DNA from: Clostridiaceae bacterium
GTDB lineage: Bacteria; Bacillota; Clostridia; Acetivibrionales; DUMB01
NCBI GenBank assembly: GCA_012840085.1
Contig: DUMB01000080.1
Coordinates: forward strand, 41,498-105,497
Direction of reading: 5' to 3'
Length of the DNA stretch: 64,000 nt
In this document: piece after piece, positions 1 to 64,000 of the stretch
Layout: every line of letters starts with the position of its first letter
Position numbering within the stretch: the stretch's first letter is position 1
Translations under genes and position numbers: made by a program
Notes under the pieces: generated by a model
The model's database searches: none
Seen by the model: only the letters and a program-made list of their open reading frames with translations
What the model was told of the DNA's origin: nothing

Positions 1-1
1 A

Positions 2-370
2 CGTACCGGGGCATTTGCCGGCAAAAAAGGAAACGATGAATATAATGACAGATTTGCTGCACTTAAGCCTGTTATCAGTTTCATGGAGAAAAATCTTTCT
101 TCAGATATTTCTCTTTCAGAAATAGCACAAGTTATAGGTGTTACGCCCTCGCACCTCTGCAGGATGTTCAAGAAATGTTACAACATGTCAGTGTTCCAGT
201 TTCTCACAAATATGAGAATACAAAAGAGCAAGCAGCTTCTTACACAGCATCCTGAGATGAAAATTAAGGAAATCTCCAAAAAAGCCGGCTATAATGATGC
301 CAGCTATTTCAGCATGGTTTTTAAAAAGCTCGAGGGCATAACACCTCAGGAATTCAGAGGGACATACTGA
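2..370 (+). CDS. AraC-family regulator, C-terminal part (cut by window edge)
   Basis: The reading frame is open from the left edge, so this is the 3' end of a longer gene and the internal ATG at 83 is not the real start. The visible 122 residues hold a complete AraC/XylS double helix-turn-helix: the first HTH includes LSEIAQVIGVTPSHLCRMFK and the second contains IKEISKKAGYNDASYFSMVF, followed by the family's closing GITPQEFR. Such proteins bind direct-repeat half-sites in promoters. The sensing domain lies outside the window, so the ligand and the targets are unknown. A second, damaged AraC end follows on the same strand. Confidence 0.85.
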   Translation, partial: RTGAFAGKKGNDEYNDRFAALKPVISFMEKNLSSDISLSEIAQVIGVTPSHLCRMFKKCYNMSVFQFLTNMRIQKSKQLLTQHPEMKIKEISKKAGYNDASYFSMVFKKLEGITPQEFRGTY

Positions 371-386
371 TTTGAATATATCTTGA

Positions 387-641
387 ACTTTTGCTAATAA
401 ATATGATCAGAAAAGGGCGTGTACTGGAAAACAAGAAAAAACCGGAATAAGTGTTATGGAATTTTACAGAAATCTTATAATAGAAAAAGCAAAAAAAATG
501 ATAAGAGAAGGGTATCATAACTTTACGGAGATATCGGATATACTCGGCTATACTTCAATCCACTACTTCTCCAGGGCTTTCAAGAAAGCTACCGGTATGA
601 CACCCTCTGAATATGCCATATCTGTTAAAATGAAAATTTAA
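387..641 (+). pseudogene. AraC-type regulator fragment (C-terminal HTH remnant)
   Basis: Translation gives KTGISVMEFYRNLIIEKAKK and then ILGYTSIHYFSRAFKKATGM, which match the linker helix, second HTH and closing segment of AraC-family regulators. The first HTH and everything before it are missing: the frame opens only after a TGA at 384-386, and the residues just upstream of KTGISV do not resemble the family. The ATG at 456 has no clear ribosome binding site. It reads as a remnant of a truncated gene lying behind the intact AraC end. A functional 61-aa protein cannot be excluded, but one HTH alone is atypical. Confidence 0.6.
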
Positions 642-667
642 TTTTATAGAAGAAAATATAATTACAC

Positions 668-1906
668 TTAACCCTTGTTTTCTATTTCAAATCTTTTTCC
701 TTCCCAGTTGCGTAAAACTGCTTTTTCCTTTCCTATCCACATTAAATAGTTGGGCAGAATAGGCGTCTTACCCAATCCTCCGGGACCGTTAACAATATAT
801 GTCGGTATAGCCAATCCCGAAGTATGCCCTCTCAGAGATTCCATGATCTCCAGGCCTTCTTCAAGCTTTACCCAGAAATGCGACGTGCCTTTAACCGTCT
901 TTGGATGAAAAATGTAGTATGGTTTAACTCTTATCTTAAGAAGGCTTTGATTTAGTTTTCTTACCACATACTTGTTATTGTTGACGCCATTTAGCAGTAC
1001 CATCTGATTACCCAGAGGAATACCTGCATCAGCCAGCATTTCACACGCCCTTTTTGACTCCTCTGTAATCTCCATGGGACTGTTAAAATGTACATTCACA
1101 TAAACGGGATGGTATTTTTTCAGTATACTCACCAATTCAGGAGTTATACGCTGAGGGAGTGTTACAGGTGCTCTTGTTCCAAAGCGTATAATCTCTACGT
1201 GCTTAATGCTTCTCAGCTCAGAAAGAATCCATTCTATAGTTAAATCACTGAGCATAAATGCATCTCCGCCCGTTACCAGAACATCCCTTATTTCCTTGTT
1301 CTCCCTGACATAGTTTATGGCTTTGACCAATTTATCCTTTGAAGAGTGGGTATCGCATTCTCCTATTAACCTTCTCCTCTGGCAGAACCTGCAATACATG
1401 CCGCACATGTTTGTAACTTTAATAATAAGCCTGTCGGGATATCTCCTTGTTATCAGCTCTTCAGGTGTCGACCCGCTTTCATCCATAGGATCAAGCTCTC
1501 CCCTTGGATCAAGCTCACTTATGGAAGGTATGGCTTGCCGTCTTATGGGGCATGATGGATTATCAGGGTCAACAAGCGACAGATAATACGGAGATACAGC
1601 ATATCTGTATAATTCTCCGACCTTCGCAATACTTTCCTTATCCTCAGCGGAAAGATTAATTATGTCACTGATATCCTCTACACTGCTAAATCTGTTTTGA
1701 AGCTGCCATTTGTAGTCGCTCCATTGCTCTTCTGTGGCATTGAGCTTTTCAAGAATCTTTCTCTTCTGATATTTAATTCTTTCATCATCTTCTATACCTG
1801 TTTTGATTTTGTGCTTAACAGCTTCATAATCATCGATGCTATGTTTTAATCTTAAAAACCTCTCCTGATTTGTATTTAATTCCTTACACAAATTATTATT
1901 TAACAT
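668..1906 (-). CDS. eam: glutamate 2,3-aminomutase (KamA-family radical SAM enzyme)
   Basis: 412 aa. KamA-family enzymes use S-adenosylmethionine, a [4Fe-4S] cluster and PLP to move the alpha-amino group to carbon 3. The cluster motif is C168-x3-C172-x2-C175 (CGMYCRFC), and the PLP lysine is K380 in GGLGKTPILP. Lysine aminomutases carry two substrate-binding aspartates; here those positions are K336 (FHPK) and N373 (YIVNGPGG). This is the Lys/Asn pair described for clostridial glutamate 2,3-aminomutase, with the same 37-residue spacing. The expected product is beta-glutamate, a compatible solute. The gene starts at an ATG after a G-rich site and lies downstream of a promoter, ydaO riboswitch and terminator, which fits osmotic control by c-di-AMP. 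Lysine specificity is the alternative, but these residues argue against it. Confidence 0.85.
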   Translation of the reverse strand: MLNNNLCKELNTNQERFLRLKHSIDDYEAVKHKIKTGIEDDERIKYQKRKILEKLNATEEQWSDYKWQLQNRFSSVEDISDIINLSAEDKESIAKVGELYRYAVSPYYLSLVDPDNPSCPIRRQAIPSISELDPRGELDPMDESGSTPEELITRRYPDRLIIKVTNMCGMYCRFCQRRRLIGECDTHSSKDKLVKAINYVRENKEIRDVLVTGGDAFMLSDLTIEWILSELRSIKHVEIIRFGTRAPVTLPQRITPELVSILKKYHPVYVNVHFNSPMEITEESKRACEMLADAGIPLGNQMVLLNGVNNNKYVVRKLNQSLLKIRVKPYYIFHPKTVKGTSHFWVKLEEGLEIMESLRGHTSGLAIPTYIVNGPGGLGKTPILPNYLMWIGKEKAVLRNWEGKRFEIENKG

Positions 1907-1975
1907 ACAACCTACCCCCCTGATTTTAGTAAATCCATTAATACCATTGCCACCTTATTTTTTATGCGAATTCAT

Positions 1976-2035
1976 ATAATCAGCGCAAACTTAGCATAAT
2001 CAGCACGAATTTCGTATAATCAACACAATTACAGA
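1976..2035. repeat. three tandem 20-bp degenerate repeats in the eam leader
   Basis: Three consecutive 20-bp units each begin with ATAATCA (1976-1995, 1996-2015, 2016-2035) and diverge toward their ends. They lie between the riboswitch terminator and the aminomutase start. I see no gene in the rest of 1907-2292; it is AT-rich leader sequence. Confidence 0.6.
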
Positions 2036-2292
2036 AACTTTATTGGTATAAAACCACATTAATCCCATTATGCCCCAAAATGTTTACATGTAGCTAATAA
2101 AGGCGGCTTACCAGGTATGTAAAAATTTTACGGTCACTTTTTTATAAGTCCACTTTATTTGCTATAAAGCTTTTATATTTATGAAATATTGCATTAGTAA
2201 CAAGTCTATTTATTATGCATGGGAAAACGTATTTCTTTTGCCTGAAAAAATCCGTTTACTTTGCCTGGGAAAACACACTTCCCTTAGGCGAT

Positions 2293-2334
2293 AAAAAAAG
2301 CAGTTCATCACCTAACCTAAGTGAAAACTGCTTT
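2293..2334 (-). terminator. rho-independent terminator, expression platform of the ydaO riboswitch
   Basis: Read on the minus strand, AAAGCAGTT and AACTGCTTT form a 9-bp stem followed at once by a run of seven T residues. It lies about 15 nt after the aptamer core and before the aminomutase gene, the usual place for a switch that stops transcription when ligand is bound. Confidence 0.8.
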
Positions 2335-2344
2335 ATAGGCAAAA

Positions 2345-2480
2345 TTAGAAACAATCTTCCCTTCAAAGCTTTCGAGGTTAGCTGACGGATTCGGACTGAA
2401 AGGAAATTAGCCCTACCGGAAAATATTCCGGATTCACCCCATAATTGGTTCCCCCGTATCCTGTTATTTCAGAAAAACAG
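2345..2480 (-). promoter_or_regulatory. ydaO/yuaA (c-di-AMP) riboswitch aptamer
   Basis: On the minus strand the conserved ydaO blocks appear in order: GGGGGAACCAA, GGGGTGAATCC, GGTAGGG, and CCGAATCCGTCAGCTAACCT followed by CGAAAGC. These are the sequence blocks of the c-di-AMP riboswitch, which normally shuts off osmolyte and potassium-uptake genes when c-di-AMP is high. A consensus promoter lies just upstream and a terminator just downstream. The first gene behind it is glutamate 2,3-aminomutase, a maker of an osmolyte. Confidence 0.92.
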
Positions 2481-2547
2481 GAATTCAGCAATTAACATAT
2501 TGACTTTTTGATAAACATTAGTATTAATTTACTTAATTGTTATAATC

Positions 2548-2577
2548 ATTATAATATATATGCGGCAAATTAGTCAA
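2548..2577 (-). promoter_or_regulatory. sigma-A promoter of the riboswitch-eam transcript
   Basis: The minus strand shows TTGACT (2577-2572), an 18-bp spacer and TATAAT (2553-2548). The predicted start near 2541 leaves about 60 nt before the conserved aptamer core. It sits immediately downstream of the stop codon of the toroid protein gene. Confidence 0.75.
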
Positions 2578-2582
2578 ATTGT

Positions 2583-3626
2583 TTAAAATAAAATACAACT
2601 TTTTTGGTATATACTTAAACAAGAAATAATATATGATATAATGCTTTCGGCCCCCATATTATGATTTACCCCCTGAGCTGTCAGGCCGTCAAAGCAGCCG
2701 CCGGTTTCATTTTCAATCAGACATAAGCCTTTGGAGTTGCTTCCCTCGTACCATGCGTGACAGTCTTTTGCCTTTTTTAGGTATTTCCCGTTCCCCGTAG
2801 CTTCATAGGCCTCCATATATGCCAGCACAGCTTCGCAGGCTTCCACAGGCTGCTCATCGAACTCTGCCGCTTTTCCGCCTTTTGTAAGCCACCCGTTGCA
2901 ACCAACAGGTTTGAAATACCCTTCCTTAAACAATATATTTTCAAGAAAGCTCATACTTTCCTCTGCTGTTTCAAGAAACTTATTATTTCCCATAACCCTG
3001 TATGCGGCAAAAAGAGACCATGGCAAAACACTGTTGCAATATGTAACGGTATTTTCGAACCATTTCCAGTCATTATCAGCATGTTTGTCGTATAAGCAGC
3101 AAAGAGACTGTGCCATATCATAAATAAGGTTTTTTATTTCAATATTGTCAAGAAAAGAAAGGCCTATAACAGAATAAGCTTTAGCTCTGGGATAACTGAG
3201 TGATTTTATATTGGGCAAAGCTTTTTTGAACACATATGTAAGTGCCTGTTTTACCCCCTTGGGTGTATATTCACTGGAAAGCGCATATCCCAATGCCCAG
3301 ATACATCTGCCGAAACAATCCTCTGACCCCTCGTCTTCAAGCCATTTCCTGTCATAACTCATAAAATTCTTAAATTTTCCCTGTTCATTTTGTGCATTCA
3401 ATAAAAAGGATGAATATCGGTATATAAGGTCAACATACTTTTTCTCTCCATATGTCTTATATAGCATAATCGACATGATGAGAGCTCTTGCGTTGTCGTC
3501 GGTGGTATACCCGTGGCGGGGATCAGGAACCCAGCACTTTGAGTGCTGGAGCATTCCCGTATCATCAGTAAGCCTGAAAATGTGATCATCTTTCACAATA
3601 TTGTTATCATATAATCTGCTTATCAT
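2583..3626 (-). CDS. alpha/alpha-toroid glycosidase-like protein of a glycan operon
   Basis: 347 aa, cytoplasmic, no signal peptide. The sequence is a series of helical hairpins with aromatic and acidic motifs (CWVPDPRHGYTTDDNARALI near the N-terminus; DWKWFENTVTYCNSVLPWSL in the middle; FDEQPVEACEAVLAYMEA later), typical of six-hairpin glycosidase-like or alpha/alpha-barrel proteins that accompany GT4 glycosyltransferases. Its ATG overlaps the stop of the upstream glycosyltransferase gene (ATGA), so the two are translationally coupled. It is the last gene of the CIRCE-controlled operon. Whether it hydrolyses, phosphorolyses or only binds a glycoside cannot be told from the sequence. Confidence 0.65.
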   Translation of the reverse strand: MISRLYDNNIVKDDHIFRLTDDTGMLQHSKCWVPDPRHGYTTDDNARALIMSIMLYKTYGEKKYVDLIYRYSSFLLNAQNEQGKFKNFMSYDRKWLEDEGSEDCFGRCIWALGYALSSEYTPKGVKQALTYVFKKALPNIKSLSYPRAKAYSVIGLSFLDNIEIKNLIYDMAQSLCCLYDKHADNDWKWFENTVTYCNSVLPWSLFAAYRVMGNNKFLETAEESMSFLENILFKEGYFKPVGCNGWLTKGGKAAEFDEQPVEACEAVLAYMEAYEATGNGKYLKKAKDCHAWYEGSNSKGLCLIENETGGCFDGLTAQGVNHNMGAESIISYIISCLSIYQKSCILF

Positions 3627-4798
3627 ATAGCCATAATGCCCCCAAATCTATCTTTCTCAAGTATATCAGTAAAGAGCTTCGAGTATTGTATTGCAATATT
3701 CTCCCACATCATGCCTCTTCCAATTCTAAGAGTTCTCTTTTCCATTTCCTTTTTTGCTTCAGGATTATTTAATACATATTTAATCTGCTTTGCCAGCGAA
3801 GCTGCATCTTTAAACTCTGCCAGAAGTCCCCTTCCGTCGGCAAGCATTTCTTTTGCATAACTGTATGGGGTGGATACTATCACTTTTCCATATCCTACAG
3901 CATAGGCAAGGGTGCCGCTAACCGCCTGATCCCTGCCGATGTATGGCGTCATATAAATATCTGACATCTGAATATATAAGATTATTTCTTCTTTGGAAAG
4001 ATACTTGTTAATAAACCACACATGCTCTTTTATCCCCAGCTTGTTGACCATTTCCATAAGCATTTCCCTGTATGCCTCTCCGGACTTTCTTACTATGCAC
4101 GGATGTGTTTGTCCAAGTATAAGGTAAACAACGTCTTTATGCTCTTTCACAACCTCTGCTATGGCCTCAATGCCATATTCAAGCCCTTTTCCCGGACTGA
4201 GAAGGCCAAAAGTGCTGATTACATTGCGATTTGAAAGTCCATGCTTCTTCTTAAGTTTATCCCTGGGTTCAACGGCTATGCAAGGTACTCCGTGATGTAT
4301 GACCTCTATTTTTGAACGGTCTATGCCATAAACTTTTTCAAGCACAGGTAAGGTATTCTTTGCCATTGTAGTAACTTTAGCGCTTTTCCCGCAGAGTATC
4401 TTCAATATGTCCCTCTGTTTATCAGAAGGATTATGAAGAACGGTGTGCAGCGTTACTACAAAGGGTATATGGAGATTATCAACAAGATCTAAAATATATT
4501 CGCCGTCTTCTCCGCCAAAAATGCCATATTCATGTTCAATTACAAGCAGGTCTGTATCTGAGTTGTTAATGGCATGAGCTGTCTTGATGTAACTCTCCCT
4601 GTCGTGCTGTTGAAGTTCCATAATTACTCTGTCACTGTAATTATAGTGTCCGTCACTTATAGCTATAACCCTTGGTTTATTTAAATAATCTGACCTGTCC
4701 AGTTCCCTTACAAGGTCCTGGGTAAAGGTAGCGATTCCACACTCCCTTGAAGGATAAGTACTTAAAAAAGCAACGTTCTGTTTTCTGTTTATAAACAT
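3623..4798 (-). CDS. GT4-type glycosyltransferase
   Basis: 391 aa with the GT-B two-domain layout. The N-terminal domain begins NVAFLSTYPSRECGIATFTQ. The C-terminal nucleotide-sugar domain has STFGLLSPGKGLEYGIEAI and YMTPYIGRDQAVSGTLAYAV followed by the G-K/P-rich acceptor loop. This is a retaining family-4 enzyme that transfers a sugar from an activated donor. The start is the ATG behind GGAGGG. The donor is probably made by the pyrophosphorylase encoded just upstream. Acceptor and product are unknown; a compatible solute, glycolipid or storage glycan are all possible. Confidence 0.85.
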   Translation of the reverse strand: MFINRKQNVAFLSTYPSRECGIATFTQDLVRELDRSDYLNKPRVIAISDGHYNYSDRVIMELQQHDRESYIKTAHAINNSDTDLLVIEHEYGIFGGEDGEYILDLVDNLHIPFVVTLHTVLHNPSDKQRDILKILCGKSAKVTTMAKNTLPVLEKVYGIDRSKIEVIHHGVPCIAVEPRDKLKKKHGLSNRNVISTFGLLSPGKGLEYGIEAIAEVVKEHKDVVYLILGQTHPCIVRKSGEAYREMLMEMVNKLGIKEHVWFINKYLSKEEIILYIQMSDIYMTPYIGRDQAVSGTLAYAVGYGKVIVSTPYSYAKEMLADGRGLLAEFKDAASLAKQIKYVLNNPEAKKEMEKRTLRIGRGMMWENIAIQYSKLFTDILEKDRFGGIMAI

Positions 4799-4805
4799 TT
4801 AAATC

Positions 4806-4898
4806 CCTCCTCTTCTATACCTCTTCAAATCTCTTCTAATTTCTTCTAAATCTCTGCTATGCCTCTTCTTATATCTTCTATGCCTCTTCTCATCTCTT
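4806..4898. repeat. degenerate purine/pyrimidine tandem repeat between two operon genes
   Basis: The gap between the pyrophosphorylase and GT4 genes is almost wholly repeats of CTCTTCTATGC-like units (minus strand AGAAGAGGCATAG variants), about eight to nine copies of 10-12 bp. On the transcript it is an A/G-rich tract with several Shine-Dalgarno-like AGAGG motifs in front of the GT4 start. Confidence 0.7.
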
Positions 4899-5942
4899 CT
4901 ATACCGCAATCGGATAACTGGATTCTTTGGTAAGAATGCTGTTGTATTCCTCACTGTATCTGTCAACCCTGCAGTTGGACATAATTACGGAGTTAGTCAC
5001 AGTAGCTCCTTTTTCTACCGTCACATTATCCCACACTACACTTTCAAGAACCTTTGCCCCTGTACCTATGCATGAGTTATCACACAAAACAGTATTAGGG
5101 CCGACAACAGCATTGGAATTAATCTGCACATTGCTGCCTATATAAACAGGAGCTATAATTCTTGCACTTTGAGCTATTTTTGCAGTTTTGCTGATGTACT
5201 GCATCTCTTTTTTGAAATTATGAGTACCGATTTCCACTGCGCCCTTCAGTATGTCCTTGTGCACTTTGAGATATTTCCCGGGTGTTCCCAGATCAAGCCA
5301 ATAAGAGCACCGGTTGTAAAGTGCAATTTTAAATCCTTTCTCAAGCAGTAATGGATAGGTCTCCCGTTCAATGGATACAGGCCTTCCGGATGGAATTTCA
5401 TCAAAAAGCTCCGGTTCAAATATATAGATACCTGCATTAATCAGGTTTGAACGGCTCTCATGTGGTTGCGGTTTCTCAATAAATGCTGTTATATAATCCT
5501 TCTCATCATGTTCAATAACACCATAGGCCGACGGATTGTCTACATGTGTTGCGGCAATGGTGGCAAGAGCCCCCTTTTTCTTATGAAAGCGTATCATGTC
5601 GGAAATATTAATATCACTTAATATATCTGCATTAAATACCAAAAATGTATCATTGAAAAAGTCCTGAGCATTTTTAATTGCACCGGCAGTACCCAGGGGC
5701 ATATCCTCAGATATATAGCTGATTTTTACCCCGAACTTTTTTCCGTCTTCAAAATAATTTTTAATTTTATGAGGTTTATAACAGGTGCTTAATACTATTT
5801 CATCTATGCCATGCTTTTTCAGATTTTTAATATTTAATTCAAGAAGCGGCTTGCCCATAATGGGCACCATAGGTTTGGGCAATTCATTTGTGATAGGTTT
5901 CAGGCGTGTTCCAAAACCTCCGGCTAAGAATAAAGCTTTCAT
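4899..5942 (-). CDS. NDP-sugar pyrophosphorylase (mannose-1-phosphate guanylyltransferase-like)
   Basis: 347 aa. The N-terminal nucleotidyltransferase signature is LAGGFGTRLKPITNELPKPM; the sugar-phosphate region has PLGTAGAI and later FIEKP. The C-terminal third (about residues 245-335) is a left-handed beta-helix of hexapeptide repeats (ARIIAPVYIGSNVQINSNAV). The enzyme joins a sugar 1-phosphate to an NTP to make an activated sugar; GDP-mannose or a UDP/ADP-sugar are the candidates. It is the first gene of the operon, starts at an ATG after GGGGG, and lies about 150 bp from a CIRCE-bearing promoter. Confidence 0.85.
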   Translation of the reverse strand: MKALFLAGGFGTRLKPITNELPKPMVPIMGKPLLELNIKNLKKHGIDEIVLSTCYKPHKIKNYFEDGKKFGVKISYISEDMPLGTAGAIKNAQDFFNDTFLVFNADILSDINISDMIRFHKKKGALATIAATHVDNPSAYGVIEHDEKDYITAFIEKPQPHESRSNLINAGIYIFEPELFDEIPSGRPVSIERETYPLLLEKGFKIALYNRCSYWLDLGTPGKYLKVHKDILKGAVEIGTHNFKKEMQYISKTAKIAQSARIIAPVYIGSNVQINSNAVVGPNTVLCDNSCIGTGAKVLESVVWDNVTVEKGATVTNSVIMSNCRVDRYSEEYNSILTKESSYPIAV

Positions 5943-6085
5943 ATGTAATTCCCCCTAACTATGTTGTTTTTTAGTACATAAATAAAAAGCGTTCTAACCC
6001 CTCTAATTTCAAGACAATACATCAATAACGAGTAACCGTTATCAATATAAACATTCTTAAAATAAAGGAAGATTATAACGCTTTG

Positions 6086-6112
6086 TTAGCACTCGTTAGT
6101 ACTGAGTGCTGA
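6086..6112 (-). promoter_or_regulatory. CIRCE operator (HrcA binding site)
   Basis: TTAGCACTC, 9 nt, GAGTGCTGA: the HrcA operator TTAGCACTC-N9-GAGTGCTAA with one mismatch. It lies just downstream of the -10 box of the promoter at 6117-6145, where HrcA binding would block transcription, as at groESL and dnaK operons. Here it controls a glycan-synthesis operon. Confidence 0.9.
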
Positions 6113-6116
6113 TAAT

Positions 6117-6145
6117 ATTATAGTAAACATTAACTTTTTTGTCAA
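6117..6145 (-). promoter_or_regulatory. consensus sigma-A promoter of the glycan operon
   Basis: The minus strand carries TTGACA (6145-6140), a 17-bp spacer and TATAAT (6122-6117): a perfect vegetative promoter. The CIRCE element begins 4 bp after the -10 box. A strong promoter under HrcA repression fits a heat-inducible operon. Confidence 0.88.
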
Positions 6146-6775
6146 ATTTCCAATTGATACAGGGGAAATATTGATATATTATTGCCCGGTGAATATGCTA
6201 AACAGCAGTCATAAAATTGTTGCTGATTTCCCTTCTCCTTGCCGGGTATCCGTTTACCCTGATTTCCTTATCAAATAATTACGTTATAAACTGCAATATA
6301 ACACTCTTATTAACAGGCAATTTCGTATACCCTACGTTTATTCTAAAAAATCTGCGTCTTTCTTTGCAGGGGTTCATTGCATCACACTTAGCCATAAGCT
6401 GGTATTATTAATTTAAAGTTATTCGTTGACTATATTTGCGTATGTTTTATACAACCTTTGCCGTTACAAATGCTACGTTTTCATATTATGTTGATTTACT
6501 TATTTATTGTAAAATTTTAACAATAAGGATTGTTTCTTTTTGGCACAACATATTATACTCAATTGAAACAGGTATATTTATTAAAATGGATGCATTTATT
6601 GAAATAAATGTATTGAGGTGGGAAATAAGCAACATTGCTGCATAATAAAAAAATCCATTAAAAAATGGCGAACCGTACTGCATGCCACTTAAGCTCTGGC
6701 AGTTCTGATTCACCATTCTAATGGATGTTGTCCGAATTAATAGAAGACTATATCCGAAACCATATCCAGAGAAAA
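6146..6775. other. intergenic region without a convincing gene
   Basis: AT-rich; short frames on both strands lack ribosome binding sites and family features. Only a weak minus-strand hairpin (CCATT/AATGG at 6655-6668, followed by ATTTTTTTA) is visible. It may terminate the glycan-utilisation operon that ends at 6776. Confidence 0.5.
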
Positions 6776-7786
6776 TTAAAGTTTTCTCTTGGGCATTTTG
6801 GTTATCATCTCACGAATTGTCTCCACACTCTTCATTCCGTCAGTCGCATTTGCTTCTGAGAGACAGCACACTGCCGCTGCACTTGCAAATTCCAGGCTGT
6901 AATTATAATCCCATCCTTTGTAAATCGAATACATGATACCTGCGCAAAATGCATCTCCCGCCCCTACTTTACCTTTAATATAACCCGGTGGAAGCTCTAT
7001 AGAAGGCTGCATGTAGAAATTTCCGCTTTTGTCCATGGCAAAACCGGCTTCCGGACAATGGATGACAACTAAATCATTGACTCCCATTTCAAAGAGCTTT
7101 GTACATATATCTTTTATATTCTCACAATTAATATCTTCTTCGTCCCTGGCAGGTATTCCTGATATCATGGATGCTTCTACTTCATTGATTACGCAGTAGT
7201 TTGTGTATTTAAGGCTTGGAGGCACTATTTTGGAAAATCTTTGACTATTTTCGCTTACGACATCTATCAAAGTTTTTAAATTATGGCTTTGCGCTTCTGC
7301 CAGAACTCTTGCCATAACAGTGCCATATTCCTTGTCTTCACTGTCTAATGTGTCCAGTAATAATATGTACCCTATGTAAAGTATATCAGCATTAATTTTT
7401 GAAAAATCAAAATGCTGAGGTCCCAAAACAGCATTTGCCCCTCTGTAATGAAAAAAGGTGCGTTCACCTGTCTGTTCATTCATAACGTCCGTAAAGGATG
7501 TGTTTTTAGAATCATCCTTGCAGATCATACCGGTGTCAATATTGTATTTTTTCAGATAATCAATTATGTACTCGCCATCACTGTCATTTCCCACCACTCC
7601 TATGGCCTGAAGAGGTATTTGGGAATCCATTTGGGCCAGATCTACAAGACAGTTGACAGGTCCTCCTCCTACGGATTTCTCAATTGATAGTACGGTAGAA
7701 AGGTTTCCTTTTTTAGGATAGGTATCTACTGTCTTAACGTAGTCAATAATCAGGTTTCCTGCAGCAGCAATGCCTTTTCTACTCAT
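6776..7786 (-). CDS. PfkB-family carbohydrate kinase
   Basis: 336 aa. It shows the ribokinase/PfkB fold: N-terminal AAGNLIIDYVKT and SVGGGPVNCLVDLAQM, and the C-terminal signature GKVGAGDAFCAGIMYSIYKG with the catalytic Asp of GAGDAF. Such enzymes phosphorylate a sugar or nucleoside with ATP. As the last gene of the locus it probably handles a monosaccharide released by the upstream GH112 or GH29 enzymes. The substrate cannot be fixed; fructose, tagatose, rhamnulose or fuculose-type sugars are possible. The ATG has a strong AGGAGG site. Confidence 0.85.
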   Translation of the reverse strand: MSRKGIAAAGNLIIDYVKTVDTYPKKGNLSTVLSIEKSVGGGPVNCLVDLAQMDSQIPLQAIGVVGNDSDGEYIIDYLKKYNIDTGMICKDDSKNTSFTDVMNEQTGERTFFHYRGANAVLGPQHFDFSKINADILYIGYILLLDTLDSEDKEYGTVMARVLAEAQSHNLKTLIDVVSENSQRFSKIVPPSLKYTNYCVINEVEASMISGIPARDEEDINCENIKDICTKLFEMGVNDLVVIHCPEAGFAMDKSGNFYMQPSIELPPGYIKGKVGAGDAFCAGIMYSIYKGWDYNYSLEFASAAAVCCLSEANATDGMKSVETIREMITKMPKRKL

Positions 7787-7943
7787 ATGATGCTCCTCCT
7801 GTTTTTTTATTAATTACAAAAAAATTAACAACATTATTGTTTCGTCTTCTGCAAGATACGCACTTCAACTAATATATTAACAGAATGAATTATTCTTTTC
7901 AATTGTTTTAAATTTCACACCCAAATCAATTGAGAATTTCCTA

Positions 7944-9293
7944 TTATGAGAGGGCTTGCTTCTGGCAGCTGTTATATACCTCAACGCTTGATATGACGGG
8001 CAGAGCCCTTGAACGAGTAATTTCAATTCTAATGTATCTTGCAGACAGCTCTTTGAAACAGCAGATTTTCTTATATCCTATTACCGTACCCCAAAAAAAC
8101 TCCTTCCAACCGTTTTCATCCCGGTATGCCAATGAGAAATTTTCTACCCTCTGTCCCAATCTTATATCCTCCATCAATACTACCCTGTCAAAAGTCTGAA
8201 CCCTGTTCAGATCCACTTCAATTTTCAGCTTCGTAGTTGCATCTTCGGCAAGATTGTTTCTGAAAGACTGTCTGATAGCATTTCCAAGTTCCTTTAGCCT
8301 CTGTACATCATTTTCATGGATGAGTCCCCTTTTGTCGGGGGGTATGTTAAGAAGAAAAGCCGCATTCCCTCCAACAGAGCGGTAATATATTGTCAGCAGC
8401 TCGTCAAGGGATTTTACCATATTATCTTCCGAAGGGTGGTAAAACCATCCGGGTCTTATGGAAGTATTCACTTCTGCAGGATACCAGACCAGCTCCCGGG
8501 CATTCTTTATCTTTTCCCTGCTGCCCAGGTCTTCATCTTCGCTGTTTATCCTTTTAGAAAAAGCCCTGTCGTCGGTTTTTTGAGACTTTTCCCGTGTTCT
8601 TTCCGCATCAAGCAGCTCGGCAGGCACCACGCTCCACTCTGATTCTCTGCAATGGCCTGCCTCGTTGCCGCACCATCTGACATCCGGACCGCAAACGCTT
8701 ATAACCGCTTTAGGTTGCAGCTCACGTATCAGTTTGTAATAACCTTCCCAGTCATAAACCTGCCTGCGGCCGTCAGGCCCCTCTCCGCAAGCTCCGTCAA
8801 GCCAGACGCAAAATATTTCACCATAAGATGTTAAGAGCTCCCGAAGCTGGTTTTTATAGAAAGTGTTGTATTTTTCAGAGTCTCCATAGGTTTTTTCATG
8901 TCTGTCCCAGGGCGACAAGTAAATTCCAAACTTTATACCGGCCTTGCGGCAAGCCTGGGATACCTCCTTCACTACGTCCCCCTTCCCATCTCTCCATGGG
9001 CTGTTTTTGACAGAATACTCGGTAAACTTGCTTGGCCACAAACAGAACCCGTCATGATGCTTGCATGTAAGTATCAGTCCTTTCATTCCGGCGGAAACAC
9101 ATGCTTCAACCCATTGTTCAGCATTAAATTCAGTAGGATTAAAAAGTTCGGGGCTTTCATTTCCTAATCCCCACTCCCTGTCGGTAAAAGTGTTTATACC
9201 GAAATGTATAAATGCATAAAACTCCAGCTCCTGCCATGCAAGCTGCCTCTCTGACGGCCTGACCATTACAGCTCTTTTAATATAATCATCCAT
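7944..9293 (-). CDS. GH29 alpha-L-fucosidase
   Basis: 449 aa from the ATG at 9293, which has GAGGTGG upstream; an earlier TTG in frame overlaps that site and is not used. GH29 hallmarks are FIHFGINTFTDREWG near the N-terminus, the KHHDGFCLWPS motif, and the nucleophile region VWLDG with D166. The C-terminal part (about residues 350-445) is a beta-sandwich. The enzyme removes terminal alpha-fucose with retention of configuration. It has no signal peptide, so it acts inside the cell on imported oligosaccharides, in line with the ABC importer and the cytoplasmic GH112 phosphorylase of the same locus. Confidence 0.9.
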   Translation of the reverse strand: MDDYIKRAVMVRPSERQLAWQELEFYAFIHFGINTFTDREWGLGNESPELFNPTEFNAEQWVEACVSAGMKGLILTCKHHDGFCLWPSKFTEYSVKNSPWRDGKGDVVKEVSQACRKAGIKFGIYLSPWDRHEKTYGDSEKYNTFYKNQLRELLTSYGEIFCVWLDGACGEGPDGRRQVYDWEGYYKLIRELQPKAVISVCGPDVRWCGNEAGHCRESEWSVVPAELLDAERTREKSQKTDDRAFSKRINSEDEDLGSREKIKNARELVWYPAEVNTSIRPGWFYHPSEDNMVKSLDELLTIYYRSVGGNAAFLLNIPPDKRGLIHENDVQRLKELGNAIRQSFRNNLAEDATTKLKIEVDLNRVQTFDRVVLMEDIRLGQRVENFSLAYRDENGWKEFFWGTVIGYKKICCFKELSARYIRIEITRSRALPVISSVEVYNSCQKQALS

Positions 9294-9384
9294 AAGCTTT
9301 TTTCTCCACCTCAATATAGATTCATAGTTTCTATTCTATATGCCATCTGTCTGTCATGATATATTACCTGTTTGTCCTGATATG

Positions 9385-10620
9385 TTATCTATCTGTTCTG
9401 ACTTTCTTATATACATTGTCATAAATTAAAACATTGGCTTCTTCCACAAGCTTATCGATATATTCAGAATATTTGTCATCTATATACCGTGCCCTCAAAT
9501 TTTCTTTCACTTCATCAAAGGGCTTATATGACAATACAATACTCTCCAGGCATTTAACAATATAAAAGGCATTGCCTTCCTCTATTACATCACTTATTTC
9601 ACCTGCATCCATTCCCATGACAATCTCTCTCAATACCGGATTCAACCGGGCATCCACGCTTGCAGTTTTGTTGTCAAATATGCGTTCAGAATCATCATCA
9701 CTAATATTTAATTCTTCAATAATCTTCTCAAAACTTTCACCGTCATTTATCCTCTTTTTTATTTCATCACACTTGTCTCTTAAATCATCTTTCATTTCTG
9801 CTCTGACTTTGCCGTCTTCATCGGCATAGGATAGCTTGATTATTTTGGTTTTTACCCTCTTTCCCTGCGTATAGTAAATGTCTTTTACCTGTTCATAATA
9901 GTCCCTGATTTGTTCATCCGATACATTCAGCTTTGCAAGTAACCTGCTTTTCAGCTCTTTTGATAATTCAGCCATTTTATAAAAGAGATAGGTTCGTGGG
10001 TCATACTCTTTCAGTCCGAATATTATCTGTTTTTTCTCAATTGCTTCTTTCCTTTTTTTGTTCTCTTTCTCCATCTCCCTTAAAAGTGATTCATAGCTGA
10101 TGTTTTCGATAATGCCTTCTTTCTGTGCCATTAACAGTTGTACTTTTGTCCTTTTTATTTCATTAATGGCATTTCTCTTTACTACTTCCGACGGATTTTC
10201 ACCATTGTATGAAGATGACCAGAAATCCGGATCATCCTGAACACCGTATTTATTCCTGAAATACTCAATTACCGCTCCTCTTTCCTCAAGAATGTAATGC
10301 CTGAACTCTTTTACGGTCACAGGCTCATTTTCAATTAATGCAACAATATCGGAATCTGCAGGTTTTGCTTGTAAGAGGCAAATTACTATAACGCTGAAAA
10401 CAATAACGCAGCATATGATTGTTGCAAATAAAACTTTTCTATTCTTTAAGCCATTATTGCAATTCTTTTTCTTAGCATTATAGTTTTCCTTCCCGCTATT
10501 TTTATGGTTCTTCATAACGTTCATAGCTTTATAGTTCTGCTTGACGTTCGTAGCTTTATAACTCTTCTTAGTGTTCATAGCTTTATTGCTCTTCTTAACG
10601 TCTACGCTTTTCATCTTCAT
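9385..10620 (-). CDS. membrane-anchored SurA/PrsA-like foldase with repetitive N-terminus
   Basis: 411 aa from the ATG at 10620 behind GGGAGGTG. Residues about 1-55 are a Lys/Asn-rich tail made of imperfect repeats (KSNKAMNTKKSYKATNVKQN and on). A membrane segment follows (VLFATIICCVIVFSVIVICL), then a SurA-N-like helical region and a parvulin-like C-terminal half around GDAGEIS-type motifs (VMGMDAGEISDVIEEGNAFY). There is no lipobox, unlike PrsA. Its place between secreted and cytosolic glycan enzymes suggests it helps fold the exported beta-helix protein. A true prolyl isomerase active site is not obvious. Confidence 0.7.
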   Translation of the reverse strand: MKMKSVDVKKSNKAMNTKKSYKATNVKQNYKAMNVMKNHKNSGKENYNAKKKNCNNGLKNRKVLFATIICCVIVFSVIVICLLQAKPADSDIVALIENEPVTVKEFRHYILEERGAVIEYFRNKYGVQDDPDFWSSSYNGENPSEVVKRNAINEIKRTKVQLLMAQKEGIIENISYESLLREMEKENKKRKEAIEKKQIIFGLKEYDPRTYLFYKMAELSKELKSRLLAKLNVSDEQIRDYYEQVKDIYYTQGKRVKTKIIKLSYADEDGKVRAEMKDDLRDKCDEIKKRINDGESFEKIIEELNISDDDSERIFDNKTASVDARLNPVLREIVMGMDAGEISDVIEEGNAFYIVKCLESIVLSYKPFDEVKENLRARYIDDKYSEYIDKLVEEANVLIYDNVYKKVRTDR

Positions 10621-10701
10621 AAAAAACACCTCCCAGGCAAAAAGCACATTTACATCATTTTCTCAAATCTTGCAAGCCCCTTCGAAATATTAATCCGTTA
10701 A

Positions 10702-10733
10702 GTCCACACCGCACATTAAAGTGCAGTGCGGAC
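10702..10733 (-). terminator. strong stem-loop downstream of the beta-helix gene
   Basis: GTCCGCACTGCAC and GTGCGGTGTGGAC form a 13-bp stem (two G-U pairs) with a 6-nt loop, 14 nt after the stop of the beta-helix gene. No T-run follows, so it may protect or process the message rather than end it. Confidence 0.5.
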
Positions 10734-10747
10734 CTAACTTCATACTG

Positions 10748-12862
10748 CTATTTCACGAGGCTTATAGCCAATACATGCATATGTGTATTATTGGGCAGAC
10801 GTATGCTGGTAACGGTCTTTCCGCTGGCAGGTGTCAGATAATATGCATAAATATAGTTTGTCTGCGGCGAGTCAGATGTCTGGCTATGCCTGTGAGCCAT
10901 TGTCTGGACTATTTTCTGCCCTGAGCTTCCGGTACACCAGTCTCTCATCGTTACACTTACATTGGTGTAGGTACCGTCCGAATAGTTTATTCTGAATGTC
11001 CCGGTTTTATCCCCGGCAGTAGCCGATCCTAAAATCCTTATTGAGATGTAACTATCCGGGGTTAAGGCAATAGTCTGGTTGCTGCAGTTGACAACATTGT
11101 TCTGTCCGTTTGCAAAAGGCCCCATTTGGTATTCAACATTTTCGAATACAGGTGCCGGATTTACCAGATCAGCTGAATAGGTATAACCACTGTCGTCATA
11201 GTTACCGTCATTTCTTTTGGTATCGTAGCTAAATCCATCAGCGTTAAAGTATGAGCTAAGATCTACTTTTGTAAATGCAGGCTGCTGAACAGTTCCCTCA
11301 TACTCATGGGCGCCTCTGTCAGGTGAACCGTTATACAAAGGATTACCCCAGTAGTCTTTACCTCCGTTGTTTGAAATGATCATACCCGTATTGATACATG
11401 GTGAATTTGGCTTAAGTTTATACCCATCTACCGTCGTTCGTCCGTTTCCGCCGCTTCCCGGGTTTACAAGCATAGGATCTGATGTTATCTTGTTTGCATC
11501 ATTTGGAGTTGTTGCAAAGTTTCCATAAAATACGTTGTTACTCCATGTGAAATTACCATAGGGATTATATCCTGTGCCCATGCTTCCACCCATGTTGTAG
11601 AATATATTGTTGTAGAAAGCAGCAGTACCTTTCTTCGAATCAGTATCAGGTCTAAACATTGGCACCGTCAGTCCTGATTTAATATATATAGTGTTGTTGT
11701 AAATCTTGGTGTTATAGCTGGCAGCCCTGTGGTCGAACAGTCCTGTTCTGTCATTCTGGCTGATGTTGTACCTGCAAACTGAGTCAAAGACCTTGCAGGA
11801 GCTGAGGCTGCACACCAGGAAAAACCCGCCGTTATTGTCGTGACTGTAATTGTACTGGAATATGCATCTGCGGCAAGCCCCATCGTTGTCGAAAGATTGG
11901 CCGTCAGCCGTTCCATTCGTGTTCATGACTTCATTATACTGGTATATACAGTCTTGTGATGACCAGGTTGAGCAGGCTACACCAGCTACATTGGCAGGTA
12001 CATTGCACTGGGTATTGTCAAGTATGTTGTATTCCACGATTGCTCCATCACATGAACACAGGCATGTTCCTGTCCCGGGAATGTCAACAGCATAATTGTT
12101 GCGCACCACTACATTTGTGGAATTGAACATTGCTCCTGCTCCGCCGGACATGCCCAGTTCAGAATCATTATACCAGGGCGAATCGAAGAAATAGAACATA
12201 TTCCTGTCTGTATTTCTGAAGGTGCAGTTTTCTATCCTTACATCATTGAACCTGGTAGGCACTGTGTTTCCGAATATGCGTCCCACAATAGCTCCTGTAA
12301 AGGACCCTGCGCTTTCATGGGAACCGGGCGAATAGTTGGGAGCCTTGCTCCTGATATCATGAAAATACACGTTTTGCACATAAATATGGTTCAGTGTACC
12401 TGCATCAGTTGCAGTAATATAGAGCCCTATTCTCAATGCATCAGTGCTGGCAGTATTCATTATTTCTATATTCCGGATTTCCCAATATTGCTGGTTATGA
12501 AGTCTCATTGTGTAACTTGCTCCTGCGCCGTCTATAATCGGGTCAGCCCCGGTTCCGTATTTCGTTATAACAATTGGATTGCCGCTGCTTCCGGACCCTT
12601 TGGGCAACAACTGTCCTGTCCATGAGCCTCCTGCTTTGAACTTAATCTGGTCCCCAGGTTGGAAAGTCATGCTGTTCACCTTTGATAGTGTCTTCCAGGG
12701 CGTGCTTTCACTTGTTCCATTGTTATTGTCGTTGCCGTTTACTGAGTCGACATAGTAAACCGTGCCAGCTGCATGAACTTTAACAGGAGTAAACACGCTT
12801 ACACTCAGAAACGTCGTTAGAATGACAACTATGGTTGCAAGTGTCCTCATGTGACTTTTCAT
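10748..12862 (-). CDS. secreted right-handed parallel beta-helix protein (polysaccharide lyase/hydrolase-like)
   Basis: 704 aa. There is a Sec signal peptide (hydrophobic LATIVVILTTFLSVSVF, then VHAAG). Residues about 35-530 begin with YYVDSVNGNDNNNGTSESTP, the usual entry of right-handed beta-helix enzymes, followed by many NN-rich coils such as VVRNNYAVDI and FQYNYSHDNNGGFF and a PDRGAHEYEG cap. Residues about 540-704 form a separate beta-sandwich, perhaps carbohydrate-binding. It is probably an extracellular pectin or glycan-cleaving enzyme feeding the transporter of the locus. The exact PL or GH family cannot be assigned by eye. The start has AGGAGGCGG upstream. Confidence 0.75.
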   Translation of the reverse strand: MKSHMRTLATIVVILTTFLSVSVFTPVKVHAAGTVYYVDSVNGNDNNNGTSESTPWKTLSKVNSMTFQPGDQIKFKAGGSWTGQLLPKGSGSSGNPIVITKYGTGADPIIDGAGASYTMRLHNQQYWEIRNIEIMNTASTDALRIGLYITATDAGTLNHIYVQNVYFHDIRSKAPNYSPGSHESAGSFTGAIVGRIFGNTVPTRFNDVRIENCTFRNTDRNMFYFFDSPWYNDSELGMSGGAGAMFNSTNVVVRNNYAVDIPGTGTCLCSCDGAIVEYNILDNTQCNVPANVAGVACSTWSSQDCIYQYNEVMNTNGTADGQSFDNDGACRRCIFQYNYSHDNNGGFFLVCSLSSCKVFDSVCRYNISQNDRTGLFDHRAASYNTKIYNNTIYIKSGLTVPMFRPDTDSKKGTAAFYNNIFYNMGGSMGTGYNPYGNFTWSNNVFYGNFATTPNDANKITSDPMLVNPGSGGNGRTTVDGYKLKPNSPCINTGMIISNNGGKDYWGNPLYNGSPDRGAHEYEGTVQQPAFTKVDLSSYFNADGFSYDTKRNDGNYDDSGYTYSADLVNPAPVFENVEYQMGPFANGQNNVVNCSNQTIALTPDSYISIRILGSATAGDKTGTFRINYSDGTYTNVSVTMRDWCTGSSGQKIVQTMAHRHSQTSDSPQTNYIYAYYLTPASGKTVTSIRLPNNTHMHVLAISLVK

Positions 12863-13377
12863 CTATACCGCCTCCTTTTTATTTGCTTTTGTATGTTAAT
12901 CTTATTAATTCTGAGAATATGAAACAAAAAGTGCCGGATAAAACTACCCTCCTTTCTTTGACAGATTGCGGCAAGAACCCGAAAGCATTTTGCATTCCAG
13001 GTTCCTGCCTTAACATCTCAACATCTTCCGGAGTCCCTGTTGTTCCATATATCCCAAAAATAATAAGTTATTTTTAAGCTTGTACATTTATGGCTTATGT
13101 CTCATCAGCATTAGCCTGACCTGATACATTGAACCTTTTTCCGACAGTGTGAAATAAATTTTCAGACGGTATAATGTAATTTTTTCAGACGGTTTAGTGT
13201 AAACTATCCCAGACAGTATTAAGTCTCTTGAACTTTTGCACTATCACCTTAAACTTTCGGTTTTAACCTTCAACTTTAGACTTTTAACCTATGACTTTAG
13301 TCCTCTAGACTTTGGCTTTATACTTTCAGCTTTTATGCTATAGCCCTTCAGTTATTTAATTACTCCCGCAATGCAAA
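12863..13377. other. intergenic region with degenerate repeats
   Basis: No gene found. Around 13140-13225 a unit like TTTTCAGACGGTATAATGTAA recurs about three times in degenerate form. From 13225 to 13350 CTTTTAACCTATGACTTTAG-like stretches recur. It separates the phosphorylase from the beta-helix gene, so the downstream genes may have their own promoter here. Confidence 0.5.
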
Positions 13378-15549
13378 TTATATCTCCAGCCACTTATATC
13401 CCATAGGCTGCAAATCCAATTCAATTATCTTCTCCCCATACCTTATAACGCTTGTTCTCTGGGGTTCCAACGTGTTGTTTATCACCACAAAACGCCCGGC
13501 CTCAGGATAGACAGCACATTCAGTGTTTGAATTGTCGCAGTACCAATCGAACATCTCCGATTCCTTTGAAGCAGCCCAATATATAGCCCTCATCAATAAC
13601 CGTGCATTTTCAATGTTGTAAGGCAAACCTGCCAAATATACCGCTCTTCCTTTTACAAAATTGTTGGCAGAAAGAGCAATGCTGTTGTTTTGAATATTTA
13701 GCACCTTTAAATTGTCAGAATACTTGTAGATGGAATCAATTCCCTCGCCATGGTCAATATTGCCTTTAACATCATCTATTATAAAGTGCTTCTTCTCCGG
13801 CACAACTTTCGGCTTGTTATGGCTCATGGTAAAGCCAGTCTCTTTTTGCACTCCAAGGATGTCAGCTAACTGGAAAAATGAACCGTTATATTCAAACGCC
13901 GTTGGCTCACCAACACCTATAAAACCTCCGCCATTGGCGACCCATTCCCGTATGGTTGTCTGAATCTTTACGTCACTCCAGTACTCCCCTCCGGACCACG
14001 AGGTTCCTGCATCGCCCACACTGATAATTACTCCTGTTTCCTTCGGTATTCCACTTTCTTTTATATCATTAAAGCTAATGAACTCTACTTCAAAGGGAAG
14101 TCCTGCAAGTGCTTCGAATACACCCAGATAGGAATAGCATTTCTGATTCCAGAGAGAATGAGCAATCTGATGTGTCATCCAGGATCTGATTTTTCCCCAC
14201 GTATTCAGGACAGCAACTTTGAAAGATGCGCTGTAAGGCTTTGTCCCCCGGGACATGGTATGGATATCTCTAAATTCCTGACATATTTGCGCAACACGTT
14301 CAATAAAATCAGGAAAACGCCAGGCAAGGCTCAAATAGCCACCGTATCCCATTCTATCTGCAGGTTTTCTCAGCAGTGCCCGCCTTGACTTAAGCCACAC
14401 CTTAAGAAGTTCTCCCACCGGGTCTCCTCCATCGCAAAAAATATCCGGGAAGAAATAAGGATAAAACCTTACCTCCGTAGCTTTAACAGGTATATCCGTA
14501 ATCATCCTGGTTGTAACTCCGTCGCCGGCGGCTCCTACTACTGCATCAAGGCCAATTCTGTTAAAATATTTTCCGTATGGCTCCGTACCTGCCCAGTGGT
14601 CCCCGAGAAACATTACAGCTTTCTTTCCGGCTCTATGAACTCTTTCCACACATTCCGCTGCAAGCTCTGCTATAAACCGCTGGTTAAAGTCCATCCAGTC
14701 AAGATATTTTTTTGTAGGGTTCCTGAAAGGTGTATTATAATAACCCATGTCAACAAAATCTTCAGGCCTTAACCTGTATCCGTATTCTTTCTCAAACTGT
14801 TCTATCGCATAGGGACTGACACAGCTCAAATAACCAAACCAGTCAACCTGTCTTTCCTTTCCCTCATTATCATATATCAGGTCAAAGTTGTAAAAAAACG
14901 TCGTAAACCTCACAATACTTGTGTTTGGGTGTTCCTGCAGCCATCTGTCAAGTGTTTCAAGCAAATGTGCCCTTGCCTTAGGATGCCTGGGATCAACCGG
15001 CAGCCTGTGTTCCGTCTGCCAGTTGTTCGTTTTATGATTATACATTGATACAGGTTCCCAAATTTGATATGCCAGGAAGGATACAGTATATCTGTGCCAT
15101 TTTTTTGCTTTCCTTATGATTACAACTTTCTTTTCCCTGTCAAAACTCCAATGTTCCGGATCAACAACTTCTCCCGTAGTCCTGTCAATTACTTCCCACC
15201 ATTTTTTCGGGTCATGGAAAGTATCCAATTCAAACTGTTCCGAATAATAATGTTCTATTGGATTTATTTCCAGAACATCACTTACAGCCGTACAGCAGTC
15301 AGACATCAGATAAATCTGCTGAAGGCAGTCTCTGTTTGCTTTAGCCCACTCGTTGTCCTCCCTGATCAGACAAAGGGTGGAATATACTTCAAAGCCCATC
15401 TTCATTATTTCCTCGGACATTTCGGTTCCATCACTGTCGCGTACAGCATCTATTCCCCATTTTGATGCAAGTTCCAGCACCTCTTTCTCCATGCCCTTCT
15501 CCACAGGAAGAGTAACTCTTCCGGAAGATATAGGAGTTCCTGATGTCAC
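13378..15549 (-). CDS. GH112 beta-galactoside phosphorylase (galacto-/lacto-N-biose or galactosyl-rhamnose type)
   Basis: 723 aa. The family pattern is clear: GRVTLPVEKG and WGIDAVRDSDGTEM at the N-terminus, RFTTFFYNFDLIYD, then FLGDHWAGTEPYG whose D317 corresponds to the catalytic acid of GH112 enzymes, and PYFFPDIFCDGGDP. A glutamine-amidotransferase-like domain follows. These enzymes split Gal-beta-1,3-HexNAc or Gal-beta-1,4-rhamnose with phosphate, giving galactose 1-phosphate, which saves ATP. The GTG start overlaps the TGA of the permease gene (GTGA). With fucosidase and a beta-helix enzyme nearby, either mucin-type or rhamnogalacturonan-type glycans are possible substrates. Confidence 0.9.
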   Translation of the reverse strand: MTSGTPISSGRVTLPVEKGMEKEVLELASKWGIDAVRDSDGTEMSEEIMKMGFEVYSTLCLIREDNEWAKANRDCLQQIYLMSDCCTAVSDVLEINPIEHYYSEQFELDTFHDPKKWWEVIDRTTGEVVDPEHWSFDREKKVVIIRKAKKWHRYTVSFLAYQIWEPVSMYNHKTNNWQTEHRLPVDPRHPKARAHLLETLDRWLQEHPNTSIVRFTTFFYNFDLIYDNEGKERQVDWFGYLSCVSPYAIEQFEKEYGYRLRPEDFVDMGYYNTPFRNPTKKYLDWMDFNQRFIAELAAECVERVHRAGKKAVMFLGDHWAGTEPYGKYFNRIGLDAVVGAAGDGVTTRMITDIPVKATEVRFYPYFFPDIFCDGGDPVGELLKVWLKSRRALLRKPADRMGYGGYLSLAWRFPDFIERVAQICQEFRDIHTMSRGTKPYSASFKVAVLNTWGKIRSWMTHQIAHSLWNQKCYSYLGVFEALAGLPFEVEFISFNDIKESGIPKETGVIISVGDAGTSWSGGEYWSDVKIQTTIREWVANGGGFIGVGEPTAFEYNGSFFQLADILGVQKETGFTMSHNKPKVVPEKKHFIIDDVKGNIDHGEGIDSIYKYSDNLKVLNIQNNSIALSANNFVKGRAVYLAGLPYNIENARLLMRAIYWAASKESEMFDWYCDNSNTECAVYPEAGRFVVINNTLEPQRTSVIRYGEKIIELDLQPMGYKWLEI

Positions 15550-16394
15550 CCCTTAATCCCTCCCATCTGCATACCGCTGGTCAGTTTTCTCTGTGTCAGA
15601 GAATATATAACAACAGTTGGAACAAGCACAATTACAAGCCCTGCAAACAGTGCACCCCAATCGGTGGCATAACGTTGAATTTCCATCAGGTTCGCAAGAC
15701 CTATGGGCAGAGTCTTTTTCTCTTCACTGGAAAGAAGTGTTAAAGCCAGCGGGAACTCATTCCAGAATGAAAAGAAACCGAATATTGTTATGGTAATTAT
15801 CCCTGGCTTTGCCAGAGGGACAATAATTTTTATCAATGTCCCCAAATGTCCGCACCCGTCTATCATTGCCGAATCCTCATACTCTCTTGGTATCGTCTTC
15901 ATATAGCTGGTTAACAGGTATATTGAGAATGGCAGCTGCAAAACAGCATATACCACAGAAATCCAAAACCTGTTATCATCCATATTCAGACTGCTCATCA
16001 TGAGGTAAAGAGGTATGACGATAAATATTGATTGAATAAAAATACCGCACATATATATATTGTTAATCAGGTTGTTGAGCCTGAATTTATATCTTCCCAG
16101 AACATAGGAGGAGCTTACTGACAGAAACAGCAATATTATAATAGACAGAACTGTGACTAAAACGGAATTGACTGAGTAGTAACCTATTTTTGCTTTGGTA
16201 AATGCATTTATATAATTTATCAGATTAAGCCCTTTCGGAAGATACCATGGATTTTCAAGAATTTCAGTGTTTGTCTTAAAGGAGGTAAACACATTCCATA
16301 AGAGCGGATATACTACTACAATAGTGTTTATGATTAATATTAAATAAATAATTATGCTTACAACTATATCTGTGCCCCTTATTTTGCTCCTCAT
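15546..16394 (-). CDS. carbohydrate ABC transporter permease (MalG/LacG type)
   Basis: 282 aa with six membrane segments. The ATPase-docking EAA loop is EYEDSAMIDGCGHLGTLIKI, and the protein ends RKLTSGMQMGGIKG, typical of CUT1 MalG-type permeases. I chose the ATG at 16394, which has AGAGGTGA upstream, over the GTG at 16403. It pairs with the MalF-type permease encoded 12 bp upstream. No ATPase gene is present; CUT1 importers often share one MsmK-like ATPase encoded elsewhere. Confidence 0.9.
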   Translation of the reverse strand: MRSKIRGTDIVVSIIIYLILIINTIVVVYPLLWNVFTSFKTNTEILENPWYLPKGLNLINYINAFTKAKIGYYSVNSVLVTVLSIIILLFLSVSSSYVLGRYKFRLNNLINNIYMCGIFIQSIFIVIPLYLMMSSLNMDDNRFWISVVYAVLQLPFSIYLLTSYMKTIPREYEDSAMIDGCGHLGTLIKIIVPLAKPGIITITIFGFFSFWNEFPLALTLLSSEEKKTLPIGLANLMEIQRYATDWGALFAGLVIVLVPTVVIYSLTQRKLTSGMQMGGIKG

Positions 16395-16406
16395 AGTTAT
16401 CACCTC

Positions 16407-17291
16407 TTAAATTTCTACTGTCTGCTCACCTGTCAGCCGGTTGCTGATCACTGAGAGGATTATTGAGATAATAAACACCACTACTACTACTGCCATGGCA
16501 TAACCCATGTTCGCATTAACAGCATGATTGTACATGAAAGTTAACAGCACCTCTGAATCCCTGTCGGGTCCTCCGTTTGTCATTACTTTCACTATTGTGA
16601 AACTGTTTGTTATGACTCCATTTATTATAAATATTATCGTAGTTCTGATAATCCCCCACAGCAGCGGTACGGTTATCCGCCAAAATTGCTGGAAGCTGCT
16701 CGCCCCGTCTATTTCTGCCGCTTCGTATATATCTCTTGATATACTATCAATTCCTGCCATATACATAACCATATAATATCCTGCCGCCTGCCATATCATT
16801 GTAATTGCCAAAGCCCACATTACCGTATATTTGTTGCCTAACAGAGGCAATTCAAGTTCCATTCCGAATATACCTAAAAATGAGTCCACAATTCCCATTG
16901 TCGGATGGTATATAAAGGACCAGAGAATAGAGATTACAACAAAGGACAAGATACTGGGAAAGAAAAATACAGTTCTGAAAAAATTACTGTACTTAATCTT
17001 TCCTGAAGTCAGCAGAGCCGCAAAAAACAGTGCTATTAAAAGTGTAGGAGCAATTGTTGTTGCTGCAAGAAAACCTGTATTTTTTAGTGCTATATAAAAA
17101 ACTTCATCATTGATCATTGTCTTAAAGTTCTCCAGCCCTATAAATACTGCCTTATTTCCCAAGCCTGAATCCTGGTATAAAGAAGTCTTAAAAACATTTA
17201 TAGCCGGATAAACGATAAATAATGAAAACAACAACAGCGAAGGCAGGATACAAAAGGCAATAAATACATTTCTTCTTATACTTTTTTTCAT
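16407..17291 (-). CDS. carbohydrate ABC transporter permease (MalF/LacF type)
   Basis: 294 aa with six predicted membrane helices and the EAA loop DIYEAAEIDGASSFQQFWRI followed by TVPLL. It begins with the MKKSIRRN basic stretch and LPSLLLFSLFIVYPAINV, as in MalF-type CUT1 permeases. Start at the ATG 17291; the upstream extension in frame has no site. It lies between the binding-protein gene and the second permease gene. Confidence 0.9.
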   Translation of the reverse strand: MKKSIRRNVFIAFCILPSLLLFSLFIVYPAINVFKTSLYQDSGLGNKAVFIGLENFKTMINDEVFYIALKNTGFLAATTIAPTLLIALFFAALLTSGKIKYSNFFRTVFFFPSILSFVVISILWSFIYHPTMGIVDSFLGIFGMELELPLLGNKYTVMWALAITMIWQAAGYYMVMYMAGIDSISRDIYEAAEIDGASSFQQFWRITVPLLWGIIRTTIIFIINGVITNSFTIVKVMTNGGPDRDSEVLLTFMYNHAVNANMGYAMAVVVVVFIISIILSVISNRLTGEQTVEI

Positions 17292-17374
17292 TTTGCGCTC
17301 ACATCCAGTCTGATAGAAGAGTGATGGCCACCGGAGAAGCTCAGGGCCTCTCCGGTACAATTCATATCCCTGAA

Positions 17375-18826
17375 TCAGTTACCCTGTGCTGCCAATTCTT
17401 CTCTTACCTGTTTATATATTTTTTCCATTTTTTCTGCATATTCTTCTACAGTCATCTGCCTGTTCATTATACTGGAGAACGGCTTGTAAACCTCATCGCT
17501 TATGTTAATCTTGCTGCCGCTTGCTACCGGTTTGAAAGATCCTACAACAGGCTGCATTCCGCTTTCAACTGCCTTGTAGCAGTTGTATGCTGAAGGTGTG
17601 ATGTAATCTTTTACAGCATCAACAGCACCCTTTACAGCCAACACAGCTTTTGCCTTCTCACCATTTAACCTGATTCCTTCATCGGTGTAAACAAATTTCA
17701 GGAATTCCTTTGCCAGTTCAGGATTTTTGGCTTTAGCCGGAATGTACATCTGTTCAATACCTACCAGTGCAACTACAGGATCTCCTTCTTTAAAAGCAGG
17801 AACACCTGCAAATCCAAACTCAAAGCCTTCTTCTCTCGGAGCATCCTTCATTTCACCTTCGAACCAGCTGCCGTTTACGCAGAACATCGCCTTGCCCTGC
17901 ATGAATTCCGTCTGGGCCTGAGTATGGTTAAGTGCTACGGTTCCTTTCATAAGCGCATTATCCGTTGTTGCAATCTTTTTGAATATTTCCAGGGTCATCT
18001 TTGCGGCCTCTGAACTCCAGAAACCTTCCCCATATCCAAGGAATGCATCAACTGCATCCTGTCCGCCTGCGGAATACAACGCAGGTATCATAATTTCTTC
18101 AAGATAACCCGGATAAATTCCCTGGTATGTAAACAGGGCTCTTCCGTCTTTTTTCGCCGCCTCATTCAGTGCAAAGAATTCATCCCATGTCTTTGGAGGT
18201 TTATAGCCCTTTTCATCGAAATAGTTTTTGTTGTACCATAAGCCCATTACACCATAGTTGTAAGGAGCACCGTATATCTTTCCGTCACCGTACGGAGTAC
18301 AGAACACAGTCTCCAAAAATCCCGGAAGTATCAGGTCCTTAATAGGTACATCCTTATCAAGCGCCTTGCTGTTAAATACATCTGTGAGTTCCATCAGAGC
18401 ATTATCTTTAATTAGCCCTTTAATAACACCTGACGGGTCGTCAACGTTGAGATAAATGAAGTCAGGCAGATTTCCTGCCACCACTTTGGGCTTTATCATA
18501 TCACCCAATTTGGGATTGGCAGTAATGTTTATCTTAGTACCAGGATACTTTTCCATAAATTTTTCTGCCAGGGCATCCCAGAATTCCCTTCCATATGCGC
18601 CCTGGAAAATTGCAATATCCAGTTCTTTATTTTCAAATTCTTTTGCGTCAGATTCCTTTTCAGGCTGCACATCAGTTTTTTGCTCTTCAACTTGTTTCGT
18701 GTCTTCTGCTGTGTTCGTATCTTCAGAAGAAGGCTGTTCCTTCTTGCCGGCGCATCCTGCGAACAGAGAAACTGCCAATGTCAACATGCACATAAGTGCA
18801 ATAATTCGTATGATTTTTGACTTCAT
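17375..18826 (-). CDS. extracellular sugar-binding lipoprotein (CUT1 type)
   Basis: 483 aa from the ATG at 18826 after GGGGG. It is a lipoprotein with the lipobox LFAGC (C25) and an acidic Ser/Glu linker to about residue 65. It carries family-1 solute-binding features: KYPGTKINITANPKLGDMI, YGAPYNYGVMGLWYNKNYFD and QGKAMFCVNGSWFEGEMK. It captures an oligosaccharide outside the cell and delivers it to the two permeases. It is the first gene of the operon and sits just downstream of the YesN-type regulator. Confidence 0.9.
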   Translation of the reverse strand: MKSKIIRIIALMCMLTLAVSLFAGCAGKKEQPSSEDTNTAEDTKQVEEQKTDVQPEKESDAKEFENKELDIAIFQGAYGREFWDALAEKFMEKYPGTKINITANPKLGDMIKPKVVAGNLPDFIYLNVDDPSGVIKGLIKDNALMELTDVFNSKALDKDVPIKDLILPGFLETVFCTPYGDGKIYGAPYNYGVMGLWYNKNYFDEKGYKPPKTWDEFFALNEAAKKDGRALFTYQGIYPGYLEEIMIPALYSAGGQDAVDAFLGYGEGFWSSEAAKMTLEIFKKIATTDNALMKGTVALNHTQAQTEFMQGKAMFCVNGSWFEGEMKDAPREEGFEFGFAGVPAFKEGDPVVALVGIEQMYIPAKAKNPELAKEFLKFVYTDEGIRLNGEKAKAVLAVKGAVDAVKDYITPSAYNCYKAVESGMQPVVGSFKPVASGSKINISDEVYKPFSSIMNRQMTVEEYAEKMEKIYKQVREELAAQGN

Positions 18827-18954
18827 TTTTTGATTCCCCCTCAAATTGAATTTTCGTTCTGCTTTAATTCTAGTTTTGAACTCCGTCTTTTGGAATTAAC
18901 AATACTTTGATAAATATAGATAATTTTTGTTGTTTTTTCGTGCAAAAAATATAG

Positions 18955-19006
18955 CAAAAAAAACAGAACATGGATTATTTTATCAATTTCAAAAATAAAT
19001 CCATGT
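18955..19006 (-). terminator. terminator after the YesN-type regulator gene
   Basis: ACATGGATT and AATCCATGT form the base of a hairpin (18968-19006), followed on the minus strand by a T-rich run (TCTGTTTTTTTTG). It lies between the regulator stop (19029) and the binding-protein operon and would separate the two. Confidence 0.65.
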
Positions 19007-19028
19007 TTCTCAGCATCTACGTTCATTA

Positions 19029-20636
19029 TCATATTTTTCTGACTTCCTTTGGTGTAATACCAAAATACTTTTTAAATAACCGGTTAAAGTAAAACTGGTC
19101 ATCTATACCTACTGCAGCTGCAGCCTCCTTCACCAATATATCCCCGCTGGCCAGAAGTTCATATGCTTTAGTCATTTTTACTTCGTTTATGTATGAAACT
19201 ATGCTTTTTCCGGTATTCTCCCTGAAGATTTTACAAAGATATGTTTCATTCAGGTTAACTATAGCCGCAATGTCACTCAAGGATATTTTTTCGCATGCAT
19301 GTTTTTCAATAAACCTTACAGCATCGCGAATTTCCTTCCTCTGGTACTTGGCTGAAGCATCAATCCTGGCTGCAGCCTTTTTCACAATATCATCAATTAT
19401 ATTCAGCAGTTCACCATCTGAAGACGCTTTAAGAATTACGTCTTCATCGTCTATATATTCATCAAACACTTCATCTACGGCAAAACCGTCATTGATCAAT
19501 TTCCTTTCTACTTCCCTCAGAGCTTTTTTAACACATTTTTTTAACCTATACTGGTTTAAACCTTTCTCTGCCGCCAGCAGAAAAACATTTTCCAAATCCT
19601 CGATGACCGCTGTCAGCCTTAATTCCTTCAAATTAGCATATATCTTTTGCACTAACGATTTAAAAGCTTCCGAAACAACTTCCTCATTTTCAGAAATTCT
19701 AAAATCCGCTTTCAGGGTTTGGCCTAAAAATTTGCTGTAAAAAAATATTGAAGAAACCTTAATGCATTTTAGCGATTCTTCCAGAAATGCCTTATAGTCT
19801 TCTGCGGTATCAGAGTAAATAACGCCTATCCTTAGATTATAGTAAACAGCGGCAAGTTCAAGCATTCTTTTTGCCAGCTTTTCAGACATATCACCATTAA
19901 CCTTTTCAGATATGCCGCCATTATCCCTGTTATTATATGCTGCAGCTACATAAACCGTATTTGCGTCAATTTCTATAACTGAATACCAAATACTTGAAAC
20001 CAGTACTTCTCCGGCAATATTTTTCACAACATCCGCTGTATAATTTGAATCTTCCGCAAGAATATTCTGTCCTTTCTCCTTCACGATTGCAAAAGCAGTG
20101 AGAAAATCATCCTTTTCAGACAACTGTAAACTTGCAAGTTTTGCTACAGCAGTGTCCAGATTGGTATTCTCATATAACAAAACATCTTTTAATACGGCAT
20201 TCCTGATTGTGTCCGGGCTTAGTTCCCTGGAATTTGCATACTCGCTTTGTCCCCGCTTTTCTCTCAGTTTTGCCGTCATTTCTCCCAGTAGTCTTGAGAA
20301 ATCTTCTGTTTTTACCGTTACCTTCAGTACATAATCATAAGCCCCAAGCCGCAAAGCATCTCTGACCAGATCGAAGTCGTTATAATTGCTCAGCACCAGA
20401 ATCTCGCCGTCATATCCTTTTTCTTTCAGCCTTCTGATTAACTCGACACCGTCCATGGCCTGCATTTTAATATCTGTTATGATTATATCGGGGTTGAATT
20501 TTTCAACAATCTTTAGCGCCGCAATTCCATTACTGGCGGTACCACAGAGTTCCAACCCGTGCTCTTCCCAGTTTATCATGGATTTTATTGCCAGCCTGAC
20601 AATTTTTTCATCATCCACAATCAAGACCTTATACAT
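19029..20636 (-). CDS. YesN-type response regulator with AraC HTH
   Basis: 535 aa. Receiver domain at residues 1-120 (VLIVDDEKIVRLAIKSMINW, phospho-acceptor D55 in DIIITDIKM, YDYVLKV). A middle helical region has no known fold. The AraC DNA-binding domain lies at about 435-535 (ISLSDIAAIVNLNETYLCKI; EAAAAVGIDDQFYFNRLFKK; closing YFGITPKEVRK). It overlaps the end of the sensor kinase gene by 16 bp. Such pairs activate neighbouring sugar-uptake operons, so the binding-protein operon downstream is the likely target. Confidence 0.9.
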   Translation of the reverse strand: MYKVLIVDDEKIVRLAIKSMINWEEHGLELCGTASNGIAALKIVEKFNPDIIITDIKMQAMDGVELIRRLKEKGYDGEILVLSNYNDFDLVRDALRLGAYDYVLKVTVKTEDFSRLLGEMTAKLREKRGQSEYANSRELSPDTIRNAVLKDVLLYENTNLDTAVAKLASLQLSEKDDFLTAFAIVKEKGQNILAEDSNYTADVVKNIAGEVLVSSIWYSVIEIDANTVYVAAAYNNRDNGGISEKVNGDMSEKLAKRMLELAAVYYNLRIGVIYSDTAEDYKAFLEESLKCIKVSSIFFYSKFLGQTLKADFRISENEEVVSEAFKSLVQKIYANLKELRLTAVIEDLENVFLLAAEKGLNQYRLKKCVKKALREVERKLINDGFAVDEVFDEYIDDEDVILKASSDGELLNIIDDIVKKAAARIDASAKYQRKEIRDAVRFIEKHACEKISLSDIAAIVNLNETYLCKIFRENTGKSIVSYINEVKMTKAYELLASGDILVKEAAAAVGIDDQFYFNRLFKKYFGITPKEVRKI

Positions 20637-22474
20637 TTTGACTCCCTTCTCTCAATAAAAGGCAGCGTTATTCTTACATTAGTGCCCTTACCTGGTTTAC
20701 TTTGCACCTTAATCCCATATTCATTGCCGTAATTGATTTTGATTCTCTCATCAACATTGGATAAACCAATGCCCGAAAGTTTTTTATTTTTTCCTCTATG
20801 CTCTATGCTATGAATATCAAAGCCTTTTCCATTGTCCTTAATATCAATCAGCAGTTTATCATTCATTCTGTATATGTCAATTTTTATTTCAATTTCTGAT
20901 TGCTCATCATCACTTATTCCATGGATAATTGAATTTTCAACAATAGGCTGCAGAATAAATTTTAAAATCGGAACATTTTTCAGATTTTCCTCAATATCAT
21001 ATACCAGGGAAAATGCATTACCATAGCGAATGCGCTGTATAGTAGCGTAATTGTTCAAATTGTTAATCTCATTTTCAATTGTTACCATTTCATTTTTATT
21101 GATTATGGTATCCTTAAGGAGGCCTGAAAGAGCTTCGAGACCTTCGCACAATGTGTTGTTCTTGCTCAGCATTGCGGTCCATTTCAGAGAATTCAGAGTA
21201 TTAAAAAGAAAATGCGGATTTATTTGAGCCTGAAGCATTTTCAACTCGGCTTCGCGCTTCGCTGTCTGCTCTTTTTTTACATTCTCAAGCAATCCTTTTA
21301 ACTTTTCAACCATAATTCTTATTCCTTTTGCCAAAAAGCCCACTTCATCATTGTTACTGTCATCTATAGATGTATCAAGCTTGCCAAAGCTGATTTCCAT
21401 TGCAGCTTCAACAATTCTTTTCATTGGGATATTTACGCTCAGGTATATAAGCATGCATAAAACAACTGAAATAGTTGCAACTATAATGCTGACCAGTACA
21501 ACGCCATTTCTTACTTCAACCGATTCAGAGTTTATATAACTAAATGGTATCTGAGCGACAAGATACCATTTAGCAGGACTGATTTCCGCAATTGCTATCA
21601 GATTTTTATTTTTGCCGTCATAATCAATATATGTAAAATTATTTTTTTTGTAGTTTTCCATAAGCCTGTCAAAAAAACCATTTTTATTATACGTACTTCC
21701 TTTTTGTATTTCAGCGGAAACTGATGACACTACGACACCATTGCTGTCGCAAATAAAAATTTTGCTGCCTTTTCCCATGTTTACGTTTTTGTATATCTGA
21801 TTTGCAAAAACTTTTTCATCAACTACAATCATCAGATGTCCCAATTTCTGATCAGGGTCTTCTTTTAAATTAATCCACCTGCTTATAACAATACAATCCG
21901 AGCCACTCACCGATCTGGTATATGTAAAATACAGATTGCTCTTTGATTCATCGGTACCTTTTAGAATTCTTGCTGTCTCACTGTCCCTGTAAATCTCATA
22001 GCCAAGATCATATAATACCCTTCCGTCAAGAAGTCTGATGTGTATATTTTTTAAATTGTTGAAACCATATATTCTTCGATTCAGTTTTTGAGTGCTGAGT
22101 TTGTCCAGATACTCAAATTTATCAAGATCACTCATTTTATCATAATTCTTAAGCCCATCCTGGATATCCTCATCAATTATTATTTCTTCAGTCAGGGATT
22201 CATACCTGAACAAAACATTGTTAATATTCTTGGATATTTCCGTAAGTACCTGTTCTGAATATAGTGAAAGCTTTGACTGGAGAGATTTTTCATAACTGTA
22301 AATAGAGTATATTCCGACAATTATTATCGGAAATATGGAGATTGAGGTAAAAGCAAGCAGTAATCTTTTCCTTATGGAAATTTTTCTTAATATAAATACA
22401 ATGCGCTCAATGAGTGACCTCATTTTTTTTGCCATTTTTGATTTACTCAGAAATGCATTAAACAAGCATTTCAT
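20621..22474 (-). CDS. YesM-type sensor histidine kinase
   Basis: 617 aa. Membrane helix near residues 35-60, an extracellular Cache-like sensing domain (about 60-320), a second helix (VVLVSIIVATISVVLCMLIY), HAMP (about 350-400), then the His-kinase phospho-acceptor motif AQINPHFLFNTLNSLKW and an ATPase domain with NSIIHG, DNGKGFD and GIGLSNVDERI. The start has AAGGAAG upstream. It senses an extracellular sugar-related signal and phosphorylates the YesN-type partner encoded by the overlapping gene. Confidence 0.92.
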   Translation of the reverse strand: MKCLFNAFLSKSKMAKKMRSLIERIVFILRKISIRKRLLLAFTSISIFPIIIVGIYSIYSYEKSLQSKLSLYSEQVLTEISKNINNVLFRYESLTEEIIIDEDIQDGLKNYDKMSDLDKFEYLDKLSTQKLNRRIYGFNNLKNIHIRLLDGRVLYDLGYEIYRDSETARILKGTDESKSNLYFTYTRSVSGSDCIVISRWINLKEDPDQKLGHLMIVVDEKVFANQIYKNVNMGKGSKIFICDSNGVVVSSVSAEIQKGSTYNKNGFFDRLMENYKKNNFTYIDYDGKNKNLIAIAEISPAKWYLVAQIPFSYINSESVEVRNGVVLVSIIVATISVVLCMLIYLSVNIPMKRIVEAAMEISFGKLDTSIDDSNNDEVGFLAKGIRIMVEKLKGLLENVKKEQTAKREAELKMLQAQINPHFLFNTLNSLKWTAMLSKNNTLCEGLEALSGLLKDTIINKNEMVTIENEINNLNNYATIQRIRYGNAFSLVYDIEENLKNVPILKFILQPIVENSIIHGISDDEQSEIEIKIDIYRMNDKLLIDIKDNGKGFDIHSIEHRGKNKKLSGIGLSNVDERIKINYGNEYGIKVQSKPGKGTNVRITLPFIERRESKCIRS

Positions 22475-22721
22475 ATTTTGCGCTTCCTTTATATGATATT
22501 ATATAAATATTTTACCAATAAGTTTTTTACAAAACAATAGTGTAGTTATAGCGGAGTTAATCCGTTAAACCAACACTATCGCATTTCCTCGTATTATTTC
22601 CGCATTATTTATACATATTATTTTATTTATACATATTATTTAAACATATTATTTGTACATATAAAGTGTGAAGAATTGTTTTTACATATAAAATATTTGA
22701 ACTGTTTTTACATATACAGCA

Positions 22722-22747
22722 TAAAAGCCAGTTACAGCACGTAACTG
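22722..22747 (-). terminator. small hairpin overlapping the PH-protein stop codon
   Basis: CAGTTAC and GTAACTG flank a 5-nt loop on the minus strand, followed by GGCTTTTAT. The arms overlap the stop codon of the PH-domain gene. The short T-run makes it a weak intrinsic terminator. Confidence 0.4.
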
Positions 22748-23106
22748 CTTAAAATTTTATTGAATGAAACAATATCAAATCCGTTGGCAAATTCAAATCT
22801 GACCTTTCCAAGTCCGCTAAAATATAATTCCAGTTCACAGTCTAAATCAAACGTGCCTGCAGTTTCAACAGAAAAGGCCTGAATCCTGCTATAAGGTAAT
22901 GATGTAAAGTCTTTCTTTTTTCCGGTTATCCCCTGCACATTGACAGAAATGATTCTTTTTGTTGTAAATATCACACAATCCCTTAATCCCTGAAAAGAAG
23001 CAAAGACACTTTCACCTTCGACCAGCATAGGAGCAACCAATGGCATTACGTCACTTACATCGCCCTGTCTTAGTTTGAAAATCCTTGCGTTTTGAAAATC
23101 TATCAT
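22732..23106 (-). CDS. small PH-domain protein (YvbH-like)
   Basis: 124 aa from the ATG at 23106 behind CAGGAGG; upstream in-frame codons belong to the leader. The pattern of short beta-strands (GLRDCVIFTTKRIISVNVQG, then KKKDFTSLPYSRIQAFSVET, then ELELYFSGLGKVRFEFANG) and a final helix matches bacterial PH domains of the YvbH type. These are cytosolic proteins of unknown role that can bind membranes or partners. It has its own spacing on both sides and is probably a single-gene unit. Confidence 0.7.
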   Translation of the reverse strand: MIDFQNARIFKLRQGDVSDVMPLVAPMLVEGESVFASFQGLRDCVIFTTKRIISVNVQGITGKKKDFTSLPYSRIQAFSVETAGTFDLDCELELYFSGLGKVRFEFANGFDIVSFNKILSSYVL

Positions 23107-23205
23107 ACCCAAACCTCCTGCGCTTTTTCCAACATTATATACCAAATGCCACATTTATACAATAATGCGCTTGCCGGAGTTGAAGTATTCTACGACTAAT
23201 AGATT

Positions 23206-23247
23206 GCATACTTGGATTAACAGATAACATACTTGGATTAATAGCTG
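23206..23247. repeat. two direct copies of an ATACTTGGATTAA motif
   Basis: CATACTTGGATTAA followed by CAG or TAG occurs twice, about 21 bp apart, upstream of the PH-domain gene. This spacing is two helical turns, as expected for a tandem operator. Nothing else is visible in this short gap. Confidence 0.5.
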
Positions 23248-23308
23248 ATTTATCAGCATAAGAGAAAAGACCTTTGTTATATCACAGTAAGCTTTTAAAA
23301 AACCGATA

Positions 23309-23824
23309 CTACGCAAGAAATTTATCAACGTATAAGCTGTTAGTTACATCTTTAAATAATTCCAATACAAATTTTCTGTCCTGAATTGATATGGGTATTG
23401 CGGTCATCATATAAACTTTTTCGCTGTCATATTCTATCTTAATGATTGTATCATTCTCATTGCATGCCCTTATGGCAATGCAGTTTTCACAAATTTTTTG
23501 ACTTTTCCATAGCATATAACATTCAGATTTTTCTTTGCACACTGTGCCTTCCCTGATCTCCACAACTGTTTTCCTTATCGGGTCGACGATTCTCATGGAA
23601 TCATATATTTTTTGAATTGGTTGAATTTTATCAATAATAGCATCTAATTCACTCTTAAGTTTATCACCTAAAAAATCTCTAATATAATCACTTTCTTTTA
23701 TTGCTTGTAAAATCAACTTGTCCATTTCCTGGCTTTTCTTTAACAATTTACTCTGGTCGCAATCATCTAAAGATATCATCCTGTTGATGACCTCTCTTAA
23801 TTGTTCCATTTTTTCCTTATTCAT
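23309..23824 (-). CDS. Spo0E-like phosphatase fused to a Cys-containing sensor-like domain
   Basis: 171 aa from the ATG at 23824 behind GGGGGG. Residues about 1-45 (LREVINRMISLDD, then LLKKSQEMDKLI) form the two-helix Spo0E fold with its S-x3-D motif. Proteins of this family dephosphorylate Spo0A~P and delay sporulation. Residues about 75-170 add a PAS-like segment with four cysteines (CKEKSEC, CENC, C in RACNEND), which could bind a metal or cluster. Classical Spo0E proteins stop after the helices, so this is a fusion. Its activity is inferred from family membership only. Confidence 0.6.
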   Translation of the reverse strand: MNKEKMEQLREVINRMISLDDCDQSKLLKKSQEMDKLILQAIKESDYIRDFLGDKLKSELDAIIDKIQPIQKIYDSMRIVDPIRKTVVEIREGTVCKEKSECYMLWKSQKICENCIAIRACNENDTIIKIEYDSEKVYMMTAIPISIQDRKFVLELFKDVTNSLYVDKFLA

Positions 23825-24206
23825 TCGCGGCCCCCCTTTGCCTAAACATTGATTCACTGATTTAATCTGTTTTCATGGTACACTGGTAGTAAACTGATGC
23901 TATCTTAAGCCCTTTCCCCCTTTTTCTTGTAAAGTACATATTCTACAGCTATTCACAATGAATAAATTAATGTAAGCAAAGGATTAAAAGTCAATAATAA
24001 CAGTTCAAAATTCTGACATGTCAATTATGACGCCAAGATATTTTTCAACAAACCATATGTCTTAGCTTTTTTGACTTTTTTGACATTATTTATTATTTAT
24101 TTATGACGTTATTTATAAAAATACCAAACAACTGTACAATATATATTTTGTTTATATATATACCCTTTTACATAAACCCTTAACAAAAATTTTATATTTC
24201 TTTACA
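23825..24206. other. intergenic region, no gene seen
   Basis: Very AT-rich. On the minus strand TTGACT (near 23993) with ATTAAT 17 bp later could be a promoter for the Spo0E-like gene. No coding frame or stable hairpin is evident. Confidence 0.4.
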
Positions 24207-24830
24207 TTACATTCTGCTTAATAAATCTGCTTTCTTGTTTTCAAATTCTTCCTGAGTAAGTATGCCCTGTTCCTTAAGCTCTGCCAGTTTCTTAATCTGT
24301 TCGGGAATAACCTGGGCTGTAGAACCGTCTGCAGCACTGTCCGACACCTGTGCCTGTGGATTTTCTTTTGCATATAACTGTCTTGCTTTTATAATTGCAC
24401 TTGCAACAGCCGATGCGTTCTTGGATTCAAATATGATTGTATTTTCAATCCCGTCTTCATTGTAGGCCACTACCAGGTAAGTGAGTACTTCTTTTCTTTT
24501 TTTCTTAAGTCCAAATGCAAATATCCCAAATGCCAGCAATCTTGTCAGTGTAACATCTTTAGAAATCTGCTCTTCATTTTTAAACTCGCTTTTTATTATA
24601 TTTTGAATTGGAATGTGAATGTACCCTGTTGACAGAGGGACATCAAAGAAAATTCCTTTTTTATTTACATATATATTGCCGATTGTTCTTTGAGCGATGT
24701 CAGGATGTCCTCCCAGGTATTCACATATAGCTGTGGCTAATAACTTCGCATCAGACATAAACTCTTCTTTTGCAAGTTTCTTTGCATTTTTGGCCTCTTT
24801 TTTGCTTTCTGAGCTTCCAAACAATCCCAT
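24207..24830 (-). CDS. PH-like protein with C-terminal SHOCT domain
   Basis: 207 aa from the ATG at 24830 after GGAGGTG. The N-terminus is charged (GLFGSSESKKEAKNAKKLAK). A bacterial PH-like beta domain lies around residues 60-150. The C-terminal 30 residues (IKKLAELKEQGILTQEEFEN) are a SHOCT domain, a short oligomerising helix pair found in many small bacterial proteins. A Ser/Ala/Gln-rich linker precedes it. Function unknown. It probably acts in the cytoplasm or on the inner face of the membrane. Confidence 0.75.
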   Translation of the reverse strand: MGLFGSSESKKEAKNAKKLAKEEFMSDAKLLATAICEYLGGHPDIAQRTIGNIYVNKKGIFFDVPLSTGYIHIPIQNIIKSEFKNEEQISKDVTLTRLLAFGIFAFGLKKKRKEVLTYLVVAYNEDGIENTIIFESKNASAVASAIIKARQLYAKENPQAQVSDSAADGSTAQVIPEQIKKLAELKEQGILTQEEFENKKADLLSRM

Positions 24831-24940
24831 AAAGGCACCTCCGTGATAAAATGCTGTTAACAATCCTTACAATAACGATGACATAAAAACTGTTGCAATA
24901 GTCATCATATATTGTATAATGTACACTTTTATAATGTTTA

Positions 24941-25108
24941 TTACTGCCAACTTCTACATGGGATGCAACAGTGGAGGTGCTGTCTGTCGAACGCCCAGCC
25001 CCAGCCTCTTGGAGCTTTAAAGCCCATATTGTGACGCATATACCTTTTTACACTTGTTCTGGCTGCAATACTCTTTCTGATACTTGGTTTTCTTATGCCA
25101 AACTTCAT
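24941..25108 (-). CDS. short basic conserved clostridial protein of unknown function
   Basis: 55 aa from the ATG at 25108, which has GGAG 11 nt upstream. An ATG at 25153 overlaps the previous gene as ATGA but lacks a site. The sequence MKFGIRKPSIRKSIAARTS is a motif I recall from small basic clostridial proteins. The C-terminus (HLHCCIPCRSW) differs from those and has three cysteines. No function is known to me. Confidence 0.5.
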   Translation of the reverse strand: MKFGIRKPSIRKSIAARTSVKRYMRHNMGFKAPRGWGWAFDRQHLHCCIPCRSWQ

Positions 25109-25149
25109 TAGCATCACTCTCCGGATTATTTTGATACTAATATTATTTT

Positions 25150-25482
25150 TCATCTTTTTTTAATTACTTCTTTTAGTAAAAGTCTCTTTTTAAAAGCTCC
25201 TCTCTCATTCACTTTAGCAATTCTTATTCTCTCGAATTCTTCAAGTGACACACCTTTGCAGTCAAGCAAGGCATATATTACTTCAACCATGTCTGCCAGT
25301 TCTTCAACACTGCCATCTTCCAGATATTCTTCCATCTCTTCTCTAAGTTTTATGTCAAGATATTTCTGGAAGTTGTCTTTGTCCAAAGTTTCAACTATGG
25401 CTTCACTGCCTGCAGCCTCTATTATCTCAGGAATCCTGTCACGAATAAGCTTGTCATACTTTATTGTATTGCTCGTTTTCAA
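25150..25482 (-). CDS. MazG/PRA-PH-like nucleotide pyrophosphohydrolase
   Basis: 110 aa if it starts at the TTG 25482, which has GGAGTG 8 nt upstream and puts the conserved KYDKLIRDRIPEII near the N-terminus. The longer frame to 25539 overlaps the helicase gene. The all-alpha metal-binding pattern is EEMEEYL, then EELADMVEVIYALL (E-x2-E and E-x3-D-type). Such proteins hydrolyse NTPs, often damaged ones. It could be a house-cleaning enzyme. Confidence 0.75.
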   Translation of the reverse strand: MKTSNTIKYDKLIRDRIPEIIEAAGSEAIVETLDKDNFQKYLDIKLREEMEEYLEDGSVEELADMVEVIYALLDCKGVSLEEFERIRIAKVNERGAFKKRLLLKEVIKKR

Positions 25483-25525
25483 ACTTAACACTCCCTCTCT
25501 ATTGCTGGAAATAAATATGTATCTC

Positions 25526-28500
25526 TCACCTAAGTTCATTTGTTGTTCTTAATATCTCTATCAAATTATTTTTCATTATGCTAAACTCATTTTCTTGTAT
25601 AACAGGATAATCAATCTCAACATTAACCTCTTCACTTAGTCGGAACAGGTAATTCCGACCTTTACGGCCTTTTTCAAGCAAGCTCTCTTGGACAGCCTTA
25701 TTAAGTTTAAATATCCGAAATACCACAAGATACCCCTCTTCACATCCTTCGAAATACTTTAGTGGTGCCTCTGGTGACCAAATAGTGAAGAGACCCTCTT
25801 CGTATAGTCTTTTAAATAATTCAGGTATAATTCTCACTTTAAATTGTTGGTCGATTCTTGCAACAAACTCAAGAATATAATTATTTTCCTTATAATCAGT
25901 TAATCTGGAGTAATATTTCTTACCTTCGACTGAAAGATCATAGATAGAGGAAGATTTCTTTGCATCTAAGAGGAATAGTCCATTTTCATTTGGTATTGGA
26001 TTCTTTTTGCAAATAAGAATTTGATAAGGGTACTTTGCATCTACTCCGCCCTTAGTCATTGCCATTATGTTTATATATTCATCTCTTAACACAAATCTAA
26101 CTTTGTTTTCATCTTCCACTATAGCAGTTCTCTCAATTTCTGTATATTTACTCTCCAGCCTCTCTCTATAAAATCTTCTTGTCCTGTAGTCAATAATATC
26201 CTTGTAATGCTTTATAAACGCCGGATTATGAATAAATTCCTCTAGTTCAGGAGCAAGGCAGAACCTGCTGTTATTATCTTCGTAGAAAAATTCCCCGGAA
26301 GATTGCATTAGAAACTTCATTGGGTTTCTTTTTGCCAGGCTTACAAATTCCTTTTTGCCCCAGCTCTTATAATTCATCGAGCTTTTATCTCTCAACATAT
26401 CAATTGCATTAGAAGGATTCGAATAAAACTCTTTAAAGCTTTCATAAATATCATCTTCATCAATTTTTAACTTCATTTGTCCGTTATTATAAAAAGCGAG
26501 AAGAATTGGTATTTTATACATTTTTGTCATACTTGTATTTTCAATTTCTTTAAGAAATTCGTGCGCCTTTGTACGCAATAATGCCTGTTCATCCTCTGAA
26601 AGTTCACCAATCTTTTCAAGGAATGAAATGTAGTCTTTGAATATATTTAAATCCTTTTTGGTACGGATTGCAATGTATATGCCCTCATCCATATAAGTAT
26701 ACATTTGCAGCCTCTGTGGCCTGTCTCCGAGATACTCCTTAATTCTGAAGTATTCATCCTTTACTCTTTCAAATAATTCTTTCTGCTCATCTGCCATCCG
26801 TTTAAAAAGATCTATTAACCTAAAGTCGAAATCAACAAAACAGCCTTCCGGATATTCTTCTTCATCCGGTATATGAATTTTTCTGCTCCCTTTTTCGAAA
26901 TCTTTTACATCTCCCGTAAGAAAAAATGGAATAAGATTTGCCCTTTTATAATTTCCTATAAAATCCAGAACATTTACATATTTTTTCCCACCTTTTTTAC
27001 GCAGTCCTCTGCCCAGCTGCTGTAAAAAAACCGTTGGTGACTCTGTTGGCCTCAAAAACATAACCATATCTACTTCCGGAATATCAAGGCCCTCATTAAA
27101 CATGTCTACAGAGAAAATTACTTTAATTTCAGCTCTTTTCAGTTTATCAACCGCTTCTTTCCGATCTGCAACATTACATGATTCTCTTTCATTTCTTAAA
27201 TTGGAACTATCTTTTGATATATTCCCGCTTATCACAGCACAAGCTTCAACTCCGTGTTCTGTAAAATAGTCTGCCATAAAAACTGCATGTTTTCTGCTTG
27301 AGCAAAATCCTAAAGCCCTACTGCTGTTAAACTTACGATAATGTTGCAATATTAAATCTGCTCGTTTGTTTATACTTAAAGCTTCTTCCAGTTGCTTCTC
27401 ATTATATTTTCCGTATTTATAGTCGATCCTGCTGTAATCTGTTTCATCATAAATGCCATAGTATCTGAAAGGTACAAGCCAACCCTTGTTTATGGCTTCC
27501 TTCAATCTGACTTCATACACAAGGTTATAATCACATAAAGCAAAAACATCCTGGTTGTCAAGCCTTTCCGGCGTTGCTGTAAGTCCAAGCAGGAACTTTG
27601 GCCGAAAATATCCAATAACATTCACATAGCTGTCTGCCACTGCATGGTGGAATTCATCAATGATAATATAATCAAATTCATCTCTTTCAAAATAATTATT
27701 GTTCAGATATTCTTTGCGTCCCATAGTTTGAACTGTAGCAAATAATATTTCACAATCTTTGTCTTTCCGCTCTCCGCTAAAAAATCCGGTGGTAGCTTCA
27801 GGCCTTACGCATTTGAAAGATCTTTCCGCCTGAAGGAGAATTTCTTCTCTATGAGCTATGAAAAGTATTCTTTTAAAACCCTTTGAATCAAAGGCTGCCA
27901 GAAATGTCTTTCCCGTCCCGGTGGCAGCAACCACTATACCTTTGTCCCATCCTTCAAGCCTGGACTTCTTCAATTCATACAGAGCTTCTATCTGAGGACC
28001 TATTGGACACGGATACTCTATAATTTTGCATTTGTCCTGATCATCTGTATCAATTGCATATTCCGGCTCAGGTTCTGCTGCTGCATATCCTGTCACAGGT
28101 ACATCAGCATTTTTTTCTTTTCCCGATTCGATAGCAGCTGAGGTTCCGTTTTCAAGCCTTTCCAAATCCTCAAAAAGTTTCGGCCTTCTCCAGGTTTTCG
28201 AATACTTTCTCATTTCATTATCATCAACTATAATTGAATGATTGAAAAATAGATCCTCAAAAGCTCGCTTAAAATGTAAATAATCTTCCGGACTTTTTAT
28301 AGAGCAGATTCTATAGTTCCACTCAATGCCGTCGGTCAAAGCTGAGCGGGACATATTTGAAGAACCTATAAAGATCTCGCCGCTATCTTCAAATTCAAAA
28401 ATATATGCTTTTGGATGAAATGATTTATTAGGAACGTTGTAAAAACGCAAATCAACCCCGTCTCCAAAAGAATCCTTAAGAAGATAAAGAGCTTGAGGCT

Positions 28501-28738
28501 GAGTTATATTGAGATAATTCCCACAAAGAATCCTAATAGCCGCCCCCCTGTTAACAGCTTGCTTGAAGTCCTCCTCTAAGAGCCTTACACCGGACTCCAT
28601 CAGAAATGCAACTATTATATCTATTCTTTTTGCCCTGGAACTTGACTCTTTAAGGCGATCATATAAATGATCTCTATCACCTGTGACACAATTTCTATTT
28701 GAGAAACTGTGATTATATAAAGATGAATACTCTGCCAT
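25526..28738 (-). CDS. PLD-SF2 helicase-DUF3427 protein
   Basis: 1070 aa. Residues about 25-165 are a phospholipase D-like nuclease domain with an H-x-K motif (SFHPKAYIFEFEDSG, GSSNMSRSAL). Residues about 255-610 form a superfamily-2 helicase: Walker A AATGTGKT, DEFHH box, GLTATPERLD, and the arginine-finger region QQLGRGLRKKGGKKYVNVLD. The C-terminal 400 residues match the DUF3427 type that ends with a short-patch DNA-binding region. Proteins with this layout occur alone in many bacteria and have been linked to DNA repair or anti-phage defence. Here it is unaccompanied by methylase or other restriction genes. The start has GGGAGATATG upstream. Confidence 0.85.
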   Translation of the reverse strand: MAEYSSLYNHSFSNRNCVTGDRDHLYDRLKESSSRAKRIDIIVAFLMESGVRLLEEDFKQAVNRGAAIRILCGNYLNITQPQALYLLKDSFGDGVDLRFYNVPNKSFHPKAYIFEFEDSGEIFIGSSNMSRSALTDGIEWNYRICSIKSPEDYLHFKRAFEDLFFNHSIIVDDNEMRKYSKTWRRPKLFEDLERLENGTSAAIESGKEKNADVPVTGYAAAEPEPEYAIDTDDQDKCKIIEYPCPIGPQIEALYELKKSRLEGWDKGIVVAATGTGKTFLAAFDSKGFKRILFIAHREEILLQAERSFKCVRPEATTGFFSGERKDKDCEILFATVQTMGRKEYLNNNYFERDEFDYIIIDEFHHAVADSYVNVIGYFRPKFLLGLTATPERLDNQDVFALCDYNLVYEVRLKEAINKGWLVPFRYYGIYDETDYSRIDYKYGKYNEKQLEEALSINKRADLILQHYRKFNSSRALGFCSSRKHAVFMADYFTEHGVEACAVISGNISKDSSNLRNERESCNVADRKEAVDKLKRAEIKVIFSVDMFNEGLDIPEVDMVMFLRPTESPTVFLQQLGRGLRKKGGKKYVNVLDFIGNYKRANLIPFFLTGDVKDFEKGSRKIHIPDEEEYPEGCFVDFDFRLIDLFKRMADEQKELFERVKDEYFRIKEYLGDRPQRLQMYTYMDEGIYIAIRTKKDLNIFKDYISFLEKIGELSEDEQALLRTKAHEFLKEIENTSMTKMYKIPILLAFYNNGQMKLKIDEDDIYESFKEFYSNPSNAIDMLRDKSSMNYKSWGKKEFVSLAKRNPMKFLMQSSGEFFYEDNNSRFCLAPELEEFIHNPAFIKHYKDIIDYRTRRFYRERLESKYTEIERTAIVEDENKVRFVLRDEYINIMAMTKGGVDAKYPYQILICKKNPIPNENGLFLLDAKKSSSIYDLSVEGKKYYSRLTDYKENNYILEFVARIDQQFKVRIIPELFKRLYEEGLFTIWSPEAPLKYFEGCEEGYLVVFRIFKLNKAVQESLLEKGRKGRNYLFRLSEEVNVEIDYPVIQENEFSIMKNNLIEILRTTNELR

Positions 28739-28762
28739 TTACATATCTCCCTTTATCCCTTA

Positions 28763-29140
28763 TTAACCGTCATACTCCACAAGGGGCTTTTTGAAGTTCC
28801 TTATGCCGCCTCTGGGATTATCAACATCTCCGAAATATCTGGGAATAACATGTATATGAAGGTGGAAAACAGTTTGCCCGGCAGCTTCTCCGACATTGAT
28901 TCCTATGTTGTATCCGTCAGGCCTAAGCTCGCTGTCAAGCAACTCTTTCACTTTATTAATCAATTCATTTAATGCCAGAATTTCATCCGGTGTCGAATCA
29001 AAGAAGCTGGCATAATGCCTTTTGGGCATCACAAGCACATGTCCGCTGTTTACAGGGTAACTATCATATATTGCAAAAGCAAGTTCGTTTTCCATTATAA
29101 AGTTTTTGCTGTTCATATATTCACAAAAAATGCAGGACAT
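28763..29140 (-). CDS. HIT-family hydrolase (Hint/Fhit-like)
   Basis: 125 aa from the ATG at 29140 after TTGGAGG. It has the zinc-like CIFCEY start and the histidine triad HLHIHVIPRY, with the upstream INVGEAAGQTVFHLH, typical of HIT nucleotide hydrolases or transferases that cut AMP conjugates. It stands 24 bp upstream of the helicase gene on the same strand and may be co-transcribed. Confidence 0.92.
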   Translation of the reverse strand: MSCIFCEYMNSKNFIMENELAFAIYDSYPVNSGHVLVMPKRHYASFFDSTPDEILALNELINKVKELLDSELRPDGYNIGINVGEAAGQTVFHLHIHVIPRYFGDVDNPRGGIRNFKKPLVEYDG

Positions 29141-29261
29141 TAGAACCTCCAAAATTATCATAACATATTGAATTTATCACAAAATATGGCAAGCCTGTAT
29201 CTATAATATCAATAATTTTAAACATTATCAAAAATAATTTTCTATTCTTAAAACCCCAATT

Positions 29262-29301
29262 ATAAAAGGACTGCCGTCCAACAAACTGAACAGCAGTCCT
29301 T
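29262..29301 (-). terminator. terminator of the radical SAM/Hsp70/HerA operon
   Basis: AAGGACTGC and GCAGTCCTT form a 9-bp stem with an 18-nt loop, followed on the minus strand by TTTTATAATT. It lies 114 bp after the radical SAM stop codon. The gap between the stop and this hairpin has no convincing gene. Confidence 0.7.
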
Positions 29302-29414
29302 CAGTATAAATTGCCAAAGTATAGATATTATTCAGAATCTAAAACCGCAAGCAGGGAGTCCATATCGTGAGGTACCTCAATGTACTTGAAGTGTTACTTC
29401 CAATTATGAGGCTT

Positions 29415-30632
29415 TTATGCTCTTGTTAACACTCCCAACCGAACCAATTCATCACAAAATGTCAATACTTCAGAATTAGCTCTCTCATCAGATAACTTAA
29501 ATAATGTTGCGATGATGCTCGATATTTCCTGTATGCTCTTTCCGCTAGCAATTTCTTCTAATATTATTGCTCCCGTTTTATTTAATCCATACGGAGTTCC
29601 TTTTATTGCCACAACAGCAATCGTATCCTCCAGGAACAATTCACTAGCCGGATTAGCATTTTTGAAATACTCCGCAATAGATACTTTTTCGTCAATACGA
29701 TAGTCTTTTTGGAATACAATGCCTTTATTTAATTTATACATATTTCTCCCTTTCTTAGCAAATCCCATGCAAGAATAATGTGAACGAAGATAAATTAATG
29801 ACTCAGAGTTGCACCAAACATCGTGAATATCATCTTTTACCGCATTCCCTATTTTATAAGTATTGTAAACACATGGTGAAATATCTCCATTACACATAAT
29901 TGCGAGTGATGTCTTTCCGCACGGACATCCATTATCTATTCCCTCAATGTATTCTGAACCATAACTGAGATTTATCGTTATTGGATATAGTTTTTTCCAT
30001 GTAACAATATTACTGTACAACTGCTCTTTCTGTGATTCACTTAACTCCAAATCCTGTCTAAAATACGCATTACCCATTGTTTTTAAACGTTTGAAATCTA
30101 TGCCGTTTACACCCAATGAAACTCCTAATTTTATTATTTCTTCCAGATTTCCATAATTCTGAGTTGTAATAGTAGTTGAAATAGAAACGTGAAATCCGGC
30201 CTCAACATACAATCTAATACTTCTACAAGCCTCTGCCCAGCTATTTGGCTGATTTCGGTTTTCATCGTGGAGTTTGCTATCAGAATTATCAATACTAACA
30301 GATACCCCGCGAAGGCCTGACCGCTGTAGTTGACTCACAACTTCTTTCGTCAGCTTCCAGCCATTTGTACTTAGATTCACTTGAATATTATGTTCTGACA
30401 AAAACCGGATAACCTCAAAACAATCATTACACAATAGAGGTTCTCCTCCTCCAAGATTGACATTAAACACCTTGTTTTTTGCAATATTTTTAGCTACAAT
30501 CATTTTGTCTTCAAAATCCAGCTCGTTTAAATCCATCCGGGTTCTGCTATAACAGTGAGTGCAATTAAAATTACATTTATAAGTATAATTCCAATTGACA
30601 TGCATTGGTGCGCCTAACAAAATATATTCCAT
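29415..30632 (-). CDS. radical SAM/SPASM peptide-modifying enzyme with C-terminal PqqD-like domain
   Basis: 405 aa from the ATG at 30632, which has AGAGGCG upstream. The cluster motif C20-x3-C24-x2-C27 (CNFNCTHC) and NLGGGEPLL define radical SAM. A SPASM-like set of cysteines follows (C236, C238, C247, C254, C288) for auxiliary clusters. From MYKLN at about residue 298 the rest is a PqqD-like domain (VAIKGTPYGLNKTGAIILEE, then helices to the end). Such enzymes install C-C or thioether links in ribosomal peptides. The 64-aa peptide encoded 143 bp upstream is the likely substrate. The bond formed cannot be predicted. Confidence 0.85.
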   Translation of the reverse strand: MEYILLGAPMHVNWNYTYKCNFNCTHCYSRTRMDLNELDFEDKMIVAKNIAKNKVFNVNLGGGEPLLCNDCFEVIRFLSEHNIQVNLSTNGWKLTKEVVSQLQRSGLRGVSVSIDNSDSKLHDENRNQPNSWAEACRSIRLYVEAGFHVSISTTITTQNYGNLEEIIKLGVSLGVNGIDFKRLKTMGNAYFRQDLELSESQKEQLYSNIVTWKKLYPITINLSYGSEYIEGIDNGCPCGKTSLAIMCNGDISPCVYNTYKIGNAVKDDIHDVWCNSESLIYLRSHYSCMGFAKKGRNMYKLNKGIVFQKDYRIDEKVSIAEYFKNANPASELFLEDTIAVVAIKGTPYGLNKTGAIILEEIASGKSIQEISSIIATLFKLSDERANSEVLTFCDELVRLGVLTRA

Positions 30633-30774
30633 AATATACGCCTCTTTATATATTCTTTTCTGCCTCAGCAATTTCTGATTGATCCGTTTATTTCACAACT
30701 ATATAATCCTAATTAAAAGCTTCTTGCCTTTTGCTTTAGCAAAACTAAAATCTGCTATTCATATTCTTCTCGAT

Positions 30775-30969
30775 TCAGGCCGTAGTACAAGAGCTTCCAA
30801 AACTTAACCGTGAAATCTTGGGCGGTTCATATGTCAGCGGAGTTTCTTTGAAATCCAACACCTTATCCAAAGTATCCTTCATATCCTGCTGATTGAGTTC
30901 ATTAGCCGAATGCTCCATACCATCTTGGAATTCTTTCAACTCATTTCTGTTAGTAATCTCACTTGACAT
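30775..30969 (-). CDS. putative RiPP precursor peptide
   Basis: 64 aa with a strong AGGAGGA site. The N-terminal 45 residues are acidic and helical without Cys. They are followed by the segment YEPPKI, similar to the Y-x-x-P-x-I/L element read by PqqD-type recognition domains, and then the short tail SRLSFGSSCTTA with a single Cys, several Ser/Thr and one Phe. It lies between a PqqD-like gene and a radical SAM/SPASM gene and starts 4 bp after the former. That context and shape fit a modified peptide whose core is the last 10-14 residues. I do not recognise a named family. Confidence 0.75.
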   Translation of the reverse strand: MSSEITNRNELKEFQDGMEHSANELNQQDMKDTLDKVLDFKETPLTYEPPKISRLSFGSSCTTA

Positions 30970-30972
30970 AAT

Positions 30973-31302
30973 TTAGTCCTCCTCGATAATAATATTATTT
31001 TGCAGTAAAAAATTAAGTGTATTCTCGAAATCGCTCATAACTCTTACGGATTCGATTTGGAATAATGAGGCAATCTGTGTAACCGTGTCTGTTTTCTCAG
31101 TGTTTGATAAAATATACTCTAATATCATTGCAGATACAGCATTGAAACCGTATGTATTGTGATCAACGGTTACAACTATTACTCGATCGCTTGTAAGTAG
31201 ATCTGGATAGTACAGTCCTTCCCTTACATACCGTTCCACAGTGTAGTCTGGCGGAATTCGAAAACCTCTCTGCATTTCAGCTTGCGGATTCAACTTATAC
31301 AT
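30973..31302 (-). CDS. PqqD-like peptide-recognition protein (RRE)
   Basis: 109 aa with a strong AAGGAGG site. It opens with MYKLN and contains RVIVVTVDHNTYGFNAVSAM, then a helical wing ending in LLQNNIII. This matches the PqqD fold: three beta-strands and a helical bundle that bind leader peptides. The same MYKLN start and YGxNxxxAxILE block recur in the C-terminal domain of the radical SAM enzyme, so the two domains are paralogues. It starts 25 bp after the gene upstream and ends 3 bp before the precursor. Confidence 0.75.
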   Translation of the reverse strand: MYKLNPQAEMQRGFRIPPDYTVERYVREGLYYPDLLTSDRVIVVTVDHNTYGFNAVSAMILEYILSNTEKTDTVTQIASLFQIESVRVMSDFENTLNFLLQNNIIIEED

Positions 31303-31326
31303 ATAATACAGCCTCCTTATTAAATA

Positions 31327-31749
31327 TTATTTATTTGATATTTTTATTTCTGCGATATGAGATATTGTATTTTTTATTGTCTGAATTGTATAAATTGAAC
31401 CATTTATACCAAAATACCCTAATACAGTCATGCCGCTTCCTACTTCGAAGTGCGGCTGTCCGTATTCATGCACAAATTCAGAATAACTACGGTTTTCCCA
31501 CTTTTGGAGTTCTGCAAATGGTAGGTTGAGTACATTTACAGACGCAATTTGTATTTCTCCAAAATTGTTGTACAATGCATAAGCTGTTGATTTCCCAAAA
31601 ACAAATGAAATTGCGATGTAGCCTCCATTGGATTTAAAAACCGCCAAGGAAGGATATTCTATAACTGGCATTCCATAATAAGATGCGATCTGTTTTTTGG
31701 TGCAACCAAGAATATCACTCATAGACATGCTAATACTGTCATTATTCAT
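31327..31749 (-). CDS. unknown small protein of the peptide operon
   Basis: 140 aa. It starts inside the end of the peptidase gene (8-bp overlap) behind GGAGG. There is no signal peptide or membrane segment. The sequence alternates short beta-strands (GGYIAISFVFGKSTAYALYN, FGEIQIASVNVL) with the turn-rich HEYGQPHFEVGSGMTVLGYF, which suggests a compact beta domain. I do not recognise the family. Its position between a peptidase and the PqqD-like gene suggests a role in maturation or as an immunity or binding protein. This is inference only. Confidence 0.6.
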   Translation of the reverse strand: MNNDSISMSMSDILGCTKKQIASYYGMPVIEYPSLAVFKSNGGYIAISFVFGKSTAYALYNNFGEIQIASVNVLNLPFAELQKWENRSYSEFVHEYGQPHFEVGSGMTVLGYFGINGSIYTIQTIKNTISHIAEIKISNK

Positions 31750-32497
31750 GCTCTACCTCCAATCCACTTAGTTTTTTTACTGCATAGTACCCTAGAAAAT
31801 GCTTATATTCTCCTCTGTCACATTCGGATGGATCAAAAATCAGGTTTCCTCTTGCATTTGTATTTTCCACTTGAGAAGTTCCCGGTTTATGATACCAGTT
31901 ACCTTCCTCACCTTTTCTGTAAAAGTGGAAGTCAGTAAAAGATCCAGGGTTATTTATTAGATTATCCGTTACTGCTAATGCTATCATCCATTCTCCATCT
32001 CCAGGCTGATAATCTTTTTCGACTTCTTTAATATCCATTCCAAGTACACTCGCATCATCTTTCATCATCTTATAGAAAAAGTTTTTTTGTTGTTGCGGGG
32101 TTCCGAAATTCAGTACTTCCAATGATTGCCTGGCTATTTCAGGATCAAATCCATGTGACAAATCACCAGGAGTCGGGCGACATTCAAATGGTAATCCAGT
32201 CAAAGGATTAAGAGGCAACTTCATAGCGAAAGCATAACAGTTCGGCCCCTCCATTGTAAACGTTTCATCAGAAAAATGATATAATGACAGATCTCCATAT
32301 TTTTCAAACTCTAAGGTATACTCTGTTTCTTGTTTCTCTAAAAAATCATGGTAATAGTATTCTGTCATTTTTCTTCTGAATTCTGCCGGATCCCATCCAA
32401 ATGCAGCAAAAATATTCTTCTCTCGTGCATCCTGAATTTCATGTTTCGATTCAGGTATACTCTCCACATTAGATGAATGTTCCAGTATCTCAGACAT
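31742..32497 (-). CDS. papain-like cysteine peptidase candidate
   Basis: 251 aa, cytosolic. The motif EGPNCYAFAMK with C87 at the start of a helix, TDFHFYRKGEEGNWYHKPG with H191 and H203, and a downstream LIFDP resemble the Cys/His/Asp arrangement of a papain-like (NlpC/CHAP-like) family in which NCYAYA, DxHWYR and W-HKPG motifs recur. It could remove the leader of the peptide, or it could be an effector acting on cell wall or protein. The start has AAAGGAG upstream. The assignment rests on motif shape only. Confidence 0.55.
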   Translation of the reverse strand: MSEILEHSSNVESIPESKHEIQDAREKNIFAAFGWDPAEFRRKMTEYYYHDFLEKQETEYTLEFEKYGDLSLYHFSDETFTMEGPNCYAFAMKLPLNPLTGLPFECRPTPGDLSHGFDPEIARQSLEVLNFGTPQQQKNFFYKMMKDDASVLGMDIKEVEKDYQPGDGEWMIALAVTDNLINNPGSFTDFHFYRKGEEGNWYHKPGTSQVENTNARGNLIFDPSECDRGEYKHFLGYYAVKKLSGLEVEHE

Positions 32498-32596
32498 GAG
32501 CCGATTTATCTCCTTTCATATTATATTACCGATTGTCCTTATCGATGGACCGAAAGGAACGCATATGCTATAAGTAGATTAATGATATTTCAAGAA

Positions 32597-35500
32597 TCAG
32601 TAAGTACTCTGCATATATTTTTGAAAAGCAACCGCTATCTTTTCAAATCGTTCATCCTGCAAATAGTATTCATTGACTAAAATAAAAATAAAATAATCCA
32701 ACTCTCGATTGCTCATAGAATCTATTGTATCTGGCAGTGCTCTTTCGACAATACCACGAATTCTTGCTGGACTAGCAGCATTTATTGCTTTTTCGAATGT
32801 GCTGCGAAGATCGAAATACGCACAAACAATTCGCGGATAAACAGATTGCCGATCTTTCATATTTTTAGACGAATACTCTGTAAGCAGTTTCTTGATTTCG
32901 CCACTAATAGGGAGCTTAAAAAACGCTTCCGTATTGTCTGGGAAATACTTAGAAAGCCACTGATCCAAACGACGGTGAGCAATTGCATTCCCAAGTGAAA
33001 TATCAACCAAGGAATCATCTATTGAATCCTCTGGACATTCATAAATCTCTTCATCTACCTGCCAATATGGAATTTTGACAAGAGATGCACCAAACCAGTC
33101 ATTTTGATAAACTGCGGCAATTCCCGTAGGAAGTTTTGCCAGCTCATCTATTTGCTCGGCGTTCAGACCGATTGAATGCCCTATAAGCTCCCGATCTGAT
33201 GATTCTGGTAATCTCAAAACAATTTTTGTATTTGTGTTTCGAATCACAGATAAATCCAAAAGCCCAGGTGCTTGATCAACAATAATAAATCCTTCACCAG
33301 TAGAACGCATTTCTGCCAAAGAATTTGAAAGCATTTCAACAGACTTTCCTGTAATATTTGCAGTACCTATAGATTGCTCTGTTGATATTCGTTTTAAAAT
33401 GTTATGTGCTTCTTCAAGAACTGTTATGTGCCGTAATCCTGAACTAATTGTTTTTGTTGTACACTGGCGATACTCCTTCAATCTGATAACAAGCAATCCC
33501 ATAATCAACGCTTTCGTTTCTGACGATCCCAATCGACTTAAATCTATAATTACGTTGTTGTCAAACAGATCTTCGTCTGATAAATCATTCGAACAGAACA
33601 GAGTACTATTAGTGCCGGTAGTCAATTCCCTTAAGCGGGTAGCTAATGCACCTTTATAATTCCCTTTAATTTCAGCTGAGTAATCTGACTCATCCATAAT
33701 CTGGTTGATACACTTAAAAACATCTTGAAATGTTGGGAATATATCCTGAGAAATTTTATTATTTGATTCTCTCAGGTTCCATCCGGAAATCTCATAGGCT
33801 CTCTCGACTGCCTGCTTCAAAACCGATGGCATTGCGGCTTCCATTGGCCAGCATACATTGAATACACTAATTAAGTAATCTATGTGTTCTAGCACATGTA
33901 CGCCCCTTCTAAATCTAAACGGATTTATTCGAAGCAACTTACTAATCTCCTTATTTGTACCATAAACTTCAACATCATCGCGGTGTCCAAAAACAGTTTT
34001 ATACTCGCCCTTTGCCGGTTCTATCACCATAAAATGTAATCCTGGTCGTGCAATTAGTGCATTGTTAAGCAAACTATATATTGTATTGCTCTTTCCAGAC
34101 CCTGTCGTCCCGGTTACAAAGGTATGCATGGTTAAACTATCCAAGTTCAATGTTACATCTGTTTTTTCTTCGCAACCCAAATGATAAATCTTCCCGAGAT
34201 TAAAACTATCCTTTGGAGTATATTTACCCGTTCGAATAATGTTACATTCAAAGCCCACACTTTCCCGTACCGATATTCCATTTATATTGTTCCTTGGTAG
34301 TCCCATAAAAATCGATAGTTCCTCCGACGTATTCATAACGGCGGGTGTAGCAGTTATATATGTTCCATCTTGCTCTCGAATCAAAAAAACAGGATGCTGA
34401 TAACATCTCAAATAACTTACTATTTTTTTATACTCGGCTCCATACCAAATGTTTACAGCAGAATTTTCAAGCTCAGTTTCAGTTCCGTATACGATTGCTT
34501 TAAATGAAGATGCCGCAATTCTGGCATCAGATAATGTCGGTGTAAGAATATACGCCGCAGCAGAAAACATTCCCAAACCCTTACCGTGGCTAATACGCTT
34601 CAATTTTTCATCGATTCTTTTAAGAAGATCTGAAACAGATTTATTCTCTACGGTCAGTTGAATTGTTTCACCTATCGTATTTGTCTTAGTGTCACCATCT
34701 GTCTTTCCAGCTGATTTTCCCGCCGACCTAGATATTGCATCAGATACAGCTTTACCAAAAGACATGGATTCGCTCTGCCCTTGATTGTAACTTACACCAT
34801 CTGAATTGCCTATAGACAATCCATAAGCATTTACACCTAAAGAAGAACTCGACCAATTGCTTACTCCTTGATTGTATGAATTACTTCTACCAACATTCAA
34901 TGAGGCAGATTTGGTTTTATTAATATTGTCCGTGATTGTTTCAGTATATGACTTTGAAATACTCTGAGCAGCAGACCAATTCGAAGATACCTGAATTTTT
35001 GAATATACAGATAAATTGGTGTATAGCATTTCCAGTTCTGTTCGAACCGAGTCAATTTCTTCGGGCTGAACTGGTCTGGCAAGAATAATTATCGTGTATT
35101 TCTTTCCTGACATAGTTTCAATCACTTTTTCCAAGCCTTGATAAAAACCACTATTTTGCTTTCCGTTATTATCTCTTGCTGATGCAATACATGAAACACT
35201 GGATACTGCTGTATATTCCAGGTCAAAGCATTTGTTCTGCAAGATTCGAATATCTTGTCTATTTAAAAGAGCAGTTTCATTGTCTCTGCATCCCGGAAAA
35301 TTACCAATAAAACTATCAAAGAGCCCTTTTGCTTTGGGGTAAGCTCCATTTATTCGACTGTTCTCACAACACACACCCAAATATAACTCTGTTTCACCAG
35401 ATTCATAGCCTCTGATAATCATTGCAAGATTTGCTCCCATGCTTCCTGCACTCGCATAAACACTTGTCAATTTCTGCAAGCTGTTTTCATGCTTATCTAA

Positions 35501-35722
35501 CACTATTCTATGAATAGGGAAAAAGCATGCTGACTCGGCAATGTCGAAATCAGTTTCCTTATTTTCTACAATCTCCGATTTTTCGATATTCTGCAAGTAT
35601 GATTTGTTAACAATTAGTTCAATATTTTTCAATATCGCGGGAGTTCTAAATAATGAATCATCATTTGTATAAACTTGAACATCTGTTTTTTCTTTTTTCA
35701 AAGAGTCTGCTGATCTTCCCAT
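32597..35722 (-). CDS. HerA/VirB4-type ATPase with Ser/Asn/Gly-rich insert
   Basis: 1041 aa. Walker A GTTGSGKS (538-545), Walker B TVLEEAH (767-773) and the GFIIVDQAPGLLD motif (811-823) place it with HerA/DUF87 and conjugation-type (VirB4/TraG) pumps that form hexamers and move DNA or protein. The first 240 residues are a non-ATPase domain. Residues about 246-345 form a low-complexity Ser/Asn/Gly-rich stretch (SNWSAAQSISKSYTE, SSSSLGVNAYGLSIGN), rare in this family. No membrane helix is evident. In the operon it lies between the 366-aa protein and the peptidase, so export or loading of the modified peptide is a possible role. Confidence 0.8.
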   Translation of the reverse strand: MGRSADSLKKEKTDVQVYTNDDSLFRTPAILKNIELIVNKSYLQNIEKSEIVENKETDFDIAESACFFPIHRIVLDKHENSLQKLTSVYASAGSMGANLAMIIRGYESGETELYLGVCCENSRINGAYPKAKGLFDSFIGNFPGCRDNETALLNRQDIRILQNKCFDLEYTAVSSVSCIASARDNNGKQNSGFYQGLEKVIETMSGKKYTIIILARPVQPEEIDSVRTELEMLYTNLSVYSKIQVSSNWSAAQSISKSYTETITDNINKTKSASLNVGRSNSYNQGVSNWSSSSLGVNAYGLSIGNSDGVSYNQGQSESMSFGKAVSDAISRSAGKSAGKTDGDTKTNTIGETIQLTVENKSVSDLLKRIDEKLKRISHGKGLGMFSAAAYILTPTLSDARIAASSFKAIVYGTETELENSAVNIWYGAEYKKIVSYLRCYQHPVFLIREQDGTYITATPAVMNTSEELSIFMGLPRNNINGISVRESVGFECNIIRTGKYTPKDSFNLGKIYHLGCEEKTDVTLNLDSLTMHTFVTGTTGSGKSNTIYSLLNNALIARPGLHFMVIEPAKGEYKTVFGHRDDVEVYGTNKEISKLLRINPFRFRRGVHVLEHIDYLISVFNVCWPMEAAMPSVLKQAVERAYEISGWNLRESNNKISQDIFPTFQDVFKCINQIMDESDYSAEIKGNYKGALATRLRELTTGTNSTLFCSNDLSDEDLFDNNVIIDLSRLGSSETKALIMGLLVIRLKEYRQCTTKTISSGLRHITVLEEAHNILKRISTEQSIGTANITGKSVEMLSNSLAEMRSTGEGFIIVDQAPGLLDLSVIRNTNTKIVLRLPESSDRELIGHSIGLNAEQIDELAKLPTGIAAVYQNDWFGASLVKIPYWQVDEEIYECPEDSIDDSLVDISLGNAIAHRRLDQWLSKYFPDNTEAFFKLPISGEIKKLLTEYSSKNMKDRQSVYPRIVCAYFDLRSTFEKAINAASPARIRGIVERALPDTIDSMSNRELDYFIFILVNEYYLQDERFEKIAVAFQKYMQSTY

Positions 35723-35740
35723 GGCTCTTTCCTCTCTCTA

Positions 35741-36841
35741 TTAATTAGATATTTCATCTTTCAATTCTACATCTAACAAAGTTTCAATTTTATCAAGAAG
35801 ATCAATTACCCAGTCATAGACTTTTTTAACATCTGCATCGCTGACATTCGGAGTTTTCTCCCGGAGCTTCTCTTCAATTCGACGATAAAGTTTTCCACCT
35901 TTAACAAGGCCATATTCTTCGAACATTCCAACTAATACATCGTGCATTTTTCGTAAACGATATTGCTGTGCATAGCGGTTTGTAAATAGCATTATTGTCT
36001 GTTGAATCTTTTGAAGTTGAGGAGATGCATCAAAACCTTCAATATCTTCAATGTGCAGATACTCATCGTTACTAATGAATAGAAATGGGATATCCTGTAT
36101 TCCATTCTCTAGCAAAATACGGCTCACCTCTCTATAATAATCATTGCACATATGGGCGTCACAATCATCGTACTTACATAGCAAAAGAAACCGTTCTCTT
36201 TCAAAGCCCCGATCTTGTATTTTCATAAACTCCTTTGCAAGCGAACTGAACAGCTCTTTTGTTCTGCACTCATACAAAGACTTTATATCAAAAGATAAGC
36301 AAATCAGTTTCCATGAATCCGGTGAAAATAATTCATCCCTCTTTTTTTCCCATTCATCGATTGGAATCATCATACCTGCTGATGATTCCAATCCTACACA
36401 AGCATTCAAATAATCCCAGACATTAGTAGGCAAGAACTGTTTAACACCATTATTTTTCGCATTTTGAATTAGTTTGGATAAATATTTGATTTTTTGCTGG
36501 CTACTATTCTGTTCCGTATACATACTTTTATGGACATTTATAGTTACGTTACTATTACATCGCACATAATTGCCGGCTGCTTCCTGAAAATCAAAAAAGT
36601 CTTCTGTTGTTCCACAAAACAAGATATCAAGGGAATTATCCCCAGTCACTTCAATCAATTCATCGAAGATACATTTGTTATTTACGTCACTCTGAGATTG
36701 GAAGAGCCTTCTTTGTAATCTTTTTTTTGAAAATAAAGTTAACCCGGAATTTTCGTCAATCGGAATCCAATTATTATTTTTTTCAACCCATAATGACATT
36801 TCGACTCTAAACGGATTGTATGACAATCTTAGTTTTTCCAT
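35741..36841 (-). CDS. unknown protein of the peptide/Hsp70/HerA operon
   Basis: 366 aa, soluble, with a good TTAAGGAG site. The N-terminal domain begins SYNPFRVEMSLWVEKNNNWI and has DILFCGTTEDFFDFQEAAGN, alternating strands and helices as in an alpha/beta fold. The C-terminal 100 residues are helical (YAQQYRLRKMHDVLVGMFEE and the charged tail). I recognise no catalytic motif. It starts 102 bp upstream of the stop-to-start gap with the Hsp70-like gene and 18 bp before the HerA-type gene, and is very likely part of the same complex or pathway. Confidence 0.6.
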   Translation of the reverse strand: MEKLRLSYNPFRVEMSLWVEKNNNWIPIDENSGLTLFSKKRLQRRLFQSQSDVNNKCIFDELIEVTGDNSLDILFCGTTEDFFDFQEAAGNYVRCNSNVTINVHKSMYTEQNSSQQKIKYLSKLIQNAKNNGVKQFLPTNVWDYLNACVGLESSAGMMIPIDEWEKKRDELFSPDSWKLICLSFDIKSLYECRTKELFSSLAKEFMKIQDRGFERERFLLLCKYDDCDAHMCNDYYREVSRILLENGIQDIPFLFISNDEYLHIEDIEGFDASPQLQKIQQTIMLFTNRYAQQYRLRKMHDVLVGMFEEYGLVKGGKLYRRIEEKLREKTPNVSDADVKKVYDWVIDLLDKIETLLDVELKDEISN

Positions 36842-36943
36842 ATAATAATCTCCTTAAATAAGTCCAAAACTTTATGAACTAATTGCACAACCAACGAAGA
36901 AAAAGAATCATCAACAATTCCATTGTCATTGGAAAAACAGGAA

Positions 36944-38956
36944 CTATAAACCGATAAAACACTCTTTAGTCCGCTTCCAAATATTCCTCAAGAACCAATT
37001 TACCCAAGATTTTTTTACTTGCACTTTCATAAGATTTAGTAAGTCGATATGACCTTCAAGTTGGAACAACTGCATAAAAGTACAAGAATAATCATCTGTA
37101 ACATCGAATTCCAGTTCAAAAAAGACCTTTTTACATAACTCGACTGTTTCGTCTGTCGATTTGCCAATCCATTTGTTTAATTCGTCTACTATCGCATTAT
37201 AAAAATCAAGACGCTTGTTTGAAAATAAGCCTTTATTATCATTGGGGAAAACACTCCAATTTAATTGTTTATAATATGAAACGATTTCAGATACAATTGC
37301 TTCAAACATCTCAGGCAAAAGGCGTCTGCAATCAGAAAGGAAAACCTCGTCTTCTTTTTTTAGCAATTCAAATTCATTCAACCCAAAGTCTGATGCAGTC
37401 TTCTTAAACTCTCTGTTTATCTCTGATTTCAAACTCTCAATTTGTTTTGCAATGTCACTAATAAAAGAAGGTATACCTGTATTTTTACTCCAATTTCTTA
37501 AATGCCATTCGATTTTATCACTAATTGAAGTATTACTGCACTTATATTCTCTCCATTGGTCTAAACCGTATTTTACTGCTTTGAATTCTTCTCCTGTAAT
37601 ATCTTGTACAAAGTTTTTTACGCATTCAAAGTATGCTTTTGCAAGACTCTGGTTTATATAATTTACAGAATCCCCATCTTCATCAATAACTTCTCTATCC
37701 GTAAATGCTTCAAAAGCTTTTTCAAACTCAAGTGCAGAAATCTTATCAGGTCCCCAATACGCCATTCCTTTTCCAATAGCAGATATAGCGTCTTGATCAC
37801 AATACACCGATGCGGCAGGATAATGTGCTCTGATTGCTTCCGGAATACAATTCATCAATGATCCACCACCAGTAACCATAATAACCGTATTTTTACCATC
37901 ACCAATGCTGGGATACTTTTCATCCAGCTGATATAAAAAGTTATGGAAAGCCTGCATCCAAGTATTATCACCTATGCTTTTCTGCACTTCCGGTGCTAGT
38001 CTATCAAACTCCAAACCAAGAATCTCTTTGATGGAATACTTTTCAAGTATGTTTTCCATCATCACAGAGTTTGTAAAAATTGTCAGTGGGACATCCTCAT
38101 CATTATAATCCAGTGTTTCCATAAGATCAGCGTTCTTGATAAGAGTATTTTTTGCCTGAGCAGTAAAGTATCTTTCTTTGAGCCTTCTGCACTGTAGCAA
38201 TAAGTATGTGTAAAACTTTCCATCATATCCCTCTTTTTCGACCAACTCGCGTGCCAGCTGAACCGTCCCAGGATAATTAATACTCATTTTTTTCCTTAGC
38301 CGGATTTTCTCTTCATCAAAGTATAAAATTATGTGAGCCATCATTCGCTCAATAAGGCCTGCTCCTAAATATCCTCCATAAGATGTAACATTCCCGTTGT
38401 CATAATAGGTTACATCAAGAGAATACGCGCCTTGATCAAAAAGGAGAAATTTTGTTCCTTGCTTATATTCATCTAGAATGCGATTTGTTTTTTGATAGTA
38501 AGCTAATGCAGCGTTAGATTCTGGAACAATAAAAACATTCTCAAATCCAGCTTCTTCAAAGATGCTTTTGAACAATTCTCGAGCTTTTTTTTCTTTCCAT
38601 TCATCGCCTGTTGGACAACCAATAAACCAATACGGCTCATCGACATCTTTAAATTCCTCAGGATGCTCCAATTTCATTTTTCGAAGCCAATTCTTGAAAT
38701 ACTGCACTAGTTCTGCTCTATGGCTTTCATCTGGCCTCGCTTTGATATTTATATGAAAACTATCAATCTCCTCTAATTGATGGAACGTCAAACCATATAA
38801 TCCCAAACCAAGATATAGTCCTTTTTTAGAAATAGCATATCCAGAGGGTTCTCCACCAGGTGTATTTAGTGCGTTGGCTTCATGAACACCGTTTGGATTC
38901 AGCCAATAGATACATGTATTACCAGCTCCAAAATCAGCAGCATAAACTCTTTTCAT
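36944..38956 (-). CDS. Hsp70/actin-fold ATPase with extended C-terminal region
   Basis: 670 aa. Phosphate-1 loop ADFGAGNTCIYW (residues 7-18), the connector-like PESNAALAYY (145-154), phosphate-2 region LLFDQGAYSLDVTYY (171-185) and adenosine motif VTGGGSLMNC (361-370) define the Hsp70/actin ATPase fold. The phosphate-2 loop is DQGAYS instead of the usual DxGGGT, so hydrolysis may be slow or altered. Residues about 385-670 form a helical region unlike the DnaK substrate domain. The start has AAAGGGG upstream. It may act as a switch for the HerA-type partner. Confidence 0.8.
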   Translation of the reverse strand: MKRVYAADFGAGNTCIYWLNPNGVHEANALNTPGGEPSGYAISKKGLYLGLGLYGLTFHQLEEIDSFHINIKARPDESHRAELVQYFKNWLRKMKLEHPEEFKDVDEPYWFIGCPTGDEWKEKKARELFKSIFEEAGFENVFIVPESNAALAYYQKTNRILDEYKQGTKFLLFDQGAYSLDVTYYDNGNVTSYGGYLGAGLIERMMAHIILYFDEEKIRLRKKMSINYPGTVQLARELVEKEGYDGKFYTYLLLQCRRLKERYFTAQAKNTLIKNADLMETLDYNDEDVPLTIFTNSVMMENILEKYSIKEILGLEFDRLAPEVQKSIGDNTWMQAFHNFLYQLDEKYPSIGDGKNTVIMVTGGGSLMNCIPEAIRAHYPAASVYCDQDAISAIGKGMAYWGPDKISALEFEKAFEAFTDREVIDEDGDSVNYINQSLAKAYFECVKNFVQDITGEEFKAVKYGLDQWREYKCSNTSISDKIEWHLRNWSKNTGIPSFISDIAKQIESLKSEINREFKKTASDFGLNEFELLKKEDEVFLSDCRRLLPEMFEAIVSEIVSYYKQLNWSVFPNDNKGLFSNKRLDFYNAIVDELNKWIGKSTDETVELCKKVFFELEFDVTDDYSCTFMQLFQLEGHIDLLNLMKVQVKKSWVNWFLRNIWKRTKECFIGL

Positions 38957-38975
38957 ATGTTATACCCCTTTCAAA

Positions 38976-39791
38976 TTACTTTATTTCTCCACGGGCAAGA
39001 ATTGACTTATCAGAATAAACAGCTGGTCTAGTAACTTGCGTATATTCATCACCTTCTCGACCATCAAACAGAAAATCTTGAATAGGGACATCAGGAAGCC
39101 CATCATCATTTAGATAAACCTCATCATATACATGAATGTGCATATTTGCCAGATGGTTAATTAAATCGTCTCGCAAATTTTGTAGTTTTCGATCTTCTTG
39201 ATGGCATTTTGCATACATCAGAAAATTCTGAACCCATCTTCCAAATGCTTTATCTAAAGCCACGTCGTGTATATCTTCCAACCTATGTTCAAGTTCAGCA
39301 ATCTCAATACACAAGGAATCGATTTTCTTTTGTACTTGCTCGGAAAGTTCCTGTTTTTTTTGGCTATTTACAGATACTTCGAAATCTATATCTTGGCTAG
39401 TAAGCATCTGCAAGTTTAGTTTTTCAAGATTCAAATCACTAAACGAAAGTTGATCTGCTTTTCTTGTATTCTGAATAAATCCCGCGGCTACACCGCCAGC
39501 TCCTGACAATAAAACAACAACCGCCGCCGGTGCATGAAATGTAATTGCTAAAGTAGCCAAACCTGCAGGAAGAGCGCCTGATAGAATACTGTCAATAGCC
39601 GTCTCTTTTATTTCATTAAGCCTTAAATCATTTTGGGGTTGTTCATTTGGAATTTCAACATATCCATCAGGAACAGTGCAGCGAACATCAATAATAGAAT
39701 CAGCTTGTTCTATTAGCTGGTTTTTAATTTGTGTAATTCTTTCAGCCAAATCACGAGCAAATGGTCCTATTTTCATATTATCGTTACCCAT
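38976..39791 (-). CDS. membrane-hairpin coiled-coil protein
   Basis: 271 aa from the ATG at 39791, preceded by AAGGAG. The track frame reaching 39815 would overlap the previous gene. A hydrophobic hairpin lies around residues 75-110 (GALPAGLATLAITFHAPAAV, VVLLSGAGGVAAGFI), followed by a charged coiled-coil region (KKQELSEQVQKKIDSLCIEI) and a C-terminal domain ending DEYTQVTRPAVYSDKSI. It could anchor the ATPases to the membrane. Unknown family. Confidence 0.65.
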   Translation of the reverse strand: MGNDNMKIGPFARDLAERITQIKNQLIEQADSIIDVRCTVPDGYVEIPNEQPQNDLRLNEIKETAIDSILSGALPAGLATLAITFHAPAAVVVLLSGAGGVAAGFIQNTRKADQLSFSDLNLEKLNLQMLTSQDIDFEVSVNSQKKQELSEQVQKKIDSLCIEIAELEHRLEDIHDVALDKAFGRWVQNFLMYAKCHQEDRKLQNLRDDLINHLANMHIHVYDEVYLNDDGLPDVPIQDFLFDGREGDEYTQVTRPAVYSDKSILARGEIK

Positions 39792-39990
39792 TGTTTTTCT
39801 CCTTATTAATTCCATTCTCAGGCATTTTACTGATAACTGATTTCAGCCAAAACGATGATGCTATTCCACCTACAATTCCAAGAAGGGAAATTAGTCCAAT
39901 TCCGGCACCAACAGCAATAGTCCCGGCAATTCCAGAAAAGAGTGTTGAAATACAGAAAAGAGTGTTGAAAGTATCGTCTCGTCTGCTCAA
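39784..39990 (-). CDS. small two-helix membrane protein
   Basis: 68 aa from the TTG at 39990, with GAGG upstream; it overlaps both the upstream gene (4 bp) and the downstream gene (8 bp), so the three are translationally coupled. It is largely hydrophobic: a Gly/Ala-rich stretch (GIAGTIAVGAGIGLISLLGI) suggests one or two membrane helices, with a basic tail (SKMPENGINKEKNN). The N-terminal codons contain a 20-bp tandem duplication in the DNA. Family unknown. Confidence 0.55.
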   Translation of the reverse strand: MSRRDDTFNTLFCISTLFSGIAGTIAVGAGIGLISLLGIVGGIASSFWLKSVISKMPENGINKEKNNG

Positions 39991-40172
39991 CCAGATGCCT
40001 CAGCAGCTACTGCATCAATGGCTTGTTTTATCTTTAAATACTCCTCTTCTGAGAAGTTTGTTTCTTCATCAATCAGAAGATGAGCAACTTTTGGTAATAC
40101 TTCATTCTCAGGATGCCCTTGTGCCTCATAATCAAGGACTACCCGGATGGTAATGTACAGTGTCAAACTCAT
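39987..40172 (-). CDS. small acidic protein, first gene of the operon
   Basis: 61 aa, ATG start with only a weak AAGG directly in front. The sequence MSLTLYITIRVVLDYEAQGH is a beta-strand, followed by an acidic helix (NFSEEEYLKIKQAIDAVAAE). No domain recognised. Its stop codon overlaps the start of the membrane protein (TTGA). It may be a leader gene whose translation governs the downstream genes. Confidence 0.5.
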   Translation of the reverse strand: MSLTLYITIRVVLDYEAQGHPENEVLPKVAHLLIDEETNFSEEEYLKIKQAIDAVAAEASG

Positions 40173-40702
40173 CCTTGTTTTAGCATTTTCAATATTACTA
40201 ATGGTTTGCTATCTTCAATCGTCCAGCCAGCAATTTTTCGAATAGTCTACAGGTTCTCCTGGAGAAATATAGTTTAGAATTGACTTTAGATATTTACCGG
40301 TAATATCCAATATATAATGCTTACAGCTTTACTATCTTAATATCAGGAGTATATAAAGGAAAAGCCGATCTTATGAGCAGAAGAAAAGTTGAAATAAATA
40401 AAGCCAATCCGATAAGAGTTATTATTATCTATAACCATTTTTCTCCTTTCCCCTTTACTTGATATAAGTATATATCTTTCTTATATCCTTGTCAATTATC
40501 CGGACTTCCGATTTTTTTTACAAATTCCATTTTCGTTACTTCAATCAGGTATGAAGCTATCCATTAATTGGGTAGCCAACCTCCCACATCACCTTAAGAC
40601 ATCGTCCAACAATCATATTCACCTTATACTTTTCTCCTCAAGGGGTATGATTTCGATGATTTTTGGATTACCTTCAAAATTTTTATATTCATGTAAGCAT
40701 TT
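40173..40702. other. upstream region of the operon with a near-palindrome and a short recombinase-like frame
   Basis: An imperfect palindrome GATATTTACCGGTAATATC (40289-40307) and TTCTCCTGGAGAA (about 40253-40265) lie upstream of the operon and could be operators. On the plus strand 40373-40462 encodes MSRRKVEINKANPIRV..., 29 aa, which resembles the start of recombinases but stops at once. No consensus promoter is evident for the operon. Confidence 0.4.
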
Positions 40703-40908
40703 TTATTCCGCTAAGGCCTTCTCCAGCAGTGCTTGAAATCTAATATTGCTTTCTCTGTCTTTGATTGCAATCCTGAAGAACTTGTCATTTAAGAATTTGA
40801 AGTTGTTTGCATCCCTTATCAATATGCCCTTTTTGCCCATAGTTTCTTTAAGTGTAGCAACATTCAGCGAAGGTAACAAGATTCTTATCAGAATAAAGTT
40901 TGTTTATA
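40703..40908 (-). pseudogene. fragment of a CobD/HisC-type aminotransferase (C-terminal end)
   Basis: About 67 residues translate as KETMGKKGILIRDANNFKFL, DKFFRIAIKDRESNIRFQAL and a final ALAE stop. This is the C-terminal end of threonine-phosphate decarboxylase/histidinol-phosphate-type aminotransferases, in which IRDASNF and RIAIKDR motifs are conserved. The rest of the gene is missing; the frame runs into a stop beside the IS30 remnant, so the gene is broken. Confidence 0.7.
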
Positions 40909-40935
40909 AATTGCAATATTAAATGCCGTGTAAAA

Positions 40936-41601
40936 TTATGGTAATCCATTGCTTGTAATCCAGTTCTGTGGATGGCGCAGTACAGAACCGCGAGCCTTTT
41001 TCCCTATTACAGTATCCATCTCCCAATGATCATATTCTTCTCTGTTTTCTATCTCTTTTGGCCTTTCATCTATACTGCTCCCCTTAAGATTCTTTAACGT
41101 CACTTTAACCCGCTGATATATGCGTTTTCTCTCATTTCTCTTAATGGGTAAATCTTTATTCGTTAACTGTGTAAAGACATCCTCACGGTCAATGTAATTG
41201 TATAGTGTCTTTGTACATATACTTGTATTAAATTTAAGCCCCTTTGCCTTTATTTGGCCTATAACCGCATTGGGTGAATATTTCTCATTGATTATCTTTT
41301 TTTCAATATACTTTGCTAGTTTATGGTCGTTACCGATTTTTAACTGTGGCCCTTTATTCATTCCATTTTCTATATATTTCCTTTGAGCAACATCTGCACA
41401 ATATTCTTTTCTATACGTTAAATCGCTGTTTTGAAGATAAACAGTGCCTCTTGCTATCTCCCTTTCTAATGTTCTTATATGCCGGCCTCATCTTTTTGCA
41501 ATTTGCGATTTTGAGTAGTTTTCTTTAAGTAAGATTTCTATGGTATATCTTTCTTTCTCGTTTAGGTATTTGTTTTTTCGTGATTCTGTGGTATTATTCA
41601 T
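40936..41601 (-). pseudogene. IS30-family transposase, broken by an internal TGA and truncated
   Basis: Starting at the ATG 41601, the frame reads NKYLNEKERYTIEILLKENY, then SKSQIAKR, then a TGA at 41488-41490 inside the HTH, and continues in frame (HIRTLEREIARGTVYL) to the part with DHWEMDTVIGKK, the IS30 catalytic DDE core entry. Only the first catalytic Asp region is present; the 3' end is replaced by unrelated residues (RGSVLRHPQNWITSNGLP). The element is inactive. It lies between the aminotransferase fragment and the URO-D fragment. Confidence 0.85.
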
Positions 41602-41688
41602 AGTGACTCATGGTTACTCCTTATTAAATAGATTTTTTCATGTCCGTCTGGTTCCTTATTCCGTTCATTGTTCCTGTCCATAAAGATA

Positions 41689-41930
41689 TTAATGATATAG
41701 TATACTCATAAGCCTGAGCATTTCGCTTTTTACTTCTTCCGGCATAGCTTTTGGCAAAAGCGTTTGTGTACTTATCCCGCCATAGAAAGTGATCTTATCT
41801 ACAGAAAGTCTTTTCATCTTGAACTGGGTTTGATATATCCACACTTATCTCAATCAAATCAGGAATAATTTTCTGGTGCATAAAAGCAACAGTAATAAAA
41901 ACCCTTTCTTTTATAGAATTCAGGAGCATG
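41689..41930 (-). pseudogene. fragment of a URO-D-family gene with frameshift
   Basis: Two frames together encode FMHQKIIPDLIEISVDISNP and then KRLSVDKITFYGGISTQTLL, PKAMPEEVKSEMLRLM. The equivalent part of the intact neighbour (42868-43923) reads LQKIIPDLIEIGVDILNPVQ and DKLSFWGTVGTQTTMPFGSP. The two halves are out of frame with each other, so this is a decayed paralogue. It shows local duplication of this family followed by loss. Confidence 0.7.
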
Positions 41931-41964
41931 AAGAATATGTCATTACGAGAGCAGGGCTTTTTAT

Positions 41965-42006
41965 GCGGCATTTCAGTTCAATAAGCCCTTCCCCGTGAAA
42001 TGCCGC
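41965..42006. other. perfect 11-bp inverted repeat
   Basis: GCGGCATTTCA and TGAAATGCCGC are separated by 20 nt. No T-run follows on either strand, so it is not a typical terminator. It lies 75 bp downstream of the GyrI-like gene and could be a stem-loop at the end of that transcript. Confidence 0.5.
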
Positions 42007-42081
42007 TGATTGCTGTCCTTTCGGTATTTTAGTCGCCTGAATTTTAGTTGCCCGAACAACTATATCTTCTGCCCTTCCTGC

Positions 42082-42705
42082 CTACCTGTAATGGACCCTA
42101 TACCTTAAAACAGTTTTTAATTTGGATTTTTCAGTTTTTCTTGCATCTGAAATGTAAATTTCCCTATGAACTAAAGTTGCTATTTCAAGATTATTCTCTT
42201 TAATGAATTTTTTCATTTGTTCAAAACTTCGCTCTTCCTCATCATATGGGCCGATATGCATCATCTGCACAGACAATCCGTCTTCCATGGTTCCGAAAGT
42301 TACGTCATCCAATAAAGGATGTGGCTTTTTCTTTCTAACATTCTCAAGTGCTTTATCAACTACTTCTTGTGTTACAAACTCAGGTTGTCTAATCATAATT
42401 GTGTAAATTAACTCATCTTTATTTAGCGTGCTTGATTTTCTCCCTTCCTCTGTTAAATCCCATATTCCTTCAAGTGGATAAACAGTATATTCAAAGTAAC
42501 CATCCGGTATATATCCTTGTTTTGGCATCATTCTGACAGCATAAGCCAAAGAATACAGCACGCCAACCTTTTCAGAAAACTCTTCACCATTCGGATTTCC
42601 TTTTCCGCTTATCATCAAAAATTTCTGTTTCGGTACTGTTATTAAAACCGGTTTCTCGCCTGGCAAATATAAATCCTTTTCTTGCTTTTTCCATTCGTAT
42701 TTCAT
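42082..42705 (-). CDS. GyrI-like small-molecule-binding protein
   Basis: 207 aa. It starts at the ATG behind AAAGGCGGAG. The fold-typical segments VLITVPKQKFLMISGKGNPN, YAVRMMPKQGYIPDGYFEYT, the ligand-side block WDLTEEGRKSS and LSVQMMHIGPYDEEERSFEQ match the stand-alone GyrI-like (SOUL-type) ligand-binding proteins. They bind hydrophobic ligands or toxins. It is the last minus-strand gene of the region, 163 bp after the URO-D gene, so it may or may not be part of that operon. Confidence 0.85.
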   Translation of the reverse strand: MKYEWKKQEKDLYLPGEKPVLITVPKQKFLMISGKGNPNGEEFSEKVGVLYSLAYAVRMMPKQGYIPDGYFEYTVYPLEGIWDLTEEGRKSSTLNKDELIYTIMIRQPEFVTQEVVDKALENVRKKKPHPLLDDVTFGTMEDGLSVQMMHIGPYDEEERSFEQMKKFIKENNLEIATLVHREIYISDARKTEKSKLKTVLRYRVHYR

Positions 42706-42867
42706 GTTTTCTCCGCCTTTCGCCGGATTTGCTTACATATTACATTATCTTTACATAAAACCATGTTTTACACAAAACCATACTTTTTAATATATACCCA
42801 TTTTATTCTACCTTAATATTATAGACAATGGAATAAAAAATCCGATTAATATTATTCTTTTAGCCCT

Positions 42868-43923
42868 TTAATTGTTTTTATTATGCTCTCTTACGGTATC
42901 GATAAACGCCTGAATGTTTTCCCACGGAACGTCAGGCTCCAGCACATGTGTCGGTGCAAGCAACAGGCCTCCTCCATTTCCTACTTCATTTATCATCTTT
43001 ATACACACATCCCTGACTTCGTCAGGCGACCCAAAGGGCATAGTAGTCTGAGTTCCCACCGTCCCCCAGAAGGAAAGCTTGTCACCATATAGCTTCTTGA
43101 TTTCTACAGGGTTCATACACTCAGGCTGGACAGGATTTAAAATGTCAACACCTATCTCAATCAAGTCCGGAATAATCTTCTGCAGGTTTCCGTCACCATG
43201 ATAAAAAATCATGATCCCGGGGTTTTCACTCCTCGCAGCACATATTACCTTTGCAAGTCTGGGTTTGATATATTCCCTCCACGTGTCCGGATGCATCATC
43301 ATGTCCAGTTGCGTAGATACATCATCTCCAAGACGCAGTACATCACATCCTGCTCTGGCAAACATACCTGCAGTAGTACATCTTCTATCCGTGATCTGAT
43401 CCAGGAGATATATTGCACATTCCGAGCCGGTAGCCATATCAATAAGAAAGTTGTCCATTCCTCTCAAATACCAGGCTGTCTCAAATATCGTCACTTCCTC
43501 GTATGCAACTGCAATCAGATCCCGTCCTTTTACCTCCTGTACCTTCTGAAAAAAACTTTTCCAATCGTAATCCTTAATGGGATTAGGGTATGGATACTTC
43601 TCGTAATCTGAAAGAAGCTCAAAATCTTTCATAGGGTGAATCATTCTGTTAAAATCAACAGTGTCTCCCTGTTTGAATCCAATGCCCCAATCATTGATAA
43701 AAATACCTTCTACGCTCTTGTAATATTTATGAAATTTTTCTGATCCGCCGATGTAGTCCACAAACAGGAGTCTGGTCGGGAAGCCGTAATATTCGGCATA
43801 ATCCTCCATACCTGTCCTTTGCCTGAACTCGGCCAGAAGAGATGGACATAAAATGAACTCAAATGGTATATAAGAACTGCCCTTTCTTCTCATAGCATAT
43901 AAAAAGTTTTCACGTACCGACAT
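42868..43923 (-). CDS. URO-D-family protein (methyltransferase-like), second copy
   Basis: 351 aa from the ATG at 43923 behind GGAGTGG. The TIM-barrel URO-D/MtaA-type features are FYHGDGNLQKIIPDLIEIG, DILNPVQPECMNPVEIKKLY and GTVGTQTTMPFGSPDEV. In this branch the proteins are usually corrinoid-dependent methyltransferases or related enzymes, not heme decarboxylases; no corrinoid protein is encoded nearby. It lies 26 bp after its paralogue in the same operon. Substrate unknown. Confidence 0.75.
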   Translation of the reverse strand: MSVRENFLYAMRRKGSSYIPFEFILCPSLLAEFRQRTGMEDYAEYYGFPTRLLFVDYIGGSEKFHKYYKSVEGIFINDWGIGFKQGDTVDFNRMIHPMKDFELLSDYEKYPYPNPIKDYDWKSFFQKVQEVKGRDLIAVAYEEVTIFETAWYLRGMDNFLIDMATGSECAIYLLDQITDRRCTTAGMFARAGCDVLRLGDDVSTQLDMMMHPDTWREYIKPRLAKVICAARSENPGIMIFYHGDGNLQKIIPDLIEIGVDILNPVQPECMNPVEIKKLYGDKLSFWGTVGTQTTMPFGSPDEVRDVCIKMINEVGNGGGLLLAPTHVLEPDVPWENIQAFIDTVREHNKNN

Positions 43924-43949
43924 AAATTCCACTCCAATATAAAGCAATC

Positions 43950-45059
43950 CTATTTTTGATTAAACACTTCATTAAAAATCTCAACATATTTGAGAATTTG
44001 CTTATATGAGCATTCGGGTGGAATTCTGTGATCAGGAATCGGCAAAAATCCTCCTTTATCCACTTCGCTTTTCAGTTCCAGCAAATGCCTCCTTAAATCT
44101 TCTTCCCCTTTCGAAATCATATGCTTGTCAACCCCACCCATCATTTTCAAATCATCACCAAATTTCATTCTTAATTCACTTGGGCTGCAGCCCCATTTGC
44201 CAACTTCAACCGGGAATATGATATCGAAGCCGGATTCCAGCCATAGCGGGATAAACGAGTCAACTCTGCCATCACTGTCAATCAAGGCAAATTCAACCCC
44301 GTTACTTTTATAAAAGGATATAAGTTTTTTATAGTACTTGTCAAAAATCTTCCTGTAAATTGATGGTGAAAACAAAGGCCCATCCGCTCCGCAGCAATCC
44401 TCAAAAAAATAAACCAGATCGAATTTGACTTTTTTCAACACCGGTTCCATTAGAATAATAAACATATCAACAATATGTGAAACCATTTCCTCTAATAAAT
44501 TGGGATCATCATACATCAACAATGAAACAGCTTCAATGCCCATCCAGTTGCGGAGCCAGCCATATAAGCTTCCACCCATAAATGCCAGGAGCATATCCTT
44601 TTCATTTACCTGCGCAGCTAAACCTATCCAGTCATCAGGGCGTCTTCTCTTATCTTCCGGGTCAAGATACCTCTTAAAATCCAACCATGATTCACGGGTA
44701 GGCTTGAGTCCGTATTCCAATGTATGGACTACTGAGCTCCCAAGCTTGCTTTCTTTATATATATCTCCTACAGAATTTCGTCTTATTATATATTGGTCTG
44801 TCTCTTCCAGCACACAGGGAGAGATGTCACCAATCAAGTAAGTATTAACCAGTCCGTGGCATCCCCACATATCATACTCCCAATCCGGGTCCATACCCGG
44901 TACCTGTGGTCCGGCATCAGCTTTTAAATTAATATATCCGTCAAAGCCTTCATTTTGCCAGCGGAGCTTCGTCTCAGGCCAAGTGCCAAAAAAATAAATT
45001 GGAATACGATCTACATGTTCCCCAGTAAATAATGCTTTGAATCTGGATCTGTGGTTCAT
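43950..45059 (-). CDS. URO-D-family protein (methyltransferase-like), first copy
   Basis: 369 aa with a good AGAGGTG site. It starts NHRSRFKALFTGEHVDRIPI (the URO-D N-terminus). It has DLVYFFEDCCGADGPLFSPS, a metal-binding-type segment, FALIDSDGRVDSFIPLWLES, and ends with GGVDKHMISKGEEDLRRHLL. It sits downstream of the transporter's binding-protein gene, separated by a strong stem-loop. Together with its paralogue it probably processes an imported compound, perhaps by demethylation. Inferred from context. Confidence 0.75.
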   Translation of the reverse strand: MNHRSRFKALFTGEHVDRIPIYFFGTWPETKLRWQNEGFDGYINLKADAGPQVPGMDPDWEYDMWGCHGLVNTYLIGDISPCVLEETDQYIIRRNSVGDIYKESKLGSSVVHTLEYGLKPTRESWLDFKRYLDPEDKRRRPDDWIGLAAQVNEKDMLLAFMGGSLYGWLRNWMGIEAVSLLMYDDPNLLEEMVSHIVDMFIILMEPVLKKVKFDLVYFFEDCCGADGPLFSPSIYRKIFDKYYKKLISFYKSNGVEFALIDSDGRVDSFIPLWLESGFDIIFPVEVGKWGCSPSELRMKFGDDLKMMGGVDKHMISKGEEDLRRHLLELKSEVDKGGFLPIPDHRIPPECSYKQILKYVEIFNEVFNQK

Positions 45060-45100
45060 AACCAGACACCTCTCTTTATATATTTTCTCTAAAAATGAGT

Positions 45101-45131
45101 GCAGCCCTCCCGCTCTTCACAGGAGGGCTGC
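45101..45131 (-). terminator. stem-loop between the binding-protein gene and the URO-D genes
   Basis: GCAGCCCTCC and GGAGGGCTGC form a 10-bp GC-rich stem with an 11-nt loop; ACTCATTTTT follows on the minus strand. It lies 18 bp after the binding-protein stop codon. It may partly end the transcript and stabilise the binding-protein message. Confidence 0.65.
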
Positions 45132-45148
45132 AAAATGAGCTTTACATT

Positions 45149-46876
45149 TTACTTATTTAGCAGTGGTTTCCAGCTGTATTTTTGTCCTAATGCTTTCTTA
45201 GCATTTTGGAAGCATTCATTTCTCCACTCAATAAGCTCATCCAGTCCGAGCGATTTATATTCTTCAATCGCTGCATTATAATTTCTTTCAAACTCTTCGT
45301 CTGTCTTTGAAATAATTATTTTAGCAATATTTTGTTTTTCAGCATTTTCTATTTTTGTTGCTACTTCCTGCATTGACTCAAAGCGTGGGTCTGTAGGATC
45401 GGGCTTACCGCCTGCTGCGTTATAGTCAGCTGAGTATTTAGCCATTGGCTGTTTTACGCATATATCGTTAGTTGCAAGAGTTAACGGGTCTGTTGGCGGA
45501 GCATCCCAATGCATACGTCTGCAGTAATTATCCAATTGCATCATACTGCAAATAGCAAACTTTTTGCTTCCATTTGCCATATCTTCGATAGCTTCCGGTG
45601 TGCGTGTAATTATAGTTCTATCTTCATTCCATGTATAGGTTAGACCTTCTTTTCCATACTGGGTGTCTAACAGCCCTTCATCTGACAGCAGATATTCAAA
45701 CAAGCCCAAAATTCTTTCCGGCTTCTTTGCATTTTTGGTTATGGCTGTAGTTAACCATCCAAATCCTCTTATGTCCTGAAGCACCGGTTCATCCCCTGCG
45801 CTGTTTCTGAGCTCAACAGGAATATAGACAGCATTGGAATCTGAGTTGTAAAGTGCCTGCATTTGTTGCACAAAGTCCTGCGGAGCTGTAAACTGTGCAA
45901 AAACACGACCGCTTTGAATTTTTTCATTAATCTGTTCTCTTGTGTCAGTGAAATTCGCATCATGGATAAGTCCCATTCTGTATGCAGTATTATAGAATTT
46001 AAGAGCTTCTTTGTACTGCGGTTGCAATAAATCCATCAAGTAGTTTCCATTTTCATCTTCATATGGCGTTGCGAAATATTGGCACAGCCACAAAATGGAA
46101 TTCCTAATAGAAAATTCATAAAGCTGCATTGGAATAATTTCCTTGCCGTTATATTCCTTTATCTCATCCTTAACTCTTTTGCAGGCATTAAGGAAGTTCT
46201 CAGGAGTAGTCATATCCGGACTTCCTATTGCTTCCCACATATCCTTTCTGATAGTTATACAACCATTAGGAACCAACTGTTCGCCGGAAAGCAAGTCCTC
46301 GCTGGAATATGCATAGTTGGGCAGCAGATAGGTTTTTCCATCATCCTCGGCATACCAGTCGAAAACATCCTTACGTATAACTGTATTCATCATTTCGGGT
46401 GCATATTTTTCAATAAGGTCATTGTACGCAAGAATCATGCCTTCAGCAGCTAATTTGTTGGTAAGAGCACGGTTTTTGTTTTTCCACCAGCCCTCAATTG
46501 TAATTACGTCAGGAAGTGTGTTGGAAGCAATCATAGTGGCAAGTTGCTGGCCGTCATCTGATGCAGGCGTCATAAAATTAATTGTCGCACCTGTTTTCTC
46601 CTTGATTATACTTGAAACCAAATCTTCTCCCCATTCCTGTCCGTTCCATTTCCACCAGGACAGGTCAACATACCAGTCAACAGTAAACGGTGATGTATCT
46701 TTTTGATAGAAATACTTTGTATCAGCAACATCATTTGTAGAAGATTCATTGGTTTTAGTCTCACCAGTCTCACCTTTTTGGGCTTCATTCGTTGTACTGC
46801 TACTCTTTCCGCATGCCACCAATGTCAAAAGCATTATAGCCAGAATTACAATGGCAATACCTTTAACACTTTTCAT
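45149..46876 (-). CDS. extracellular solute-binding lipoprotein (Ytc/Lpl type)
   Basis: 575 aa with a strong AGGAGG site. Lipobox LLTLVAC (C22), then a Ser/Thr/Glu linker. The long family-1 binding-protein body has STPDVITIEGWW-like patterns (TLPDVITIEGWWKNKNRALT), YLLPNYAYSSEDLLSGEQLV and KNAKKPERILGLFEYLLSDE. This LipO/YtcQ subtype is larger than usual sugar-binding proteins and typically pairs with YteP and YtcP permeases, as here. The ligand is unknown; no hallmark residue points to one sugar. Confidence 0.9.
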   Translation of the reverse strand: MKSVKGIAIVILAIMLLTLVACGKSSSTTNEAQKGETGETKTNESSTNDVADTKYFYQKDTSPFTVDWYVDLSWWKWNGQEWGEDLVSSIIKEKTGATINFMTPASDDGQQLATMIASNTLPDVITIEGWWKNKNRALTNKLAAEGMILAYNDLIEKYAPEMMNTVIRKDVFDWYAEDDGKTYLLPNYAYSSEDLLSGEQLVPNGCITIRKDMWEAIGSPDMTTPENFLNACKRVKDEIKEYNGKEIIPMQLYEFSIRNSILWLCQYFATPYEDENGNYLMDLLQPQYKEALKFYNTAYRMGLIHDANFTDTREQINEKIQSGRVFAQFTAPQDFVQQMQALYNSDSNAVYIPVELRNSAGDEPVLQDIRGFGWLTTAITKNAKKPERILGLFEYLLSDEGLLDTQYGKEGLTYTWNEDRTIITRTPEAIEDMANGSKKFAICSMMQLDNYCRRMHWDAPPTDPLTLATNDICVKQPMAKYSADYNAAGGKPDPTDPRFESMQEVATKIENAEKQNIAKIIISKTDEEFERNYNAAIEEYKSLGLDELIEWRNECFQNAKKALGQKYSWKPLLNK

Positions 46877-46962
46877 TATAATTTCCTCCTATCATACTTT
46901 GTTTTTATCTTAAAAGCAGTAACCCTTTAGACTTCTTAAGAGTCTGCTTTAAAGAACTATTA

Positions 46963-47847
46963 TTATCCTTTTACAGATCCCAGCATTACACCTTTGACCA
47001 GGTATTTCTGAACAAAAGGATAGAGCATAAATATTGGTATTGAACTTACGACAATTGCTGCATATCTCACAGTAGTAATACTTATTGTGCTCATCACATG
47101 CGCAGGAACCCTGATGTTAGCCTGTCCCTGTCCCAAAGATGCTTCTTTAATAAGCTTTACAAGAAATAACTGCAGTGTCTGAAGCTTAGGGTCAGTGGTA
47201 AAAAGCATGGAATCGAAAAATGAATTCCAATGGAATACTCCCACCCATAAAGCGATAGTTGCCAGGACCGGCTTACTCAACGGCAGATACAGCTTCCAGA
47301 AAATTGTAAACTCTCTCGCACCGTCTACTACCGCAGATTCATGTATTTCCTCCGGTATTTCACGGAAATAATTAGCAAATATAATCATATTGAATACACT
47401 GTATAAATTCGGTACTATATACACCCAGAAGGAATTATTCAATGACAAGGTTTTAAGTACTAAAAAATATGGTATCAATCCGCCGGAAAAAAACAATGTA
47501 AAAAGATTAAACCAATATATCTGCTTTTTAAATTTCAGGTCTTTTCGTGACATACCATAGCTTACCATAGCGGTAAAAAAGACTCCTGCAGGTGTTCCTA
47601 TCAATGTTCTCGCTATAGTATTCTTAAAGCCGATGTATAAACGGTTGTCATTGAAAATCATTTTATAATTGTCCAGTGAAAACACCCTGGGGAACAAATA
47701 TACCCCGCCATTCATATAATCGGTACCTTGATTGAAAGAACCAGCCAGAACATAAATGAATGGATAAATGGTAATACAGGAAATTAAAATTAAAAATATA
47801 TAATTAAAATAATCAAACTTATTCAGTGAGCTTTTTCTTTTAAACAT
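46963..47847 (-). CDS. ABC transporter permease (LplC/YtcP type)
   Basis: 294 aa, six membrane helices. It begins FDYFNYIFLILISCITIYPF; the EAA loop is EIHESAVVDGAREFTIFWKL, and the end MLYPFVQKYLVKGVMLGSVK is characteristic of the YtcP/LplC subgroup. The start has AAGGGGG upstream. It sits 12 bp after the partner permease and 86 bp before the binding-protein gene. As for the other transporter, no ATPase gene is present. Confidence 0.92.
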   Translation of the reverse strand: MFKRKSSLNKFDYFNYIFLILISCITIYPFIYVLAGSFNQGTDYMNGGVYLFPRVFSLDNYKMIFNDNRLYIGFKNTIARTLIGTPAGVFFTAMVSYGMSRKDLKFKKQIYWFNLFTLFFSGGLIPYFLVLKTLSLNNSFWVYIVPNLYSVFNMIIFANYFREIPEEIHESAVVDGAREFTIFWKLYLPLSKPVLATIALWVGVFHWNSFFDSMLFTTDPKLQTLQLFLVKLIKEASLGQGQANIRVPAHVMSTISITTVRYAAIVVSSIPIFMLYPFVQKYLVKGVMLGSVKG

Positions 47848-47859
47848 TTTGCTTCCCCC

Positions 47860-48792
47860 TTAATAAATGCCGCGATTGAGATATTTCTTGGACAGTGTGT
47901 TGCTTCCCCACAAAAGCAGGAATGCAATGAACGATTTAAATACGCCGACAGCTGTCGTGAATGAGTATCTCATTTCAGAAATACCAATCTTGTAAACATA
48001 GGTGTCTATTACCTCGCTCCTGTCCAAATTTAGCTGATTCTGCAGTACATATATCTGGTCAAAACTTGAGTTTAAGAGATTACTTATTGAAAGCAGAAGC
48101 AAAATAACTATTGTGCTAAGTATGCCGGGTAATGTTATATACAGCATTCTTTGAAAACGATTTGCTCCATCAATAATAGCTGCTTCATATTGTTCAACGT
48201 CTATTCCTGCTATTGCAGCAAGATATATAACAGCACCCCATCCTAATCCTTTGATAATTCCACTAACAGTTGCAATAGACCAAAAATAATTCGGATTCGC
48301 TAAAAAGGAAATTGGCTCTTTAATGAGTCCGAGCTTTTGCAAAACTACATTAATAATTCCATTATCCGATGAAAGCATGCTTATAACTATGCCTCCGAAC
48401 ACAACCCAGGATACGAAGTATGGAAAATATGTGATAGTTTGAACTGTTTTCTTAAATCCCAGGTGGCGGACTTCATTCAGAAGCAATGCAAAAATTATTG
48501 GAGCAGGAAAACTCAATACTAACTGAAAAACGTTCAATCCAATTGTATTTATCATAACGTCACGAAAATACTTATCATTCAAAAAATCTATAAAGTTTTG
48601 AAAACCCACAAATGGCTTTGTTACGAGAGCTTTAGTTATGTTTATAACCCCGTCCATATCCTTAAAAGCAATAATAATACCGAACATTGGAAGGTAATTG
48701 AATATTACCAGAAAAACAACTCCAAGCATCGCCATAAAGAACACGGGAAAATTGAATTTGGTACTTGAAGTTTTGTTCATAAAGTTCTTCAT
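47860..48792 (-). CDS. ABC transporter permease (LplB/YteP type)
   Basis: 310 aa, six membrane helices, with the EAA loop DVEQYEAAIIDGANRFQRML and the ending LLWGSNTLSKKYLNRGIY, typical of the YteP/LplB subgroup. The first ATG lies directly after GAAAGG with no spacer; a second ATG at 48780 has a 12-nt spacer and may be the true start. It is the first gene of the operon, behind the conserved regulated promoter at 48880-48955. Confidence 0.9.
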   Translation of the reverse strand: MKNFMNKTSSTKFNFPVFFMAMLGVVFLVIFNYLPMFGIIIAFKDMDGVINITKALVTKPFVGFQNFIDFLNDKYFRDVMINTIGLNVFQLVLSFPAPIIFALLLNEVRHLGFKKTVQTITYFPYFVSWVVFGGIVISMLSSDNGIINVVLQKLGLIKEPISFLANPNYFWSIATVSGIIKGLGWGAVIYLAAIAGIDVEQYEAAIIDGANRFQRMLYITLPGILSTIVILLLLSISNLLNSSFDQIYVLQNQLNLDRSEVIDTYVYKIGISEMRYSFTTAVGVFKSFIAFLLLWGSNTLSKKYLNRGIY

Positions 48793-48879
48793 CCTTTCAC
48801 GTAAGTTTGCATACTAAGTTTTATACTACAAATGCTGATTTGGAAACAATATTTTAGACTGCTTCTTGGATACATTTAA

Positions 48880-48955
48880 ATTATAGATTAATGCTTATGG
48901 AAAATAAATGACTCTTTTTTACTACAACGTACTTCTTTTTATTAAAATGTGACAA
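48880..48955 (-). promoter_or_regulatory. regulated promoter, copy 1 (permease operon)
   Basis: TATAAT (48885-48880 on the minus strand), 15 nt, then AAAATAAATGAC (plus-strand reading from 48901), TTTTTTACTACAAC, GTAC, and TTTTTAT. The -35 region is a poor match, so an activator is expected. The same blocks at the same spacing occur at 50687-50760 and 56386-56455. Two TTTTTA half-sites about 20 bp apart fit an AraC-type regulator such as the YesN-like protein. Confidence 0.7.
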
Positions 48956-48989
48956 TGATGAGACATGGATAAGACAGGGGGGAGGATAA

Positions 48990-49035
48990 GACAGGGGACG
49001 GTTCCGTGGCTTAAGCCACGGAACCGTCCCCTGTC
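48990..49035. repeat. perfect 46-bp palindrome related to the RAYT element ends
   Basis: The two 23-bp halves are exact reverse complements and contain GACAGGGGACGGTTCCGTGG. The outer 15-18 bp match both ends of the RAYT element at 56471-57370. The flanks carry short direct repeats (ATAAGACAGGG on the left; TGTCTCATTAGG on the right). It looks like a non-autonomous REP-like or MITE-like copy. It lies 17 bp downstream of the GH43-like gene. Confidence 0.85.
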
Positions 49036-49051
49036 TCATTAGGCTGTCTCA

Positions 49052-50518
49052 TTAGGGTAGTATCATCAAGTAGTCCAGATCCTTGTTGTAGCCTGTTGAT
49101 AATTGATTCTTATCATTGCGTATCACAACTTTTATCGTATGATTGCCCGGCGATAAGCCTGTTTTTGACCACAGGAGCACCGACTTTAAAAAAGTGGGAC
49201 TGTATGTGTCAATAGTAGCCTGATAGACTCCATCTATATATATATCCGCCTTACCATTATCACTGGCCTTACTGCCATAATAGTATATATTCGTGCCTCT
49301 GAATGAACACTCAAAATACGCGCCTGGTGATGATGTCCACTTGTCTGTTCCCATATACCATGTATTTAAATTGGAATCAAAGTAGTCATTCCATGCTCCT
49401 GAATAAGTTACAGCTTTATTCTGTCCATCAATTTTAGTAACTAAAGACAGATCTGATTTTGGGGACGTAAAAATCCTGTAACTCCAAAGCCAATTTGAAC
49501 CTGTGTCTGAGCTTGTATAAGCAATGGTATATCCGTTGGCTCCTCCAACCAGACCTCCCCATGTGTCCGTTAGAAGGCATGCATTATGGTTTCTGGCATG
49601 ACCTGTCTGGTCGCAGCTCAACATGCCCTCAACAGTCCACGTACCTGAGTTGCTCCATATATTGCTGCCGGATGTATATGCCACCTGAATCTCACTGCTT
49701 ACGAAATCAGGCAGCACATTTTCTTCTATTCCACGATCCCTGACCATATAGAATCTATCTGTTGCACCATCATATGCAAATGCGGCATTATGGAAACAAA
49801 AACTATTCGGTGTCTTATCTGTCAATCCATTCTCAAAAACCCTGTACTCCGTACCAATAGAAGGATTGGACATATTTGCTATATTAATTTCCCTTCTGCA
49901 AATGTAAGTTTGATTGGGATCTGTCCAACTAGTTCCCTTGGTATAAAAAAGCAGCATGCGTCCTACACCATCAACACAAGTTGCGCTGGCCTGCCCTACT
50001 CCCCATGTTGTTCTGTCTGAATAAGGTATAAGGGGATTTCCGGAGTATTTAACCCATGGTCCATCAAGACTGTCTGCAAAAGCTACTCCAATTTGATTAT
50101 GACAGTTGTCATACTGGTCAGTGCCAAGATAAAACATAACATAAGAGTATGTGTGGCCATTGTATGTAAAACTCCCCTGCTTTACATCGGGATCACATAC
50201 ATGTACACTGTCCCAGCCGCTGCCGCTTGGCGCCAGGGCAATGTTTTGATTCCCCCAATTCCATTTACCACCACTGTAGGTTGCTTTCCTGTAATAAATG
50301 TAGTCGACAACACTACCTGAATCTTTGTTTTTACAGTAAAACATGTACCTTTCTGTTGGTGAAGCCTGAATGTATGAAGGACAGTAGTTGTAATAATCTC
50401 CCGGGCCATCATTAAATTCCATCTTCGAAACCGCAATACTTGTACTTTCCTGTAAAATCAGGGTAAATGATATCACCAGAAATATACCTAAGATGCGGAT
50501 CAGCTTGAACTTTTTCAT
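49052..50518 (-). CDS. secreted GH43-like five-bladed propeller protein with C-terminal carbohydrate-binding-like domain
   Basis: 488 aa. Signal peptide (IRILGIFLVISFTLILQEST). Residues about 40-350 show propeller repeats typical of GH43/GH117-like proteins: YYNYCPSYIQASPTERYMFY, CDPDVKQGSFTYNGHTYSYV, GVAFADSLDGPWVKYSGNPL and RMLLFYTKGTSW. The C-terminal 120 residues (YYGSKASDNGKADIYIDGVY, then GLSPGNHTIKVVIR) form a jelly-roll found beside such enzymes. It probably trims a plant or host glycan outside the cell. The exact activity is open, because the catalytic acids were not identified. It has its own regulated promoter. Confidence 0.7.
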   Translation of the reverse strand: MKKFKLIRILGIFLVISFTLILQESTSIAVSKMEFNDGPGDYYNYCPSYIQASPTERYMFYCKNKDSGSVVDYIYYRKATYSGGKWNWGNQNIALAPSGSGWDSVHVCDPDVKQGSFTYNGHTYSYVMFYLGTDQYDNCHNQIGVAFADSLDGPWVKYSGNPLIPYSDRTTWGVGQASATCVDGVGRMLLFYTKGTSWTDPNQTYICRREINIANMSNPSIGTEYRVFENGLTDKTPNSFCFHNAAFAYDGATDRFYMVRDRGIEENVLPDFVSSEIQVAYTSGSNIWSNSGTWTVEGMLSCDQTGHARNHNACLLTDTWGGLVGGANGYTIAYTSSDTGSNWLWSYRIFTSPKSDLSLVTKIDGQNKAVTYSGAWNDYFDSNLNTWYMGTDKWTSSPGAYFECSFRGTNIYYYGSKASDNGKADIYIDGVYQATIDTYSPTFLKSVLLWSKTGLSPGNHTIKVVIRNDKNQLSTGYNKDLDYLMILP

Positions 50519-50686
50519 TATTATACCTCCTTATTTTTTTGATAGTGTTTTTTTGGTTTGTCATTCTGATGCGCTTTTTTGTCTGAATCTACTGTCTGAA
50601 TCTTCTTGAATCTTTTGGAATCTTGTGCCGCTCTTAAGCTTTTGATTAATTATTTGGAAGAGTACCCTTCTTATATGCATAATTGA

Positions 50687-50760
50687 ATTGTATATAAAAT
50701 ACTTTGAAAAATAAATGACGGATTTTTACGATTGTGTATGTGTTTTTATGATAGTATACT
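50687..50760 (-). promoter_or_regulatory. regulated promoter, copy 2 (GH43-like gene)
   Basis: TACAAT -10 (50692-50687 on the minus strand), 15 nt, then AAAATAAATGAC, TTTTTACGATTGT, GTAT and TTTTTAT in the plus-strand reading. Spacing and order equal copy 1. It lies about 170 bp upstream of the GH43-like start and shares the divergent region with the sensor-kinase gene. Confidence 0.7.
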
Positions 50761-50841
50761 TTTTTGCATGACTTACAGTATAACAACTGTATAATAACTG
50801 TAATAAAAAAGCAGGCAGCACTGCTCTTAAAATTTTGGTTG

Positions 50842-50870
50842 TTGCAATGGAAAATAAAACTTGTTAATAT
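50842..50870 (+). promoter_or_regulatory. promoter of the YesMN pair
   Basis: TTGCAA (50842-50847), a 17-bp spacer and TAATAT (50865-50870), 40 bp upstream of the kinase start. The two boxes are moderate matches, suggesting low constitutive expression of the regulators. The rest of the 50519-50910 gap shows only AT-rich sequence and the copy 2 regulated promoter. Confidence 0.5.
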
Positions 50871-50910
50871 AAATATGATTTAAATATAGTTGTCAAAGGA
50901 GCCAATCCTA

Positions 50911-52734
50911 ATGAGAATTTCCTCCATAATTAACTTTTTGAGGGATATGAAACTTTCTTATAAGTTAATTATTTCTATTATTTTGGTGGTAATAATCCCG
51001 GTATCCGCTCTTGGGAAAATATCTTATGACAATTATATCAATCAGATAAAAGGCCAAATATACAAAGACACTCAAGCACAACTTCTTCAAAGAGCAGGCC
51101 AGGTCAGTGAAAAGATATTTCTGGTTGAAAACTTTTCTTCCAACCTTTCTTACAGCTATATAATTATAAACTTTCTGGACGGAACATTTACAACAATATA
51201 TGAAGATATCGCGAACTATTCTCTCCTGGAAAAATATGTAACATCTTTAAAAGCTGCCAATGACAGTATAATCAGTAGCGTAAGTATATTCTACATCAAT
51301 CCGAATATTCCTGAGAAATGGCCGCTTTTTTACAACATTGAACGGTTGGACAAAAATTACCTCGAAAAGTATGATATTATTTCGAAGGATTCAAAGTGGC
51401 TCTTTAAGGAAAACGCATCATTAAAGGGAATTGTTCACTCGCCGAAAAGGTTCTTTTTTGAAGATAATGAGTTTGTGTTTATTAAGCCAATCCTTCAGCA
51501 GTTCTCATCCAGAATTATAGGTTTTATTAAGACAAGTGTAAAAGATGATAAACTTTTCAGTTCTATAGACAGTAATGGAAATGCAGGCACACATTTCTTA
51601 CTTACAGATGATGAAGGAAATGTTGTATACGATCCAAACCATCTATATGACAAGATTAATCCTGCTTTCTTTACAAACTTTACTGCAGGGAAAACATTCA
51701 ATGATAAAAATCACATAATTATGTCGGAACCGATAAACTCTTTGAACTTAGTTCTTATTGCAGTAACTTCAATTAAAGAGCCGCTTAGACAAGCTGCCAG
51801 TGCAAGTATAAAGTTCCTTTGGATAATTCTTATCTGTGTTGCTTTTAGTTGTATAACCGTTTATCTCATTGTTCAACTACTGTTTAAAAAAGTAAATAAA
51901 ATAATGAATGCCATGAAAATTATTTCCAGTGGTGACTTATCCGTACGGGTAAATATAAACTCCAAGGATGAAGCCGGTATTCTGGCGGCAAATTTCAATT
52001 CTATGATTGAAAACATCCTTGCCCTCAAAGAAATGGTTGTAGAAAGAGAAAGACAGATCAGAATAGCCGAAATCAATGCCCTGCAAGCACAGATCAATCC
52101 TCATTTTATATATAATACACTTGAAATTTTTAAATCAAAGCTTGAGTTAAAAAAAGATTATGAAATCGCCAATTCAATTTATTCGCTTGGAAGAATGCTG
52201 CGGTACAGTACCCGATGGTCACAGGAAAGCGTATTGAAAGATGAAATAGATCACCTTAATAACTACATCAAGCTGCAGAAAATTAACATGGGAGACAACT
52301 TGAACGTATTCATCAACTGCAGTCCTGACCATTATAACTGTAAGACTATAAAGCTTCTTCTTCAGCCCCTGGTAGAAAACTGCATAATTCATGGAGTTCA
52401 TACTAATGGCAGCATAAATATTGAGGTTAATATATACAGGGATAACAATCTGCTGATTATTGAAGTTTTTGACGATGGTAAAGGAGTGTCAGAGGACAGG
52501 CTGTCAATTATTCAAAACATGCTGAAGGCGGATGTGAACTGGAACAGAAACAATAAAAACCAGGAAGCCACACCGGTTATAACGAATCTTTCGGGTATAG
52601 GCTTGAAAAATATCAACGACAGAATTAAATTAGGTTATGGGTACGAATATGGTGTCTACATCGAATCTGAAGCAGGTATTTATACCCGTGTTACTGTCGT
52701 ACTTCCATATATTAGTCTTGATCAACTGCAATGA
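50911..52734 (+). CDS. YesM-type sensor histidine kinase
   Basis: 607 aa from the ATG at 50911 behind AAAGGAG; a TTG 21 bp upstream has no site. N-terminal membrane helix (YKLIISIILVVIIPVSALGK), an extracellular sensing region (residues about 40-300), a second helix (FLWIILICVAFSCITVYLIV), HAMP, the motif AQINPHFIYNTLEIFKSKLE, and the ATPase with ENCIIHG, DDGKGV and GIGLKNINDRI. It pairs with the response regulator encoded 51 bp downstream. The neighbouring operons on both sides carry a common promoter motif that is its likely output. Confidence 0.92.
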   Translation: MRISSIINFLRDMKLSYKLIISIILVVIIPVSALGKISYDNYINQIKGQIYKDTQAQLLQRAGQVSEKIFLVENFSSNLSYSYIIINFLDGTFTTIYEDIANYSLLEKYVTSLKAANDSIISSVSIFYINPNIPEKWPLFYNIERLDKNYLEKYDIISKDSKWLFKENASLKGIVHSPKRFFFEDNEFVFIKPILQQFSSRIIGFIKTSVKDDKLFSSIDSNGNAGTHFLLTDDEGNVVYDPNHLYDKINPAFFTNFTAGKTFNDKNHIIMSEPINSLNLVLIAVTSIKEPLRQAASASIKFLWIILICVAFSCITVYLIVQLLFKKVNKIMNAMKIISSGDLSVRVNINSKDEAGILAANFNSMIENILALKEMVVERERQIRIAEINALQAQINPHFIYNTLEIFKSKLELKKDYEIANSIYSLGRMLRYSTRWSQESVLKDEIDHLNNYIKLQKINMGDNLNVFINCSPDHYNCKTIKLLLQPLVENCIIHGVHTNGSINIEVNIYRDNNLLIIEVFDDGKGVSEDRLSIIQNMLKADVNWNRNNKNQEATPVITNLSGIGLKNINDRIKLGYGYEYGVYIESEAGIYTRVTVVLPYISLDQLQ

Positions 52735-52785
52735 CACCGCAAATTATATATTGACATCGTAAATATACACATAAGGAGTATTTGT

Positions 52786-54381
52786 ATGTATAACATACTG
52801 GTAGTAGATGATGAAAAAACTATACGCATGAATATTTGCCAAATTGTCAAGAACTTTATGAAGGATGAAGTTCAGGTTTTCGAAGCAACTGATGGGCTTG
52901 ATGCCCTTGAAGTAATGAAAGCCGTAAATATTGATATTGTCATCACAGATATACGCATGCAGCCTAAAGACGGTCTTTCAATGATAGAGGAAATGAACAG
53001 ATTGGGGCACGATGCTGTATTCATAATCATAAGCGGGTTCAGCGAATTTGAATACGCTCGTAAAGCTATTGAATTTAATGTGATTAAATACCTTTTAAAA
53101 CCCATCAGCAGGAATGAGCTTGAACAAGCCATAACCCTTTCACTGGACGCGGTTAAAAGCCGGGAAGAGCGTGAAAGGCTGGCTCTTGAAAGTGAAAAAG
53201 CTTTCGAACTTAAAAAAGACAGGACATTGCAAAAAATTATATCCTCAGCAGATATGGATGCTGCGCAAATCTCAAGAACACTAACAGAACTTGGAATATC
53301 TTTTCCAAACAGTGAATATGTTGTCTTATTGGCTGATTTGCAGAGAATGAACCCATATACGGCTGTAGATGCAGTTGACTTCAACAGGAATTTACAGGGA
53401 CGGGTTAAATCCCTCCTTGGTAAAAGTAATGAACACTTTATCAGTTTTTTCGATAGTTCATCAAGACTGGTTATTATACTTAATCTTATGCCTGGTCATT
53501 ACCAGGAAAGTTTATGTGAAAAGCTAAAGGAGCTTGTATTTCTTATAGAAAGTTACTGCTATCCAAATCATACTACCATAGGTGTATCCGAGACTGCTGC
53601 AGGTGTAGAAAACCTTCATATGCTATACTCCCAGGCGGACTGTGCTCTCAGTTATAAATTGATATTGCCGACAAATAAACTGATTCTGTTCAATTATATT
53701 AAAGAGCGAAAAAACAACTTAACGATACCTGTAAACCTTTTCAATTCGCTTATGGAAGCTATTCAGCTCAATAATAAAAAACAGGTAAATTCATCACTGG
53801 ATAATATATTCAGCACAGATGTACTCAAACTTTACAGCATTGACAATATCCGTATGCTTTATGACAATCTGTTGAACTATATTTTTATACATGTTATCAA
53901 TCCAAATCCGGATTTACGGACAGATAGAAAAATTACACAATTGTTCAAAATGAAGCTTGATGACTATAACAATATCAATGAAGTTGTTTTAAACATAAAG
54001 AAAACAGCCTATGTCATCAGTGATTATCTATCCACAATTATGGAAACGGACAGAGAATCTCAGATCATCCATAAGGCTATTGATTATATACAAAAAAATT
54101 ACAATTGCAATATCTCAATGTCCACAGTAGCCAACTATGTAGGAATGAGTTACAACTACTTCAGTAAATTGTTCAAAGATAAAGTTGGTGAAAATTTCAT
54201 TGATTACATCACACGTCTTCGCATCAATAAAGCAAAAGAGATGCTTGCCGACCCTGAAAAGGATATCCGGATAATAAGCGAAACGGTGGGATATACCAGT
54301 CCAAGGCATTTTTCCAAGATTTTTTTACAATACACAGGATTGCTTCCCAGTCAGTATCGTAAACAGCTTGGAATTTTATAA
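52786..54381 (+). CDS. YesN-type response regulator with AraC HTH
   Basis: 531 aa, start behind AAGGAG. Receiver domain (LVVDDEKTIRMNICQIV; phospho-acceptor in DIVITDIRMQ; KYLLKP). The middle region is helical. The AraC domain at the C-terminus has NISMSTVANYVGMSYNYFSK and DIRIISETVGYTSPRHFSKI, then QYTGLLPSQYRK. It probably activates the three promoters with the shared motif. It converges with the nucleoside hydrolase gene, 26 bp away. Confidence 0.92.
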   Translation: MYNILVVDDEKTIRMNICQIVKNFMKDEVQVFEATDGLDALEVMKAVNIDIVITDIRMQPKDGLSMIEEMNRLGHDAVFIIISGFSEFEYARKAIEFNVIKYLLKPISRNELEQAITLSLDAVKSREERERLALESEKAFELKKDRTLQKIISSADMDAAQISRTLTELGISFPNSEYVVLLADLQRMNPYTAVDAVDFNRNLQGRVKSLLGKSNEHFISFFDSSSRLVIILNLMPGHYQESLCEKLKELVFLIESYCYPNHTTIGVSETAAGVENLHMLYSQADCALSYKLILPTNKLILFNYIKERKNNLTIPVNLFNSLMEAIQLNNKKQVNSSLDNIFSTDVLKLYSIDNIRMLYDNLLNYIFIHVINPNPDLRTDRKITQLFKMKLDDYNNINEVVLNIKKTAYVISDYLSTIMETDRESQIIHKAIDYIQKNYNCNISMSTVANYVGMSYNYFSKLFKDKVGENFIDYITRLRINKAKEMLADPEKDIRIISETVGYTSPRHFSKIFLQYTGLLPSQYRKQLGIL

Positions 54382-54407
54382 AGCAGCATTAGCTTTCAAA
54401 ACCAGTC

Positions 54408-55328
54408 TTACAACAATAGCATATTTTCAATATGCTGTTCAATATGGTCCACAGGCATTATATTTGTCATGTACCTATGAAGCCCGTCAGTTTCTTCAGA
54501 AAAATGGGACACACCTTCATCATCAATGTAAACTTTGCCTGCAGGTGACAGTCCCCAAAGGCCACAGTCTCCCAGTATTGCATATATGACTGTAATCAGG
54601 TCCCAGCTGCTTCTGCCCTCACCGGACGTATATAACTCGTATGCCTTTTTTACCGGATTACTGTCACTACATTCGCTAATAAGTCTTTTACCGGTAATAA
54701 CAGGTGCTCCAACTTCAAATCCGCAAAATACAACAGGTGTAGGCCAATTGTGTATAACGCCCTGTGCAGACCGCACATCCATAAGAATATTCCATTCTGC
54801 CGGAAGGTTTCCATTTTCATCTGTTTCAAATCTTCCTGCCATAGTCACCAGACGCTTTACTTTTCTTGTTACAAGCTCTTTTCCATCCAGAATACTATAT
54901 TCATCAGGCTTTGAGTTCAGCAGGTCGAAAAGATTTGTCAATGGACCTATTGCAACAATATCAACACTGCTATCCGGCTGTTCCGCCAATATCTTCCTAT
55001 ACAATTTCAACGCATCAGGTGCACTTTTTTCTCTATAAGCATTTTCATAATTCTGAGTAATATAACGGTTGTATTTTTCATACTCAGGCCCAACCAAAAA
55101 GCCTTCCTTCTTCAGCGTGCCAACAGGAATATCACAATGGCCGTAAAACCGGTTGATAGCATCAATACATCCTGCCCCATAAACATTTGAAGTACAATGC
55201 ATAACTCCCAGTATTTCAACCTTGCCTTGAGCCGCCAGAATGTTACAGATTGCCAATGCACCTGTATCATCACAATCCGGCCCGATGTCAGTATCAAGTA
55301 TTATTGAAACAGGTTTTTCCAAGTTCAT
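54408..55328 (-). CDS. nucleoside hydrolase (inosine/uridine-preferring family)
   Basis: 306 aa behind AGGAGG. The metal-binding N-terminal motif is ILDTDIGPDCDDTGALA, where the usual DxDxGxDD signature appears as DTDIGPDCDD. The middle has VDIVAIGPLTNLF and TMAGRFETDENGNLPAEWNI, MDVRSAQGVI. These enzymes split the N-glycosidic bond of nucleosides to give ribose and base. It is the second gene after ribokinase, so ribose made here can be phosphorylated. Some related enzymes act on other ribosides, so the true substrate is uncertain. Confidence 0.85.
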   Translation of the reverse strand: MNLEKPVSIILDTDIGPDCDDTGALAICNILAAQGKVEILGVMHCTSNVYGAGCIDAINRFYGHCDIPVGTLKKEGFLVGPEYEKYNRYITQNYENAYREKSAPDALKLYRKILAEQPDSSVDIVAIGPLTNLFDLLNSKPDEYSILDGKELVTRKVKRLVTMAGRFETDENGNLPAEWNILMDVRSAQGVIHNWPTPVVFCGFEVGAPVITGKRLISECSDSNPVKKAYELYTSGEGRSSWDLITVIYAILGDCGLWGLSPAGKVYIDDEGVSHFSEETDGLHRYMTNIMPVDHIEQHIENMLLL

Positions 55329-55403
55329 GATTTCCTCCTGTATTTTAAGAGTGCTAAATTCCTCTTTTTATTTAATTTTCAACTCATTTAGTTTTCAGCT
55401 ATT

Positions 55404-56324
55404 TTACCTGTATAGATCGATATTAAAATTTTTCACCTCATCAATGGTAGGAAGAGAGCTTTGAGCTCCTTTTCTTGTCACCGTAATAGTGCCAACAATA
55501 TTTGCAAAATCAATAGCGCTGTCGATACTTTTACCATTGGAAAGTGCCACCGCCAGTGCTCCCGAAAAGGAATCCCCGGCAGCCGTTGTATCTACCACCT
55601 TTACTTTATGTACGCCCTTTTGTATGATTCTGCTGCCGCTGTTGTACATAACTCCATCTCCACCCATTGTTACAACTACCTGTTTTACCCCTTTGGAAAT
55701 CAGAAATTCTATTCCTCTGGATACCCCTTCAGATGTATCAGTATTTATCCCCGTGATATGACTGCACTCTTTCTGGTTTGGGGTAATGATATCCACCATG
55801 GAAAGCAGTTCGTCAGATAAAACTCTTGCAGGTGCTGGATTTAGCAATACTTTTGTACCGCACTTTTTAGCAATCTTTACTGCAGTCAATACTGTTTCCA
55901 TCGGAATTTCAAGCTGCAGGACTACGATATCCGAACTTTTAATAATATCTTCTGCTTCAATGATATGCTGAGGTGTTATCAGAGCATTTGCACCCGAATC
56001 AAGAATTATGTAGTTATCTCCTTCAACAATTGTTATTACTGCAACTCCCGTTGGCGCATTTTCTACCTGTACAATACGGCTTACGTCAACACAGTTTTTC
56101 TTCAAATTGTCAGTAAGCATGCTTCCATGAGCATCTTTTCCAACGCATCCAATCATGCTGACATTTCCACCCAGACGGGCAGCAGCAACTGCCTGATTTG
56201 CCCCCTTGCCTCCAGGTGTAGTCATAAATCCGCTTCCCGTTATGGTCTCTCCCATTTCCGGCTTTCTGGGAGCAGTTATTACAAGATCCATGTTTAAACT
56301 GCCTATTACTAAAATACGATTCAT
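55404..56324 (-). CDS. rbsK: ribokinase
   Basis: 306 aa from the ATG at 56324, which has GGAGG upstream; the frame to 56372 has no site. Ribokinase marks: VIGSLNMDLVITAPRKPEMG, TTPGGKGANQAVAAARLGGN, and the C-terminal VDTTAAGDSFSGALAVALSN with the catalytic Asp. It phosphorylates ribose at O5. It lies upstream of the nucleoside hydrolase gene (75 bp gap), giving a two-step salvage pair. A conserved activator-type promoter and an inverted repeat are in front. Confidence 0.92.
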   Translation of the reverse strand: MNRILVIGSLNMDLVITAPRKPEMGETITGSGFMTTPGGKGANQAVAAARLGGNVSMIGCVGKDAHGSMLTDNLKKNCVDVSRIVQVENAPTGVAVITIVEGDNYIILDSGANALITPQHIIEAEDIIKSSDIVVLQLEIPMETVLTAVKIAKKCGTKVLLNPAPARVLSDELLSMVDIITPNQKECSHITGINTDTSEGVSRGIEFLISKGVKQVVVTMGGDGVMYNSGSRIIQKGVHKVKVVDTTAAGDSFSGALAVALSNGKSIDSAIDFANIVGTITVTRKGAQSSLPTIDEVKNFNIDLYR

Positions 56325-56345
56325 AGTTAACCTCCAGATTAAACT

Positions 56346-56380
56346 AATGAACGATGAAATATTAAATTCCATCGTTCATT
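56346..56380. promoter_or_regulatory. inverted repeat in the ribokinase leader
   Basis: AATGAACGATG and CATCGTTCATT, exact 11-bp arms with a 13-nt spacer, between the -10 box and the ribokinase start. It may be an operator for a repressor or a stem in the leader RNA. Confidence 0.6.
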
Positions 56381-56385
56381 TATTA

Positions 56386-56455
56386 ATTATATGAAAGGTG
56401 CAGAAGAAATTAAATGTATTTTTTTTATGGTTATGTACGTTTTTTCTATTTAGGT
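56386..56455 (-). promoter_or_regulatory. regulated promoter, copy 3 (ribokinase operon)
   Basis: TATAAT -10 (56391-56386 on the minus strand), 15 nt, then AAATTAAATG, TTTTTTATGGTTAT, GTAC and TTTTTTCTAT in the plus-strand reading. Order and distances match copies 1 and 2. This links ribokinase and nucleoside hydrolase to the transporter and the GH43-like gene. Confidence 0.65.
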
Positions 56456-56470
56456 ATGATAGTATGACGT

Positions 56471-57370
56471 ATGACAGGGGACGGTTCTGTGTACCATGTT
56501 ATTTTCCACATCTCTCTACAATACCCTTGCTTATACCTGTCAATCTGCTAATTTGCCTTATGGAAAGTCCCTCTTTCCGCAATTTTCTTATATAACTGTT
56601 TCTCTCTTTGATCTCCAGCAGTTGAAACTCCGATGCATTTTTGCATTTCGATACTTTTCTAATAACTTCCTTTGCACGTTCGTCCGTCAGTCGAAACGGC
56701 CGCTCTGTAATATCTAAATACTTATCTTCATCCGTTTCACTATGATATTTTACTAATTGCTCTTTGCACATCATATTAAGTACGAAATCAACATCAACAA
56801 ATTGATTGTCTTTTGCCTCAATATAACAGTTATAACTGCTGTATGGATACTCTCCTGCCTCTTTTACTAATCCAGCTTTCACTGGATTCTGGTGAATATA
56901 TCGCAACGCTCTGAAAAAGTAACCTTGTTCTTCAATTGGTTCACTTTTGAATCTGTCCTGAAACAAGTGTCCCACCCTTTGATATTTTGCATTATACCAA
57001 TAGACAAATCTTCCGCAAATTCTTTTGAATATTTTCTCTAACGGTTCGTTTTCAACTTTAATTATCAAATGCAGGTGATTTCCCATAAGGCAATATGCAT
57101 ATATCTTATATCCGCATTTCTTCTTACATTCTTTTACTATTTCTATAAATTTTTCGTTATCCTCTCTATCTTCCAAAAACTGCTGTTGGTTTATTCCTCT
57201 TAGCATTATGTGATATATTCCTGTTGAACTAAGCAGCCTCGCACGTCTTGGCATAATACACCACCCCTGGTATATTCTACCAGGCTTATACATCTTCGTC
57301 AATATATGGCATCATCATCTATCATCTCTTTTATTCACCCTTGTGAAGACAAGGAACCGTCCCCTGTCAT
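56471..57370 (-). mobile_element. RAYT-type element with inverted ends
   Basis: Left end ATGACAGGGGACGGTTCTG (56471-56489) and right end GGAACCGTCCCCTGTCAT (57353-57370) are inverted copies of an 18-bp end. Between them lies one transposase gene. The 46-bp palindrome at 48990-49035 is essentially these two ends joined. Confidence 0.75.
56499..57254 (-). CDS. RAYT / IS200-like Y1 transposase (REP-associated)
   Basis: 251 aa from the ATG at 57254; the frame to 57302 lies upstream of the GGGGTGG site. Y1 HUH features: GIYHIMLRGINQQQFLEDRE, YCLMGNHLHLIIKVENEP (the H-x-H motif), and YFFRALRYIHQNPVKAGLVK. The catalytic tyrosine lies in the ALRYIHQNP helix region, as in TnpA-REP proteins. A C-terminal HTH-like tail (LSIRQISRLTGISKGIVERC) follows. 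These enzymes act on palindromic REP sequences. It appears intact. Confidence 0.85.
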   Translation of the reverse strand: MPRRARLLSSTGIYHIMLRGINQQQFLEDREDNEKFIEIVKECKKKCGYKIYAYCLMGNHLHLIIKVENEPLEKIFKRICGRFVYWYNAKYQRVGHLFQDRFKSEPIEEQGYFFRALRYIHQNPVKAGLVKEAGEYPYSSYNCYIEAKDNQFVDVDFVLNMMCKEQLVKYHSETDEDKYLDITERPFRLTDERAKEVIRKVSKCKNASEFQLLEIKERNSYIRKLRKEGLSIRQISRLTGISKGIVERCGK

Positions 57371-57380
57371 GTCTGCCCTG

Positions 57381-57527
57381 TCACACCTGCTTTACCCTCT
57401 TAAAATAATACCAACCCGAAACAACCTGTACAAGTTCCCAGCCTTCCTTGCCATATTCGTTCAGTATCCTGGTGGTTTTCTTAGTCAGCCCCCAAATATG
57501 AACACATTTATACTCGTATAATTTCAT
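57381..57527 (-). CDS. DUF4177-like mini-protein
   Basis: 48 aa from the ATG at 57527 (AGGATG upstream). MKLYEYKCVHIWGLTKKTTR and LNEYGKEGWELVQVVSGWYY, followed by FKRVK, show the DUF4177 pattern: an opening strand, then LxxxGxxGWELVxV and an aromatic end. Function unknown; such proteins are common, single-domain and cytosolic. It is too short for a 60-residue cutoff. Confidence 0.6.
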   Translation of the reverse strand: MKLYEYKCVHIWGLTKKTTRILNEYGKEGWELVQVVSGWYYFKRVKQV

Positions 57528-57619
57528 TCGTATCATCCTTTCGTATTATTTTGTTTACCGTGCAATACCTGGTTTTGCCCGTACCGCACATATCAATAAA
57601 AACCTTCTGTAACAACCAT

Positions 57620-58051
57620 CTATTTAAAAATGCTTTTTGCATTTTTAACCGTAACCCTTCCGGTTGCATCTTTACCTGTGATTCGGATATCATATTCATC
57701 CGTTTCAGATACTGCTACAGTGAATGCAATTGACTTAAGGTCATTTCCCGAATAAGGTTCACTACCGTTTTTGCCGTTGATCATAAGATCAATTTCTCCG
57801 TCTTCATGGACAACTTCAACCTGTAATTCATCACCTTCGTTAAGGGACAATCTACACTTGTCTTTTGAACTCCACTTCTTGAAATCCATCGTGAATCCCG
57901 TTCCATTCGGATCCTCAAGAATCACAATGCTACCCTTTGGTGCGGAGCAAGCCGAGAACGCTATAATAATGGCAATCAAAAGAGGCAGAAAAATAATCGG
58001 GTGCATATTCTTTATCTTCCTTATTCTTGTGTTTTGTTTTCCAAAAAACAT
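57620..58051 (-). CDS. small secreted lipoprotein with beta domain
   Basis: 143 aa. The ATG at 58051 has an excellent AAAGGAGG site and overlaps the end of the hydrolase gene by 31 bp. A hydrophobic segment (HPIIFLPLLIAIIIAFSAC) ends in a lipobox-like FSAC, so the mature part (after about residue 35) is on the outer face of the membrane. It is a beta-rich domain (DELQVEVVHEDGEIDLMING, AFTVAVSETDEYDIRITGKD). Function unknown; it may assist the hydrolase or sense the cell surface. Confidence 0.65.
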   Translation of the reverse strand: MFFGKQNTRIRKIKNMHPIIFLPLLIAIIIAFSACSAPKGSIVILEDPNGTGFTMDFKKWSSKDKCRLSLNEGDELQVEVVHEDGEIDLMINGKNGSEPYSGNDLKSIAFTVAVSETDEYDIRITGKDATGRVTVKNAKSIFK

Positions 58052-59226
58052 GACAACACCTCCTTTACAAACTTTACCCGCTCGTTAATCCACGGGCTGT
58101 GACCGGAATGTTCAAACCATACAATTCTTTTATCTGGCGCATCCAATATTTGCATATATTCCTCGGCCAACACCGTAGGAGCGTTGACATCATGCCGGCC
58201 CAGGAAGAAATAGACAGGCACATCAAGTCTAGGGTAATCCGTCCTCATATCGATGCTATAAAGCTGTTGGTACACATGATTATATGTGTTCACGATGCCT
58301 CGGAAAAAGTTGATTTTATCAAGCAGTCCATATTCAGAGGCAAGGATGTCCCGTAAGGTGTTGTAGCCAGGATTGTGAATTTGGGGATTTTCAGCCATAT
58401 AAGTGTTGAGGTAATTCAGGTACAATGCACTTTTCCATACCATGTCCTTTCCGTAATAGGGTGGCTTGCCATTTGCTATAAGCCGTTTTTCAACAGCAGT
58501 ATCTTTTTTGGATTGCGCAATTTCCAGAGCCTTTTCATAATCCATCCGCTCAGTTTCGGCAAAGGCCACCATTTGCCCCGTACCGATAAATGCGTGATAC
58601 GACTCCGGGTATTTATCAACAAGGAAAATACCCAATGCACTGCCCCACGATTCGCCCAGCAGATAAATTTTTTCCTGAGAGAAGTTCTCCTTTAGATACT
58701 CCGTCAGAGCGTAACCATCCTGAATATAGGTTTCTGCTGTAATGTTTTTCGTTTTGTCTGCATAATAGGACTTTCCGGAACCGGGCTGATCCCAGTTGAC
58801 AACAACAAAATGTTTCTCCAGCTCTGCCAGCTCATGCCGCACCGCTGCCATCTGAGTGCCACCGGGACCACCTGCCAGAAAAAGCAGGACAGGTGCGTTT
58901 TTGTCCCAACCTCTCAGGCTGATCCACTGCTTTCTGCCGTTTAATTCAAGTTCCCTAAGCTCTGCAATGCTGTTTTCAGGTGTGTTCCCCTTTTCATCAA
59001 CGATATGTGGAGTGGAAGCAGTGAACTGTGAAAGAATAATCAACCCCACATTCAATATCATCGTCGCAGCAAAAAATATGGCTGCTTTCTTTAAACGAAT
59101 TAGCTGCTTTGGATTCGTCTTTTTCCTTATGGCTGCAATGACACAATAAGCAGCCGTAAACAAAATCCCTGTAAGTGCAATGGACGATAAAACGGTCAAA
59201 ATTAGAAATATAACTGTATAAATCAT
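58021..59226 (-). CDS. membrane-anchored alpha/beta hydrolase (prolyl aminopeptidase-like)
   Basis: 401 aa behind AGGAGG. Two N-terminal membrane helices (VIFLILTVLSSIALTGILFT; AAIFFAATMILNVGLIILSQ). The hydrolase domain has the oxyanion motif LAGGPGGTQ, FVVVNWDQPGSGKSYY, nucleophile elbow GESWGSA, and a late HSGHSPW with the catalytic His. This resembles proline iminopeptidases. It is followed by the lipoprotein gene and preceded by the methyltransferase gene. Physiological substrate unknown. Confidence 0.8.
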   Translation of the reverse strand: MIYTVIFLILTVLSSIALTGILFTAAYCVIAAIRKKTNPKQLIRLKKAAIFFAATMILNVGLIILSQFTASTPHIVDEKGNTPENSIAELRELELNGRKQWISLRGWDKNAPVLLFLAGGPGGTQMAAVRHELAELEKHFVVVNWDQPGSGKSYYADKTKNITAETYIQDGYALTEYLKENFSQEKIYLLGESWGSALGIFLVDKYPESYHAFIGTGQMVAFAETERMDYEKALEIAQSKKDTAVEKRLIANGKPPYYGKDMVWKSALYLNYLNTYMAENPQIHNPGYNTLRDILASEYGLLDKINFFRGIVNTYNHVYQQLYSIDMRTDYPRLDVPVYFFLGRHDVNAPTVLAEEYMQILDAPDKRIVWFEHSGHSPWINERVKFVKEVLSCFLENKTQE

Positions 59227-59238
59227 GGTAAACCTCCT

Positions 59239-59790
59239 TTATAGTTTGATGTATATGCTTTCAAGGGCGTTACCCATTATCGGAATATCAGTGATGCGGC
59301 TATCCTTGAGGAGTAGCCCGTTTTCCTTCATCAGGCGTTTAATAACGCCTATTTTCTTCGTATCATCCAGCGGTTCACGGAAAACAAGTACACCGCCTAG
59401 TTTAAGAGACTTAACTAACGCAGGAATTACTCTTTCCAATTCACTTTCTGAAATATCGTGTAAAACAAAGTGGCAGTACGCTACATCAAAGCTTTCATTT
59501 GTAAGTAGCGAAGATTCCCCTTGCAGAAAAATGACATTCCCATAACTGCGCAAAGTTTTTCGGCAGGCATTTAACCATCGCCCTGAAATATCCAGACAGG
59601 TCAAATGTCCATGGTTCAGCTTTTTTGCAACGTAGTACGCAACCGTTCCCATACCGCACCCGAAATCAAGCACCTGCTCTCCGCCTTCAAGCGGCAGACG
59701 TTCAGCAAAAGCCTGGTAAACAGATTTGCCGTATAGGAGAAAAGCAAGCCTGGTCAAAAATATCTCTAAACCAGCCGGTTCATACCCCAT
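59239..59790 (-). CDS. SAM-dependent class I methyltransferase
   Basis: 183 aa. SAM motifs: EQVLDFGCGMGTVAYYVAKK (motif I), HLTCLDISGRWLNACRKTL (motif II), VAYCHFVLHDISE (motif IV) and GGVLVFREPLDD. The start has TTGGAGG upstream. Family-level identity is clear, but the acceptor is not. First gene of the operon with the hydrolase (12 bp gap) and lipoprotein, and directly downstream of the OmpR-type operator repeats. Confidence 0.85.
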   Translation of the reverse strand: MGYEPAGLEIFLTRLAFLLYGKSVYQAFAERLPLEGGEQVLDFGCGMGTVAYYVAKKLNHGHLTCLDISGRWLNACRKTLRSYGNVIFLQGESSLLTNESFDVAYCHFVLHDISESELERVIPALVKSLKLGGVLVFREPLDDTKKIGVIKRLMKENGLLLKDSRITDIPIMGNALESIYIKL

Positions 59791-59839
59791 TACTAATCAC
59801 CTCCAAATAAAAAATCAGCTGTAATTCAGGCTCATCATT

Positions 59840-59956
59840 ATCATAGCAATCGAACCTGTCACACAGCTGACATTAACCTTAAATTTACCTTAAATCGTGA
59901 AAACTACCTTAAATAAATTGTAAAAATTACCTTAAATCATGAAATTCACCTTAAGT
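59840..59956 (-). promoter_or_regulatory. OmpR-type direct-repeat operator and promoter
   Basis: Five copies of ACCTTAAAT on the plus strand (59876, 59887, 59906, 59929, 59948; the last reads ACCTTAAGT) run through the gap and over the stop of the histidine kinase gene. The two nearest the -10 (TATGAT, 59845-59840 on the minus strand) are 11 bp apart, the spacing of OmpR-family tandem sites. No good -35 is present. It would make the methyltransferase-hydrolase-lipoprotein operon depend on the regulator encoded upstream. Confidence 0.65.
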
Positions 59957-61351
59957 CGTGGGAACTGTAATCCGGAAGGTGCTGCCCTTATTTCCGTTAA
60001 GGCATAGTGTCAAATCCCCTCCGTGTGCCTGGGCAATTTTTTTCGCTATGGAAAGCCCCAATCCACTGCCACCGGTTTTGGAATTGCGGGAGTTGTCCAC
60101 CCGGACAAAAGGCTTGAATATGTTATCAGCAAGATGAGCTGGAATTCCAATCCCATCGTCTCCGAAATCAATCACCACCTGATTATTTTCTACCATCAGG
60201 CTTACGGAAACCAGTGTTCCCTGCGGATTATAGCGCACTGCATTATTCGCAAGATTTTGAATAATCCGGCTAAAGCGGTCAGTATCCATCATCACAGAAA
60301 CGCTTTCTTCAATAATATCGAATTCATATTTGAACCCTTCGCGCTCCAACTGCGGCACAAGCTCACCGCATATTTGCCGTATGTATTCGCAGATATCTGT
60401 TCTTGCCAGCTTTAATGAAAATTCAGGGCTGTCCATCTGAGAAAGTTCAAACAACTCTGTAAGCAGCCGGTTAGCCCTTTTGCAGTTATTTAGAATGACC
60501 TCAAGATGTTCTTCACGTTCCTGTTCTACCATGTCTTTCTTCTTAATGAGTAACTCGGCATAGCCCTGTATACTGGACATGGGATTTTTTAGGTCATGGG
60601 AGATGTCTAGTATCAACCGCCGCCTATCCTCCTCCGACTTTTCGCGCATGGAAATCTCATGCTCAATCCGGGCAGCCATATCGTTAAAGGTGTTCTGAAG
60701 TTCGGCGAACTCATTTTTCAGGCGCAAATCCACCCGTACTGAATAATCACCTTCTCGCAAAAGCCTGGTACCGTCACAGAGCTTTCGCAAAGGTACAGTT
60801 ATACTTGCTGCTGTAATCCTCGAATAGATAAAGGTGGAAAGTGCAAGTATCAGAAGATAAATAAACATTACGAAAGCAATTGCCCCGCCTGCACGCATAA
60901 AATCACCGGCAGCAGCTTCCTTATTATACACCATGGAGAAATCCAGCCGGATAGAGGTGGGAAAAGTAACAATCAGCCAAAACTCGCCTTTGGGATGGTA
61001 AAGTATGTCGTAATGGTAGGACTTGCTTTTGCTTTCCGTCAGAAATGTTGTAAATTCCCCGGCAGTCAGCTTGTCTTTCCCGATAGTGTCAAGACCGCTG
61101 GAATAAACAACGCGGTATTCCTTGTCCACAACCTGTACGCCGCCACCATTTTGTACGACAGCAGATGCATCTATCTGCTTATAATCCTCTTTGATAATTG
61201 CGCTTGCGGGATATCGGTTTTTTGCAAGCGAACCTGAAATCAATCCGCTGGAAAAGGACAGAAGTATAAATGCAAGTACCGTATCCAGTATCGTCAGGAA
61301 AAATATCACCAGAAAATTTCTGAGAAATTGATTGGACAGTTTTCTTTTCAT
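59951..61351 (-). CDS. sensor histidine kinase (HAMP-HisKA-HATPase)
   Basis: 466 aa. N-terminal membrane helix, extracellular region, second helix (GGAIAFVMFIYLLILALSTF), HAMP (residues about 190-245), phospho-acceptor LDISHDLKNPMSSIQGYAEL, and ATPase boxes NNAVRYNPQG, DDGIGIP, and GLGLSIAKKIAQAHGG. It overlaps the response regulator gene by 4 bp (ATGA). VanS-like organisation, controlling the neighbours through its partner. Confidence 0.93.
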   Translation of the reverse strand: MKRKLSNQFLRNFLVIFFLTILDTVLAFILLSFSSGLISGSLAKNRYPASAIIKEDYKQIDASAVVQNGGGVQVVDKEYRVVYSSGLDTIGKDKLTAGEFTTFLTESKSKSYHYDILYHPKGEFWLIVTFPTSIRLDFSMVYNKEAAAGDFMRAGGAIAFVMFIYLLILALSTFIYSRITAASITVPLRKLCDGTRLLREGDYSVRVDLRLKNEFAELQNTFNDMAARIEHEISMREKSEEDRRRLILDISHDLKNPMSSIQGYAELLIKKKDMVEQEREEHLEVILNNCKRANRLLTELFELSQMDSPEFSLKLARTDICEYIRQICGELVPQLEREGFKYEFDIIEESVSVMMDTDRFSRIIQNLANNAVRYNPQGTLVSVSLMVENNQVVIDFGDDGIGIPAHLADNIFKPFVRVDNSRNSKTGGSGLGLSIAKKIAQAHGGDLTLCLNGNKGSTFRITVPTT

Positions 61352-62049
61352 AGCTTTTCTCCAGTATAATGTAGCTTATATCCGATACCGCGAATGGTTT
61401 TCAGATACTTTGGATTTTGGGGGTCGTCCTCGATCCTGTTCCTTATCCGACTGATATGCACCATCACGGTGTTGTCGTCAAAATAGTATTCATCATCCCA
61501 TACAGCATGATAAAGCTGCCGTTTTGTAAAAACCCTTTCCGGGTGTTCGATAAAGTGCAGAAGCAGTTTGTATTCCTTTGCACCAAGCTCAATCGGCTCT
61601 CCGTTCTTAAAGGCGCAGCACTTTTCTTTGTCTATTGACAAACTTCCGTATGTAATTGTTACATCAGGTTTTCCTTTTGTTGAAAAATACTCATTATTCC
61701 GTCTCAGTTGTGCGCCTACGCGAGCCACTAACTCGGCAATAGAAAAGGGTTTAACAATATAGTCATCCGCACCCAGTCCAAGTCCCAGAACCTTGTCCAT
61801 ATCATCCGCTCTGGCGGTCAGAAAGATAACAGGGATGGTACTATGTTCCCGTATTTTGCGGAGAAGGTTGAATCCGTCCATCACCGGCATCATCACGTCA
61901 AGGATCGCCAGATGGACGTCCTGTGTCATAAGGATGTCCCATGCTTCCTTTCCGTTTTGCGCCGTAAGGACTGTATATCCGTTTTCCCCAAGACTGATTT
62001 TTATTAAGTTTCGGATGTCGCTCTCATCGTCTGCGATTAATATATTCAT
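61348..62049 (-). CDS. OmpR-family response regulator
   Basis: 233 aa from the ATG at 62049; the frame to 62100 includes its own site, GGAGGTG, so that is too early. Receiver domain: NILIADDESDIRNLIKISLG, LAILDVMMPVMDGFNL, ADDYIVKPFSIAELVARV. The C-terminal winged helix ends VFTKRQLYHAVWDDEYYFDD and HISRIRNRIEDDP. It probably binds the ACCTTAAAT repeats downstream of the kinase gene; one similar copy near 62150 in front of its own gene may mean autoregulation. Confidence 0.93.
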   Translation of the reverse strand: MNILIADDESDIRNLIKISLGENGYTVLTAQNGKEAWDILMTQDVHLAILDVMMPVMDGFNLLRKIREHSTIPVIFLTARADDMDKVLGLGLGADDYIVKPFSIAELVARVGAQLRRNNEYFSTKGKPDVTITYGSLSIDKEKCCAFKNGEPIELGAKEYKLLLHFIEHPERVFTKRQLYHAVWDDEYYFDDNTVMVHISRIRNRIEDDPQNPKYLKTIRGIGYKLHYTGEKL

Positions 62050-62631
62050 ATGGCTTATCAGCACCTCCAGCCAATAACGTTCCCTTTTATATTTACACAA
62101 TTCTAAATGTCCTCTATCTCCATTATAAAATTATTTAAACAAATTTGCCACCTTAAAACCAATGTTTTGAAATCACTAATATGAATGATTTACAAACACT
62201 TATCCAGATAACTTACAGTCACCATCTAAATATTTTAAACTAACAATTACTGCTGCCACATAATTGGCGTTTTTCGAACAGCTCTACGGTTTCTTCATGG
62301 ATTCTGCTATCCACTGCACTTTTTCGCATTATTAGCAGACATCATATTAAAATCCTTTGCCATATTAATTAAACTCTCCTCTTTCATGTCTGTTCGATTC
62401 TACAGGGGCCAGACCGGATGCTTTTGCAGAAGAGATTCGTCTTGTCAGCATACCGATATCAACGCTGATTCAGATACAGGCAAAAACATTCAGGAAGGTC
62501 TATTGTTTCTTAAGACTAACAGAATAAATAACTTAAGCTCGAGTAAGTGCAGGATACCATTGGACGCTTTATAAAAGGTTATTAAGGCTGTTATTAAGTA
62601 TAATATTGTTAGGTATAATACTTGATAACTT
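62050..62631. other. intergenic region with small frame debris
   Basis: On the minus strand near 62370-62240 a short frame opens behind GGAGAG (MAKDFNMMSANN) but shifts out of frame within 20 codons; a residue of a small gene at best. The rest shows nothing convincing. Confidence 0.4.
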
Positions 62632-63024
62632 TTAAACGGTTATCCATGATCTCAGGAAAATCATAATCACTTTACATGGATTACCTACAGCAACTACATT
62701 AGGTGGTATATCCTTCGTTACAACACTTCCTGCTCCAATCACCGTATTATCTCCTATGGTAACACCAGGAACAACAATAACCCCGGCCCCAGCCAACAGT
62801 TTTTTCCTATCCGAACAGGCAAATTAAATTGATAAGCCTTTTCTCGTAATTCAGGCAAAATCGGGTGGCCTGCCGTCGCTATTGTAACATTGGGGCCAAA
62901 CATCGTGTTATCTCCTACATAGATATGGATATCATCAACTAATGTCAAATTAAAATTTGCGTAAATGTACTTTCCGAAATGTACGTGGCGGCATCCCCAA
63001 TTCGAATGAAGCGGTGGCTCAATT
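62632..63024 (-). pseudogene. maltose/galactoside O-acetyltransferase pseudogene
   Basis: The minus strand encodes GKYIYANFNLTLVDDIHIYV, MFGPNVTIATAGHPILPELR and [13 protein letters not shown]; then the frame breaks and resumes one frame over with [20 protein letters not shown] and [19 protein letters not shown]. These are the hexapeptide repeats of Maa/LacA acetyltransferases. The break is one base missing from a run of G (near 62785-62789), and the first 60 or so residues are also absent. A sequencing error could explain the shift but not the missing 5' end. Confidence 0.75.
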
Positions 63025-63561
63025 ATTTTTAATTATCTCTATCTGGCATGACTTCATTGTAATTAACGCGGCTTCGTGGGTTTCAGGTGTAACACCTGCG
63101 CAGCAGGCAGCATCCACCCGTATTGGCACCTCCGGCAGCATTGCTTTTACTAAAAGAGCATTTGAAATTACGCATATATCGGTACATACACCTACAAATT
63201 CTATCTGTTTGACCTTTCCTTCATTATATAAATTTACAATATATTCACCAAGGCTTAGAGAACCAAAAGTGCCTTTTTCAAATATTTTATAATCAAGTCC
63301 TCTTTTATTGATAGCTTCCATAACCCTGGAATCAATATCCCATCCGGAAGTGCCTCTAATACAGTGTTCCACAGGTAGTTTCCGGCCTTCCTGGGTGGAT
63401 AGATAATTTTCCTCATGGGTATCTTTTGTCAATATGACAATTCCGTTAAATGAATTAATTTTGTTTACAAGTGGCTCAATAATTGCCTCCGCTTCCTTTG
63501 TCCCCAGCACTCCGCTGATAAAATCGTTCTGAACATCCACTATAACCAATACTTCCTCCAT
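63019..63561 (-). CDS. isochorismatase-family hydrolase (nicotinamidase-like)
   Basis: 180 aa behind AGGAGG. Catalytic features: VIVDVQNDFISGVL (Asp), TKDTHEENY, the lysine in FEKGTFGS, and the nucleophile FVGVCTDICVISNALLVKAM. This pattern matches nicotinamidase and related cysteine hydrolases. Nicotinamide is the likely substrate, but peptide-type amides are possible. It ends just before the acetyltransferase pseudogene. Confidence 0.85.
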   Translation of the reverse strand: MEEVLVIVDVQNDFISGVLGTKEAEAIIEPLVNKINSFNGIVILTKDTHEENYLSTQEGRKLPVEHCIRGTSGWDIDSRVMEAINKRGLDYKIFEKGTFGSLSLGEYIVNLYNEGKVKQIEFVGVCTDICVISNALLVKAMLPEVPIRVDAACCAGVTPETHEAALITMKSCQIEIIKNN

Positions 63562-63574
63562 ATTGCCGCCTCCT

Positions 63575-63710
63575 GTTTATATAATAATTAATAATAATTA
63601 TCTGTTAATTATCTAATTATCTATATAATTAATAGGTACAATTAGCTATATAATAAAAGCAATATAATAAATAAGTATAATTAGCCATATAATTAACAAG
63701 TATCAATCTC
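63575..63710. repeat. AT-rich degenerate repeats upstream of the hydrolase gene
   Basis: Repeated TATATAATTAATAAG- and ATAATTAGC-like units fill this stretch. No promoter can be singled out, although many TATAAT-like strings occur. Confidence 0.5.
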
Positions 63711-63839
63711 TCTCTTCTGTCAAGAAAATCCTGCAAAAACAGAAAATAATATTTAACTGAAAATAATATTTTCAACTTTTTATAAGTAATATTATATTAA
63801 AAGGATTAGCAGCATGGCAACTATTATGCCAATTTGCCA

Positions 63840-64000
63840 TGGTTTATTGACACTCCCCATGACTGAAGTCAGAGGATTCTTTGGTGGTAGTCGGAAGTCC
63901 ATTTCTGGTATCCGTAGTTCCCCAAAGTTTAGGGTGTGCCATCACCCCTCCCAAGACAGTGCATATAGCATCTTAGGCTGGCAGACTATCGCTTACGCTA
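63840..64000. mobile_element. possible IS200/IS605-like end at the window edge
   Basis: The sequence CCCCATGACTGAAGTCAGAGG (with the small hairpin TGACT-GA-AGTCA) resembles the right-end hairpins of IS605-type elements. The remaining 110 bp to the edge does not encode a continuous reading frame. Identity is uncertain. Confidence 0.3.

Follow-up and report, generated by a model that had tools for sequence, protein, structure and literature searches.

A Clostridiaceae operon combining Hsp70-like and HerA-type ATPases with a predicted toxin-immunity pair and a radical SAM peptide module

We analyzed a window of 64,000 nucleotides, the whole stretch of DNA considered here, from the draft genome of a Clostridiaceae bacterium, focusing on a minus-strand operon at 29415..40172 (Table 1). 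All eleven ORFs were found at the coordinates given by the initial annotation, confirming the proposed operon; its count of eleven genes holds for the ORFs, but the 61-aa and 68-aa ORFs are two pieces of one broken gene. In the related locus L007, their counterpart is a single ORF with a helix-turn-helix (HTH)-like N-terminus (HTH judged by eye), the window counterpart of which is out of frame. Judging from this comparison, the small gene is a probable regulator or membrane protein disrupted in the window; for the 61-aa ORF, searched only in PADLOC and NCBIfam, neither library gave a match. The operon had also been proposed to end at a terminator, and a strong hairpin with T's at its end indeed lies ~110 bases past the radical SAM gene, where a simple consensus terminator scan did not list it. 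Pfam gave nothing better than E 0.009 for the peptide and the Hsp70-like, 366-aa, 251-aa, 140-aa, 279-aa and 68-aa proteins, a hydrophobic-segment scan revealed neither a channel nor a multi-TM protein among the operon proteins, and the operon encodes no exporter for the peptide. Broken transposase frames were visible by eye in the window region.

Table 1. Features of the operon and its downstream flank (window coordinates)
Feature	Position	Strand	Characteristics
Intrinsic-terminator-like hairpin	29262..29302	-	fold -26.6 kcal/mol, z -8.08 vs shuffles
Radical SAM/SPASM protein with C-terminal PqqD-like domain	29415..30632	-	PF04055 2.8e-24, PF13186 2e-8, PF05402 1.2e-6
64-aa precursor peptide (predicted)	30775..30969	-	C-terminus SFGSSCTTA
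PqqD-like protein, 109 aa	30973..31302	-	PF05402 8.4e-4, below cut-off
140-aa protein	31327..31749	-	overlaps 251-aa gene by 8 bases; immunity protein predicted by position
251-aa papain-fold protein (predicted)	31742..32497	-	invariant GPNC, D-H-F, W-HK
HerA/FtsK-type ATPase (HerA/DUF87), 1041 aa	32597..35722	-	PF01935 3.4e-16; Ser-rich stretch
366-aa protein	35741..36841	-	N-terminal ~100 residues common to dynamin-type proteins of sister loci
Hsp70/actin-fold-like ATPase, 670 aa	36944..38956	-	conserved DxGxGNT-, DxGAYS-, TGGGS-type motifs
279-aa membrane-anchored coiled-coil protein	38976..39815	-	conserved C-terminal domain; kept in L007, L008, L009
Broken small gene (61-aa ORF + 68-aa ORF)	39784..40172	-	two hydrophobic segments; single 135-aa gene in L007

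The HerA-type ATPase, the predicted cargo pump, is 43-48% identical to its counterparts in three Clostridia genomes (L007, L008 and L009), all of which keep the core order of membrane/coil, Hsp70-like, 366-aa and HerA genes. Radical SAM genes follow this core in two of the three (L008 and L009), and the conserved order together with this recurrence indicates that the link between core and radical SAM is not accidental. The initial annotation had made the link depend on such neighborhoods in other genomes, and both loci provide one. In NCBIfam, the window HerA comes closest to the serine-rich protein NF033849 (2e-25) and the CedD ATPase (1.1e-24), but with 88 bits where 650 are required and 87 where 600 are, it falls well short of both cut-offs. 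The 279-aa protein, one of a family of 8 database proteins, has a hydrophobic segment at residues 85-103 and a coil judged by eye, and is predicted to serve as anchor or adaptor of the core.

The Hsp70-like protein, a predicted NTP switch, belongs to a family of at least 58 members, itself included, the two most distant of which among those listed (P0057 and P0058) carry PF00012. Although these relatives do, the window protein has no PF00012 match at E 0.1 in the Pfam scan, and we therefore keep its label at 'Hsp70-like'. Its final ~20 residues diverge from the family, and a different frame, next to a run of A's, still encodes a tail of the family type (ILGKLVLEEYLE), reflecting either a mutation or a sequence error. 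The 366-aa protein resembles, past residue ~100, a GTPase-like fold without a canonical P-loop and is predicted to be an inactive dynamin-like partner. Many HerA relatives carry dynamin-like proteins upstream, a place that the Hsp70-like and 366-aa genes take in the window subtype; no dynamin was recognized by sequence in the window. One dynamin-type locus, which includes an HNH-nuclease/immunity pair, belongs to the Lactococcus cremoris plasmid pF27B.

In most loci of this HerA family, a toxin gene comes immediately behind HerA, with a matching immunity gene next to it, the main feature overlooked in the initial annotation. At this position, 24 of 40 close HerA loci encode a Pfam toxin domain, the families being WHH/colicin DNase, Endonuclease_NS_2, LHH, glutamine amidase (Gln_amidase) and Ntox15. 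Gln_amidase toxin-domain proteins occupy this position in L007 and L009, nucleases in sister loci. A SUKH-like immunity protein lies downstream in all twelve WHH loci and in none of the seven NS_2 loci; across the 33 HerA-relative loci scanned, SMI1_KNR4 proteins follow the toxin in 11 and YezG-like proteins in 5. Six relatives have in common a ~45-aa toxin leader, placed ahead of three different nuclease domains and present in one independent gene as well; it was not found in the window subtype. Sequence comparison thus suggests that members of the HerA family usually take as cargo a toxin accompanied by its immunity protein rather than a peptide, so that the energy-driven peptide delivery or peptide-based conflict system originally envisaged came close but differed in cargo.

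In the window, the corresponding gene encodes the 251-aa protein, previously called a cysteine peptidase. Its papain fold stands as a prediction, with C39/PCAT peptidase domains among the fold matches, but we infer that it is the toxin of a predicted pair; it matches none of the five toxin families seen in close HerA loci. The presumed partner, the 140-aa protein, bears a weak likeness to a 169-aa protein of L008 (0.4% of shuffles were as good) and had no Pfam match under 0.009. The peptidase matches would also suit a bacteriocin cluster of the radical SAM RiPP kind, with the 251-aa protein as leader peptidase and the HerA and Hsp70 genes as a dedicated exporter, as would the adjacency of peptide, PqqD-like and radical SAM genes in the window and of peptide and radical SAM genes in L008. 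The Gln_amidase proteins and nucleases found behind HerA elsewhere speak against this arrangement, as does the lack of a radical SAM gene in the stretch of L007 read, and we consider it improbable.

Alignment of the radical SAM protein, a predicted peptide-modifying enzyme, favors a start at 30632 over the first-listed TTG. Its C-terminal domain resembles the separate 109-aa PqqD-like protein, the predicted peptide-binding partner. At the same place, L008 encodes a radical SAM protein of the same family (40% identity over 289 residues) and a related peptide ending SFGSSASSS (z 9.7 against shuffles), and L009 has a radical SAM protein of a different kind with a Cys-containing small protein. With a profile built from the radical SAM proteins of the three positive loci, the module was detected in three of four Hsp70-type loci versus none of 36 other close HerA loci, suggesting from sequence that it belongs to the Hsp70-type subtype. 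A distant HerA on two cyanobacterial plasmids adjoins an MNIO, another RiPP enzyme, and a metallopeptidase whose tail is rich in Cys; two mutually unrelated RiPP-enzyme families are thus found next to HerA genes. Mere chance placement of the peptide genes beside the operon would fit the one Hsp70-type locus without the module, the different enzyme of L009 and the transposase remnants, but the matching pair in L008, the three-of-four versus none-of-36 distribution and the cyanobacterial MNIO genes make this very unlikely.

Two family assignments for the radical SAM protein were rejected. Its best NCBIfam model, TIGR04303, scored 173.6 bits against a cut-off of 400; the module resembles GeoRSP-type clusters in its SPASM radical SAM enzyme, PqqD-like protein and small precursor, but lacks an exporter gene and is embedded in a HerA operon. 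Similarly, the PADLOC viperin (pVip) model matched at 7.4e-24, but the protein reached only 69.1 of the 180 bits required by NCBIfam NF038283.

The viperin match is, in turn, among the observations favoring an intracellular defense role, a serious rival to toxin export that we consider distinctly possible, although short of probable. Here, the dynamin or Hsp70-like protein would sense invasion at the membrane, HerA would capture invader DNA or free an effector, and the immunity gene would be an antitoxin restraining the nuclease until invasion, as in HerA/FtsK capture systems or Eleos. In PADLOC, the window HerA scores with both the HerA model and mad8 (3.7e-21 for the latter), the LeoA model matches the dynamins of three plasmids (3.8e-9, 5.2e-6 and 3.1e-14), WYL regulators adjoin three loci (L154, L158 and L162), BrxL, McrC and Csm6 occur in L061, L156 and L163, respectively, and a channel is absent from the operon. 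The capture idea itself comes from PMC12839542, where a HerA translocase likewise adjoins effector nucleases; PglZ, DUF4007, STAND and TGT components, however, were not recognized in the window operon by the Pfam scan, and the relatives' effectors have immunity partners. Moreover, these effectors include non-nucleases (Gln_amidase, metallopeptidase-like), the immunity families (SUKH, YezG and PoNi) are known from interbacterial toxins, the sharing of one leader by unlike toxin domains suggests a machine that handles cargo rather than one that captures DNA, and the peptide-modifying module would be left without a clear role. LeoABC, for which PMC4159319 reports a link to vesicle-borne release of toxin, resembles the sister plasmid loci, whose upstream dynamins weakly match PADLOC LeoA/LeoBC. 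In contrast, our loci add HerA, toxin and immunity genes, and the window has an Hsp70-like ATPase in place of a sequence-recognized dynamin, with no LeoA/LeoBC match among the ten window proteins scanned in PADLOC.

Toxin export also invites comparison with known secretion routes. As far as the accessible text of PMC3482391 describes polymorphic toxin systems, the HerA relatives resemble them in their variable toxin domains (WHH, LHH, NS_2, Gln_amidase/Tox-PL-like and Ntox15), each with an immunity gene, and perhaps in the leader common to six toxins, but differ in having no recognized carrier domain. The routes named there are T2, T5, T6, T7SS, PVC, PrsW, MuF and TcdB/TcaC, none with a dynamin or Hsp70. 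Type VII secretion, with EssC from the FtsK/HerA clade, is similar in its type of ATPase, its nuclease toxins and its YezG-like immunity proteins; unlike it, the window operon has no multi-TM protein and the host genome (a draft, 97% complete) gave no YukC/EssB match, with B. subtilis as a positive control.

With about even confidence, we propose that the locus encodes an NTP-driven polymorphic-toxin machine that moves a toxin, and perhaps a modified peptide, across or into a membrane against rival cells; toxin export is probable, peptide export a further possibility. The Hsp70-like and HerA-type ATPases would power this movement, the HerA hexamer gripping an N-terminal leader and threading the cargo. 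The Hsp70-like protein would provide the nucleotide switch, in the role played by dynamin elsewhere, the 366-aa protein an inactive dynamin-like scaffold and the 279-aa protein the membrane anchor, while the 140-aa protein would protect the producer. As the operon has no exporter of its own for it, the 64-aa peptide, which the PqqD-like protein would hold and the radical SAM enzyme would modify, may be a second cargo.

More tentatively, and with doubt outweighing belief, these loci could represent an undescribed class of toxin-delivery system in several phyla. Its HerA pump would be driven by a nucleotide switch that can be swapped, either dynamins or an Hsp70 accompanied by a dead dynamin, and would load leader-tagged toxins along with cargo modified by RiPP enzymes. 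In the window and other Clostridia, that cargo would be a peptide acted on by a radical SAM enzyme; in cyanobacteria, it could be the Cys-rich tail of the metallopeptidase effector itself, with an MNIO as modifying enzyme. No description of such a system was found in the open-access literature searched. If true, the finding would link three so far separate fields: interbacterial protein toxins, bacterial dynamins or Hsp70-like ATPases, and modified peptides of ribosomal origin. Loci that surround one HerA ATPase with either dynamin-like or Hsp70-like proteins would amount to a natural experiment on the role of the switch and, with a cultured carrier known (a dairy Lactococcus plasmid), the question of export versus defense is directly testable.

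Four core genes of the operon proved to be conserved as a unit. Scanning GTDB species genomes with an alignment of Hsp70-like proteins gave five loci, three of which, L007 (Oscillospiraceae), L008 (Lachnospiraceae) and L009 (uncultured Clostridia), hold homologues of the 279-aa, Hsp70-like, 366-aa and HerA genes in identical order, with identities of 30-42%, 44-53%, 27-37% and 43-48%, respectively. Another locus, L010, has a distant Hsp70-like gene without other core genes, and L011 is a 3.4-kb contig in which the gene context is not visible. At least 58 proteins, including the window's, are Hsp70-like relatives (7993 candidates scored); nearly all are unnamed, and the two PF00012-annotated ones among those listed are both cyanobacterial and the most distant. 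This type is rare: in searches of 60, 391 and 300 genomes, only the query genomes gave a full-length match to the Hsp70-like protein or its profile. Loci L023-L033, found in G430's family, contain a distant Hsp70-like gene of ~638 aa that often adjoins a ~290-aa gene; no other core genes stand beside it within the 3-4 kb read. AAA+ genes related to that of a second L009 cluster (see table) adjoin distant HerA genes in L124, L125, L126 and L132.

In the window, all eleven ORFs of the initial annotation are there with short gaps or overlaps, and a hairpin ~110 bases 3' of the last ORF (z -8.1) bears out its terminator; the 61-aa and 68-aa ORFs, however, are parts of one gene, the L007 counterpart being a single 135-aa ORF. 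A frame change removes the conserved family C-terminal tail from the Hsp70-like ORF, and both disruptions may reflect either decay or sequence error. Pfam, NCBIfam and PADLOC scans recognised the radical SAM/SPASM protein, which has a C-terminal PqqD-like domain of its own, the HerA/DUF87 ATPase and, weakly, the separate PqqD-like protein, and none of the remaining operon proteins. The parts are of known kinds; no description of their combination was found among open-access papers listed in literature searches. The neighbouring MazG-like trio is a possible defence cassette.

Coordinates of operon and accessory features
Locus	Position	Feature	Remark
Window	40172 to 29415 (-)	Eleven-ORF operon	
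Window	25150-29161 (-)	MazG-like 129-aa, 1070-aa (PLD-like start, DEAD/DEAH helicase motifs) and HIT-family-like 132-aa ORFs	By eye; beside operon
Window	40700-41970	Broken IS30-type transposase frames	By eye; directly upstream of operon
Window	42868-45059	Uroporphyrinogen-decarboxylase-like genes	By eye; similar fragment follows IS30-type frames
L009	1913-8130	Second cluster: another Hsp70-like (722 aa), AAA+ ATPase (PF00004 2.3e-26), metallopeptidase-like 221 aa, 144 aa	Just upstream of Hsp70-type locus
L061	3675-5738	BrxL gene (BREX, PF13337 2e-146)	Directly before dynamin-HerA-HNH-like-SUKH genes
L160	11628-12347	Metallopeptidase, Cys-rich C-terminal tail	Near MNIO enzyme gene
L161	11632-12348	Metallopeptidase, Cys-rich C-terminal tail	Near MNIO enzyme gene

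The gene next behind HerA in L007 and L009 encodes a toxin domain of the papain-fold glutamine amidase type (PF15644, 1.1e-15 and 5.2e-14) and is followed by a small protein gene; the window and L008 have 251-aa-type proteins there, 32% identical to each other, preceded in L008 by an overlapping 122-aa ORF. The initial annotation had tied radical SAM genes to this core, and they recur behind the Hsp70-like, 366-aa and HerA genes in L008 and L009. Behind its 251-aa-type gene, L008 encodes a peptide related to the window's (z 9.7) and a radical SAM protein from the window protein's family, whose C-terminal domain is encoded by an ORF of its own. Behind the toxin gene of L009 come a Cys-containing protein of 140 aa and a radical SAM protein of another kind.

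Counting the query genomes, a profile of four HerA proteins (E <=1e-20) found relatives in 47 of the 397 genomes from G431's family and in 12 of the 200 from G432's. Around them 53 stretches were fetched, leaving out 6 of 46 further genomes; 40 loci, with the window, are close (score >=500). We scanned 37 downstream proteins, 32 from close and five from lower-scoring loci, omitting L064, L066, L068, L069, L099, L109, L117 and L121 (next gene absent, distant or of another kind). Pfam totals were 12 WHH/colicin DNase, 7 Endonuclease_NS_2, 3 LHH, 3 Gln_amidase and 1 Ntox15, with WHH, NS_2 and LHH membership per locus taken from our own clusters. After removal of L126 and L128, 24 of the 40 close loci have a toxin domain behind HerA; 39 have a downstream gene, and in 19 of these it shares 1 or 4 bases with HerA. 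All 12 WHH toxins, and none of the 7 NS_2 toxins, have a SUKH-like partner, by a profile made from 11 of the WHH partners (L112 not in it); among 33 partners, Pfam found SMI1_KNR4 in 11, YezG-like domains in 5, and single PoNi and Tdi1-type cases. By domain content, these pairs are predicted toxins with cognate immunity. In a HerA subgroup (L064, L099, L115), the next genes encode related proteins of ~530-580 aa, of which the L099 one is Ig-like (Big_2 2.5e-13) and the L115 one weakly so; the L064 one is followed by a canonical Hsp70 (PF00012 5.1e-116).

Six toxins, which between them have three kinds of nuclease domain, have about 45 N-terminal residues in common; they come from L101 and L108 (WHH cluster), L103, L106 and L110 (NS_2 cluster) and L061 (HNH-like by eye, no Pfam match). 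At E<0.01 their profile found a single further gene, which also lies in L110 (1.3e-9), and the leader did not turn up in the window subtype. The shared leader is our best indication that one common machine would handle the toxins.

A profile of three radical SAM proteins (window, L008, L009) identified such genes in three of four Hsp70-type loci versus none of the 36 other close loci, to which a general profile might add; the distant HerA locus L124 has a radical SAM gene, and L069 a candidate Cys-motif ORF. Ten plasmid loci were opened out of 43 records matching HerA: in four (L154, L155, L156, L158) an annotated HNH nuclease adjoins HerA, followed in three by SMI1/KNR4; two cyanobacterial loci, with HerA only 26% identical, encode a DUF692/MNIO RiPP enzyme (L161: PF05114 3.2e-24) in the vicinity of a zinc metallopeptidase that has a Cys-rich tail and weakly matches PF15890 and PF07737, below their cut-offs; the other four have neither arrangement. 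This metallopeptidase may be a protein effector whose Cys-rich tail is modified in a RiPP-like way. Because two unrelated RiPP enzymes adjoin this ATPase family, a chance link is less likely.

We rate the chances that HerA loci serve toxin export as roughly even. Antibacterial toxin domains come with immunity, different toxins share a leader, toxin genes are tightly coupled to HerA, and the predicted modified peptide has no exporter of its own, all of which speak for export. A role in defence, a serious rival that we rate as less likely than export, would fit the defence genes and WYL regulators near HerA in some loci and the capture of invaders by HerA/FtsK proposed in PMC12839542. Against export, no polytopic membrane protein was found in the window operon, which leaves the channel or vesicle route unexplained; upstream proteins of some sister loci (such as L094, L099, L115) have three or four hydrophobic segments. 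LeoABC dynamins are linked to vesicle-borne toxin release (PMC4159319), and release of this type would offer toxin export a route without a channel.
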